DNA of 64,000 nucleotides from Diprion similis (lineage: Eukaryota > Arthropoda > Insecta > Hymenoptera > Diprionidae). The stretch spans positions 5,719,001 through 5,783,000 of the forward strand of contig NC_060113.1 in NCBI RefSeq assembly GCF_021155765.1, in the 5' to 3' direction. Shown one piece after another: positions 1 to 64,000 of the stretch. Position numbers and translations under genes: made by a program. Within the stretch, counting starts at the first letter, position 1, and each line of letters opens with the position of its first letter. The notes beneath the pieces are model-generated. The model was given only the letters and a program-made list of their open reading frames with translations. It ran no database searches and was not told the origin of the DNA.

Positions 1-3000
1 TTTCGGCATTTTGTCCTCTCGGAATCTTTTCTTTTCAAATCCAGAATTTCAACCCCGCGAAAATGTGCACAAATATGAGTCAGTCGACTAGAAAACTCGA
101 AGATAGTTATACTGATCACTGCTCGGATCACTGTGACCAAGGTACAAATTGGATTTTTGAACACCGCAATGATTTTCCGACAAGGATCTCTTAATCTCTT
201 AAATAATCGAAAAAATGAAAAAAGACGTATTTTATCGCGACAGCTTTGTCTGCGCCAAATGTCCGAATTTAAACGTTGACGCATTTTTTGTTTTCTTTAC
301 TATTGAAAATTCTATTCTCACGTGTATTTTGACCCGTTTTATTGTTATTGACTTCCTGGATGGGTGCGGCTAGCCGCTGTCTGATTCCGCGTGCCTCGAA
401 TTTCAATCGGAAATTGGAGAAAGGAATGGATCTCAATTACGATTCGATGACTATTACACTTTGTCGTCGTCGTTGTCGTGAAACGATCGCGTCTGTCGTT
501 CAACGGTATTAACTTTTTGCTCTGCAATTTACGTTGGGAAAAATAATCGCATAAATTGAAAGTTTTGAATTGCAACAAGCCAGAAACGGATTGATAAAAG
601 AAATTTACTCTCGATTTTTTTACCGTAAATTTTCACATCAATTCTCAATCAAACTATAACTTTTCTTGTCTGCAATCCAAAAAAGTTAATTTGATTTTAC
701 ATTTCTTTTTTGGGCTTTGTTTTTTTTTCTTTTCACATCCACATTTGTTGTTGCAAAGTTCCCCAATAATTCAAAATAGTTTCTTTCCCTTCTATCATTT
801 TTTGCAACTTCCGAAGGGGAATTTACCCGATGAAGAAATCTTCAGTTCCTGGTAGTTACACAAATTTTTTGTATGCAAGATCAATTTCCTTTTTACCGGC
901 ACGCAGGATCCAGCTCGTTCGGAATCGAAGGTGGAGCTTAGCCTCCGCGGTAGCAATGCTTGAACTTACCGGCAGTCGGTAACGATCTAGAAATCGGGTT
1001 CGATCGGGCCGGCAAGTGATGCCGTTCGCGGTGAACGGATCAACCAGAAACTTCGCGACCGCGGCAGTAAAACCGATAATTTTTCCTCTCTTCTTACGAG
1101 TTTTCGTTGTTTTTTTTTGTTTTATTTTTCTCTCAGTTTCGCTCTGCATCCCCGAAATTCGAGGAATTTTTTGAATTCCGATCTATTCGAAAGATAAAAC
1201 AAAGAAACTTGTTATTCTTATTACTCTACAGCAGTTGCGAAAAAAATTTTTTCGTTGATGCTTGACCACTTTTTTACACTTCGATTTCGGAATATAAGGG
1301 ACTTTCTTATTATTGATAAAAAAAAAAAAACATACTATACATTACTCTTTAGACGAATTATATAACAAGAGAGATTATGATGTATCATGATCTATATGCG
1401 AGATTTCACACGATGAATTTGTAAGTCTAGCTTTATTAAGCCACTAAGATTTCGCTACTAAAGATAAAAGTTGATTTTTTCAAAACCGTTTTTTCAATAT
1501 TTGAATGGAAAATACGATGTGTTTTGTAGATAAAATATTGATCTTACAAAGACAAACATTGATTCGAAAAAATTGTACTTCTAACATATTAAAGTGTTAA
1601 AAATTGTGGTTTTGTTCTGATGACAAAAATTTGGATCGAATTTTGTTTGCTGTATAATGTTATTCAGTCGAAGTTAGGCTTTTTTGATGGAATTGTTTTT
1701 CGATCGGTAACCACTTGTAATGATGCCCGTATTCAGATAGTCGTTAAAATTATTTCGGGAACATTTTAACGAGCAAAGCACGTGGCCTGGAGTAACACGC
1801 GTGTCTCACGCGTTCCGGACTCACTCAAAAGACTTTCACCTTGCAAACTGGGCCACATTGGCGGGGCAGAATAAGTGGCATTTACGCGTCACTGTTACTT
1901 TTTATTTGTTTCTTCTTCTTCTTATATTCGATGTTATATTTTCTGTTGTCACGCGCCGGAATTTCAACCCACGTGAGCTAGAAACAATTTTGAATAATCA
2001 AAAATTGAGTTCATATGAATATTGTAAAATATATTATAAATTCCATCACGCGTTCTCGCTGAACCGGAAACGCCGGATCATTCCTCAAGATTGATTCGTT
2101 AACCACGTCAAATCACAATAGGATTAAATGTTACGCCATTTCAATTATCCACGGGATTCAATGACTTTTTTTCTATTGTGCTTTGATCTGCGTTATGACA
2201 CAGGAACGTCCGACATGATTTTCTCATCTTATCACTGCAGGGCCGAGTTTTAGTGTCTCGAGCTCGATCGAAAGTGCAATTTTGGAATTTAAATTCAGGT
2301 CAAAATAAAAGGATTAATCAACCAATCGCATGAATTAGCTTGAACGTTGAAAAGTTTCAAGAAAATTTTTTACAATCTGATCAAAACTCTGTGATTTTTT
2401 TGGTGTGACTTTGAATCCACAATCGAGTTATAGAATGTTTATTAAATTTCGCGTACAATTATCAAGAGCTTGTGCAAAATCTGTAGAATAAATCGCAAAT
2501 TTATTTCAAAAACTTTCTCGAATTTCGAGGAGTAAATATCGGAGCCTTTGGACTGACCTAATGATTGCGACAAAACTTTGAAAAACTAAGAAGATATGCA
2601 GACTTTGCGGACTTGAAAAATACGGGGAAAAAAATTCATTGGAACTCCAAATTTCTAAATGTTATTACGCAACTTTAACCGGTCAGAGAGCTTTTCGCAA
2701 TCGAATAACGTGTCCGGATCTCTCAAACTTCGAGACATTTAAATACAACGCGATCGGTTTATTGCGAAATAGAGCACTGATTGATACGGGAGATTTTGCT
2801 TCTGACGTGGGTTGTAACAATCGACCTTAAGTGACGTCTGGCATCGGTTGTCATGACTCACTTGGGCGTTCCTGGTGGATTTGATGAATGATATCTAAAT
2901 ACATGTATGACTATTCGATGGAAAGACTGGTCGAAAATTTTTTTTGTTTTACTCTTTCTTTCTTATCGCAGTAAACGAAGAATTCAACTTTCGATTTACT

Positions 3001-6000
3001 TGACTATATATCACTCAATTTCGTTCGAAACATAGTTAGTTTGCTTTAAATATAATACTTTAATCTAGTTTTTGAATTCATTTGAACCAGCACACTTTCG
3101 ATTCGATTCAATTAAAAACCTATTTTGTCCAATGGACTGAATATTTGTATCAAGAACTATGTACTGAAATAATTCGAATTTTTCGAATGAAATGAGTTTT
3201 ATTTTTTTTTGAGAGAGCATCATTCCACGAAAGTAAAAAATACTCGTCGAGCACTCCAATTCGAGTTTGTCCGAAAAATGCTAACCATTTGTATCTAAGC
3301 TGATTTAGAATAAACAAATTTTTTGATTCAAACAAATCGTGTGAACAGCATTTTCTTCCAGCGTATCCTGCTTTTTATGCAAGAAATCAGTTTCGTATCG
3401 GATCAGAAAGAGCCGGTCTGCAGTAGAAAAGAAGGTGTTGCAGAATGCGTAATATCGAAGTGCGATATTTGCATGTTGTATCGACACGGCAAACTGTGGG
3501 TGGCCTCCTTACTTCACGATTGGTATCAAGGACGCCATGATAGATTTAACGTCTTGTATACAAGATCGCATACGCATGTACGCTTGTTTTAAAAATAAGA
3601 ACAACAATAAAAGATCGTACAATTCGTTCGGTCAACAGGTCTGCACACCTAACGGTATAAATCTGCGCGTATAATTCTACCTGTAGAAAGTATTGAAACA
3701 GACTCTTTCGTAATCGCTATATACATACAAATAAGGTATACCTACGTGGTTTTCGTACACCCGCTTACGTCTCCCGAAACGACCACTCATGTCGGCCGAA
3801 AGTAATTCATCTCTGACGTAAAGTGATTTTTCTTTTTCCACATTTTCTGTTGGAAATATAACAAGCGAATGAGGAGATAGAGACTGACTATAAAGATAGA
3901 CTTAAAACATTGACTGAGTTGACTCTCTAGACATTTGCTATTCTATGGTCTTCTTCTAGTCTAACTATAAAGATAGACTTGAGAAATAGACTGAATTGAA
4001 CATGTGGACATTTGTTATTCAATTATCTTTTTCTAGGCTAACTATAAAGATAGACTTGAGGAATAGACTGAGTTGACCTTCTAGACATTTGTTATTTTAT
4101 GATCTACTTCTAGTCTAACTATAAAGATAGACTTGAGGAATAGACTGAATTAATCATCTGGACATTTTTTATTCTATGATCTTTTTCTAGACTAACTATA
4201 AAGATAGACTTTAGAGATAGACTGAGTTGACCCTCTAGATATTTTTTATTTTATGGTCTTCTCGAAAGCTTTAAAGCAATGCCTTGTTGTAACCGACGCC
4301 ATCAGTAAAGCTAAAGTAGACGCTATGCTAATTGTTCAAGTTCTACGTCTTGTTATATCGTAATAAATACATTCTAAAGGTTGAAGTGTTTCGTTATATA
4401 TATCCTGTCCCATGATAATCCTTATAAAAAATGTAGGTTTCCAACTCATCTTCCGTTCCGGTTTCAATTCAAAAAACTAACTTTTCGCAAATTCCATATT
4501 GCTTGTCTAACTCTAATTTTATTCATAACGTTTAATTGCAATACTTTTTTGGAGAAAGATCAAATACTCTTATGTCCGTCCATTTTTTTTTTTTTTTTCC
4601 GATACGAAATATTTTATCTATCTTATTTAAGGCCATAAGAAAGGCTTTCGGTTACTCTCGACATTGAAGTACAATGCCGGAAATAAATTCAGAGCGATGC
4701 AGGCAGGTTCGAGGATAGAAAGGCAGCCTGAAGATGACGGGTTTAAATTTCTAACTCTAAGAACCAGTTTGGATGGACTGCACGGTTGTTTTTACGCCTG
4801 CATAATATGGAGACGTGGGCAGCAGCACGTGCTACTGCTTAATAAAACCGATCACGTAAAATGGCCTAGTAATAAAAAATGTCACCCTGTGCGCCGAAGC
4901 ATCTATTTTACTTCTCAAAAACGTGAGGATTGCTATAATTAGCGTCAGATTAATCAGGTATAAAATTAATTTATGCCCAATTTTGAGGCGCTGTAATGCA
5001 CTTCGTGAGGAAATAATAAAACACCGCACGCGACTTGAATTCCTGATTAGAATCTACTCCACCGGCTGTTAGATAATGACACTTGTAACGTGAATTGTCT
5101 TATTGTTAAACAGTTGGTGAAATTAGGGAAAAACATTGAAATCCTGATTCCGACCTACATTTCGGTGTGAAGTTTAAACTTTTCCATTTAACTTTATTTT
5201 TCTTTCAAACACCAAAATTGAGGAAATTTCTCAAATTTCTTGGCACCCATATTTAGGGTCAACGACTATCATGATTACGACATATGGAAAGACGTAATGA
5301 ATATCCGAGGTTTATTAGAAGTCACGCAATAGAAAATTAATCTTCTTAAGTTCTTACGTGTGTTCCTTATACGTATAGATCTACGTATCTTACATAGCTC
5401 TGATATATGGACGAAATCTACGCGAAACCCAATACTCATTGAGAAATAAAAGCTGTTGGCTTTGGTTCGGCTTCGTATAAAGTAAGAACCGTTGCCGTGG
5501 TATAAAAATCGCATTTGTGATCGTAACATAACCGAGTCGGTATTATAATACCTGGTATTGCGATATCACGGGTATTCATGCAGCTGTCAGCAGATCCTGG
5601 GAGCGAATAATTAATTTGTTGTTACGAAAAATATTAATCACGCTAACGTTCTTTCTGTTCGTTGATCGTATTCTACAAATTTTTACGACATGAAGCTAAG
5701 CTTCAGTTTTACCATAAAAATGAAATGAAATTATGAAAACAATGAAATGAAAGTATTTGTAGTTCATTTGATATTGATGAAACGAGATTCAATTAATTGA
5801 CGTTTCATCATTTTCGCGGATTATCAGATTTTGAATCTATCGAATAATTTGCAACGGGCGAATCTTAACATTTCGTCTGATCAAATTTCATTTCAAATTT
5901 CACTACAAAAGTGAAATTTCTTTCTTTATTGTAAAACAAAATCCGATATCTCTTTTAAATAAATTAAGCACTATATTCATCGGAGTATAAAAGCATAATA

Positions 6001-8260
6001 GAAATCCCACTTAGTCGCGTGAATAAATGAAATATTTGGCATAATTGGAAAAAACATTTTCATCAAAAGTAAAATCTATATGCTCTACTTCACTGATAAA
6101 AATTGACAGGTTTCAATGATAAAATTACGAATGCATTTCCTTATTCTTCTTATACTTACAATGTAAATTCGAAGTTATATTAATGGAATGTTTATATTCA
6201 TACGAATTATTTTCTGTGTGTACAAAATTGCTCTATTATCTAAAAACAGAAAAAAAAAAACATTCCCAACCAATATTCAGCCACGTCATTTTGTAAATTT
6301 GGCATGTTTTTAACCGGAATCGGAAATCGACTCGGTCATCCTAAATCATGAAAAATCGGTTTTCTACGTCTCATGGCAAAGGAATATCGAAAGCTGGTGC
6401 GAATCGCGTTGCGTGCGAGGCTTTTATACGATTTGGTCAATTCGATCGGGGGGATCGGATCGGCTTCCATATTGCGCAACCCGGTTAGGAACCCCGGGGG
6501 GCAAAAAACCACGCCCCAGATTTTGGCGGGGTCTTCGGCCAGCCGAAGAGGTCACGTGGCCTCTGATCCACTTTTTCGTGTTCATGTAACTCACGGCTGA
6601 GAGAACCTGGCGACTCATTAGCCTGAAAAAATTGCGCAACGTTACAGCAACTTGTTTATGAACCCATACAGCCGTAGCCCACCTGACGGATGATTTCATC
6701 CTTGTTTCTTGATGCTCTCCTCCCTCTTATTATTCCTCGGATTGCACATGCAGGTTTCCGTTTTGCACGATGCATTTGCGTGCAGTTCAAAGCCGTCTCA
6801 ATTTCTCTTCATGCAATTTCGATTCGCATTTGTATGAATTATTTTTGCGATACGTGTATCCCGGTTTTTCTTATCTGCTGGTAAAATTCTTTCGTACGAA
6901 CGCTGCCACGCCTCAGTCCTGAATTAATGCGAAAACGAAACCCACGATATCGCGGCGAAATTACCTTACCCTAAATTATACTCGACAGCCTAATTATTGT
7001 CGTCGAATTCCAAAAGTAATCCCATTAATTATCGACCACAGCTGCAACGCTCCGCCTTTTAATTTGCACCGAGTAACCGCATGCAGAAATAAATAGCGAA
7101 CTACAAAGAAAAAGAAAAAAAAAAAAAAAAACACCTTGAATAACCAAACAAAAAGATCAAATACAATGAATCGATCTTACTTCTCCACGTCTCCTTCATC
7201 TTAATTAAAGTAATTACTGCGTTAAAATCTACCGAGTAAATATGTCCTCAAATATGAAAAATTGAGATTTAAAAGCCTGTAGTAATTACACGAATTTACT
7301 GCGTCGTTAAGATCAGAATTATTTTCTGTCCGTTCGTTTGTAAAAAAGAAAGTAACTAGGATTTGCCACAACGTGACAGGAATTAGCCGCGAACCAATAA
7401 CTCCGGCTTTCCATGCTTACGACTAGTAAGAAATTGACGATAAACTGGGATGAAAATCAAAGAGTAAACGCGAAGGTGAAAAGTCTTCATTACTCGAAAA
7501 GAACTGTAACGATTATGTCTGCGAATAAATTAGACTTCTTGACTAATTTATGGAGCATGTTTTATATAATAATTTGCAGCGTTTCAGACGATTTTTTCTT
7601 CTCTTTCTCCCTCCTCATTTTCCTTTTATTATTTTTTTTTCTTCCACCTGCAAGTGACAAAGGGTAACAAACCGGAATGAGAGTCAGCCAACTGACACCA
7701 AAGCTGCAACTGGTCAAGCAAGTCCGGCTTGCATTATTCATGCTGACCTTCTGAGGGATTGCATAAATGTACAAATGCGCGTCTCGCTTTTGTTCAGGGA
7801 AGAAATTTTGAAACAAACCACTTACGAATGCGAGATTATACCTGCGCGAGTTGTTTACGGGGCTATAAAATTTCACGTATCCATTTCATGTACTATTATA
7901 TCAAACGATCCGAAATCTAGTTTCTAACAGGAGAAAACTTCCTCGGTATAAAACAAAGATTTCGTTCACGTTTCCATTTCAGCTGAATTTTTCCACATCC
8001 GTGAAAACTCGGTACTTTCGTTAGAATTTCTACATATATCAGGAGTATTAGAACAAAATGAAATGCGATTTGTTTTGTTTTTATTTTGGGATCGATTCGT
8101 ATAGATTTACGCAGGCGATTACGGTGTGAGGCTTTCTATCAGATATCGCGTTGGATTATTACGGGCATACAACTAGGTGCAAAATTTCGGCCGGGTATCG
8201 CCGTCGGCAAACCGGGCCCAGAGACTTCAAGTGAGAGGAGAAACAAAATTCACCGAATGC
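1..8260. other. Gene-free AT-rich stretch left of CPR1
   Basis: I see no convincing gene on either strand. The open frames here are short (under about 105 codons), lack domain signatures and have no consistent splice or promoter context. The stretch contains a 77-bp minisatellite (3887-4264), several short A/T homopolymers, and a GC-richer island around 6440-6560 with a minus-strand TATA-like motif (6421-6428) that is treated as a finding. A gene with many small exons could be missed by eye. Confidence 0.6.
3887..4264. repeat. 77-bp minisatellite, five copies
   Basis: The motif ACTATAAAGATAGACTT recurs at 3887, 3964, 4041, 4118 and 4195, a period of exactly 77 bp. Each unit continues with a diverged block containing TAGACTGA, GACATTT and a CT-rich end (CTTTTTCTAG or similar). 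Copies differ by scattered substitutions but not in length. The last copy decays at about 4264. Confidence 0.93.
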
Positions 8261-8269
8261 TGGGATAGA

Positions 8270-8306
8270 TATATAAGCAAGAGGGAACATGACACACAGC
8301 ATCAGT
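8270..8306 (+). promoter_or_regulatory. CPR1 core promoter (TATA + Inr)
   Basis: TATATAAG at 8270-8277 is followed by the arthropod initiator TCAGT at 8302-8306. The initiator A is 34 bp from the start of the TATA box, as in most of the other CPR genes here. Transcription is predicted to start near 8304, giving a 5' UTR of about 38 nt. Confidence 0.8.
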
Positions 8307-8341
8307 TTACCGACAAACACGATCTAAGCACAACACCAGAA

Positions 8342-9982
8342 ATGGCATTCAAGGTGAGAGAGGAACTCGGAATAAGTCTTCCACATCCGAAATTTAGACA
8401 ATTAAAAAAAAAAAATTCTGCAATTTTTATACCGTCCAGGTTAAATCTTTCGGTGTGAAATCAGAGTTCATCATATTTGTGGAACTGATTTGGTTCAAAG
8501 AAATGCTCAGGTTTTTTAGAAAAGGAGAATTTGTTTCGTTAACCGAGTGTGTGTTTAAGAAGTTTGAATTTATAAAACAGATTTGTACCGTATTTTATTT
8601 AAATATGAATTCTAACACTGAAAAACAAATATTCGAACCGAATTTCACGAGGCTGGTGATGTCAAATTTAGTATCTCTTCTTATCAATTCTATATATTAG
8701 CAAGCTACGACAAGTTTCCAAAAAGTTGAAGAAAAAATAAAATATCGCTATAGTAAATTGGAGTTTAGATATCAATATTTTATTTATCTATAAAAACCGT
8801 CTTAATTCTTGCAAATTTTCTGAAATAGATCTTTTATAAAATTCTGTATACATGATGAATTTCTAACGACTGAATAATCCGTCGTTTGCTAAAATTTAAT
8901 GCGCATGCGCGAAAGTTCGAGAGCAGTTGTTTTCCAGGGTGACCAACGGTTGTAAATTTAGACAACAATTCGCCGCGATGTATCTAACCTCAAACATGTT
9001 TAACAGCTGTCGATGTTGAGCACAACAACTAGCGACAAATATAAAGATTTTCGAGATCGGGTTCACGACGATTGGTCGCCCCGGCAAACAACTGCGCTCG
9101 AATTATAGCGCATGCGCACTAAATTTTAATATCCGCACCGAACCATTTAGTAGTCAGAAATTCACCCTGTATATTACTAAATGACTTTCAATCTAATCAA
9201 TTATTATATACTCGATTCGTGACTAAAATTCGACATTGAAGAAGTTTGAAACAGAAGTCTAGCTTCGATACTCGATACACTCCATTACTTGATCATGAGT
9301 ATTTACGTTGATCTAATCACCTCTGGAGTACAATTCGTTGTAGCCATAGCGGTAACGAATATGGCCACAACTTATGGTACTAAGGTGAACAAAAAAGGTG
9401 AACAAAAATCTACTTTATCACGTGAGCCAAGAAGTATTGATTCTCGACTCACCCGCCACCTCCATATGGAGTCCAACAAACTTGCCTCATCGACGAAATT
9501 CAACGATTCCTAAATTAAAAAAAAAAAAAACCCCATATTTGTTTCAGCTCATCGCCCTCGCCGCCCTCGTGGCCGTCGCCAACGCCGGAGTCCTCGCTCC
9601 CGCCCCCCTGGCCTACCATGCTGCCCCCGCCTACGGCTACGCCGCCCCCATCGCCAAGGCCGTCGACGCCGACTACGACCCCAACCCCCAGTACAGCTAC
9701 TCCTACGACGTCCACGACACCCTGACCGGAGACGCCAAGAGCCAGCAGGAAACCCGCAACGGAGACTCCGTCGAGGGCAGCTACTCCCTGATCGAGGCTG
9801 ACGGAACCCGTCGCGTCGTCCACTACACCGCTGACCCCCACAACGGATTCAACGCCGTCGTTGAGAAGGAACCTGCAGGCCACGGACACGTCGTCCCCAA
9901 GTACGCACCAGCCCCCGTCAAGGTCGCCGCCCCCGCTGCCCACGTCAGCTACGCTGCCCCCGCTCACGGATACTACCACTGA
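8342..9982 (+). CDS. CPR1: RR-2 cuticular protein, 148 aa
   Basis: A secreted chitin-binding structural protein of the cuticle. The coding exons are 8342-8353 (MAFK, then donor GTGAGA) and 9548-9982 (after the acceptor TTTCAG), joined in phase 0. Residues 1-17 form a signal peptide ([13 protein letters not shown]). The RR-2 domain covers about 46-113 and shows [16 protein letters not shown], the [11 protein letters not shown] core, [13 protein letters not shown] and [13 protein letters not shown]. The tail is short, Ala/Pro/Val-rich and ends YYH. AATAAA lies 50 bp past the stop. An open frame starting at 9398 runs through the intron, but it bypasses a clean acceptor and would lose the signal peptide start, so I reject it. 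The 1.19-kb intron contains a MITE. Closest relatives in the window are CPR10 and CPR11. The family is certain; expression stage is not visible. Confidence 0.95.
8890..9129. mobile_element. MITE-like element inside the CPR1 intron, about 240 bp
   Basis: The left end reads TAAAATTTAATGCGCATGCG and the right end, reverse-complemented, TAAAATTTAGTGCGCATGCG. The inverted similarity continues inward for about 65-70 bp on each side (GAGCAGTTGTTTTCC against GCGCAGTTGTTTGCC). There is no open frame of note, so this is a non-autonomous terminal-inverted-repeat element. Superfamily not determined; no clear target-site duplication seen. Confidence 0.8.
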
Positions 9983-10034
9983 TATGTTTAGTTTAGGAGA
10001 CTTGAATAGCGCTTTTATTTTATAATTTCCTGTA

Positions 10035-10040
10035 AATAAA
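10035..10040 (+). terminator. CPR1 poly(A) signal
   Basis: Canonical AATAAA 53 nt beyond the CPR1 stop codon. Confidence 0.8.
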
Positions 10041-10316
10041 CCTTATTTACCAATTAATAGTACGGTGTTGTAAACGGTTATTTTGTCCATTGCCTGAAAC
10101 CGTGTCTTCGTATTTGAATTCGAAGATTTATTATCACTCTGAGTGAAATTGGAGACGGAATAGGGATGCGAGAATCTCTTCACGTCGTTGTAACGACGGA
10201 TGATAATGTGACAGTGTTACTTGGAGACAATTGTTTCATTTGGTAACTGGTTTGTTGTTCAGTTTCTTATCCGATGCTTGATATTTTAAATTGCATTGAT
10301 TATAATAGCTATTTAT

Positions 10317-10439
10317 GTGGCATGCCCGTAAACCGCCTGTTTTTTTGGCGAGGATAAAGATTTCAGGACGAGCTGAAGGCGAGCCGGAAGCGAGTACTGA
10401 AATTATCCGAGCCAAAAAACGGTTTACGGGCATGCCACG
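10317..10439. repeat. Foldback hairpin, about 123 bp
   Basis: The left arm starts GTGGCATGCCCGTAAACCG and the right arm ends with its perfect complement CGGTTTACGGGCATGCCAC. The similarity continues inward as GGCGAGGATAAAGATTTCAG against CTGAAATTATCCGAGCC. The loop is GC-rich (GAGCTGAAGGCGAGCCGG). This is probably a short non-autonomous mobile element or the remnant of one. Confidence 0.8.
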
Positions 10440-10441
10440 TG

Positions 10442-10683
10442 CAATATTTTTTACGGTATGGGCATTGAAAAGTAAAACGAAAAGTGAGGTTATGTCACGA
10501 TCTGTTCGACGAAGCTACTTTATTCGGCAGTTTGGGATGCGCACTTCGAACTGCGCATCAAAACTACGGAATAAAGACTTTATTCCGCAACTTTGTTCGC
10601 TGCCGTATAAAGCGTCACTTTACGGAACGAAAACTGCCACAAAAAGTCGACTTTTCAATGCCCAGGCCGTAAAAAAATTATTG
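10442..10683. mobile_element. Second foldback/MITE-like element, about 240 bp
   Basis: The arms CAATATTTTTTACGG..TGGGCATTGAAAAGT (left) and the inverse of CTTTTCAATGCCCAGGCCGT (right, 10649-10683) pair over about 33 bp. The interior holds a central palindrome, GATGCGCA..TGCGCATC, and repeated TTTATTCCG-type stems. It starts immediately after the hairpin at 10317-10439, so the two may be one composite insertion. Chance open frames cross it; none is coding. Confidence 0.72.
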
Positions 10684-13600
10684 TCTTCACTGTTCCACCA
10701 AAATTGAGAAAATCCAAAGTAACAAGAGCTAATACGAGTAATTAGTCGAGATTTTTATTACAATTTCCATTTAAATAACTATATTCGGTATTTTTTTAAA
10801 CCCATGTCTTCAGCACCAAAAATAGTCATTTGTACTCTGATTGAACGATCCAGAAAAGTAGGTCACTCTTTGGATATAAAACAGTCAGTGATCCAGGCAG
10901 GGGTCTGGATCGTTGAGTAAAACATCATTGATTTTAACTCAGTGAAAATTTTATCGAGGTAAATTATCAATTCTCCGGAATTTCGGCCAATGATTGAACT
11001 GGTCAACGCTTTGATGTAAAGCGGTTTAGCGAATTTATCAAATCGTTATAATTCCTAAGCTACTAAAATTTCTTTAAAAATATAATACAAAAACAGAAAA
11101 TACTGAAGTTATAAATAAAGATTTAACTCAACTTAACTACATGCTTAAAAATGGTTAAAAATTCAGTACATTCGTTCGGTTTCACTTTACGATGGCTCAT
11201 TTTGCCCCGAAGACAGTAATTTTTGCAAAAATTTAAACGTTGCAACGATATTACAAATCATGACCAATGAATGATAATGTCAATTCGAATATTAAAACCA
11301 AAATCTGTTTCAGTAAATTTGTAGAAAATAGTCTCTTGGATAAAACGAGCCATTGCAGAGTGAGATCGAACGAATTCACCCTATTCTTTATAACAATTTC
11401 CAAGCGCTTTAAAATGATTCAAAACAAAAACTTTTAAAGCTCTTGTTTATGATTCTAGTATTTTCTGTTCATTTTTTTTTCAAAGAGATTTTCGTAGCTT
11501 ATAAATAAAACATTTTAATAAATCTTCAATGTATGGCTATCTCGCAATAAAATTAATAAAAAAGTATCGGTTTCGGCCAGCCAACCTCCTAATTAATGAC
11601 CCATGGTACGCGGCCGCGTTGAACTGGTTCACAATCATCCTACAGACCGAGTTCTGTCAGGCTTTCGTTATACCTATACAAAAGTACCTACCGGTTCAAT
11701 TAACCGCTCGTGTTATCCCAAATTTAACGATCTCCTCGCAGAAAATTGGCACACTACACCACATGCAACTTGGCGTACATATCGGAGTCGTCGCCCAATC
11801 GGCCAAGGCCCGTATCTACCTTCTGCTTTTTGCAGACGTCGATATATATCTTCTCGAGAAGAAAAAGATGCCTGTACTTAAATGCCGGTTATGTGAGCTG
11901 TTGCATCCTCAGAATCTCGTTTTTTTCTCTTGCAGCGATCGAATCGACAGATCAAGTTCTTCGTTTTTTGGCACGCATCCATAATTTCCACACTACAAAG
12001 AAGTATCAAGATTTATGACTTAATATTCCAGTTTTAAAATCGTTTTCAAACAAGTTCAACATGTGAAAAGAATTGAAAAACGAATAAACCTGAAGGACTA
12101 AAATTTTGTCATTAAATAAACGGTCATTTTTCATTAACATAAGTTCGATCGGTTTCCTGAATAGAAATATCTCGTAATTATCAAGTTCTGGAATGAAATC
12201 TGCTGCTATTTTATCTCCGTTGGGGATCGTCACTTTGCAATTCGTCATCTGGTCGAAAAAAATCAAACGTTGACTGTGTTTTTTCGCTTGTGGATAATAA
12301 AACAGATATATTATGGATTACTTTTAACTAATTCATGTGACAAGATTAATTTGAACCCCCAAGAATCACGATTGGTCTCCATTAAAGTTAAAAAGTTAGG
12401 TTATGTTGCGATAAAATGGCGCCGATAACCAGGCTCTGACGTAATGAGAACATTTTTCAATAGCAGCTGATTCAGACGAAACGAAATATCTAGAAGCTTC
12501 TAGCACTTCATTTTTCTAACGCAGTATAAAACTTAACCGAAAACTGGCCTGTTCATAACCTAACCTAACCATCAGGATATTAAAACGACGCACAGGATAT
12601 TGCACTACATATTTCAAAATAGGATGTTGCGCACGTATCATCAGGCGTGAAGTACACTCAGCTTTCGAACGAATATTATTCGATTTTCAATTAATCTTTC
12701 AGCCAATTACACTAGCGAGAGAGCTCAAGAGCGCCGCAGCTAACTTCTCAATGGTTCATCATTACGTAAAGTGTAATAAGTCTGACAATGCACAGTAATT
12801 TTTCACTCTTAATTCTACTCCACAATTCGATCCAATACGCAAGCGATGAAGAGGCACACATACACAACAATTTCGGCTTGACGCAAGAATAATAACGGCA
12901 GTTATGGTCGCAACATTCGCCTTTTACGCCCATCCATAGTAACATAATATCACGATTTACATAAGCACAATTGAACGGCTTGGACGAGGCTTAGAGACTT
13001 CATTTCTTCATCTTCTTCGGTCAGGTGGCAGAGCACTCGACTAGGTAGGCGGATCCAGTTTCGTAAATCGTTCTCTCTTCATCTCGGATCGTATATACAA
13101 CACCCACGCGAAGCCGTTGACCAAGTTATATTGTCACTGAAAAATGCAACCTACCTGAATTTTGTCGATGTGCACAACTGCGGTGGGATCAAATGTTCGC
13201 GTTGCGTTTCCTGGTTTCGAAACTGGACCATCGATCTTTCGTCAACTTTCAGCAACACAGGTCGCATCCAAATCTAACGAGAAACATTATAAACAAAATG
13301 CTGGAAAATCCATACGTTTGGTACGATCAGTGACATCCTCTTTCAGAATTGACGACCAGTTTTTTACCGCATGATCAAAGACCATGTTCCTTCGTCACCG
13401 ATTAACAAAAGGTGTGTCACCCGACCTAAAACGTACATATATGTATTGTATGATCGAGTGTAATGTTTTTGGTTGTTCAAGAGTTGACTCTGGGTGTGAG
13501 AACTTGTCTCGAAGCTTCACACTCTTCTTTGCGGCGATGACGGTGGTCTGACAATTACGTAATATTGTGGTCAGTGGGAGAAGACGGTGTGCGTAAATAA

Positions 13601-15566
13601 CGAAACACTCGATGGTACAAAATTACATGACGTCATCTCGATAAGAGTGTTATTACAGGTACTGCAATCTGTGTATTAAGGCTGAAAGCAGCTATCGATA
13701 CTGTTGATTTCAACAGCATGGATCGTTGGTTTGCATTATAAGATTGAAGACGATCACCGATCTAAATGACTCGTTTTTTTTCATTTGTTTCTCGTTCTCA
13801 TTGCCCTTGATTGTGTAAGGTGATATATTCAACGAAGTAGATTTACAAATCCGATTTACGAAGTCATTTTTAATTTTGGTTCAAATTTCTAAGACCTTGC
13901 GTGAAACTATGTTATTCGCTTTTCAAATAACAGTCAATACCAGTGTGAACAATGATATTCTAGTCTCGAAATGCTTCGAATCATTGAAGTTAACATTAAC
14001 CGTAAATCCCATATGAAAACTATCTAAAATAATCTGATTTTATCCAAGATAAATAAGGAAGTATTGTAAACATCGTTAATTTATTTTTTTTTCAAAAATT
14101 TAACCTCACTCACTCACAATCAAATCAATACGTTTTATTCATCGCGTAGAATTTCTATACTTTTTTTCTCTAAATATCCGTATCTTGAGAGTTACTCAGT
14201 CAATTTTCTGCTCAAAGTATTGAAAATTTATTGAGTTATGATTTTTAGAGTAGAATGACCCACTTTCTGTTATTTTGTTGTTATATGAATTTTTTTTTCA
14301 TATTCAAAATTTCTATTTGCTAAAATTAATTAATTTACTTTGATAAGTCATAGTTAAAGCATATCCCAAATTTTTTTCAGGTTATTCAAACCGATATCTC
14401 CGTTGCCAAGCAATGATTTTTGATGCAGTCTCCAGTAACCCCGGTGCAAGACCAATGTTATACACAGAAGTTGTGCAACGCGAAGGGTTAATTGTTGATA
14501 ATTGTTGGTAATCCGAGATCGTTTCGCGTCCGGTAATTCTCGATAATGGAATACTAGATACATAGCTTCATTCGTTTACCGTGACATTTGTCCTTTACTT
14601 TTAAAGTGACGAGGCGTGTTCGTTGATCGCCGATGCATATTTAACAATCACATAACTAAGATGATCAATATCTCGCATCGCTAATCTCTCCAAAAGAAGG
14701 ACGAAGACACTGACTTTCCATTTCTCTCATACGTTACCGTGCAGAATATTTAACAAATGCAAGTGTAACAACGACATAGAAATATCAGCATCTAATATCA
14801 AAGTGACCAAGTCATGGATCCTGGTAGTTTAAATTGCGTATAATCAATTTTCTCAACAATGACAAACGACACCAATCACAAATCATTTTAAAAGTCTCAC
14901 CTGCACCACAATTGCACATTGATTTGTTTACGTATTATGAATAGCGATTTCTTGTTTCTGACAAAACTTCACGGTATAAAATGAGATGCACTGCCCACCT
15001 CCTCTTCGATTGGTTAGTGTCATGTGACGTCATTGATAGTAGTCAAAGAATTCAAACCCCCGAAAAACACTTTTAACGTTTGTACTTATACAAGCCATTT
15101 TATCAATTTTAAAAAATGTGTTCCGAACGTTAAATCCATGGAGAATTTTATTTTCCTGCAACCTTAGCGATTATGAGTATTCCGGTTAAAGACAAGCGAA
15201 AAACTGCAAAAATGTAATGCGGCAATCGAACCCACCCCTAATTAATAATTGATCAGAAACTCCAGCGTTGCCCAACCGTCTGGCTGTGGCCCAATCATAA
15301 CAGGACTGTATATATTCGTACTTAAGTACCCACTTCAAGCGAGTATTGCGGGGCCTCTGACATTTCGACGTCGCGAAATGTCCAAAAGTAGAACACCGCG
15401 TACTCGTCCTGGGGACTTGGCGAGGGGCGTCGGGATCGCGTGCACTTGTAATAAATTGATGTCAGAGACGTCGTCGGGGACGCAGGCGACACGAAGTCAC
15501 CGATCGAAACGAAACCATTGTTGGGCGTGGCTGGATACATCAGGGTGATCCTGGGCCCCTTTTCGG

Positions 15567-15603
15567 TATATAAGCGAGGAGGAACCGGGCTGACAGCATC
15601 ATT
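15567..15603 (+). promoter_or_regulatory. CPR2 core promoter
   Basis: TATATAAG at 15567-15574 with TCATT initiator at 15599-15603, 34 bp from TATA start to initiator A. A GC-rich block (CTGGGCCCC) lies just upstream. Confidence 0.78.
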
Positions 15604-15638
15604 CGGTCATCGACGATCACAGAATTAATCCACACACC

Positions 15639-16444
15639 ATGGTCTTCAAGGTTTGTGCAGTCCCAATTCAATATTTCAACTCCTTCTTTACTCTCTCTTT
15701 TTTCACCGCTAAAAGAATTCTCGTAAGATACTGTCTTCATTATTGATTCTGTCGATTTTAAAGTCTTGGAACAACGCCCAAACGGTGCTGAAATTACATA
15801 ACTGTGAGAGTGGAAATAAGGTGGCCGTACTGGAAAAAGTTCCTTTTCTCATGTTTCACGGCGTTGAATATCGTTCTTTCAGCATTCGGATGCTATTTCA
15901 AATTTGAATAACGATTGAAATTGAATTTTCTTACCCTGTAAAACGAGTCGATGGTCTATGCTAATCCAATTTCCTTTACCAGGTGATTTCCGCACTTGCT
16001 CTCGTGGCCGTCGTCTCTGCTGGCGTGATCCCAGCTGCCCCGATTGCCTACCACGCAGGCGCTGCCCCCGTCTACGCTCACGCCGCTCCCGTTGCACCAG
16101 TAGCCCAAGTTGCCTACGCAGCCCCGATCGCTAAGGCAGTTGTGACAAAGGCCATCGACGCCGACTACGACCCCAACCCCCAGTACAGCTACTCCTACGA
16201 CGTCCAGGACGCGATAACCGGCGACAACAAGCAGCAGCAGGAGAGCCGCAACGGAGATGCCGTTCAGGGTAGCTACTCCTTTATAGAATCCGACGGAAGC
16301 CGTCGCATCGTCGAATATACCGCTGACCCCGTTAACGGCTTCAACGCCATCGTCCACAAGGAAGCTGGAACTGTTGCTGTCAAGACCGCTGCTGCCGTTG
16401 CTCCCGTCACCCACATTGCCGCGGCTCCAATCCAACACTACTGA
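15639..16444 (+). CDS. CPR2: RR-2 cuticular protein, 157 aa
   Basis: A secreted cuticle protein predicted to bind chitin. Exons are 15639-15650 (MVFK, donor GTTTGT) and 15983-16444 (acceptor ACCAG). The 332-bp intron is the shortest in the cluster. The signal peptide is residues 1-17 ([13 protein letters not shown]). A spacer with [15 protein letters not shown] repeats leads to the RR-2 domain at about 65-131: [42 protein letters not shown] and [13 protein letters not shown]. The tail is short (IQHY end). Exon 2 happens to begin with GTG, which is not a start codon here. AATAAA follows 62 nt after the stop. The domain is closest to that of CPR9-CPR10 (GDNKQQ). Confidence 0.95.
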
Positions 16445-16505
16445 TTAATTTTCCCCTGAAATAACACAACACGTTTTCATCCATTTATATTTATGTCTCG
16501 GTGTA

Positions 16506-16511
16506 AATAAA
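16506..16511 (+). terminator. CPR2 poly(A) signal
   Basis: AATAAA about 60 nt beyond the CPR2 stop. Confidence 0.75.
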
Positions 16512-17073
16512 GAACTGCTCTTTTTATCAAAATTCATAGTGTATCGGTCGTCTTTCAGTAATTTGATCCTGGAACTGTCGAAAGGTACATATCAGTCTCT
16601 TTTGATTCTCGAATTTCCTTGACTTACAGTTCAGATTGATCTATGAAAAGAAATAGCGTCTTTGCAACTGCTGAGAATATATCTATATTAGAGTCATCTT
16701 TTCTGATGTTGAAAAGTGGAAGTATTTTTTAATTTTAAATTACATTATGCTTTCGCAATCGGTTCCATTTTAAACGATTTTGATCCAATTTCACATTGAT
16801 TCAAAATTCATTGTCCTTCAAAGAAATGCCTCGCGTGACTAGGTAGGTAAGAACCCCAGGAGTAATGAAGCATGCGATCACTGTCAACGTTCTCCCTTGA
16901 ACTCGACGACGGACAGTGTCTCGCCCATTTCCCCGCAGTCACGGAAACCGCGACTCTGATCGCATTAAATGCTCGCTCGACTGTGTCTAATTGCAAGTGT
17001 AACTATTCCCGGTTTAATGCACTTGTAGATCGACAACCGCAAGGTCTGTTAGACCATATACTTGGTCTCTAGG

Positions 17074-17121
17074 CCGTCCGGTGAACCGGAGTTCTACACT
17101 CCGCCGGTAATAACCGGACGG
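17074..17121. repeat. GC-rich hairpin between CPR2 and CPR3
   Basis: CCGTCCGGT at 17074-17082 pairs perfectly with ACCGGACGG at 17113-17121, and an inner ACCGGAG/CTCCGCCGG pairing strengthens the stem. It lies between the convergent 3' ends of CPR2 (+) and CPR3 (-). Function unknown. Confidence 0.7.
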
Positions 17122-17524
17122 TAAAGAAGGTGCTGTTCTGATGTGGTTACATGATTTATTGCTATGAATGCATAAGTGCTGCAGACACTTAGATTATAGT
17201 TGCTAGCTATTACAATGATGTGAATAGTTTCACTTTGAAGGCTAATATAAAAAGCTTATAATTGTACACAGAATATGGTGACTAACATTATAAATATACT
17301 CAAAGAGGAAACAAAACCACGAGGTATTCAATACAATCGATGTGTTAGACGGCATAGCTACCGAAAATGGTACCGAAGAATCTGATCTGCATCTACATTT
17401 TCGTTATTGGTGGTTAACGTTCAACGTCAACGTTCTTGGTTCCAAAAATAATCAGCACAACTGATCAAGGATCTAGCGGTATCATTTCAAGTTGCTATTT
17501 AATTCATTGAATTCATGATCGGTC

Positions 17525-18665
17525 TTAATGATGGACCAAGCCCAGGGTACGATGTGAATAAGCAGGACCCGGATAGGCGTACAGCAGGCGATGATGAGCG
17601 ACGGTCAAAGGTCTTGCCAGGGCGACTGGTGTGGCGGCAATTGCGGCCTTGACTATGGCAGGTTCCTTGTGAACTACGGCATTGAACCCGTTTATGGGGT
17701 CAGCAGTGTAGTCGACGACGCGACGCGATCCATCGGGTTCCACGAGAGAGTAGCTGCCACGAACTACGTCACCGTCCCTGATCTCGTGCTGCATTTTCGA
17801 ATCACCTGTCAGGGTATCCTGGACGTTGTAAGCGTAGTTGTACTGCGGATTTGGGTCATGAGAGTCGACTGGCTTCGACACGGTTAGCACAGCTCCAGCT
17901 GGAACTGGGTGATGAAGGAATGCTCCACGCGCGGCAGCGATCATCCCGATGAATAAGAAACACTGGAAAAATGATTGGTCAGAATTTGGAACTTTGCGAA
18001 ATTCGGATGATGCGTGGGAAAATGTAGAGGTCTGGAAAATACATCGATGGAAACTTTCAACGATCGGATCAACCGTTCAAGAACCGGAAACTTGCTGCTA
18101 AGGTTATCGAAGTTTCAGGAGACCAATTAGGCCCTTGTTTTTTCAATAATAGGAAATTGGAAACACGAAATTGAGATGTGCGAGTTCATCATTTAAGCAG
18201 GGTTCAACATGTTTCAAGTTTTGATCAGATTTTATACTTGAGGGGGTCGATGGTATTTTCTTTGCTTCTAAGATAGAAAATGTTTGGTGGATTAAAATAT
18301 AAAAACTAATTTTTGAAGATTGCTGGTAAGATTAAAAATAGTGGACACACTTTGATGTATGCAAATTGAAACTTCAATTTTCAATTTTTTTTAACATCAT
18401 TGATTGATCTGCGATTTCAATTCTACAATTTTCATGTCAAACTCCGAGTCAGTGATCCCAGAAAACATATGCAAAAAATTGCGTTTCTCAAATAAAAGTT
18501 ATTCCTCCCAACCTTCGAGTCCGGAAGTGGTTACATAGACAACTTTTAACGCGACGGGAAACGTTTCCAAGCCTGACCATAAATCTTGACTTCAAGATTT
18601 TACTTTGAGAAAATCGACCAAACCTAAATTATGGCTGATTTTTCACATCTTACCTTAACTGCCAT
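17525..18665 (-). CDS. CPR3: RR-2 cuticular protein, 149 aa
   Basis: A minus-strand secreted cuticle protein. Exon 1 is 18665-18654 (MAVK, donor GTAAGA) and exon 2 is 17962-17525 (acceptor TTCCAG), with a 691-bp intron. The start is taken from exon 1: the first in-frame ATG inside exon 2 (17944) would omit half of the signal peptide ([13 protein letters not shown]). RR-2 domain about 38-105: [54 protein letters not shown]. It differs from its neighbours in having few AAP repeats, a His-rich tail with arginines (HHRLLYAY.., ending GLVHH) and a cysteine in the leader. It is the most divergent member in the window. ATTAAA at 17503-17498 could be the poly(A) signal but is unusually close to the stop. 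Confidence 0.93.
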
Positions 18666-18715
18666 CGCTTCCAACTCGATATAAATTGCCACGATGAAGT
18701 AACGATGAAGTCAGA

Positions 18716-18756
18716 AGACTTAGTACATCATCCAGAACTGTATCTCGACTTATATA
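18716..18756 (-). promoter_or_regulatory. CPR3 core promoter
   Basis: TATATAAG on the minus strand at 18756-18749, about 90 bp before the CPR3 ATG. No TCAGT is present at the usual spacing. The start is expected around 18720, within ACTAAGTC. Confidence 0.65.
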
Positions 18757-18769
18757 GTACGGAAAGACT

Positions 18770-20730
18770 CCTAGGGCCCTGCACCACTCCCGTCTATTCC
18801 ACCGCTGGCTATATCCAGATGCATTTTTGTCACCTGACCACTATCAGCCATTGCACTTGCCTATGCCTCTCGGTGAATCATGAATTCGCATAGTCATATT
18901 GAAAGCGAACAAATTCAGTCGGACATGCAGTGTTGTGCTATTTTATAGATCAGCTAGAATTAGTGTAACCTTGAACATTGATGGTTGGTACTAACATGGA
19001 AACATGGATGAGTATGAACGGACGTAAGGTCTTCAGAAAAACATGCTATCCCGACTCGATCATCAGTTCTGCATCAGATGATCTCAGTCGATTGTGATTC
19101 GGAACTAGACTGTAAACGAGGTACAGTGATATTCATCAATGCCTTAACCTTCCAGCTAACTTGTTTTCTGTACGAAACAAAATTCGTGTAAAATCGAGGT
19201 CGAATTTTGTTTTGGACCGAAGATCAAGTTGGCCCGAAGATTAAGGCATTCTTGAATATTACTGTACGTACAACAAAGCTTTGCGTGATAGCTGTGTTGA
19301 GTGATAAATGATAGTCCACTTCTTTGTCTTGGCAGAGACTATAATTTTGTTGAATTTTTTAGATCAGGGTGCATCCCGGAGGCGATCCTGAGATCACCCT
19401 CACGAGGACAGCGCGTGTCTCGCCCAGCTGATCTATCCTGACTAACTAAACGAGCTAATCCAACGATTTGCTACTGGCTCTAGTACAGAAGACGGTCTTA
19501 GTACCGTCGCAGCTCGATTCATGGAATGTTCCTAATAAAGAATGGACAAGTACAGGGAAACCCGATTGAGAGTAAGAAGGCTTAGGAAAGACACGCCAAA
19601 TTGCGGTCGTCCGCACTCGTTCACTGCCGAAACTGATCTACCAAAATCGGCGCGCTCTCGGTTATCAGATCGTCAAGTGATACCCGCCCGCCCTCTGGTG
19701 TTGAGGACTGAAACTACGGACTAGTCGAAGGGCACCACGCCTTAAGGCGCTTATGAAGACGCGTTGTACATACACCTCGAAAACGCGGGGATGCAAAACT
19801 CCTATACCGCTCAAGCGATCAGAGTGAAACTTGGGCAGTTGATCCCTTATTTTGGCAAAAAGTGGAGCGAATTTTTACTTTTACAAAATTTTGAAAAAAA
19901 TTTTACAGATTGGTTACCACCTACAGAAATTGGCCAAATTTTCACAGTTGCACGGAATGGATTGAACTATCCGGTATGATGCCACTCGGCGGTAATGAAA
20001 TACACATTTTGAGCCCAGTTCTATGAGATTTGATGGTGAAATGACGAAATGGCAGCTGATCTGGTTCTCGATTATGAAGAACACCGAAATCTCATTTTGG
20101 CGACATTTGTTACCGACCTTTCACGCATGCCGGTAATTTTTTACCGACATGACACGCATACATTGCCAGCATGCGCGTAATGTCGGTAACAAATGTCGCC
20201 AAAATGAGATTTCGGTGTTCTTCATAATCGAGAACCAGATCAGCTGCTATTTCGTCACCTCACCATCAAATCTCATGGAACTGGGCTTAAAATGTGTGTT
20301 TCATCACCGCCGAGTGGCATCATACCGGATAGTTCGATCCATTCAGTGCAACTGTGAAAATTTGGCCAATTTCTGCGGGTGGTAACCAATCTGTAAATTT
20401 TTTTCCAAATTTTGAAAAATTAAAAAGACGCTCCACTTTTTGCCAAAATAAGGCATTAACTGCCCAAGTTTCACTCTGATCGCTCAAGCGGTATAGGAGT
20501 TCCCTCCCCGCGTTTTCGAGGTATACAACGCGTCTTTATAAGCACCTTAAGCTACACTGACTGCGTTAAAAGCGCAAACACAGTCTTTTACTAAGTTGTT
20601 CCGTCAAATCTGACTTGGACTTATAAAAACCAACGATGTCAAAGGTACCAATGAGATGAGATACATCAAACCAAGGGTGAAAGAAGACGCTAAACGCGGT
20701 TTAAATATACATTAAAAAAACAGTGTATAA
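18770..20730. other. Intergenic stretch CPR3-CPR4
   Basis: No gene supported. Most of the right half is a foldback element (19746-20546). The 19370-19735 segment is GC-richer than its surroundings and may be old transposon sequence, but I cannot assign it. Confidence 0.55.
19746..20546. mobile_element. TTAA-flanked foldback element, about 800 bp
   Basis: Almost the whole element is an inverted repeat with arms of roughly 380-400 bp. The left end is GGCGCTTATGAAGACGCG; the right end, reverse-complemented, is GGTGCTTATAAAGACGCG. TTAA stands immediately outside both ends (19742-19745 and 20547-20550), the target duplication of piggyBac-type transposons. Inner matches include the GAACACCGAAATCTCATTTT arm at about 20079 and its complement at about 20200. 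There is no transposase frame; open frames in the arms are by-products. The piggyBac assignment is inference. Confidence 0.85.
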
Positions 20731-20736
20731 TGTTAT

Positions 20737-20742
20737 TTTATT
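20737..20742 (-). terminator. CPR4 poly(A) signal
   Basis: AATAAA on the minus strand about 60 nt beyond the CPR4 stop. Confidence 0.72.
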
Positions 20743-20803
20743 GTCTGTACAGAACTAACAAATAAAAATAATAAACATAATGAAATGCGACATTCAGCGA
20801 TGC

Positions 20804-22569
20804 TTAATGGTGGTATCCGGCGTATGGGATCGGAGCGTGGGAGTATACGGGGGCATGGGCGTATTTGACGGGAGCTGGAGCGTACTTGGCGACGACGGGA
20901 GCGTGGACGGGTTTTCCCTCCTTGTGAACGACGGCGTTGAATCCGCTGTGGGGGTCGGCGGTGTACTCAACGACGCGACGGGTTCCGTCAGCTTCGACGA
21001 GGGAGTAGCTACCGTGGACGACGTCTCCGTCTCGGGACTCCTGCTGGCTCTTGATGTCGCCGGTGTGATCGTCGTGCACGTCGTAGGAGAAGTTGTACTG
21101 GGGATGGGGGTCGTACTCGGCGTCGACTCCCTTAACCACTGCCTTGGCGTACACTGGTGCTGGTGCATGGGCGTAAGCTGGACCCGATGGGTATCCGTAG
21201 TGACCCTGGGCACTTACACCGGCACTGGCGGCGGCCACGATGGCGACGAGAGAGATGAGCTGAGAGGAAAAATCGAAGAGCATCGTCAGAGGGGGAGAAA
21301 GAGAGAGGAAGATAGAAGCGGGTTTAGTCCACAAGTCCTGAAAGACTATGATTTCCTAAGGACTATGCAATGAGTACACAGAAAAAAACACAAAAATGAA
21401 AGAAAATAAGGGATAAATGATTAAAAATAAATAAAAGAAGTGAGCAAAGTAGATAAGTAGAAAAACAAAGAGTAGTTATCAAATGAAATAAATGAAAATG
21501 AAATGTAAATTAAGTAGGCAAAATGAGACGTAAAATAAAAAGGTGTCATTAGAGTCCGAAGAAAAGAATCAACTGAGGGGTCGATTACTTGGTAATCAAA
21601 TGAGTCCTTCCAACTCATTGGCAAATTGATTTCAAGAAGTTTTTTACTCATTTGTATTTTGTCATGTGATTTACACTGATTTCCCAGCGTTACGATGGAA
21701 TTACAAAAAATTATGCTCATCGCTGGGAGATCATTGGAAATCACATGGTAGGCTGGAAATTTGAAAGCACATTATAAGCTTATCCAAATGAGCAGAATGT
21801 TTGAATGAATTGATACCATTTTGTGTTTACCGAAAGATTCACAACGATCCCCATGATTCCCAACGAACTCAATTTTTCAGTTATCTCGATTAATTTCTAA
21901 TTGATTCGAAGAGTATTTGTTATATTCGAGTTCCGTTTATTCAAAATCTCATTTCCAACTATTATCTTCACAAACTTCGCTGAGTGAGTAGCTACTTCAA
22001 TCGCCTGTTGAGTTTAGTTATTTCCTTCCAATTCTATCTTCCAGTGACACAGAAGTAGTGCCAATATTTTCGTTCCCAATTGGAACCCGATCATTTCTAC
22101 ATTGAATTTCTATCAGTAACGGAAAACCTTTAAGTCTAATCAATAATTCTGACCAATTTTCACGAGCTCCTACAATTTCGCTACCGTTTTTTAACGACGG
22201 TTAAAGGGGCCATGCATTTCTCGATAAACGGAAGCCGTTTGATAGATTCAAAATTCGGAAAGTCATGAATTTATAGAGCGCAGTTACGTTCTCTGCGAGC
22301 CAAAATCTCCGGGGTCTTAAAAGGACCAATTTTATTATCTGTAACTTTGACTTTTCCGCAGTGAAACAATGACACAGTGTATTTTAATATCCAATTGAAG
22401 CGTCACGAGTGTTGATGGAATGATCCATGATCAAGGTGATTCGGAGTGTTCTTCCGTTTCCACTGAAGAGGAGAGCACACATGCAGCGAATATTTTTCAC
22501 GAACGTTCACCGGTATTTAAAATTTTCTTTCTTTCGATTCTTGCGGTCAAAACTCACCTTGAATGCCAT
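20804..22569 (-). CDS. CPR4: RR-2 cuticular protein, 155 aa
   Basis: A minus-strand secreted cuticle protein. Exon 1 is 22569-22558 (MAFK, donor GTGAGT) and exon 2 is 21259-20804 (acceptor CTCAG), with a 1.3-kb intron. The frame stays open into the intron as far as 21334, but the spliced start gives a proper signal peptide ([14 protein letters not shown]). After a Gly/His/Tyr spacer ([16 protein letters not shown]), the RR-2 domain covers about 52-119: [57 protein letters not shown] replaces the usual HN/VN. The tail has HAPV/YAPAP repeats and ends GYHH. The long antisense frame over this exon is a codon-bias shadow. Confidence 0.95.
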
Positions 22570-22595
22570 GATTGTTAGATGCTGAGAACTGCACG

Positions 22596-22633
22596 ACTGA
22601 TACTGTTTTCACCGAAACTACGGGGTTTATATA
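22596..22633 (-). promoter_or_regulatory. CPR4 core promoter
   Basis: Minus-strand TATATAAA at 22633-22626 and TCAGT at 22600-22596, 35 bp from TATA start to initiator A. A GC-rich patch (GCCCCGGGCC on the minus strand) lies about 30 bp upstream. Confidence 0.8.
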
Positions 22634-25600
22634 CTCTAGTTGCTCTCACTATTTCGGTGGCCCGGGGCGCAACTATTGCGCTTCTATCCCCGAATAATTC
22701 CCCTGTTCTACGTACCTCAATACGCCTATCAAAATGCTCCACATCAGGGACCGTTACATGGATTATGACACATGTTACAGCCTCGAGATACTTGAAGGGA
22801 ACCGCAGTTATGCAACTCTAGACCGCAGTCGAAGCCCGCCTTCGACTAACCTGTTTTTTTTTGTTTTTTATTTTTTGGTTTTTTTTTCACATACTCACAA
22901 CGAGGCGTGAATTTTTTTTTCGACAATTTTCAAAATTTTACCCCAATCAGGGTTGCTCAGGAAGAAAACCGAGTAGCTAAAATCATCTTGAGCTTAAAGT
23001 CTTTGTTACTTATAGCTACTTGAGATGCAGAGAAATATGTGAATGGTTATGGGATTTTGACATTGACTTGTTATTGTCACGAATGTATGATATATGGTGT
23101 ATTTATAAATAATACGTAATGCGACAGTTGGACGAAGAAAGCACGCTCTATAAAAACTAATACCCATGAAGCACTATGTAGAACAGAAAATGTTACGCAA
23201 GAAAGTAACCACGCCTAGAAATCTAGATACAAGTCAATGTATAACCAATGCTGTAATCGCACCTTTAAGATTTTGACAAACTGATAGGTATAGAAATAGA
23301 ATACCTATACAAGTGATCGCAAAGGGCCGCAATACATTAGTCTAGCTCTATAAATTTATTATAATCCAAGGATATTGAACGTTTGATTTATCATTTTTTT
23401 TTTGCACATTTTTTAATTTCATTGCAAGAAAATAGGGGATTGTAAAAAAAAAAAAAAAAACTGTGAAGCGTTATAATTTCAAATTCTTGTTCCAATAATT
23501 ATACTAAAATTTGGCATGTCTCAGATTTTTTTAAGACGTTCACTTAAGCGATAATTAGTTACGAAGTGACAGAGAAAGAGAGAAATCTTTCACCAGCAGA
23601 TGACAGTGTTATGGAAAGTGGATAAAACGCGTGGGTGCTTTGTCACATTTTTTTATGCCTTATGTATGTCTCGTTCCCAATCATGATTCAGTTTCAGACG
23701 TATGAGTGTGCATATATTATACCCTTGGATAAACTCTTTCTAATTAATATCTGGCCTCGAGGCCGTTGTCGCGTTGCGAATTGTAAGAAATTATTATTAT
23801 TCGCAGCACTATAATACATTATGTGCGCCTAGGTTATACAAGCAAGAATGCGGAGTGAAAAAATCAGGTGAAAAGGAATATTAATTATTAATGTATTCTT
23901 CTCTTCCATCGAGGTAATAATTTTCAAGACCGGCGTGTGCATAATTAGAAATCACAATTCACGAAATCCTATTCGTGGCAATAAAAATTCAAATCACTGT
24001 CATCGCTGTGTTCGATAATTGTCTGTATATTCTAATTTATTTAAATGTATTTTCTTTAAACATTTTTTCACTCTCAGATACAAATCTTATGATCTTCATT
24101 TTAACAGAAAGCGTTTAGCTGGATTTATTTCCACTTGACTAAGTTTGCAAAGAATCAATAAATCTTTCCGGTTCACCTGCAGCTGAGCAGGTAAAAAAGC
24201 GAAAGTTCCCGAATGGTCAAAGTTAATTTGATACCACTTGTCGATTAAATAAACTGCAATAAAAGTACAAGACAATCGCATGTAAGATCGCATTGTCGCT
24301 TGTACTGACTTCCTCTAGCAAAGCCTCGGGCATTGTTTATAACTGTATCAGGCATTGTTTCACTTACAGCTTCATTCCGAATTTATTATTTAAAGAAGCA
24401 TAATCACTTGTCAATCTACGTAAATCTCCTTATTTTTAAATTCGACAGAATTTCCAACTAAATAATGATAATAATCGATCCTTACCGAACAAAATCCTGT
24501 CTTCATAAGTCTCCCCAACAAATAATGATACGATTTCATATCACAAATGAATAAAATATCGAGTATTATAAGCAGTTGTCATGAAGTTTAAAAGTTTGAA
24601 ATATAACTCTGAGGTAGCTGCGAATAATTGAATTCAAATCAGTGAGAAGAAAGAAAAAGAAGATAAATAAACAGACGGCCGTTTGCCATTTTGAAAGTAT
24701 TCAAAGCCGAACAATCACAGACTATACGAAGTTGTTATGAAATGTTTCAAATCGAATAATATACTCAAACTATCACTGCAGTAGTCTAGCTATCGCATTG
24801 TTCTCCGTATAACAGCTGGCTTTGAGTGAGATCATACCTTCGTCGTTTTAACTATCTCATTTAGTAGCCCAGTTGCGTAATTATTTATCAGAGCATGGAG
24901 AAGTTCGGCGAGCTTCGCTCAGCCACTTTACTCCTACTCATAGATCATGATCCACCTACCTACCTGTGTCCAGGATATTCTAGATCTGATATTTTCACAC
25001 CGTAATGCAAAACGTCTTCCGTAATCGGGTCCTAGAATTACCGGACTTGCTGCGCAAATCGTAGACGTAACACAAGCGTTAAATACTCACATAACTTGAG
25101 GAAATTCTATATTCTCACAGCCGAGACTTTGCGAAATGTAGTCACAGTTCTCAGGATTCAAAACAAGACGCCATCTGTTGATAAAAAATGGCGATCACCG
25201 CTTCGAAATCCTCGTATTTAATTTTAAATTTTGTTTTTCACCGTATTTTTTAGTCCGAGCTCAATTAGCGTAATAAAATAAAAGTCTGACAGCCTGCACA
25301 GAATTTTCTGGCATGCCTTAATCGCGTTATTGCTACGAAACGATCGACTGATAACCTCCCTTCAGACGCCATATTGTTTGTGCGTTAGAACTCAATGCAC
25401 GAAGTGAAATTCTTCGATGTAAAAGCTGCGTTGATATCTTGATAAAAGTAATTACACTCGAAGCTTCAAGATTTGGAGAAATTAATTTGAACTTTGGATT
25501 ACGACGGAGATCAGTGAAAGATTTTTTTTTTTTTTTTTTTTTTTTTCGGCCACGAAATGTCGTCAATGTTTTTGCATAAATTTTTCTTCCGTCTTGAAAA

Positions 25601-26983
25601 ACGATGTGAAATATTACCTTAGGCAAGAGCGAATTACATTCGTCGATGAAATCGTGCTAATCATTAATTAGAAATTAAATATTTGGCTAATGTTACGAGA
25701 CGCGCGCGATAGAATCGAATCGATTCATTTCACTCCGCAGCAGTATGTCTCCGTATAAGACGCGGTCTGATAAATCAATACCCGAGACCAAAACCGCCTT
25801 CAGCATCGATACATTTCAATGCTTATCCCATTAATCTTTGCAGTGCATTGTCACCCCGGGTTACAACAGCCCATGTCGAAGCAGACTCGCGGCGTTTTCA
25901 AAATAGACAGCACAGAAATGCACGTGGCACATGCATGAAAATCTTATCATGCCTGGTTTGAAAAATGTTGAATTATTGTTGTAAACTTGCGTCATCGTGC
26001 CTCCGGGCTCGAGTTAACACAGCAAGTCAATTTTAGCTGAAGAAAAATTCTGGACTATGATTATTATCAAAAACACAAGTTCCGCGAAATCACTTCTGCC
26101 AATTATCTAAAAATTCGAAATGGAAGTGAAATTTTATGAATTTCATGTCGAACATTATTAGTCAGTTTTCAAGAATTCCATGCTCAATTAAATTTTCCAA
26201 ATAATCTTATATTCTCCTGAAATCTATTACAAACTAATGGTTACCCTGAAATCGTTAAAATTTTTCGTTTTTTTCTATTCTGACAAGTGATTTGTCACTT
26301 ACATTACGAAAGGCAAGTCGATGTAGCTGATCTCGAGCTAATGCGTGATATGTGTATCACCGTATCTCGTAAAAACTGAGACCGATTATATCACAACGCC
26401 AGCTACTACATCAAATCGGTTTCCGATCGTAGACGGCGATCAAAGGAGATAAGTGAGCAAGTAGCAGAAGAAAGGTAGAAATTTTATCTCGCTCTCACTG
26501 ATCAGCATGCAATGGACCGAATTTGAGGCAGGGGACCACGATCGTCGACAGCCAAAAGCGTCAGTCCCACATCAGCTCTCGTTTAAGGCACGCGCGCTTT
26601 TCAACATTGATCGTCAGATCCGGCTACAGGTACCAAAATTCTCCGACCATATTTCGCGGATTACGCAACTCGGCTGTTTCGACGTGGGATTAAACGGCGT
26701 TGGTATACCGGTTAATTTAAACTCAATATGCGGATTTGAATCGGTGATAAGGAATTGGCGTATTCTGCGAATAAACATCTCTCAAAATTGCTTCAGCGAT
26801 CAGAAATGATAAAATACATGTTCAATTGCGCGTCATAATTTTTTTTATACGAAAAATGATTATTCTTACCTTCTGAAAATCGTTTTAGATCATGTATATA
26901 CCGATGATGAACGGCTGAAAATGATCCGCAACCGTAACAACTCGGGGATAATTTATTTCTATTCACAGATTTTTGTCCTTCCC

Positions 26984-27014
<31 letters not shown>

Positions 27015-27366
27015 CTCCTAGTTGTAGGATTTTCAAATCATTTCAAGATTGTCAAAAAATGTTGATACGTTTACTCTACGTGGTTGAAATTTCGTGTTTA
27101 AACTAATTTATTCCTATACCACCAGATTCTGTCAGTTAATTTAAAAAATTAAAGAAAAAAAAAAAAAAAAAAAAAAAAAAATTCGAAATTAAAGTCAATT
27201 TCCTGTATTTCTCAGAGTTCGAAAATTGTTTTAATTTCTTTAAATTTACTTCTTTATCTTTGATTTATTTATAACCGATGTGGATCATCAGATATTGCGT
27301 AGAAAAAACATTTGCGTGATGGCGATCGGTGGACTTTGACAAATGGATGTTTTATTTCGATATAAC

Positions 27367-27369
<3 letters not shown>

Positions 27370-27406
<37 letters not shown>
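27370..27406. repeat. (TA)n microsatellite
   Basis: An uninterrupted TA dinucleotide run of about 37 bp. Confidence 0.9.
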
Positions 27407-27413
<7 letters not shown>

Positions 27414-30400
27414 ACTGAATATGTACATACATCACAAATATACTCGCTGTCATTCATCATTGTTACATAAAGGCTTTAACCGGCATGCAGATCTGTATAG
27501 TGTAATACCAAGAAATATGATCACGCATTATGTTTGCTCCGCAAATTCTCTTCAAACTGATAATGAGACTGAAGTGTTGTGCAATTTCGATTACAGGTTC
27601 GCTATCAGTCTGAAGACCCCGATACCAGAAATTAAACATTGGTGTAATACTGAACTGAATTATTATTATTTTATTTATTTTAAATAATTATTCACACACG
27701 TGACTTTCACAGAATGAATGCGAAAACTAAACCAGATTTTAACACTTGTCCTGACTTTTCAAGATTGAGGGAAAAAAATATAATTCAGTTTGTTAATTTT
27801 TTTTTTGTTTTTTGTTTTTACAGTAAATTGTTGAAGTCACACAAAACTGGTTTGTTCATTTATATTTTGAAAAATCATTTATTTCATTATGTTGGTCTTG
27901 TTAAAAATCATAGTTTTTGCTTGATTTCATTAAGAATTAATTCTAATTATCAAATTGAAACAATTTCGTAAGCTACAACGATGTATCTAGAAAAATAATC
28001 AAATTATAAATAAGAGTTCAAACGTCAATTTCAATTTTTAAAATTACATTCAAATGGTACAATTTTGCATTTTTCTTGACGAATTATTTCCTTCAGTAAC
28101 TCATTTTCCAAAAATTTTCTAGAAAAGATTTTTTCGTAAAAGACAATTCAATTGTATCTGGTAGGATGTATTTTTTTTTTTTTTTTATCGTAATATCAAT
28201 TTTCAACTAACCAACCTCCTTAAATTAATAAATAAATAAATTATGTCTTTCACGACGTTTGACTAGCGTAAAAAGTGAATTTATCGTTTGAACTTGAACG
28301 AGGCGAACTTGACCAGCTGCGCAGATCATTCTAGCGTGAATCAGACTAGAATTGCTCATATACATATGTTATACGAGAAACGTGTTATTGAGGTGAAAAA
28401 TATTTCTACAGACAGCAGTGGTGGTCTAGATGTTTATTGTTCCTTTACGAGGGGGGGGAGACTCACCTCGCGAATACGAACCACTCTAGATACAAATCGT
28501 ATATTGTTTACAATTTCTTTTTCTTTTTTTTTCAGTGACATAAAACGTTTTCGAAAGTCGACGATTAGCTGGGGAATATAATTCTTCTTCGTTATTCATG
28601 GTTAAATGAATTCGAGTTGGAAGGCGATTCCATCGATCATTCGTTCCGGTAAATCTTCTAAATGTGTTTTTCAAGAAGAAAAGTTACGGTACTTGTAACT
28701 AACGATAAATAGTTCAAATTTAGGGATCAAACAAAACTCATAAATTATTTTTATATTCCTACAGCGAATCTCAAAAGATTTTATTTCGAAGATTATGCGA
28801 GATTTGAGGTAACGGGATTTTGAAGAATTTTAAAGTGCCTAAATGGTCTGACTTTTCTGAACTTCGAGGAAATCCACTTCAAGTAATTTTCGAAAACTAT
28901 AAAAGAGATTTCGAGTCATGGAATTATCCTGAATCTACAATTATCTCAACAGCTTTTACTAACTTTTTTTACAATTACACTGATTCATGTCGGATTCGAA
29001 CAAAAACCAATAGATTGACGAAAAAAATCGCAAGACATCTTTTTGCAGATCGTTCAATTTCCTACAAAAATATGTATTGCTATTTACGATACGCCAATCC
29101 GTTGCTGAGTAATAAAATTTCAAAATAAGAGAAAAAAAAGTTCCCTGTGTTATTTAAACGGGAAAATGTAAAATCGCAAATATTTACCTCTTAATATTAA
29201 CAATTAAGAGCTGAAACGTTTACAGATTTTTTTTTCAATAGTAATTTATTTTTATTTTTTTTTTGCACACCCTAATTTTATTTGAATTAAAATTAAAAGA
29301 GCTTCTTAATTTACGCGTCTCTGCACTTTGAAGATATATATAAAAAAAAAAAAAAATGAATGTTTTTCAATGCGAAGAATAATACCCAATTCGCGAGAAG
29401 TCATCAATGCTCACGCAATGATGCTCTTATGAAATTTTCTAAAATTTAAATTGCCGATTTGAAGCGATTTAAAAAACTTTTATCTATCTAAAAACTGATA
29501 CTTTACACGATATTCGAATGAGATTTTCTTCCAAGCACTCGTTCAGGCAACAACTCTTCTCAGACCTCGTCGAGGTTTCATGTTTCCCTCGAGTTGAACA
29601 ACCTCGCGGTTAAGATTTCGCACAAAAATGAGAGGAGGATGGTTCGTGAGGTGAGAGACCTGCGGCGATTATCTTTCGGGTTGCATAACCGTGCGGAGAA
29701 GGCACGGTTTCAGGTTCGTTCACTCTCTCAAGGATGGCCCTGGCGCCTAGTGGCATCTTTAAAAATATCTCACCATCTCCGAGTTCCTCGTCCCAGTGCC
29801 CTCGATGCAGAATCACGGCCAAGGCTTCTCTCGTCTTCAACGAGCATCAATGAAAGTCGCTGAATCATCTGCCGGGATGACCGCTCACGCAACGCGTTCA
29901 ACTTCCTCAACAGGTTTCTTTTTATTTGAAATTCAGTTCGGCTGCGTCAACGGCTTCACCGTTTTACAATAATCTTTTAATTGTTATTGATATTTTAGCA
30001 ATTTTATTATTTGTTAGATTGTTATATTCGTGAGTTACTAAGTTCTCTGTTATAATACGAGAATTATAAACAAACGCTTAGATATCGATGCTCTGTTTGA
30101 AATATTATTGGAATTTTATTGTTGAAAGTTTAGTAAAATCGTTTCGTTTCAATTCATACGATTATTTCTTTTTATTCGAAATACTATTTTTTTAAAAGAT
30201 CGCTAAGACAGATTTAGTTTATTTTCAAAAGTCATTCAATATATTGCAATTTATAGATAATTAAACACTCAACGATGTCGACATGACGAGTGAAAAATAT
30301 TCCAGTCAATTTACGAATATCAAATAGGTTTCGAAATAAAATTATTTAATAACATATTTAAATAAGTATAGATTCTCAAAAATTTCGAAACGATTTGAAT

Positions 30401-31234
30401 TCGATCACCGATATCTCAACTTTACTTTATATTTTTAGTATCTTCTATTTTCAAAAATAGAAATAGATTTTCTGTTCGTAGATTACGATTATAACAATCT
30501 TTTAATTATAACGACGATTTCGTAGTAAAGTTAATAAAAAAATATCGATTATTGGACAAAGAGCTTGCGTAACTTGAATTCATTACGAAAAATCAGACTG
30601 CAGATATTCTGCGAAGATCTTGGCGTGAGTTGGTGAAAAGAGATGCGACTTTCTCGATGGAACAACGCCCACTCAAAAGGCGTAAGCCACGTCTCATTAA
30701 CGCTAATTGCTATAGGCCGACAGGAAGTGAAATTTCTATACTAGTTCACCGTCGCGCATTTTAACAAGCTAATAGTTAGATCCTGTTTGTTTTTAGCCCT
30801 GAAATAATAAGAGGTTATAAATTTTCTTGAGCATACGACGCTCGCGAATCGTTAACAAGATTAGTTATTTCGATGGAATTCAAAACTATAAACAAATTAG
30901 CTTTAATTTTTAATTAGAAATCTACTATGACAATGTATTTTGATCAGTCCAAGAGAGTATCTGGATCATTAAATATCATCTGGATCTAATAATAACTATC
31001 TTGAACCTCGTGATATAACACCAGATGATTTTGAGAACGATATAAAAACTTCGAAATTTAAAAATATAATAAAAATATCATTCATCAACAATTCACAAAA
31101 ATCAATTTTTATATCGTAAATCGCTCACTTTTTTTTTCCAATCAAAACTGGAACAAGTTTTCTGTTTAATCGTTACGTTGATCATAGACAGGTAAAATTT
31201 CTATACGAAGAAATCTGGTTTCAGTTTTGATTTA

Positions 31235-31235
<1 letters not shown>

Positions 31236-31286
<51 letters not shown>
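31236..31286. repeat. 51-nt poly(A) tract
   Basis: A pure A run of about 51 nt. No retroelement body is evident next to it. The length in an assembly is unreliable for such tracts. Confidence 0.85.
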
Positions 31287-31287
<1 letters not shown>

Positions 31288-32523
31288 AGAAAAAATAGAA
31301 GAACAGAAAAAATTCTACACTTCTACTTTTTTTGCACCAATTGCAATTGCGTTTATAAATTGTATAATTACGACTAAACTGTTGAAGCTTGGTGGTGAAA
31401 AAAAGTATTTTCATCAAACGTACATTCTCTCATTAAATTCACCTGTTGAGCATGATTGGCTTTCCGCACACTCGCGAAAGACGTTTATTTTATTTCGCGT
31501 AGGAGTTGGTACAAGTACGCTTGCCACCGGTGTGAATATAGCCGATGATACGCTGTTTCGTATTCAAGGGTTGTCCAGCCCGTGACGGAAGTGTTACACT
31601 TGTACCAAAGACGAGGACAACCTTACGCAACGGTGAAAGCATCCGTCAGGTTGAACAACTATTGACCCGAACTACACTGCTGAGAACTACGCTCTAATCG
31701 TAGGGACAAACGGTGCTCGAGCCTAATTTCGAAATGACAGAACTGACCAGAGTGAATTTCCGTAAAACCCTAATTTCCGGTTCGTCGTTTTCAGTTTTTC
31801 AATCTTCAAACAAAACAAAGCAAGTTTTGCCAATTTTTCGCATCGCGAGAAATTTCTTGTTACGGTTACAACACCCTTAGTAACTATTTATTTAATTTTT
31901 ACTGTAAATGTAAAATACTGTTCTAAGTAGAAAGTGAAAATGAGTTTTCCAGCCGTGACTGGAAAAATCTAGTGCTTATTAAAATAATAAAAAAATAAAA
32001 ACTATTATCTTTTATTTTGCTTATTCATAAGATATTATCTTGTAACTATTTCTATTGTAATTTGATATAATTAAAAAGGTGGTTAAAAAAAAAAAAACAA
32101 AAAAAAATATACAGGTACAACATTTTCATCCATTTCCATTTTATTAGAATTTTGTGGTAACTAATGAAGAAATGAAATTTTCGAGCCAGCTTGAAGCCTT
32201 TTATCAAAATCCTAATTTTGTAATCCCGAGATGCACTGCCGGAAATTTCATTTCGAGCCGATTCTAAGCGAAAACCTGATGAATGACTGTATTTCGCGGT
32301 CACATCCGGTGCATCGATGCCGAATTCTGATGTCTGCAGCTTTGACACGTCTGGGAAGAGTTTCGGCTGCGGAGGAGGACAAAACTTGTTCAGGTTTAGC
32401 GGTGAGCCGATGTTCTCTAAGGTGGGGTGGCAATGGCAAACGTTAAATGTGCAGCGCTATAACGCGTTGCTGGGTTTGGTTACGGCGGAATAAAACCTGG
32501 GGGGCATCGTCGAGGAATATAAG

Positions 32524-32560
32524 TATAAATACCTGAGCGCCGGGTCATCCGGACATCAGT
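32524..32560 (+). promoter_or_regulatory. CPR5 core promoter
   Basis: TATAAATA at 32524-32531 (a second TATAAG just upstream at about 32518) and TCAGT at 32556-32560, 34 bp apart. ATAAAACCTGGGGGGC lies upstream. Confidence 0.8.
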
Positions 32561-32598
32561 ATCTCTTGCTAAGTTCCCCAAACCATCACGAGCTCAAA

Positions 32599-34021
32599 AT
32601 GGTCGCCAAGGTGAGACTCGCTCCAACGAATTTCGAAGTGCAAGGTTCAATCCGTGATAATTCTTCGTCGGTAGAGAGTTAAATTTTGTTTTTAGTTCGG
32701 CATTTTTCTTCTTCTTCTTCTTCTTTTTTTTTCGTCAATTAGAGACGTGAACGGAATGAACGTTTCGTTCGATTCGGATCAAATTTTCGCGGTGCTCAAC
32801 TCTTCTTTTTTCTTATGCGAGTACTTGGTTAGAAGGTCGTAGAAAAATTTATAACCCAGTTTTTTCTGAATACGAAGAAACGCGAATTAAGATTTGCGTT
32901 AAGTTTTTGATGACTTACCATGAGCATCAAATAAACATCAAGAATCAATTCCGACCAGATACTCGCAAGCCAGAAAATTGATGGGGTCAGAAAAATCTAT
33001 CAACATTTATTTTTTTACATTTCGATATAACTGTGATCAGTTTTTTTTTTTTTTTTTTTTTTCAATCTTTGATTCGTGAACGAACAGAGAGAGAAGAGAA
33101 TGAAAAATTAGCAATTCCGGTTACGTGAAAGTTTGGCAAATAAGAATTATCAACGATTGGAAGAACTTTGAAAGAAATCATTTCATTATCGTTACCGATT
33201 AATCTCATGTTTATCAATAAACTGTGGGATGGTATCAAAAAAATTTTTACTCCGGATTCATGCGATCGTTAACGAATTTGTTATTAGACTCGAGGCTGAA
33301 TAACAATCTAATCGAGGATCAATTTCTTGTTCGATGCCCTTTTACTTTACGATTGAGTTCATATTGTAACTGATCTACTTTTGACTGAAATTTATAGCGA
33401 ATATCAATCTACTAAATCCTTATGCGTGAATTCGCATTGTCACTAACTTATTAACGGAATTAACTGTATCGAAAATCTATCCCTTATTCCACAAATAAAT
33501 TCGTATATATAATGTACTAAATTTTCTAAAAATACTAACCTGTTAAATAATAAAATTCATACTTTGCCCTCGAAAGTCTTCCCGAATTTGACAAAAGCTC
33601 TTCAAAACTCGATTTAGCATTAAAAAATTATCAAATTTAGTCAAAAGATATAATAAATTTACATAAACACGCTAATAATCCTTCTCATGCTGTACTTGGC
33701 ACATTGAGAAAAGCCTACTTTTTTTGTCTTTGATACGATCGATTGATTTCGATAAAATAAAAAATCTCTCGAAATTTGACAAGATGTCGAAAGTCACGAA
33801 TCCAAAAATTCATCGACAAATTCACTCATTCAGTTAAAAAAATTTAAAAACCTATATTTTTCAAAATCACCTTCTCAACATATTACGTTCAAAATTAAAA
33901 AAAAAAAAAATGTTTTGCGGTTCAATAAATTATTCTTGTTTTTCTAAATTCATCCAATTGTATAGTGGGTGTGAAACTTAAGAGGTACATGGATAATAAA
34001 TCTTTGTAAAAACAAAGAATT

Positions 34022-34057
<36 letters not shown>

Positions 34058-34457
34058 AACAACTTCTCAATTAAAGTTCGTAATCGTCGCCACGACGCTG
34101 ATGGCAGTCGTCAAATCGGGTGTGATCCATGCCCCAAGCCCTTTGGCCTACGCCGCGGCGCCGATCGTCAAGACGGACGAATACGACCCCCACCCCCAGT
34201 ACACCTACGCCTACGACGTCCAGGACACGCTGACGGGGGACGCAAAGAGCCAGCAGGAGACGAGGAACGGCGACGTTGTCAGCGGAAGCTACAGCTTCAT
34301 CGAAGCCGACGGGACGCGTCGCACCGTCGAATACACCGCCGATCCCGTCAACGGTTTCAACGCCGTCGTGCACAGAGAACCGGCAGTCGTTAAAGCAGTT
34401 CCCGCTGTTGCCGCCGCTCCGATTTTATCAGCCCCGGCCTATCGCTACCACCACTAA
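32599..34457 (+). CDS. CPR5: short RR-2 cuticular protein, 130 aa
   Basis: The shortest member of the cluster. Exons are 32599-32610 (MVAK, donor GTGAGA) and 34077-34457 (acceptor TTAAAG), with a 1.47-kb intron, the longest of the set. The signal peptide is [17 protein letters not shown]-2 domain about 39-106: [55 protein letters not shown]. The tail is only about 24 residues ([16 protein letters not shown]). The acceptor follows a pure 33-nt A run and has almost no pyrimidine tract. The splice is still preferred because it restores the leader in the same phase as all its neighbours. AATAAA is at 34579-34584. Confidence 0.92.
34022..34056. repeat. 33-nt poly(A) run just before the CPR5 acceptor
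   Basis: An A run in the last 60 bp of the CPR5 intron, where a pyrimidine tract would be expected. Another A run lies at about 33898-33910. Confidence 0.85.
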
Positions 34458-34578
34458 CCAAAAGCGACGGCGGCGTCGCGACGCCTTTGAATCGACTTTT
34501 TTGTAAATACATTTATGATACGTAGATGTCGCACGCATATGCAAGCTTTAACGAAACTTGTTATATATTTTATATGTA

Positions 34579-34584
34579 AATAAA
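34579..34584 (+). terminator. CPR5 poly(A) signal
   Basis: AATAAA about 120 nt beyond the stop, followed by a T-rich stretch. Confidence 0.72.
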
Positions 34585-34589
34585 GATTT

Positions 34590-36877
34590 TTTTTTACCAC
34601 GATTCAATCGGGAGATATTATTTCTCTTTTCTTCGTTTCGTACCTGATTTTTAATCCTCCTCTTCGGTATTAGCCACTCTAATTTTGAATGAAAGATCCA
34701 AACTTCATCGATCGAATGATACAAATTTTCTAACGTCTGCTGTATATTTTTTTTTTTTTTTTACAATAATTCGCTCATTTTTGTCTAATCGTTTTAAAAT
34801 TATACGATATAACTCTTTTTTTTTTGTTTTTTTTTTTTTTGTTTGGGTTTTAAATTTAATCAAAGTTGAGTGATTTTGAAATGAAAGTTTTCAGTGTTTT
34901 CGAATACCAAATATCATTTTCACGGTGTCTTTAATTTTTGAATTTTTGCTTCTGTTTCTGATTATACCGAAAACGATTAAGATCGAATCGCTACTGAGAA
35001 AATAATACGATAGAAAAGTATTCACGTGTGTGAATTTTATCGCTCGCACATACAAGATAGAATATTTCTCAACGAGCCAGTCTGCCATACTACATAACAC
35101 ATGCGGTGTGCTATGGAACAATGTATGAATGACAATAAAGTCAGATTGTCGAAAGACTTAAGCGGTGATTAGAAAGCAGCGACGATCCCCTTAAAAGAAG
35201 CGAAACTAAACGAAACGCTTATTTGTTTCGCAAATAAAAAAATCACGTCTGTTCAAGAAGGTGATCGTGCTACCGTGAGAACATGTCTGGAATAATACAT
35301 CAATCGCAATTTACAATTTGCATTCGAACAATATTATCTAACGACTATGTATCTATAACTGTAGAGAAAACAAATCGACAGAAATCCGCCAATTTTGAAC
35401 GTCTTTATCCGCATTCAAATTTTGATTTGTTTAAAAAGTTGATCAGACTAATTACCAAGCCATTAATGCGAGTTTGTTTTATTTTCTAATTACCTTGCGT
35501 AGTTTGTCTCTTTCGGTATTTTTAACATTTCTAGATAAATCTATGCGAATAAAAAATAACTAGAAAATAGTTTTTTTTGATATGAGTGTGTTCGGCTTGA
35601 CAGGTGGTGACCAACTGCCGATTCACACGAGTTCGAAAGTCAATTTAACGAGCATTTAACGCCTCGTGATAAACGGGAGAACCAATGTCATCGTCCCATT
35701 TACACACCCGTGGTTACAATTCAAAGCGATATTTGACGTTGGCTAAGATACTGAAGAAAATTTATAAATAAATTCATTGTATGCATGCACGACCGACGCC
35801 AAAAGAGTTTGGCAACTCGTTGGCTTATATCCACTCAAATCGAAATCGTATTCTTGCAAACTGTTGATTGCGATACTCTCCAATGTCGTCTCTCCCCTTC
35901 TCATTTCATCCTCGGGGAAGAAGAAAAAAAATCTAAGCAAAGTAACTGACGGTGTTGAGATTTCGCACGTCAATTACCTGATGATCATCCGAATGCAAAA
36001 TAGAATTTCGCGATTATACGAAGTTATAAATTGTGATAAATATTCTCATTCTTAAAGTATCTTTGAAAGAAAAGGGAAATTTGTATGGCGACACATTAAT
36101 TCTACGATTTCTGCAATCGATATATAAGTCGGATGGAAATCACAATGAAAAGTGAATAGTGGATGCAGTTTCGATATTACAAAAGCTTTCCCTTTTAAAT
36201 TTCGTACTCCGTTCTTAACGCGGACTGAATAATGACGGAAAGGTATTACCGAGTATAATTTCACGAAGTGCAATTCCTTCTATGCGACTCGCAGGAAAGT
36301 TGAGTAAAAGATGAAGAGAAAAAAAAACGAAGAAATAAATTTACGACAAGAAAGAAGTGCGTAAGTACAGATGACACGCTGGCAACTACGTGTTGTTACC
36401 TCACACCCGTCACAGCGAATAACGTGTCAAGGCGTGAGGTGGATGACTGTAGAACTGCACGTGCCTTCGGACTGTCACGCACAAATCTGGACGCGTGCCT
36501 TAATCAAATATCCAGACAAACAATCGTTACATAATTTTAATTGTATTCATATTAACCAGGTAAATAATTATATTATTTTTTAACCCTTTATTCCGCAATA
36601 CCTTTATACTTGTAAGTACTTTCTACATTTTTAAGGGTTCAAGTTACAAGATATTTATAGAAAAAAGTGAATATTTGTTTATTTATAATTAGTTATAAAC
36701 AATTCAAACGCAAAAACCTCGTTTCTTTCAGAATAAATTCAGCTGTTCTTAAATGAAATGGCCAATTGCTTTGAAAATATGTATATATATACTTCATATT
36801 TAGCACTATTATATATATTTTTTCAGATTTTGCGGTAAGCTAGATTTTTCAAAAAAAATTGTTCGAATTTTCCAAAA

Positions 36878-36928
<51 letters not shown>

Positions 36929-38915
36929 GCAATTCTGACGTCAGGATCGTAATCAGCGACCCCCCCCCCCCCCCCTTTCACCCCGTACCAAGTTTTGTGC
37001 CGATTCAATGAAAAACCGCGAACTTGACCTAAAATAGTCGCCATATTGGGTCCGGTATCTTAAGATTTTTAATTCTGACGCCAGAATCGTAATCAGCGAT
37101 CCCAAAAACCCTTAGATCACTTATGATTTTGAAAATTTATTCAATAGAAAAATGTGCCCTTCAAAGGGTTGAATATCGCGGATACTAAGATGCTTTCTTT
37201 GTAAGTGATTTTTCAAATGATTCGCAATTTCAAAAGTTATAGAGGTGTAATCGAATCCTTGTCAAACGTGTCACATGTCAATCCATGAAACTATAAAAAT
37301 TATCCAACTCAAAAAAATAGTGTTTCCACATTAGGTTCAGAGATTCTTCCGAACTGAAACTGTATTTTTCTACAATTTTTTTTAATACGAAACTTGATAC
37401 TGTTTCAAAATCCGTCTGAGTTATGGCAAAACGTTAAATATGGACAGCGCTTATAAAGGATTTTTATGGTGACTTGAAATTCCATAATCTGAAAGGAACA
37501 ATCAAAAAACCATTAAGACGAAATAAAATCTTACAACGCACACCTCCTGTGTACAACAATGGTGTCACACCGGGTTGCTGAAGACCCCAAATCACAGCCC
37601 GGATCTCGATCTACAGCGGAAGGATCAACCGGGCTCATCGGCTCGCCCAGGAAGTGAAAAGACGGTATCAGTTATATCTATTCTTAATTTAAAAAATAAT
37701 CAAGTTCAAGTCGACTGTGCGTACATTTGGAAGGTAATAATACTTTTGAAAATCGTAACGACGTTCTAAACAAAGATAATCGAGGCTGGTGGTAGCCATT
37801 CATCCGAAGACTCAAGTGATAAAGTGTTTAGAATTGTAGATGAAATGGAATTTTAGCCGGGAGACTTCTTGCACTGTAAATCTGGACAAGTATGCAATGT
37901 TGAGAGGATGATTTTGTGGGCTATGAAGAAGGATGACTAATTGGGTTGGATCGGACAGGAAAGAGATCGAGGATGTTTAGTATGAGTCCCAGCTATCAGT
38001 GACGTGGTTTTGAATAATGCCAAAGTTGACAATTTAGGTTTTGCCCAGTTGGTCTAGTTCGTGATCGAACTACGAACATCCAACTCACAATGCACTATAA
38101 ACATGGAGTCGCAGTCGCTGAGGTCTTTCCGGGACGAGTCAGCACCTATTGAGTAACCATCGTTGTAGAAAAGTTCAAGAGGTCGTACGCTAAGATCAAG
38201 GGGGCAGCCATCCGCTTATGTATTCAAATGCAAACAAACCTTCAAGCGAGTCCTGGTGCTCAATTTACCAAAAACACAACTGAGCTTGACCGCTTGCAGA
38301 CAATTGATATTCTGTCTAACACCTCACGGTCCAAGGCCACCGAAGGCTGATCGAAAAGTAACTTTTCTGCGAAAATTGAGGTCCTGAGGGAAAAGGGGTG
38401 GCTTCTTTTCTTCAACATCGAAGGTATTGTCATTTTCCAAAAATACGGCTGACCGTGAATGTCTTTGAGTCCATCAGTATTCCGTCTAATACCTGGTAAG
38501 TGGACTTGTTTCGCAAATTCAAATCCAAGGGTAGTTAAGACAGTTCAGAGTCGGAATGAGTGCAGCACTCGCCAATCAACTCATTTCTGGTCTCTTTTCT
38601 CAGAGTGAAGGATACTGCAGGATACTTCACCGGCGTGACTTTATTCTCAGTAGATGTTTTTTCGAATAAGGATTTCGGCACTTGTTTGTCATTAACTGTC
38701 GTCGCCAGTGATGATCTCCTTTGCGATTTGCATCTCGGGGGTATCGGTATCGATTGATTCCCTAGTCGCGTAGCTGCCTTGCCGATGTCAGTAAGAGCCG
38801 CATTTAACGATGGACGGTGAAGCCTCTGATATGAAGAAAGACGACGGCGATAGCGCACCGGGAGGTCATCACGAGGACGGAGGTGGGGGCGAGCCGATGC
38901 AGCCGTCCCGGCGCA
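34590..38915. other. Intergenic stretch CPR5-CPR6
   Basis: No supported gene. It holds a T41 run (36883-36923), a C16 run (36960-36975) and a direct repeat of about 30 bp around AATTCTGACG (36931 and 37071). The 37.5-38.5 kb part is less AT-rich and may be decayed transposon sequence; I recognise no protein in it. The minus frame 38535-38921 overlaps the CPR6 promoter and is not called. Confidence 0.5.
36883..37105. repeat. Homopolymer cluster with a 140-bp-spaced direct repeat
   Basis: T41 and C16 lie 36 bp apart. AATTCTGACG-(T/C)CAG(G/A)ATCG-TAATCAGCGA occurs at 36931 and again at 37071, 140 bp apart. This looks like part of a dispersed non-coding repeat family with two partial units. Confidence 0.7.
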
Positions 38916-38922
38916 TCGCAAC

Positions 38923-38959
38923 TATATAAACCCGGACAATCTCACCCCAAAGCATCAGT
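38923..38959 (+). promoter_or_regulatory. CPR6 core promoter
   Basis: TATATAAA at 38923-38930 and TCAGT at 38955-38959, 34 bp from TATA start to initiator A. Confidence 0.8.
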
Positions 38960-38989
38960 GTTTCTTCGCCGATCCTCTTACGAACAAAC

Positions 38990-40868
38990 ATGGCTTGCAA
39001 GGTGAGTTTTTGAGTAACAAGACCTTATGGTTCCCATCGAACCGTACCGGCGGAAGATGAATTCTTCTCGACCAACCGTCGAAAAGAGGGATAACCAACT
39101 TGACGGACGGATGAAAGACGGACTTTCGTGAGCTGGCCAATGATCAATTGATCTTTACGACCAAAAAAAAAAAACTATTCCAAAAATGACAACCATGCAA
39201 AATGACAGAGACACACGGAGACTGGTGAATTGATCAACTGCAGTTCTGCGCCAGGACATTACGCGACAACAAAGTACATTCCATTGGCGTCCTTTTATTC
39301 ACGAGTACCCTGGACGTATAAATAATCCTCCGGTACGTGTCACTGCATTACAACAAGTCCGATGAGGCAAAACTTTATTGCATTATATCACCTGTTGCGT
39401 ATAAATACGAAATATGGTCATGGGGAGTGGCGATGGTCGGTTCGAGTCTCGATTACGTCAAAACCGCGTTGCACTGACCATCCTAGAATTGGGGTTCCCG
39501 GATATGGTGGGTTGTGTTGTGAATTGATTTAGCTGCTCTTGGGTTTCACTGGACAGTATTGACTCAAACTGTTGAAAAGATCGTTCGAAGTGTGCCAAAC
39601 GAAGGCTGCTACAGATTAAAGAGTACTTCAGCATTCAGGGTGTAATGTGTATCGATATACTTTTGCAGTTATCCTCGTCATGCCGCCGTGATTTGAAAAT
39701 AGAACATGTAACTCAAACCGTCAATTTGTATTCGGTGTAATCGAATTTCCGTTCAACCTCGTTGTTACTACATGAATAGTTGTATAACGGATCTTGAAGC
39801 ACGTAAGCTTATCACGCCCATCAGATTCTATTTCTTTGTATATCCATGTTAGTATAAATCACTGTTAACATTGGTAATCGCAAGGAGAAAATTCGATCAC
39901 CAGTAAGCCATTAGCAGAGTCTCAAAAGCTTCACCACAAGACTCAATCTCCACGTCTGATAACTTTTTTTTTTTTTTTTTTTTGATTTACAGACAAAAAG
40001 TGACATCAATCGAACCAAAAACTGTCAAATACTGTCGATCCTCATCAGCACCTTCATAGTTTTAAAGATTCTCACCAAAATTCATTTCCACCACCTCGCA
40101 CCACAAAATTATCCAACGTCCATCACTAATTCGCGCTTCTTCCAGCTCATCATTTTCCTGGCAGTGGCAGCCGTGGCCAATGGCGGAGTGGTGCCAGTAG
40201 TACCAGCCGCTCCAGTCCTGGCAAAGCTTGAGGATTTCGACTCGGTGCCGCAGTACAGCTTCGCCTACGACGTGCAGGACTCTTTGACCGGAGATTCGAA
40301 GGCGCAGTACGAGACGCGAAGCGGTGACGTCGTCCAGGGTAGCTACTCGTTGATCCAGCCCGACGGAGTCCGTCGCATCGTCGATTACACAGCGGATCCC
40401 GTCAACGGCTTCAACGCCGTCGTTAGTAACGAACCAGCTCTAGCGGCCGTCGCTCTCGCCCCAGCCGCCGCTGCCGTCCCCGTCGCTCCTGCCGCCCCCG
40501 CCGCCCCCGTCGCTCCAGCCATCCCAGCGTCAGGCCCAGACTCCGACGTCGAGGTCGTTGAGGCCCGCTCTGGGCCCCTCAGGAGCGCCCCCACGGCCAG
40601 GGATGCCACCCCCAAGGCTTTCACCCCCGCCCGACTCGTCGCCAGCGCCCCAGCCGCCCCCCTGGCGCCGGTTAGGGCTGTGGCAGCGCCACTCAAGTAT
40701 GCGGCCTACGCAGCACCAGCTCCAGTGGTTGCCGCACCCTTCGCCAAGATTTCAGCCCTTAGCTACGCCACCTACCCTGCCTATTCCGCCTACACCGCAG
40801 CTTACTCCTCACCCTTTGCCTACTCCGCCCCCGCCGCTGGCCTGACTTATGCCCCCGCCGCATTGTGA
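38990..40868 (+). CDS. CPR6: long-tailed RR-2 cuticular protein, 244 aa
   Basis: The longest CPR here. Exons are 38990-39001 (MACK, donor GTGAGT) and 40146-40868 (acceptor TTCCAG), with a 1.14-kb intron. The leader is [16 protein letters not shown]-2 domain about 34-101: [55 protein letters not shown]. This subfamily (DFD, KAQYET) is shared with CPR7 and CPR8. The tail is low-complexity Ala/Pro/Val, but residues about 134-165 form a charged, non-repetitive insert ([15 protein letters not shown] and on to KAFTPAR). It then returns to Tyr/Ala/Pro repeats and ends APAAL. Exon 2 is strongly GC-biased, which creates open frames on the opposite strand. No canonical AATAAA is close to the stop. Confidence 0.94.
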
Positions 40869-40899
40869 GGAGTCGAAACCAGCCAGTGAAATGGACGCA

Positions 40900-43820
40900 C
40901 CGTTTTTTCTACCACCAATTCGATACTGGATATTAATTTTCAGCCATTTAGTTGTTTCTGAATTCTGTGATTAAGTAAACTGACAAACTTATTTTCTGAA
41001 GCAATGTAGAATATGATTGGAATTTTTTCACGCGTACCATTTGCTTGGAAATATACTAGAATGATCGAAAATTTTTGGGCTAAAATATGTGGTACTCATG
41101 TGGCCTAAAATGGTGCTTCTATACTCCTGCTCCCTTGGAGAAATGTTTAATTGTAACCGGAAAGAAAATTTTATCTCTTCGATGTTGACTTGTTGGACAA
41201 TCTATTTTTTTTTTTTTTTTAATTACATGGTGTAGTTTTATTCGATGTGATTGAAATTTATTCAACATCGCAAAGCGAAGGATATTGGAAGTGTAGGTCA
41301 AACAAGTATGTCACATGAATTATTCGTTAACGTTTCAACTCAAGTATAAGCCGTCCTCAGAACTATATACATTTATTAACACTGCTAGGAACAGATGGAA
41401 GAACAAAGTAAAAATCCAAACTTGGACATAAATGTATATGACAAAACATTTGTACAACGATGTCGTTAGAAACTTTTTCTACAGTTATCCATAGTAAATT
41501 GTTAATGACTATGAAGTACTATAAAAAAAAGTTTCCAACGACATCGTCGTACAAATATTTTTTCATATTCATATATCTACAAATTTGGTTTATTGATTTC
41601 GTATTTCGACCTACTCCTGACGGTGTTGAAAAATGTGTGTCGTTCTAAGGAAGCCTACACTCGGGTCGAAACTTTAACAATAATTAATTTGCCGTACTTC
41701 TTTAACCTATACTTCCAATATCCTTCACTCTACTGTATCAACGAGGTCAAGATTTCAATATTCTTTATTTGGCATCGTATAAAATTTCGTTCATTGTCAG
41801 GGAAATATACATTCGTTATTCATGCCAATAAAATTTCTAATGTAGGTTCACCGGTTAGCAAATTTTTCTTCGAGGTGCAAGACACTGAGCGGTGATTTAT
41901 GCACGTCACGAATAAATCCCTTTCGTATCTGGAATTGTCTAATATCTTGTAACGTAAATAAACGATTTGTAAGCTTGTTTTAACAGCTGGTGTTTAATTT
42001 ATACCCACTTGATGGAGAAATTCTAAAGAGAAAAGTACTAAGTACGATTCTCGAAAGACTAAGGAGAAGGGAGTTTGCACTGAATTTACGAAACTGGATA
42101 AATTCAACCCTTTATTACCCACAAAATGAGAAATGCGTATATTACACTGTTTTCCATTGTAAATATTACTTCTAATTTAAGTTATCTAAAAGAAGATTTT
42201 TCGCGAAAAGACTACATTCCATGGTATCGAAATTTGCGCACCGAAAAAAGACAGCAAATCTGCAACATGATGATGAAGAAATAGTTTCTTTCAATAAGAC
42301 TGCTCCAAAAGAGCGAAACTTACTCTATTCAAATTTGTACAAATTGCATCACTTGAAACTCTAAATCATTGCATACCAACACCCGAAGAATAATTCTTCC
42401 TTATTTCATCTCAAGTCCAGTTATCATTCTGTAAGCAACTCTCTTTCCAATGAGATACGTACAAAATCGCAGAATCCGTGTTTGAAATTAGGAAACAATA
42501 ACCTTATCTAAATGAATAGACCGTCAAGAAGTAGCGAAGAGTATAAGTTACACTAAATTTTTCGAACAACGTCCTCGAGATTTTCTTGAAAATTAAACTT
42601 TGGCGCATTTCTCCGAAAATTTTCTCCTTGCAAAATTGCGTTCTTCGAAATGATGACGCAGCAGCCACACCCAGTTAAACTAACTCCTAGCGTAACTCGA
42701 CGATCGCACACTACTGTAATAAATCTGACTGCTTAATCTGATTGCACAAGTTTCCAAGCTAGAAAGAGACGGTCGTATTGTGACTGCAGGTTCATAGAAG
42801 GAGCGTGAATCGAATTCAGATTAGCCCGAAACTCTGACGCACTTATACATAGTGGTATACTTATATATATACATGTAGGTCATGATATCTATATATGTGT
42901 CACAAAACGTGACACTCATACATCGTAATGCATCAACATTAGCGAATTATAATCGAATCATTGTTCGCAGCAATCTTGTGATCACTTGTCTTCAACTTTT
43001 TCTTTTTTTCACCGATTTGTGTGTTCATTAAAATCAAGTTTTCTACATTTGGCAAAAATTTACGAACAAATTTATATACCGATTAATCGGACCAAGTTTT
43101 ACGTACGTTTGAATGACAATTATCGTCTGCTGTTGAGTGACTTTTTTTACAATGTGCACGCTATGTCTTTTAATATGTAATAAAAAGTAATGAAAGTTTG
43201 ATAAGACCTGCTGCAATGATTTATCTTTGCCATCTGATTACGAGATAACAATTATTTACTTTTGTTTTTTGTCGTTTTCTTCGATTCGAATGCCTCGCGA
43301 ATTCTCGTTGAGTCATTCCTCGAGAATTCACGGTATTAAATCATGTTTGTACATGATTATTCACACATCGCGACAAGGTTGAATAAGCAGAAATTGCGCA
43401 AGCGATGGAACGCGCTCCTACTGTCAAATTGAAACAGACATTCTTTTCGATTAAATTTCTCGATCGCTACAGGATATTAGTATAATATAATAAAGATTTA
43501 GTTTGCGATGAAACGGAAACTGAACGGCATTCGGCTGACGGACGCAGTGAAGCATAAAAATAATCACATAACTCTCTCTCTCTCTCTCTTTCTCTATTTT
43601 CATGCTCTCGAAAGTAATCTTTCCCCTGCAACGAAATGTACATCACATGGTACAGACAACATGATTCGAAAGAACCGCGTTATAAACAATTATCGAACAA
43701 AATTTGATTGGGAATGAACGGTTTTACTGTGACTAAAAATGTTTACAAATGCAGAATTTCATGTGTGATATTTACAAAACAATTAGGCCTGTCAACAGAG
43801 TTGACAATAAATGAAACCGG
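40900..43820. other. Intergenic stretch CPR6-CPR7
   Basis: No supported gene. AT-rich, with a (CT)n run at about 43570-43594. The open frames (up to 100 codons, for example 41593-41895) are AT-rich, overlap each other and show no domain. Confidence 0.55.
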
Positions 43821-43826
43821 TTGACA

Positions 43827-45128
43827 TTACACTACAACTGGGGCAGCGACTGGAACGTTGAGTCTCGTGGCCACGGCTCTAGGGATGGTGTAAGCCACGG
43901 GGGCAGCAACTAAGGGGGCCGTTCTGGCGACAACGGGGGCGGCTGGTACGACTGGAGCAGTCCTGGCGACGACGGGAGCAACGGCGACGGCCGGTTCCCG
44001 GCTCACGACGGCGTTGAAGCCGTTAACGGGGTCGGCGGTGTACTCGACGACGCGACGAGTGCCATCGGGCTCAATGAGGGAGTAGCTGCCCTGGACGACG
44101 TCTCCGTTTCGCGTCTCGTATTGCGCCTTCGAATCACCGGTCAGAGAGTCTTGGACGTCGTAGGCGAAGCTGTATTGGGGCGCCGAGTCGAAGTCCTCGA
44201 TCCTTGCCAGGACTGGACCCGCTGGAGCCACCGGAAGTACTCCGGCTTTGGCGACTGCCGCCACGGCGAGAAGGATGCAGAGCTGCGAATTGCGAAATTT
44301 AGTTAGATTAGGTTGACGGAGGTGGGACACGCAGTTCTTGGTCTATCGGTGTCAGGGTGGCAATGATCGCTGGATCAAGTGCTTTTGAGGATGACGATTC
44401 GCGAGACTCGGGGATAATCACGCTTCGGTTGTCTCACTGAGCTGAGATTGACCAAAGAGACTACAATGTACATAAATTCTTAGAGACTTCAATTCGATTG
44501 CAATTTTTGTCGACAGATTTTAATATTCAAATTCATCTGACGTTGGATTCAAAGCCTCCCTCGTGACTTCGCTGCTTTGAGTAGATCGATTTGCAATTTG
44601 TTGTTAACAATAACGGACTCGTTACTCAAACGTCTGAGTAGACTTCCAACAGTCGAAACACTCTTTCTACAATCGTCTCAATCGTTCAACCAATCACAAG
44701 TTACGGCAAAACAATATTCTCGATAGTTGAAGAAACAGACGATTTCTGTTGGATCAATGAAATGCTTGTATTTTACACATTCTCAATTGAGGTGGCTCAA
44801 GATTCGGCACGAAATTTCGAATCAATTTAACGATCCTCTTGATATCTATTTACGATTCCTTGTGAAGCTACTTGTCTAAAATAACGAATAATTTGTAAAT
44901 CAGAAATCGAAGCATTCAAATTCAACTCCAGTCAGCAAAGAAGCAGTGAATTCTATTCTAATCAAAAATATTTCACTAATTGTAAACTAATAACACATTC
45001 GAGAACTGATGTTTTCACATTGTTATACCAACATTGAGAACAGTTGGTATAAAAATTTCAAGACACTGAAGTAATCGACAAACTGCAAAATGAATAAAGA
45101 ATGAATATCCATCTACCTTGAATGCCAT
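43827..45128 (-). CDS. CPR7: RR-2 cuticular protein, 155 aa
   Basis: A minus-strand secreted cuticle protein. Exon 1 is 45128-45117 (MAFK, donor GTAGAT) and exon 2 is 44282-43827 (acceptor TTCGCAG), with an 834-bp intron. The frame also runs 16 codons into the intron from an ATG at 44330; that reading has no leader and is rejected. The leader is [16 protein letters not shown]-2 domain about 34-101: [55 protein letters not shown]. The tail has VVARTAPVV repeats and ends VPVAAPVVV. It forms a head-to-head inverted pair with CPR8, whose leader, domain and 3' intron are nearly the same. Confidence 0.94.
44283..44640. repeat. Inverted-repeat arm A (CPR7 intron side)
   Basis: The 3' part of the CPR7 intron is an inverted copy of 47170-47527 in CPR8. 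Shared blocks include CCACCTCCGTCAACCTAATC, GAACTGCGTGTCCCAC and TGACGTTGGATTCAAAGCCT (or complement). Differences are scattered substitutions, with few or no indels seen. The arms continue through the coding exons. Confidence 0.88.
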
Positions 45129-45174
45129 GATAATGGAACGAGCGCCGATAGTAGCGAGTGAAACTGAAGCAGCA

Positions 45175-45212
45175 ACTGATGAGCCTGAATAGGTGATCGC
45201 GAGGCTTATATC
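45175..45212 (-). promoter_or_regulatory. CPR7 core promoter
   Basis: Minus-strand GATATAAG at 45212-45205 and TCAGT at 45179-45175. The block CAACGATATAAGCC..CATCAGTTG is shared with CPR8. The box departs from the TATATAAG form of CPR1-CPR4. Confidence 0.78.
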
Positions 45213-45214
45213 GT

Positions 45215-46640
45215 TGAAGGTGTCACAATGTCAGACCACCACTCCCACTGGCACGGTGACAATTGCGTAGCCGATAACTCCCAGCAAGGGTAGTCGACTG
45301 CAAAGTCATCTGATGCAACATCTCGTAAAGGAAGAAAACTGGATCCAACCATTGCAATCATCCAGCAATCAAATTCGAGTCCCATCGACACTCTACGTGC
45401 GCTTATCACTCAGCAAGCACCTTCCCAAGTACCAACTCTCGAAGTGCACAAAGTCCTGTTAAATTTACCATCAAGAGGAAATGACTTCGATGAACAGTTC
45501 GCAATTCACCGAACACGAAACGAGGCAGCATCTGATATTGCGTGAGATTTCTATCGACGCAATCAACCATGAGACAAACTGGGGGACCGGAATCTCTCAA
45601 TAGCCCACCTGGTGTTTTAGTAACAGGATATTTAACCATCGTGTGCTCGAGACCTGAAGAAATCAGGTTAAACTGGATGCTTTACAGTCCACTTGAGAAG
45701 AGACTACGAAGAGTAAACTTTCGGTTTTGCCCAATTAGGCCGCTTGGGTGTTTCTCATTGATTATACAAAATTTGCTGGAGGAGTAGAATTTCAGACTTC
45801 CTCGTGGTTCGCCGAACAAAGAAACCAACAAGGTGATGGATCTCTCGTGGTTGATAAAAAATGTGTTTTAACTAAATTTTCTTCCCTTTATTTGCCCCCA
45901 TTGTAATCCAACATAATATTGCGGTAATCGAAGTAAAGACAATCACCGAAGTCTTTTTAACCTTTTGAAATTTGACGTCACAACATTTTTGACTCCATAC
46001 CCATGAAATTTTTATCATTAAGTGTTGATTTGACTATTCTGAAGCGTTGGGAAAACAGGGATTAGAATTGACTTGATTCTTAACGATTGCATCAATGTCG
46101 TCAGAGCCTTTGGCCTTGCCTGAGATATTAGCCAAGCGATATTATTTGTGTATTCAAGTCAGCGGGCAGACCGATTTACATTCGTGTTAGTTTTTTTGTA
46201 TCATTTCCTTGGCTCGCATTATGTCACGCATGTTATACCGATAACTGCAATTGCATACAATGCAATTCGCGATCCCGAGAAGCCTACGAAGAAAATTTAA
46301 ATAAAAAGAAAAAAAACTAGTTAAGTTATAGAAAATTGCAACAATCGGGATCGTGGAAAATTGCAAAAGGCTCCGGAGAAAGACGATCTGGAAACACGTC
46401 CTCGTTGACCAACGCGAGAAAGCTTACTTCGGGTCCTGATATTATTCTAGTCAGCGAAGCTTTGCGGGCCATTCCCAGTGTCCCTCTTAATCGAATTTCG
46501 AGGCATTGGTATTCGGTCGTCTCATATGCCCGACTTGAAATACTAATCAAATTGCACAAGCGGCGGATGGTCGACGGATGATAGGTGCAATACTCGCGTG
46601 TGGTCATTGTCGATGGATACAAGGAAGGGGCGATGCGAGG
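45215..46640. other. Spacer between the divergent CPR7 and CPR8 promoters
   Basis: About 1.4 kb separates the two TATA boxes. No gene seen; short overlapping frames only. It is the natural place for shared regulatory sites of the pair, but I cannot name any. Confidence 0.55.
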
Positions 46641-46649
46641 ATGGTCAAC

Positions 46650-46686
46650 GATATAAGCCAGACCCAAAAGACAGTTAGACATCAGT
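46650..46686 (+). promoter_or_regulatory. CPR8 core promoter
   Basis: GATATAAG at 46650-46657 and TCAGT at 46682-46686, 34 bp apart, in the same CAACGATATAAGCC context as CPR7. Confidence 0.8.
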
Positions 46687-46719
46687 TGATGACCAGCAGT
46701 TGATCTGTGCAACGGTACA

Positions 46720-48187
46720 ATGGTTTCCAAGGTACGAATCTAATCGTAAATTATACCATTTAAATCAGTATCAGTGACAGTGATCTTTTTCCAAAGCGGT
46801 TTGTGCGAAGTTGCCGATACCTACTTATAAAAGTGTATTTATTGTAACGCAAAACGAAAGGACTTTGTGCAATTCAAATTATGCCTTATTTTTATACTTT
46901 TTGTTTATTTTTAACACGCTGATATTGTGACTTCGGTCATCGAGCTGGAATCCATGAATTGTGAAGACTAAATTGACGGATATAGTGAAAAATTAATTCA
47001 ATAATTAAATTGAATATATGATTGATCTCTCTGGGTACCTGATCGGTTCATAGTTTCTACTTCGATAGTTAATCAAAGAATTTTTCAAATATAAAGTAGG
47101 ATGGGTATTAAAATGATCTGCTCAACGATTGACGCGGTTGTAGGAAGCATAATTCGAATGCCGGAAGCCAACTCAGTCGTTTGAGTAAAGAGTCAGTTAT
47201 TGTTAACAACAAATTGCAAATCGATCTACTCAAAGCTGAGAAGTCACGAGGGAGGCTTTGAATCCAACGTCAGATGAATTTGAATATTAAAATCTGTCGA
47301 CAAAAATTGCAATCAAATTGAAGTCGCTAAGAATTTAGGCACATCGTAGTCTCTTTGGTCAATCGCAGCTCAGTGAGATAACCGAAGCGTGATTATCCCC
47401 GAGTCTCGCGAATCGTCATCCTCAAAAGCACTTGATCCAGCGATCATTGCCACCCTGACACCGATAGACCAAGAACTGCGTGTCCCACCTCCGTCAACCT
47501 AATCTAACTAAATTTCGCAATTCGCAGCTCTGCATCCTTCTCGCCGTGGCGGCAGTCGCCAAAGCCGGAGTATTTCCGGTGGCTCCAGCGGGTCCAGTCC
47601 TGGCAAGGATCGAGAACTTCGACCCGGCTCCCCAGTACAGCTTCGCCTACGACGTCCAAGACTCTCTGACCGGTGATTCGAAGGCGCAATACGAGACGCG
47701 AAACGGAGACGTCGTCCAGGGCAGCTACTCCCTCATTGAGCCCGACGGCACTCGTCGCATCGTCGACTACACCGCCGACCCCGTTAACGGCTTCAACGCC
47801 GTCGTCAACCGGGAATCCGCAGCCGTCGCCGTCGCTCCCGTCGTCGCCAAGGCTGCCCCCATCGTCGCAGCCGCTCCTGTCGTCGCCAGAACCGCTCCCG
47901 TCGTCGCCGCTGCTCCGGTGGCAGCACCAGCTCCCGTCTTCGCCAGGAACGCCCCCGTCGTCGCAGCCGCAGCTCCAGCGCCGCTGGCCTACAGCACGCC
48001 TGTGGGATTCCCCGGCGTCGCTCCAGCGCCTCTGGCCTACACTGCTCCCCTGGGATTCCCCCCGGTAGCCAAAGTCGGAAGTCCAGTCGGCGTTCCGAGT
48101 TCCCTCGCCTATTCGGCCTACGCTGCACCGGCTGTTGCCGGACTGGCTGCCCCGCTGAGCTACGCTGCTGCTGGATACGCAATCTAA
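46720..48187 (+). CDS. CPR8: RR-2 cuticular protein, 223 aa
   Basis: A secreted cuticle protein. Exons are 46720-46731 (MVSK, donor GTACGA) and 47528-48187 (acceptor TTCGCAG), with a 796-bp intron. The leader [14 protein letters not shown] is identical to CPR7. RR-2 domain about 34-101: [55 protein letters not shown]. The tail is about 68 residues longer than in CPR7: VVA(K/R)(T/A)AP(I/V)VAAAP repeats, then two APAPLAY(S/T).P(V/L)GFP modules, then a Tyr/Ala end (AAGYAI). An antisense frame of 291 codons covers the exon and is a composition artefact. AATAAA is at 48226-48231. Confidence 0.95.
47170..47527. repeat. Inverted-repeat arm B (CPR8 intron side)
   Basis: Inverted partner of 44283-44640. 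It begins near TGAGTAAAGAGTCAGTTATT and runs to the acceptor TTCGCAG of CPR8 exon 2, including the sequence that reads as an in-frame ATG at 47480. Confidence 0.88.
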
Positions 48188-48225
48188 TCCTATGAACGTC
48201 TGTTGATATAATGATATTTTATAAA

Positions 48226-48231
48226 AATAAA
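48226..48231 (+). terminator. CPR8 poly(A) signal
   Basis: AATAAA about 40 nt beyond the stop. Confidence 0.78.
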
Positions 48232-48239
48232 CATTTTCT

Positions 48240-51200
48240 AACGCAAATTTAGCGATTATTTTATATTTTATTTTCACCACTATAATTTTGCAATAAGAGC
48301 CGGAATTACTTTTATGATTAAAATTTTTTTTTTTTATCAATCCTCTTCTTGTTGGATCGAAAAAACTATTTTTTTTCACTGCAATACTTCAAGGTATTGA
48401 ATTGTCCTCACTTGTTTATTCAGTTTTCCGAAAAGGTTATATTTCTCAACTCACCTTTTCCTATTGCTATTTCCTTACCTCACTGCTGTTCTGCAAGATT
48501 AAAATTTAAGTAAAATGGGACAAAAAAAATTATATCCCATAATCTGGCAAACAATTAGTCCCAACTATCTAATCGCAGTTAACGATAAGATAAATCGAAA
48601 TTAATCGTACCCAAATCTCTCCGAAAATCTTTTTGAAATCTGGTTTCATCGACGACGAAAGTGTAGTCGGACAGTAAAATAGTTACGTTAAATACCGTTG
48701 CAGCGATTATGGGCGACCGCACGAGTTCAGGCAGCTAGACTCAATCGAACGTGGTGTCAATTGAATATTAATGTAAATCGGATGACACGAATACACAATG
48801 GGAGGCTGAGGTGTGTCTAGTATAATAAGTAAAAGCGGCAATCAATGTCACTCAATTGGCATACCGCATAAATTACTATAACACTTTCTGCAATTCACTG
48901 CTTCGCTGCCGCGCCGTTATGCAATAACCTTGGCGCACGACTCGTGCCTTTCTTAATTTGCAAGTATGTACATACATGTTCGCACTCGATTCACAGAAAC
49001 AAAATATGCGTAGTTATAGGTACCGTTAGTTTGGAGCATAGCCAGCGACTTATTGCTATCGTTCAAGATAATCCTGGCTTCACTCGATCGGAGAATAACA
49101 ACAACTCGCGATTCAATTTGAAAATGAAAACAAACGAGGAGGAATTCGTTGAGTAAATTTTCGTTAAACGTTCGTTAAAACTTAAATTTTTTATAACGTT
49201 TTAAATATATCTGGGATAAACCTGAAATTCTAGGAGTTAAACGATAAAAAATTAAGGATAATATAAAATAGAGTTGAATTTTAAAAAGAGATCTACAATT
49301 TTTATACTTTTTGTAATATTGCAATTCAAAACTTATCAGATACTTTTTGTGATTTTATTCTATCGAAATAGTTTTCGAAAATGACTAACATGTACACAAC
49401 TTAATCACGTGTACCGATGATTGTCATCATTATTAATAACAACAATAATAACCTTGATTTATTTAGTAACGATATTAAATAAATAGAATAATTCCAAGAT
49501 AATTGATAAAAAAAAGAAAAAAATGACCACAGCGATATATTTTTATTATATAAAATAATCACCGCATAATTTTTTGCAACTATTATAGTAAATCACATCG
49601 TATGTACAATAACTATAAATAGTTGTCCTTGTGTTTAAACGATTTATCGTAATATAAAAATCCCGCTTGTAGCAAAGAAAAAACAAGACACATTAATCAT
49701 CCAGAAATGAATTAGGTGTACAACTTAGCACGTTAACAAATATACAATAAACAACGGCTACTATAGACCTGTTGTAGAAAAATTGTTCAAAGAATTCAAA
49801 TCAGCGTGGAAATCGTCAGCGCAAATGCGAGATAGGCATGCGTCTGACCAAGCGCGGCAGTTTCTACTACTAGAACGGCAATAGGCGGAAAGATAGATCG
49901 TCTCGAGCCGCCAAGTAGTCAAACCTACGATTAGTCGGCCGTATGGCGGCCGGTCCGTCGAGTCTGACTACTTCCTAGCGGCTCATCTGCCGCCGCTATC
50001 ACTTTCTATGACTGCGCTGATTGTGAGTGGCACACTGATGCCGTGATGTGAGTATACATGGTGTGCCTGGAACTCCTACGACACGCCCCTTTCTTCGAGG
50101 TCAAAGCCTTTAAGTGAGACGTGTACCAACTGTCTAAAGAAATCCCTATATTCCTAGGGAATTATTTTTCTAGCGAAGGCTGCCCTGCTCGGTAATGCCG
50201 TCACGTATAGTTATGGCGTGAGTTATTCAAAGTCCCGCTAATTTTTTTCCCCACGCAGATTCAACCTCGCGACAATTAATCACCACCGATCTAGGGAATT
50301 TCGACGTCGTTGGTACGCATCTTACTTAAGTCCAGTCCAGCGCGAGAGAGAAACTTTTTTGGAGTAAGAAGCTGCGCTTCTAGACACACCCTGCATACTC
50401 CTGTGCAGATGATAAACGGAAACTGAAACCACGATATCACAGATCCGCAAAATTCCACACGATATTTAACCACCAGTCGTAGTTTTTAACATCCTGCACT
50501 AATTATTGTAGCTTTTATTCTATAAAAGTCGTAAAAAAGGACCGTTTTATTTTCTCTGATCATTATTTGTTTGTTTATTTATTTATTTATTAATTTTTTT
50601 CGTATTCTATTCTGTATTTTGTACAGAAATCTATTTCTATACTATATATGAAGAGAACTGTAGACTGCACGTACGACGCAATTGTGAGGTAAAAAAAAAA
50701 ATTGGATCAGTCAACAATTGGATCAGCATGATATAATTGTATGTCACTAAGAAATGTTACTCACGTGCATAATGCCGGATCACGTTGGTTTAGCGCTGAT
50801 TCATTTAGCCGGTAGCGTTAAAAATTCAAAACACTTCCACTGCAGTTGTCGTACGACAAGCATGACAAAGTCCTTATTGCCTCCGAGATGTATTATAGAT
50901 CGACCCAATTCGTCATGAAACTAAAAAACATTTCAATTTCGTCTGTGCGTTATAAAAACATGTTTAGCAATATAATTACTAATTACACGTTACGGATTTT
51001 TATCCCGGTTCTGATTCACTGGTTAAGGTGATATCAAAATAAGTTAAAGATTCAGATACTTTGCATAGATTAGAGTAAGTAACTTCACTGCCACATAAGG
51101 AATAAATATGATGTAAAATAAACGTGCCTTCCGAGTATGACTTCCTCTGAATATTGCTGCTCACAGTTGAGTGATCCAAACAGCGGAAAGCCAAAGTTCG

Positions 51201-51390
51201 ATCACTTCGGAGTGCGAATAAGAATTGAATGAAGAATTGACCCAAATTATGTTGCGCGTGGATGTGACGAATAGGATGTTGCGACGAATGGATCCCGAAG
51301 CGTAACGGTTACATTGTGTCTAGCGGTTGACAGTGGGATTATGTCACATGGGAGACAGAATCCAAGGTCCAGGTTAACCGTGAACGAATA
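48240..51390. other. Intergenic stretch CPR8-CPR9
   Basis: No supported gene. Around 49860-50010 there is a GC-richer imperfect palindrome (GAGCCGCCAAGTAGTC against GACTACTTCCTAGCGGCTC). The rest is AT-rich with short chance frames. Confidence 0.55.
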
Positions 51391-51510
51391 GAAGATAAGG
51401 AGAAGGGTGGGGGGGGGGGAGGAGGAGAAAGATCCGGGGAGAGTGAAAGATCGGAGAAGTGAATGTGAGAGATAAAGAGAGAGAGAGAGGGGGAGAGAAA
51501 AAGAGGAGGT
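51391..51510. repeat. Purine (GA/G)-rich tract upstream of CPR9
   Basis: About 120 bp with very few pyrimidines on the + strand, including a G11 run and (GA)n runs, ending about 80 bp before the CPR9 TATA box. CPR10 and CPR11 keep only a shorter purine-rich remnant at the same place. GAGA-type factor binding is possible but is inference. Confidence 0.8.
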
Positions 51511-51586
51511 ATGTATTCGGTTTTGGGTGAACGTCTGCGAGGGGCGCGGCCTCGCTATGTTAAAATTCTCCGCTTCGTTTCGATGG

Positions 51587-51622
51587 TATAAAAGCCCTGG
51601 CGATACTCCGTACAGTATCAGT
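51587..51622 (+). promoter_or_regulatory. CPR9 core and proximal promoter
   Basis: TATAAAAG at 51587-51594 and TCAGT at 51618-51622. Upstream, at about 51523-51552, TTTTGGGTGAACG..GAGGGGCGCGGCCT is conserved in CPR10 and CPR11. Confidence 0.82.
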
Positions 51623-51647
51623 CATCCGCAAGACAGTAACAGCAGCC

Positions 51648-52930
51648 ATGGCATTCAAGGTGAGCAATTACCGCATGCCTGTACAGTAATCCTCAATGGA
51701 ATCTGAATCGGAACGAGATATTTTTTAATGTTGTTAAAAATCTCGACGCGGACTTTATTTTGTGTTACATTTGTTCGTTGGAAGTTTTTTTTTTTTTTTT
51801 TGGGTCAAGGTTTTACGGAGCCTACTGAACAGAGTAACGATGTACGGACCTAACCGTGACGGGAAGTCGAACGTCGTTCAAAGATTTATAATATTCATGA
51901 TATCTGTGAAAGTGAATTCGTAAGCGTATCGACGCCGTGATTCATCTCGGGACAAATGATTTAGATCCGAATTAATTCTCTCTGACCGAATTGAGATCGT
52001 GAGATTACCCTAATTGTAAATTGAATATACAAAGAAATTTTGTGCCATAATATTGAATGTCTATCTATCGTCATAGCTAATAGAAAATTGAATATGTAAA
52101 CTGTTGATTAATTATATTGGACACAAAATTTTTGTTAATTTTTGTTTTTGAGAAATTTTATGATGTCAATAAAACTTCAACTATCGAAGACACAAGGCAT
52201 ATTATATGGATTCGTAGACATAATATTTTATTCCTGAATCACACATGATTTGCAAATAGGGTCAGAGAAATAAAAAATTGTGAGACTACGTGGCTAACAG
52301 ACTTCCTTCCACTTTCAGTTCGTCACCCTCTTCGCCCTCGTGGCCGCCGCCAACGCCGGAGTTCTGGCCCCCGCCCCCCTGGCCTACCACGCGGCCCCCG
52401 CCTACGCTCACGCCGTCCCAGCTTACGGCTACGCCGGAGCCCCCCTGGCCAAGGCGGTGGTAGCGAAGACCGTCGACGCTGATTACGACGCTCATCCTCA
52501 GTACAGCTACGCTTACGACGTCCAGGACTCGATCACCGGAGACAACAAGCAGCAGCACGAGACCCGCGACGGTGACGTCGTCCAGGGAAGCTACTCCCTC
52601 ATTGAATCCGACGGAACCCGACGTACCGTCGACTACACCGCTGATCCCGTCAACGGATTCAACGCCGTCGTCCACAAGGAACCCGCCGGCGTTGCCGTCA
52701 AGACCGTCGCTGCCCCCGTCGTCGCTAAGTACGCCGCCCCCGTCGCTCACGCCCCCCTCGCCTACGCCGCCCCCGTTGCTCACGCTCCCCTTTCTTACGC
52801 TGCCCCCGCTGCCCACGTGACCTACGCCGCCCCCGCCGTGGCTCACGCCGCCCCCCTTTCCTACTCCGCGTACGGCGCCCCCACGGCTCACGTCAGCTAC
52901 GCCGCCCCCGCCTACGCTTACCATCATTAA
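51648..52930 (+). CDS. CPR9: RR-2 cuticular protein, 207 aa
   Basis: A secreted cuticle protein and the first of the CPR-IR triplication. Exons are 51648-51659 (MAFK, donor GTGAGC) and 52319-52930 (acceptor TTTCAG), with a 659-bp intron. The leader is [16 protein letters not shown]-2 domain about 58-125: [55 protein letters not shown]. The tail carries [10 protein letters not shown](A/S) modules, AAHVTYAAP and the end AYAYHH. From about 52515 to just past the stop it aligns without indels to CPR10 (offset 3614), with about seven differences by eye; the 5' part is less alike, including an extra [14 protein letters not shown] segment. AATAAA is at 52978-52983. Confidence 0.95.
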
Positions 52931-52977
52931 GCCGAACCTAATTTTAATTAGTCATATTTAAAAGTGTATAGTTTTTA

Positions 52978-52983
52978 AATAAA
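52978..52983 (+). terminator. CPR9 poly(A) signal
   Basis: AATAAA about 48 nt beyond the stop. Confidence 0.78.
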
Positions 52984-52989
52984 AACGAA

Positions 52990-53720
52990 ATACTTGTCAT
53001 GTACATGCAATTGTTTAAGATTCATTCATTTTAAAAAAATGAAATTTCAACGGTCCAAATTAGTCGAAATGCGGTATAATTGCAGTGTCTAAATGAACTA
53101 TCCTCAAATTATTTCAAGATCTTTAAAAAACTCTATGGTGCTCTATACTATAGTGCGAAACTTTCTCGTAAGTTGGTTAAGCTAAGACAGCAAATAGATT
53201 TTGAGATAACAAGACATGGTGACTGGTGCATTGCACATCGGCAGAGAGTGCATCGTCAACGTCGGAAAAACGAACTTTTCTACAATTTCGTGACACCTGC
53301 TGGTCAGGCTGTTGCCCAGAAAAACGCCCAGGGTACACAAAAAATGTTGTCAATGATTCTACGCAACTTATTGAGAACATATAAAAGTTAACGAAAAATA
53401 CTATTGCCTGGAGACTCGTCAGCACATAGACTCTTGTGACTGACGTTACTGTATGACTCGAGCAGACTCGGCATTGTGAATATTAACTTCAATTATAATA
53501 ATAATATAATTTATAAAATGGAAATACAATGATCTATAAATGAAGGTAGTAGGTTGAAGAATATTGAGTTTGGTTTACAATACAGGAAAGATAAATGAAA
53601 TATATGAATACACAAAATGGAATGAATGTTTCGTATATTCACCTCAGAAATTAATTCATTTAGCGCGCACTATTTAAATTAGGTTACATCGTCACAGCAT
53701 TCTGATGTCGCTTTGATGGG
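52990..53720. other. Spacer between CPR9 and IR pseudogene 1
   Basis: No supported gene. A + strand frame (about 53083-53391) encodes a basic peptide containing RHGDWCIAHRQRVHRQRRKN, but it has no ATG start, promoter or domain that I recognise. The IR transmembrane region that would be expected here in a complete copy is absent. Confidence 0.55.
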
Positions 53721-53722
53721 TA

Positions 53723-54227
53723 TCAAGATCTTGATATCTGCTTGATATATAGAGGGTAACTCGATTCGGTTTGTTCGAGTTTGAATCTGTTGAATTTGCG
53801 AACATCCCACGTTTCTTTCCAACTACTTTCAGCTAGTGGATTCCACGCGAATTTCAACTGCAATTCGGTGAATTGGTTAAAAAACTCACAAAAGGTGATC
53901 ATCATGAATATATTTCCTTGAAACCTTGGTGGACTCAAGATTCAACGTCAAGAATGTCTGACAATGAACTGCCGCCTCATTACCTCAGCCCAAATAATTT
54001 CGCAAATTAAGCTGCCTCTGCGTGACAGAATAATGATTATTGCAGACTTCTTGGATTGATGCTAAGCAATAAACAATGAAAGTTTATCGTTAGTTCAAGC
54101 CATCGTTCTATTAAACTGTTCCGTAAACTGAAGAATCTTGCCTGAAGTAATTTGTCGCTTCAGCTAGCTTAGCTTGTAAAACGGTAAGTGAAAATATTGC
54201 AAGAATACCAAAAATAATTTTGCACAT
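53723..54227 (-). pseudogene. IR pseudogene 1 (truncated ionotropic receptor)
   Basis: A broken copy of the intact IR gene at 61680-63551, in the same orientation. It starts MCKIIFGILAIF at 54227 (intact: MCKIMFCVIVTF) but meets a stop after 38 codons (54111). Recognisable matches resume downstream in other frames: CAAGATTCAACGTC near 53935 and the segment FMMITFCEFFNQF..LKFAWNPLAE (intact: FMTVNVHDFFYKF..LKYAWNPRAE). About 140 codons are then missing before TWDVRKF (intact: TWGDHHF). It ends near 53723, before the first transmembrane segment, so no channel domain remains. Confidence 0.85.
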
Positions 54228-54325
54228 ACCGACGTTCCACTGTTCGATAACCGTAAATGGAATGAACATTTGACCAGGTACGAAATCAGGCGACATGACG
54301 TATTGGATAGAATTATCTTGACATC

Positions 54326-54416
54326 TGATTATGTTTACTTTCACCACGTTTTGAGAGTGTACAATCAGGCGTTGCCGACTCTCGACGGAATATTTGCACA
54401 CCGATTGTAGCAATTT
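54326..54416 (-). repeat. 91-bp block upstream of IR pseudogene 1, shared with the intact IR
   Basis: Aligns without gaps to 63651-63741 with about seven differences by eye. That is a closer match than the coding parts of the two copies. It contains TTTCACCACGTTTTGAGAGT. It may be an old promoter/5' UTR element. Confidence 0.82.
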
Positions 54417-55196
54417 GGATAGTGTAGTGATACTTTTAGAAGAAAATCACGCAATAAGTTGTAACGATGTTTGACTATGAATCTATAATCACGCTGTTGA
54501 ATTTTTCTGTATCGTTATTCGTTTATGCAGCAAATTCGGAAAGAAAAGAAATCCAGATTTTCCATAAAAATCATCAATTAATTATGAATCGATACAGACA
54601 ATCCAAATTTTGTTCTTGACTTATTCTCTTCATTCTTCAAAAATTTGATACTGTTATAAATCAGTAAGAAGATTCAAACTCATCTCAGTTTTATATAATT
54701 AACTTCTTTGCATGAAATTTTCACTCGATATCATACGTAGAACGAAAATGATGATGTGCCGTAGTTTATCGAGGTAATTTTACTTAAATGAAGCATAACT
54801 TGCGGTAAAGATATGCGGCTGACCTTACAACCCAAGGCACTGTAGAATCCGAGGTTACAGTCCGAGAAAAACGTTTGCATCTTAATTTAATGCAAAGTCT
54901 AAATCAACTGTAATTTTCAACATGAGCACCAAATTTAAAAGTCAAATCTCACGTATCAATTGCAAATAAATATTAGTTTCACCGTCCGAAAAATAGTTTA
55001 CTGCTTTAGCTAGGATGCTTAATTAGGATCACTGTACTATAGGTACAAGTCTTTGTTGATTTCAACGTGATATAATAACTAGTGACTCCACAATCAAGCG
55101 TTAACGGTTGCATTGTGTCTATGCCTAGCGGTGTTGATTGATATTATGTCAGGTGAAAGAATTCAAGCTGCAGGGTGAGCACGCGGGTACCCGGTT

Positions 55197-56145
55197 ACGA
55201 AGAGGGGATAGAGAAAGACTGCAACCCATCGGCGAATGGGAAAGAGGATACATATCCAGTTTTGGGTGAACGCCTGAGAGGGGCGCGGCCTTGCGATGCA
55301 AAATTCCGGTTCCATTCGTCGGTATAAAAGACCTACCGCAACTCCGAACTGTATCAGTAATCCGCAAGACGTTACAGCAGCCATGGCATTCAAGGTGAGC
55401 GATTTTCACGTCTCTGTCATACTCGATACAGCGTCGATCGGTACTTTTGTCCCAATCGACTACCGTTTATACAAACACAACCGAACAATTTTTGCTTTTT
55501 CACTCTATTTTATTTTATCACTGCTGAAAATGTTATTCGACTAAAAATTCTGAATACATTATTGTGCAGAAGAGATATTGAGTAGAAATATAACCGTTCA
55601 ACCCTCGAATACTATTGACAAGTCTTTTGAATCTGCCTATTTCTTGTCGCCATGATGTCACAGTTGATGTCGCAACTATTAGATGTAATTAGAATTTTAT
55701 TGCGCTAATTACTCTATTATTTCAAAGGCAAGTCTGTAGTGCTTTCCATATCAAAATAGCCTCGAGAATATTATTCTATTCGTATAAAATGTATATTCAC
55801 CCTTTTTCCCATCTGGATATCTATTCAAGAACGTAGAGCTTAGATTTGTACACAATATTTCATTCGTAAATCAGAAATTATTTACAAATACAATCATACG
55901 ATTAAGAAATGGCGAAACTCAGAATAGATTTCTCAAAGAGACTCTTTCGCTTTCAGTTCGTCGCCCTCTTCGCCCTCGTGGCCGCCGCCAACGCCGGAGT
56001 TCTGGCCCCCGCCCCCCTGGCCTACCACGCGGCCCCCGCCTACGGCTACGCCGCCCCGATCGCCAAGGCCGTCGTCACCAAGACCGTCGACGCCGACTAC
56101 GACCCGAACCCCCAGTACAGCTACTCCTACGACGTCCAGGACTCG
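55197..56145 (+). repeat. Near-identical direct repeat, copy 1 (CPR10 promoter-intron-5' exon)
   Basis: Matches 59442-60390 at a constant offset of 4245 with only about three differences seen by eye (all in the intron region), while the flanking DNA of the two copies is much more diverged. Confidence 0.9.
55323..55358 (+). promoter_or_regulatory. CPR10 core and proximal promoter
   Basis: TATAAAAG at 55323-55330 and TCAGT at 55354-55358. The conserved TTTTGGGTGAACG..GAGGGGCGCGGCCT block is at about 55260-55289. Confidence 0.82.
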
Positions 56146-56544
56146 ATCACCGGAGACAACAAGCAGCAGCACGAGACCCGCAACGGCGACGTCGTCCAGG
56201 GAAGCTACTCCCTTATTGAATCCGACGGAACCCGACGTATCGTCGACTACACCGCTGATCCCGTCAACGGATTCAACGCCGTCGTCCACAAGGAACCCGC
56301 CGGCGTTGCCGTCAAGACCGTCGCTGCCCCCGTCGTCGCTAAGTACGCCGCCCCCGTCGCTCACGCCCCCCTCGCCTACGCCGCCCCCGTTGCTCACGCT
56401 CCCCTCTCTTACGCTGCCCCCGCTGCCCACGTGACCTACGCTGCCCCCGCCGTCGCTCACGCCGCCCCCCTTTCCTACTCCGCGTACGGCGCCCCCACGG
56501 CTCACGTCAGCTACGCCGCCCCCGCCTACGCTTACCATCATTAA
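55383..56544 (+). CDS. CPR10: RR-2 cuticular protein, 199 aa
   Basis: A secreted cuticle protein. Exons are 55383-55394 (MAFK, donor GTGAGC) and 55957-56544 (acceptor TTTCAG), with a 562-bp intron. The frame stays open from an ATG in the intron (55909), but that reading adds a charged, non-hydrophobic N-terminus and is less likely. The leader is [16 protein letters not shown]-2 domain about 51-118: [55 protein letters not shown]. The tail has [10 protein letters not shown] modules and ends AYAYHH. The gene is a mosaic: promoter to mid-domain like CPR11, remainder like CPR9. AATAAA is at 56592-56597. Confidence 0.95.
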
Positions 56545-56591
56545 GCCGAACATTTTTGTAACTCGTATAATATTTAAAATGTATAGTTCTT

Positions 56592-56597
56592 AATAAA
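56592..56597 (+). terminator. CPR10 poly(A) signal
   Basis: AATAAA about 48 nt beyond the stop. Confidence 0.78.
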
Positions 56598-56599
56598 AA

Positions 56600-58110
56600 C
56601 GAGATAAATCTTACATATACTTGATGTTATTTGACATATATTCATTTGCGTTTATTTTCGATCCTCAAGTTCCATCTACTCACAAATTAACTGCGCTACT
56701 GGAAACAGTTTGTACTAACGAAAATTGTTGTGAATATAGGCGTTATTAGAAAAGCAGTTGATTCATGCGGATTTATGTGCCGATGAGACAGTGCGTTAAT
56801 TGATTTCGATCGATATTTCATCAAGATATAATACATGTGTTAAATATTCAACGTATTCAACGAGTCAACAATATTTTTTTCTCACAAAATTCACAAGAAA
56901 GAAAATAAATAAGCTTCTATACCTTGAAAGGTTAACCACTTCTAAAATGCTTCTCCTTATCACGTGATAATCAAACCTTTTGCATAATTATCTAACGGTT
57001 TGTTCCAAAAATGGAATATGATAGGTACTTCTGGTTTGTTACTGTCCTTTTATTTTTATCCTGCCCCGTACGCACTCATTATCACTCAAGATTTCGAGTG
57101 CACACGCAGACACGCTACTCGCAATTTAACTCTTGCACCTTCCTTAGTTTCACACAGTTTGTCGATCACGAAGTCACGTCCAGTGCGTATTTTTTATCAA
57201 GTATACTTCGATTCCAACTCTCGTTGAAGCAATTTCCATTTTTCATTGCTCACATGCGACAAGTCAATCCTGATTCCATGCTTCGAATTATAGTTCCAAA
57301 CGTTGGTAAACAAAGTCTAACCCATTTCATACAATTCGACAATTCCACTTTCATCATTGTAAATAAAAAGTAGTTAAATTGACATATTGACTTCGCATAG
57401 AAGCAGCTCGATATCCGGTCAATCCGAACTAGACATTCTACTGACTTGATGATTGGGACTGATTGTCCCAATAATTGTTCATTGACAATTTTTGTGAATT
57501 TTCATGAAAATCGGCAATTATGTGGTAGGTAACTTGTCGGATTGCAATTTCCATGGTAACTTTTGCTCTCTACGCTCCTATAATGGCTGTGGAATTTTTT
57601 CAGATTCTTACGATGAGAATTGTTACGCAACGAGCTTTCCAAAAAACATCACTTTTGGACGTTATTTTAAATAATAACTGGACACATGTGGAACGTAACT
57701 GATTGGAACCCAGTGAAAACCACTTGTTTTATGGAGCTTCATAATGAGTTCAAGTTTCAAGTAAATCGAAAAAGTTTAGAGTTTCACAGACGTGTCCCCT
57801 TAACGTAAGATTTTGAAAAAAAAATTATATTTTTTTGCCAAAGTTTGGCGATGGACACTTTTAAATAACACGGTAAGAAAAATTATTGTAGTTTCATTTC
57901 TGTTCTTAAAAATCGGTTTTCCACATGAAATTCATAATGAAAGTGTTTTTTTTTTTTATCCCGTTTACTCCTAAGAAATGGGAAAAAAATCAGCATTCAT
58001 TAATTTTGAATTTGACTACTGAAAATAAAAAAAATAATAATCGAATAAAGGGTTTGTTTCAAAAATCTCGAAAACCGTTTGAGATAAGAAGCTAAAAAAA
58101 AAACCGGTTA
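56600..58110. other. Spacer between CPR10 and IR pseudogene 2
   Basis: No firm gene. A + strand frame at 57011-57373 (120 codons) has ATG followed by a hydrophobic stretch (YFWFVTVLLFLSCPV) that resembles a leader, but nothing further is recognisable. The IR channel region is not found here on the minus strand. Confidence 0.5.
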
Positions 58111-58117
58111 TACCCTT

Positions 58118-58960
58118 TCAACGAAAACTCCGAAAAGTTAAGTTTATTTGACAAACGACAATTATTATAACGGTCATTAGATAAGCGATCGTCAATATAG
58201 GACAATTCTCATCGATACAGGGGACAAAAAACAATTCGATTTGTTCTTCTGACTTGAACGAGGTAGAAATATTATTCAGTCGTAATTTGAATCCGCTGAA
58301 TTGTCGATCATCCCACATTTCGCAGACCTACATGGAGTTTTTTTACAGCACAAGCTCGTCGTTTGTGAAATTAATGGAATCTGTCGTGACTCTCACGCAG
58401 CTCTTGAAGTAGGTCATCATGAAGCCGAACTGCATACCGGGTTTTTTTAGTCTTCCCCTTTCCACAGGTATCCGTTCATTTTCTAGAGTTTGTAAGAAAA
58501 CATTTTACAAATTCAGTAACTCCTGCATAAGAAAATGATCGTTAAGCTGTCCTGTGAAATTGAAGAACTCTATAGATGCAATCGTTCATTGAAGACCGTT
58601 TCTAGCTGAGCGTCGTTTGGATTAAAATCGGTGAAAATGAGATGTTCTAGATGTTTAGATGTCACGTGAAATTCAGTCGAAATTCAGTGAATTGGTAAAA
58701 AAAAAAAAAAAAAGAAAATGAACTAACAAACGTTGAACCTTATAAAAATGACAGACTTAAACTAGCCCGCTCTAAATCAGTCTTTTATTTTCTTTGGTAA
58801 CAAGATCCTTCGTGGATTCGAGATTCAACGTCAAGAATGTCGGAGAATGAACTGAGGCCTTCATTAGCTCTTCCAAAATTTTAAATTAGCCTGTATTCCT
58901 GTATCATTATACTTTCACACAGCAATCTCTGAATCGTCGAATCGCCCTTTCTTAAAATCA
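58118..58960 (-). pseudogene. IR pseudogene 2 (truncated ionotropic receptor)
   Basis: A second decayed minus-strand IR. From 5' to 3' on the minus strand I can align: a segment near 58810-58870 with TCAACGTCAAGAATGTC, as in pseudogene 1; a segment at about 58600-58730 matching the intact gene around 63061-63170; and a stretch from 58318 reading MWDDRQFSGFKLRLNNIS (intact: TWGDHHFSGYELWLNYMP) into the pre-M1 region. Frames are broken between these blocks and an A run interrupts at about 58699. It stops at about the start of the first transmembrane segment, close to where pseudogene 1 ends. Confidence 0.8.
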
Positions 58961-59441
58961 GAAATGATTAAGCGGTATATAAGCTTTACTTTTGCTTACT
59001 ATAATCGAAAACGGAAATTCTGATGTGCATAGCTTATGGAGATCCCTTTACCTAAACCAATTGAGCTAAATTTAAAGTAATTAAGGTTTTCTTGGCCAAG
59101 TAGACACAAGGCTGAATTTACAACCCAAGACACCGAAGAAGCCGAGTTCTCATTCTATCAAAAGTTCAAATCGACTAATCGACGTCAACAATTATTCATA
59201 CGATCGAGCAACAAATTTCAAACTCCATTCTAGGATCTGGTGACTAATTAACAAAAACTGTATTCACTAAAATATCCAAGTACTTAATGCTATCAACGTG
59301 ATATAATGATACGAATAACTTGAGAGATTTTATATCAATGATAAAGCCAGATGGATCCATTACGTCTACGCCCGGCAGTGCAAGTATAATTATGTCAGGC
59401 GAAAGAATTCAAGCTGAAGGGTGAGCATGCGGGTGCCGCTT

Positions 59442-60390
59442 ACGAAGAGGGGATAGAGAAAGACTGCAACCCATCGGCGAATGGGAAAGAGGATACATAT
59501 CCAGTTTTGGGTGAACGCCTGAGAGGGGCGCGGCCTTGCGATGCAAAATTCCGGTTCCATTCGTCGGTATAAAAGACCTACCGCAACTCCGAACTGTATC
59601 AGTAATCCGCAAGACGTTACAGCAGCCATGGCATTCAAGGTGAGCGATTTTCACGTCTCTGTCATACTCGATACAGCGTCGATCGGTACTTTTGTCTCAA
59701 TCGACTACCGTTTATACAAACACAACCGAACAATTTTTGCTTTTTCACTCTATTTTATTTTATCACTGCTGAAAATGTTATTCGACTAAAAATTCTGAAT
59801 ACATTATTGTGCAGAAGAGATATTGAGTAGAAATATAACCGTTCAACCCTCGAATACTATTGACAAGTCTTTTGAATCTGCCTATTTCTTGTCGCCATGA
59901 TGTCACAGTTGATGTCGCAACTATTAGATGTAATTAGAATTTTATTGCGCTAATTACTCTATTATTTCAAAGGCAAGCCTGTAGTGCTTTCCATATCAAA
60001 ATAGCCTCGAGAATATTATTCTATTCGTATAAAATGTATATTCACCCTTTTTCCCATCTGGATATCTATTCAAGAACGTAGAGCTTAGATTTGTACACAA
60101 TATTTCATTCGTAAATCAGAAATTATTTACAAATACAATCATACGATTAAGAAATGGCGAAACTCAGAATAGATTTCTCAAAGAGACTCTTTTGCTTTCA
60201 GTTCGTCGCCCTCTTCGCCCTCGTGGCCGCCGCCAACGCCGGAGTTCTGGCCCCCGCCCCCCTGGCCTACCACGCGGCCCCCGCCTACGGCTACGCCGCC
60301 CCGATCGCCAAGGCCGTCGTCACCAAGACCGTCGACGCCGACTACGACCCGAACCCCCAGTACAGCTACTCCTACGACGTCCAGGACTCG
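59442..60390 (+). repeat. Near-identical direct repeat, copy 2 (CPR11 promoter-intron-5' exon)
   Basis: Partner of 55197-56145. The equal 562-bp introns differ at about three positions (for example CCCAATCG against CTCAATCG). The identity stops abruptly within the RR-2 domain at GACTCG. Confidence 0.9.
59568..59603 (+). promoter_or_regulatory. CPR11 core and proximal promoter
   Basis: TATAAAAG at 59568-59575 and TCAGT at 59599-59603. The upstream GGGTGAACGCCTGAGAGGGG block at about 59508 is the same as in CPR10. Confidence 0.82.
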
Positions 60391-60843
60391 CTAACCGGGG
60401 ACAACAAGGAGCAGCACGAGACCCGCGACGGAGACGTCGTCCACGGTGGATACTCGCTCATCGAAGCTGACGGAACCCGCCGCATCGTCGACTACACCGC
60501 CGACCCCGTTAACGGATTCAACGCCGTCGTCCGCAAAGAGGGCGCTGCCGTCGCCGTCAAGACCGTCGCTGCCCCCGTCGTGGCCAAGTACGCCGCCCCC
60601 ATTGCCCACGCTCCACTCGCCTACGCCGCCCCGGTTGCTCACGCTCCCCTTTCTTACGCCGCTCCTTTCGCCAAGTACGCCGCTCCCATCGCTCACGCTC
60701 CCCTTTCTTACGCCGCCCCCGCTGCCCACGTGACCTACGCCGCCCCCGCCGTCGCTCACGCCACCCCCCTTTCCTACTCAGGGTACGCCGCCCCCACAGC
60801 TCACGTCAGCTACGCTGCCCCCGGCTACGCTTACCATCATTAG
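59628..60843 (+). CDS. CPR11: RR-2 cuticular protein, 217 aa
   Basis: A secreted cuticle protein. Exons are 59628-59639 (MAFK) and 60202-60843, with a 562-bp intron. The leader and spacer are identical to CPR10. RR-2 domain about 51-118, diverging after [46 protein letters not shown] replaces the GSY found in the other ten copies. The tail is 18 residues longer than in CPR10 through one added module, [18 protein letters not shown], and ends GYAYHH. AATAAA is at 60891-60896. The next feature, on the opposite strand, is the intact IR, so the two genes converge. Confidence 0.95.
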
Positions 60844-60890
60844 ATCGAACCTTCTTGTAATTAGTAATGTTTAAGACTGCATAATTTCCG

Positions 60891-60896
60891 AATAAA
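60891..60896 (+). terminator. CPR11 poly(A) signal
   Basis: AATAAA about 48 nt beyond the stop. Confidence 0.78.
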
Positions 60897-60899
60897 ATA

Positions 60900-61670
60900 A
60901 GATATCATGAAATTATCATTGTTTATTGAAGATCAATTCGCTCCACCTTTATTTTCTACCCACAAATTTCGTATAATCACACACAAACTGCACACGATAC
61001 TGGGTATGATTGATTTTAAGCATATCGTTTTGGATACACACTATTAACAACTAGTCTCCCGGACACTACCGGGACACGACAGCCGATGACGCCTCCCGTT
61101 CTGGAGTCAGGTCACCAAGCACCTATTACGGGTTCATACTTAGAGTATACGTATAGTACATAGAGACAGCCAATTCTATTCTGTCCCATAAGTGGTGAGC
61201 GTATAAAGGATAGATATGGTAGCACGAGATCCTTTCTCTGTCTCACAAAATTTGATTGGTCGGTTCAAAATAGTCACGTTACTACGTCAGAGCTGCACCA
61301 AGCGATGCTGTAAGGGTGCAATCTGCAGCATTATTTAACGATTTCATGGAAACTTGGAAAGTGAAAGCTATAAGTAGTATTGGTGTCAAATAATGCCCAG
61401 AAACTGAATGAAATTCAACGATAGGCTGTTGATAAGTAATTTCCATCCAATTCAAAAAGACCAAAGTATAACCAATGGATCAAATCAATTACTTGAACAT
61501 AATTTTTTTTATACTTCGGGATTGTAAAAAAATCCAATTAATAATTGCTTAATTTAAAAGCGGAGTAAATCGTAATGAGCTGTAGTTTGCAAAAGAGAGA
61601 GAAAAAATTCTAAAAGATGACATTTAAATAATTATATCATCATGGATACTCAATAATTAACCGTAAACAC
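60900..61670. other. Convergent spacer CPR11-IR
   Basis: No gene seen. It contains a short CCCGG..CCGGG hairpin near 61052 and would include the 3' UTR of the IR gene. Confidence 0.55.
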
Positions 61671-61679
61671 AGGCCAACG

Positions 61680-63551
61680 CTAATTCATGGCCTCATTGTT
61701 GGACTGTCTCGGTGCATCCTTCTTCAGATAGCGGTTGAAGTAAATCTCCGCAATGAAGAAGCAGAGACTAATAAAGAGTCCAACCCCCCAAACGTAGAAG
61801 CTCATCATCTGGGTCTGAAGCGACAATTTCTTCAACGGTCTCTCCGCAGATGTATAAATTATCGAATCCCCTGACAGTAAGTCCTGCAGATAACCGTGCT
61901 CTTTCCAGTACTGATCCAGGCCAGCCTCCTTGCAGGCGAGAACAACACTGTCAATTTTTTCAAGGTACGGCGACCCGTAAGGAACGAAGTAAGCCCCGAA
62001 ATCCGGGATGAAATATTCCTTCATAATGTGGTAAAGGGGCACGCCATTTTCAAAGAGGATCTTTCGCCTCGCCATGTACTCTGCCATGCTATTTGGAAAG
62101 GCGTAAGCTTCGTCACGGTGGCTCGCCATGTACACCACATACTCCACAGTCTGGAAAGTAAACACCTTCAAGCCTAACTCTTGCCTCGGGAGATGCTCGG
62201 CGGTGTTTTGTAAGGTCCATAGTGTTTTCGTCCGCTGGCGAAGTTGAGGCAGCGTGTCGATTTCGCGATGATAAGACAAGGTAGCCAGGACGCTGTACAA
62301 CGAACCCTGATACGCGCTTAGGATGAGCAGAGAGAACATCATCAACATCGTGAAGGTAATCCTTTCCACCAGTTCTTGGTGCCTGTTCACCAAACCCATA
62401 CCCAGGAAAATTCCTAGGGTTCGGAAAAGAGCATTATCTATTATTCCCCGAAGCTTGTTAAATGTGTGCAAATAAACAGAGAAAACTGCTAGAGTAGTTA
62501 GCACGCAAATCCATGTAGCTTTGTCGTAGGTTGCGAGTAGACTCGGTATTTTGATGCCACTCTTTGGTGCCAGAATTCGGATATCTCCTTTAACCACGGG
62601 ATACGAACGTTCGATACGTTCCTCAAATTTTGTGGCAAATGGCATATAATTAAGCCACAATTCGTAACCACTGAAGTGATGGTCCCCCCAAGTTTTGTAG
62701 CGATATGTAACGTTTTGGTAGGAAAGAATTTGGCTTTCTGTAAGATTGATGGAACTTGAACTGGCGTTCATGGCCTTGTAGATTGCTTTAGCGTGGCTAA
62801 AATCTAAACCGAATATTTTGAATCTCCTCTCGTTTTCTACCCACTTTACTACGTTACTGCCAGAGTACGGAATGTACTTGGACCTAATCGGGTACCCGTT
62901 AGTGTTGCGGAGCTTGTCGTAGAACATTCCTGACCAATTCACAACTTCCTGCATCTGAAGATGGTGATTAAGGTATGGATTATAGGTGTAAGCTTCTCCT
63001 CGATTATGGATAATTACTGCGACATTGAGAACTCGGTGATTCCAGCATTCGTTAAAAACCATCTCTAGCTCGGCTGCGTTCGGCTTTATTACAGCAAAAA
63101 TCAAATGCTCAGCTCTTGGGTTCCACGCATATTTCAAACGAAGTTTTGAAAATTTGTAAAAAAAATCATGAACGTTAACCGTCATGAATATGACTGACCT
63201 GAAGTTCTCCATGCTTGAAATGAGCCCAATACTTTTATTGGCAATCGTATCGTCAGTGGACTCAAGATTCAAAGTCAAATACGTTTGAGCCATTGCTTTC
63301 ATCAGCTTTCCCAACATACCGTCACAAGCTGAGCAACCTCGACGTGACAAAACAACGTTGACCGTTGTCTTAGCAGACTGACGCTTTGCCAATTGAAACA
63401 ATAAAACTTCATAATCGTCTGTTAAATAATCCTCGTACTCAAATGTTCCTTGAAGCGAAGACCTCAATGATGAATTTTTTTCGTCAGATTTTTCAATTAG
63501 AAAAACAGCAACGAAAAACGTGACAATAACACAAAACATAATCTTGCACAT
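61680..63551 (-). CDS. Ionotropic receptor (divergent IR family), 623 aa, intronless
   Basis: A ligand-gated cation-channel-like chemoreceptor of the insect IR branch of ionotropic glutamate receptors, expected in the membrane of sensory neurons. It is one uninterrupted frame. Residues 1-20 are hydrophobic (leader), followed by an N-terminal/S1 region to about 340. M1 is at about 345-364 (ATWICVLTTLAVFSVYLHTF), the pore loop at about 372-387 (ALFRTLGIFLGMGL), and M3 at about 397-421 ending LSAYQGSLYSVL, where glutamate receptors have SYTANLAAF. The S2 lobe covers 425-578 and M4 is at about 582-604. The SAYQGSL motif and weak conservation place it among fast-evolving divergent IRs, not the IR8a/IR25a co-receptors. 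The ATG at 63551 follows an in-frame stop about 60 bp upstream. Two broken relatives lie at 53.7 and 58.1 kb. Ligand unknown; an exact orthologue cannot be named. Confidence 0.92.
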   Translation of the reverse strand: MCKIMFCVIVTFFVAVFLIEKSDEKNSSLRSSLQGTFEYEDYLTDDYEVLLFQLAKRQSAKTTVNVVLSRRGCSACDGMLGKLMKAMAQTYLTLNLESTDDTIANKSIGLISSMENFRSVIFMTVNVHDFFYKFSKLRLKYAWNPRAEHLIFAVIKPNAAELEMVFNECWNHRVLNVAVIIHNRGEAYTYNPYLNHHLQMQEVVNWSGMFYDKLRNTNGYPIRSKYIPYSGSNVVKWVENERRFKIFGLDFSHAKAIYKAMNASSSSINLTESQILSYQNVTYRYKTWGDHHFSGYELWLNYMPFATKFEERIERSYPVVKGDIRILAPKSGIKIPSLLATYDKATWICVLTTLAVFSVYLHTFNKLRGIIDNALFRTLGIFLGMGLVNRHQELVERITFTMLMMFSLLILSAYQGSLYSVLATLSYHREIDTLPQLRQRTKTLWTLQNTAEHLPRQELGLKVFTFQTVEYVVYMASHRDEAYAFPNSMAEYMARRKILFENGVPLYHIMKEYFIPDFGAYFVPYGSPYLEKIDSVVLACKEAGLDQYWKEHGYLQDLLSGDSIIYTSAERPLKKLSLQTQMMSFYVWGVGLFISLCFFIAEIYFNRYLKKDAPRQSNNEAMN

Positions 63552-63650
63552 ATCTACTTCACTGTTCGACAGTTCGGAATCAAATAAACAGTTTTCTAGG
63601 TAAGAAAAATTGGATCACATGACCTAGTGGATGTCAAATGTCTCGATACC

Positions 63651-63741
63651 TGATTATGTTTACTTTCACCACGTTTTGAGAGTGTACAATCAGACGTTAC
63701 CGACACTCGATGGAATATTTGCATACCAATTGTAGCGATTT
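63651..63741 (-). promoter_or_regulatory. Conserved 91-bp block upstream of the intact IR
   Basis: Partner of 54326-54416, about 100 bp before the IR start codon. It is retained at higher similarity than the neighbouring coding sequence, which suggests a functional 5' element or a recent conversion. No TATA box is obvious. Confidence 0.6.
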
Positions 63742-64000
63742 GTCAAGTGTAATGATACTTTATCAATAAAAGCATGGAATGCGTCGACTACCATTCTGAA
63801 ATACAATGATACTTTTTGCTGGAAATCATGCGATGTGTTATGGCTATTCAATTTGCTTGTACTCCTGTATCATTCATCGTTTCCATAAGCTTTTAAATCT
63901 TGAAAACCTTTTTTGCTCAAATTTTCTTTACATTTTCACGCAAACCATCAACACATCCATAGTTGATTGTAAACGTGTTATTTACCGAACTGTGCTCCTT

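Follow-up and report, generated by a model that had tools for sequence, protein, structure and literature searches.

Alternating cuticle protein and ionotropic receptor genes in Diprion similis, with mosaic similarity among the cuticle genes and separately diverging receptors

The window analyzed here, a stretch of 64,000 nucleotides of the Diprion similis genome (NC_060113.1, positions 5,719,001 to 5,783,000), contains three RR-2-like cuticle protein genes on the forward strand, CPR-A, CPR-B, and CPR-C, each followed by an ionotropic receptor (IR) copy on the reverse strand, of which two are broken and one is intact. A fourth pair, CPR-D and then an intact IR-D, starts 0.6 kb past the window edge. 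The four CPR(+)/IR(-) pairs have identical order and orientation (4/4), lie within about 16.3 kb, and sit inside a local cluster of 20 cuticle genes. The initial annotation had described a triplicated unit with the receptor surviving only in the last; the three pairs in the window are present, but the array goes on to a fourth, and IR-C, while intact, is not the sole survivor, the earlier reader having been misled by a window edge that hid the fourth pair. Across the array the cuticle genes are intact in 4/4 pairs and the receptors in 2/4. The features are as follows (window positions, except for the two given on contig C9).

51587..52930, forward strand: CPR-A; TATA box at 51587, exon 1 (MAFK) at 51648-51659, exon 2 at 52319-52930; intact
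53087..54227, reverse strand: psiIR-A; two remnants, 54227-53828 (residues 1-148) and 53474-53087 (residues about 335-470), with frameshifts and stops
54325..54368, reverse strand: element of 44 bp lying upstream of psiIR-A and matching that of IR-C perfectly
54768..55188, no strand: spacer 5' of CPR-B, homologous to 59060-59434 (256/370 identical; 0/200 shuffles)
55323..56544, forward strand: CPR-B; TATA box at 55323, exon 1 at 55383-55394, exon 2 at 55957-56544; intact, a C-like/A-like mosaic
55195..56145: B-C tract of CPR-B, against CPR-C 59440-60390; 948/951 bases equal, from the promoter to mid exon 2
56146..56551: B-A tract of CPR-B, matching CPR-A in all but 7 of 406 bases
58190..58879, reverse strand: psiIR-B; residues 79 to about 314-328, with frameshifts and stops
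59568..60843, forward strand: CPR-C; TATA box at 59568, exon 1 at 59628-59639, exon 2 at 60202-60843; intact
60405..60619: stretch of 215 bp within exon 2 of CPR-C that CPR-D and CPR-E share without a difference
61680..63551, reverse strand: IR-C, an intact, intronless ionotropic receptor of 623 aa
63650..63693, reverse strand: 44-bp element upstream of IR-C
C9:5783593: CPR-D exon 1, outside the window
C9:5785085-5786950: IR-D, intact, outside the window

The cuticle genes are intact in all three pairs of the window, as had been proposed, each combining exon 1 (MAFK) with an intact exon 2 (51648-52930, 55383-56544, and 59628-60843). The Pfam domain Chitin_bind_4 (R&R) is matched by CPR-A (E = 3.8e-18), CPR-B (3.6e-18), and CPR-C (4.3e-17), and also by CPR-D and by CPR-E, a solitary cuticle gene outside the window. 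TATAAA lies 60-61 bp 5' of the ATG in CPR-A, B, and C, and in the predicted CPR-A, B, C, and D a 12-bp exon 1, encoding MAFK and followed by an intron, would fall within the signal peptide. An RR-2-like pattern matches 8 places in the window. In a tree of the 11 cuticle domains of the window (183 columns) the sole starred branch joins A and B; the columns mix converted stretches, and this tree was therefore kept out of the inference of history.

IR-C scores 31.9 bits for Lig_chan against a cut-off of 30.8, its residues 323-440 match glutamate receptor delta-1 chains (2.5e-4), and the insect IR ligand-binding domain (LBD_receptor, PF24061) reaches 25.6 bits, under its cut-off of 27. IR-D is 61% identical to IR-C, and the next relative elsewhere in the genome 38%. 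Over 616 codons the two have a dN/dS of 0.25 and a dS of 1.06, and both are under purifying selection; the earlier view of a receptor free to decay is therefore not general, two of the four copies being intact and constrained. A genome search with IR-C gave 9 matches from 19 candidates, psiIR-A among them but not psiIR-B, and decayed copies elsewhere may therefore have escaped it. Genome-wide, Lig_chan gave 33 matches and none at C9:5.70-5.85 Mb, where IR-C and IR-D were themselves missed, so that this number is not a count of IRs. No further relatives of IR-C or IR-D were found on either strand of the extended sequence at 1-51000 or 68000-133000 (best score 55, against 56 for IR-C in a reversed-sequence control), and no detectable relative was found beside 16 of the 20 cuticle genes of the cluster.

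Both proposed pseudogene regions align with the 623-aa receptor above chance and in consistent order, as had been predicted. With IR-C as query, tblastn gave E values of 2.1e-9 and 6.0e-6 for psiIR-A and 2.4e-12 for psiIR-B, and frameshift-aware scans, run on separate regions with a stiff gap-extension penalty, scored 150 and 116 for psiIR-A (maximum of 20 shuffles, 59) and 172 for psiIR-B (maximum of 20 shuffles, 46). The suggestion that both copies end near the start of the first transmembrane segment holds for psiIR-B, whose last match is at residue 314-328 (the first hydrophobic peak of the IR-C channel region being at residue 346), but psiIR-A runs past it, matching IR-C residues 335-413 (to 447 by tblastn) and IR-D residues 339-470. 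psiIR-A has an internal loss of about residues 149-310, which psiIR-B retains, and its C-terminal end was not found; psiIR-B lacks residues 1-78 and everything after about 328, that is, neither its N-terminal part nor its channel region was found, and psiIR-A retains residues 1-78 and about 335-470. The missing parts are thus complementary, which contradicts descent from a single truncated ancestor. Differences from IR-C at the three codon positions number 84, 67, and 117 in 211 codons of psiIR-A and 77, 67, and 115 in 207 codons of psiIR-B, a third-position excess compatible both with constraint on IR-C alone and with the dead copies having once been functional. The receptor tree is (((psiA,psiB),C),D), with support of 90/86 and 95/97, psiIR-A and psiIR-B overlapping in 55 aligned residues and having long branches. 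A further match at 53718-53776 (score 39, under the shuffle maximum) is suggestive only. IR-like matches at 48989-49062 and 57196-57298 were weak and no higher than shuffles, and weak matches of the psiIR-A surroundings to IR-D, at 54755-54847 (score 44) and 54230-54328 (score 40), were set aside.

Similarity among the cuticle genes is distributed as a mosaic. In exon 2 of CPR-B, partner-specific sites switch from 23 C-type and 0 A-type to 2 C-type and 45 A-type (maximum chi-square 61.7; 0/20000 permutations). At the left edge of the B-C tract identity is 75.5% in the adjoining 100-bp bin and 46-72% farther out, and at the right edge of the CPR-B tracts C matches at 65% and A at 54%; the cuticle paralogues carry two-sided tracts of near-identity within diverged flanks, a mark by which interlocus gene conversion is recognized. 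The 215-bp stretch is identical at 215/215 positions in C, D, and E and differs from C at 31 positions in A and 32 in B, with 18 (A) and 19 (B) synonymous codon differences among its 70 codons. The longest concordant runs of B-C, C-D, C-E, and D-E each gave 0/10000 permutations, in a test that is unspecific, since A-C and A-D, whose runs were of 18 and 12 sites, also gave 0/10000; A-B alone gave 107/10000. In the receptors, the 100-bp identity profile of IR-C against IR-D (56-83%, the longest run of identity being 27) showed no conversion tract. Cuticle and receptor similarity are thus on different clocks, and a contrast of cuticle genes kept with receptors decaying mixes unlike measures. From the form of the tracts we infer that the cuticle likeness is due to gene conversion as well as to retention; near-identical copies could also have been over-homogenized by assembly polishing.

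The spacers bear on whether the pairs arose as units. Homology was judged by local alignment with shuffles and by MAFFT bins; global pairwise profiles give 62-66% even without a local alignment, and that range was not taken as homology. The spacers to the left of the CPR-B, C, and D promoters are homologous in 3/3 comparisons (0/200 shuffles each), although in 2/3 the homology spans only 74-80 bp adjoining the promoter. Between the cuticle genes and the 3' ends of the receptors, six comparisons gave no convincing homology (lowest counts 5/200 for B-C and 9/200 for A-D). A B-C match in that spacer at 56981-57027 (2/200 and 5/200 shuffles in two runs) is suggestive only, and no Rfam match at gathering scores was found in 43000-64000. 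Self-comparison had been expected to give diagonals spanning both genes with shared breakpoints; instead, the CPR and IR matches among A, B, and C form distinct blocks, and in C against D the CPR block (59358-60924 against 64315-65937, 70.3%) and the IR block (61740-63803 against 66130-68190, 69.9%) are colinear yet not joined. The two halves also disagree on nearest relatives, the promoter being closer between C and D (158/194) than between A and C (144/192), and the IR 5' flank closer between A and C (208/275) than between C and D (150/265).

Unit duplication is the simplest origin for four alternating pairs in one orientation, the fourth pair adding support, even though no continuous block proves it. 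We consider it likely that a CPR+IR unit was duplicated in tandem, that the cuticle genes were then converted, and that the receptors diverged separately. An ancestral pair, an RR-2-like cuticle gene (+) with an intronless IR gene (-), would have given rise by ancient tandem duplication to four or more copies, after which conversion would have acted between A and B, between B and C, and between C and both D and the solitary E. Its tracts, whose ends fall within the cuticle genes or at their borders, would have homogenized promoter, intron, and coding region piecemeal. The receptors, lying outside the tracts, would have diverged independently, C and D being kept by purifying selection while different deletions, frameshifts, and stops broke psiIR-A and psiIR-B. 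The single ancestral unit, as opposed to interleaved single-gene duplications, the order of duplication, and conversion as the source of the tracts are the presumptive parts of this account.

The strongest competitor, which we nevertheless think unlikely, is interleaving without any unit, in which a small IR array and the cuticle array grew independently of each other, for instance through insertion of cuticle copies between receptors, with conversion acting on the cuticle genes. The separate CPR and IR blocks, the lack of convincing homology in the CPR-to-IR-3' spacers, and the conflicting nearest relatives of the two halves all favor it, but such spacers may simply be unalignable at a dS near 1, and interleaving leaves unaccounted for the order and orientation kept in 4/4 pairs, the colinear C and D blocks at the same divergence, and the 370 aligned bases of homology that the left spacers of B and C share outside the tract. 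The original proposal, recent amplification under selection for more cuticle protein with a hitchhiking receptor that decayed, its pseudogenes stemming from one truncated copy, is improbable and already contradicted in timing and truncation. It accommodates the alternation of pairs and the intact cuticle genes (4/4) beside the partly lost receptors (2/4 intact); however, recent units predict neutral spacers as alike as the cuticle genes, and the spacers are less alike. Against it also stand the mosaic tracts in which the cuticle similarity lies, the constraint on two receptors, the complementary losses of the pseudogenes, and the 16/20 cuticle genes without a detectable IR neighbor. Unequal crossing-over alone could in principle have made the chimeric CPR-B and its near-identity with C and A, since a C x A crossover would give a C-like 5' and an A-like 3' part. 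It predicts, however, C flanks to the left of B and A flanks with psiIR-A to the right, whereas similarity drops at once on both sides and psiIR-B retains parts absent from psiIR-A; the two-sided edges refute an explanation by crossing-over alone, short of a later replacement of both flanks, and we regard it as highly improbable.

In the Drosophila CPR arrays 67F and 84A, concerted evolution by gene conversion has been described (Cornman, 2009; PMC2793513), with the homogenized stretches of 84A centered on the R&R domain and tied to coding repeats. As far as the available part of that account goes, the present array resembles those in its tandem cuticle genes, in paralogues more alike than their age, and in homogenized stretches with diverged flanks; it differs in that its tracts interlock (A-B, B-C, C-D-E), one of them covering promoter, exon 1, and intron, and in that unrelated receptor genes lie between the converting partners. 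Compact arrays, a TATA box, and near-identical gene subsets are shared with the RR-2 genes of Anopheles gambiae, in which the first exon has a median and mode of 12 nt; that account, in its accessible part, concerns cuticle genes only and leaves a receptor neighbor unmentioned (PMC2259329). In Blattella germanica, the expanded IRs belong to a clade that mostly lacks introns and is rich in pseudogenes (393/897 as printed), and the accessible text points to the same intronless, divergent receptors and high pseudogene share as here, but the present clade comprises four copies at one place, two of them broken, with the next genome relative at 38% (PMC6175461). The pairing of CPR and IR looks like a neat local case built of known ingredients; it is unnamed in the titles and abstract openings of the literature found, by which absence from print is not claimed.

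A broader reading, for which we see a slim chance, is that units were coupled and their evolution uncoupled: amplification of cuticle genes took a receptor with it time and again, and conversion then renewed the cuticle half only. If so, such arrays would be a nursery for new chemoreceptors that travel as passengers, of which IR-C and IR-D were kept while A and B were lost, and receptor regulation might be shaped by the cuticle neighbor. On the favored account of unit duplication followed by conversion, each unit provides an internal control for concerted evolution, a converted beside an unconverted gene of probably the same duplication date, and with the two side by side the length, direction, and frequency of tracts become measurable against the receptor clock. 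More generally, a pattern of one family kept and the other decaying can partly stem from conversion. Some exchange may also have reached the receptor side, given the perfect 44-bp match between the elements upstream of psiIR-A and IR-C.

The gene families of the window (C9:5719001-5783000) point to an insect (genome 269 Mb, 60 contigs), and its 11 cuticle exons belong to a cluster on contig C9, from 5728671 to 5841378, that holds at least 20 of at least 87 Chitin_bind_4 matches genome-wide, both counts being lower bounds. In the gene models predicted from sequence, the RR-2-like cuticle genes CPR-A, CPR-B and CPR-C each have a 12-bp first exon encoding MAFK, an intron (659, 562, and 562 bp, respectively) and a second exon with 33-bp repeat units. 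This second exon is intact in all three, which bears out the initial annotation that the cuticle genes were kept. Each gene is followed on the minus strand by an ionotropic receptor copy, broken after CPR-A and CPR-B (psiIR-A and psiIR-B) and intact after CPR-C:

61680-63551, minus strand: IR-C, 623 aa, intronless, with a Lig_chan domain

A genome search with IR-C gave nine matches. The nearest, IR-D, is an intact frame at C9:5785121-5786950 (61% identical; 373/616 aligned residues) behind a fourth cuticle gene, CPR-D, whose exon 1 starts at 64593 in window-frame numbering. The second-nearest, on contig C8, is 38% identical; among the cuticle matches listed on C8, even the closest is over 450 kb away from it. 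Scans of 1-51000 and 68000-133000 in the extended sequence gave no further relative of IR-C or IR-D. Two of the four receptors are thus intact, and survival only in the last unit, as previously proposed, does not hold. A purpose-written counting script gave dN/dS of 0.25 and dS of 1.06 (near saturation) for IR-C and IR-D, so both look constrained and their split is old.

Both proposed pseudogenes are real remnants, since their frameshift-aware alignment scores (150 and 116 for psiIR-A, 172 for psiIR-B) exceed the maxima of 20 shuffles each (59 and 46, respectively). psiIR-A retains residues 1-148 and 335 to about 443-447 (against IR-C) or 470 (against IR-D), and psiIR-B retains 79 to about 314-328. 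Hydrophobic peaks in the IR-C channel region begin at 346, 370, 394, and 582; psiIR-B therefore stops before the first transmembrane segment, near which both copies had been said to end, while psiIR-A continues through it. Their missing parts are largely complementary, each retaining much of what the other lost, which excludes descent from one truncated copy.

The four pairs share one order and orientation, most simply explained by tandem duplication of the unit, with homology in separate blocks. The expected colinearity was found between units C and D as two blocks (70.3% over the cuticle gene, 69.9% over the receptor), but not as a single continuous one. To the left of the promoters, the B, C and D spacers proved homologous in all three comparisons (0/200 shuffles each), over 370 aligned bases for B-C, against no more than 74-80 when D was compared with B or with C. 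Seven comparisons of spacers before A or after D gave no match (24 to 153 of 200 shuffles reached the score), and none of six between cuticle and receptor 3′ ends was convincing (5 to 190 of 200). Nearest relatives differ in part between the unit halves: C-D is closer than A-C in the promoter (158/194 and 144/192), whereas A-C is closer than C-D in the receptor 5′ flank (208/275 and 150/265). About 98 bp upstream of the psiIR-A and IR-C start codons, an identical 44-bp stretch (54325-54368 and 63650-63693, minus strand) occurs at only these two places genome-wide, allowing three mismatches, and is not conserved upstream of IR-D. In nearby coding sequence the two loci are only about 55-65% alike, and the identity may mark selection or a small receptor-side exchange.

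CPR-B is a mosaic, probably produced by gene conversion. A three-way alignment shows only three differences from CPR-C in the 951 positions of 55195-56145, a tract that takes in the promoter, exon 1, the intron and the start of exon 2. CPR-B changes from C-like to A-like between 56127 and 56146, and from there up to 56551 it differs from CPR-A at 7/406 positions. Partner-specific sites in exon 2 run 23 C-type to 0 A-type, then 2 to 45 (0/20000 permutations). Identity is 75.5% and lower left of the tract; right of it, CPR-B is 65% identical with C and 54% with A. A crossover would have brought the flanking sequence along, and with it a psiIR-A copy; neither was transferred, which makes crossover alone a very unlikely source.

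To the right of the switch, CPR-C, CPR-D and the solitary CPR-E are identical at 215/215 bases of the chitin-binding region, where CPR-A has 31 and CPR-B 32 differences from CPR-C (18 and 19 synonymous codon changes, respectively, among 70 codons). As the region tolerates change, the shared sequence probably reflects exchange rather than constraint. Longest-run permutations, which demonstrate clustering but cannot alone identify conversion partners, gave 0/10000 for B-C, C-D, C-E and D-E; 0/10000 for A-C, A-D and B-E and 3/10000 for B-D, via shorter runs; 107/10000 for A-B; and 7594/10000 for A-E. No conversion-like tract was seen between IR-C and IR-D (56-83% identity in 100-bp steps, no identical run longer than 27).

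According to Cornman (2009; PMC2793513), conversion in cuticle arrays is already known from Drosophila, at 67F and 84A; at 84A it centres on the R&R domain and is tied to coding repeats. CPR-A, CPR-B and CPR-C likewise carry repeats, the 33-bp units, in exon 2. On this reading, cuticle-gene similarity reflects the last conversion and receptor divergence the duplication, and comparing the two directly overstates "kept" versus "decaying". Dosage selection on the cuticle genes, proposed in the initial annotation, may have acted.

CPR-E itself lies outside the window (C9:5799802 onward), and the first part and core of its exon 2 are about 92-100% like CPR-D; neither a MAFK exon 1 nearby nor an adjacent receptor relative was found. 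A repeat of about 650 bp at C9:5800815-5801470 and C9:5807579-5808206, also outside the window, is 84.9% alike when inverted and 67% when read directly, and may be a palindromic mobile element. The oppositely oriented cuticle genes at 43914-44686 (minus) and 47124-47899 (plus) are 93-100% identical in 100-bp steps across about 47200-47800, between poorly matching flanks, a likely further conversion tract between inverted copies. At 3881-4260 lies a short tandem repeat whose copies, 81-88% alike, recur about every 77 bp.
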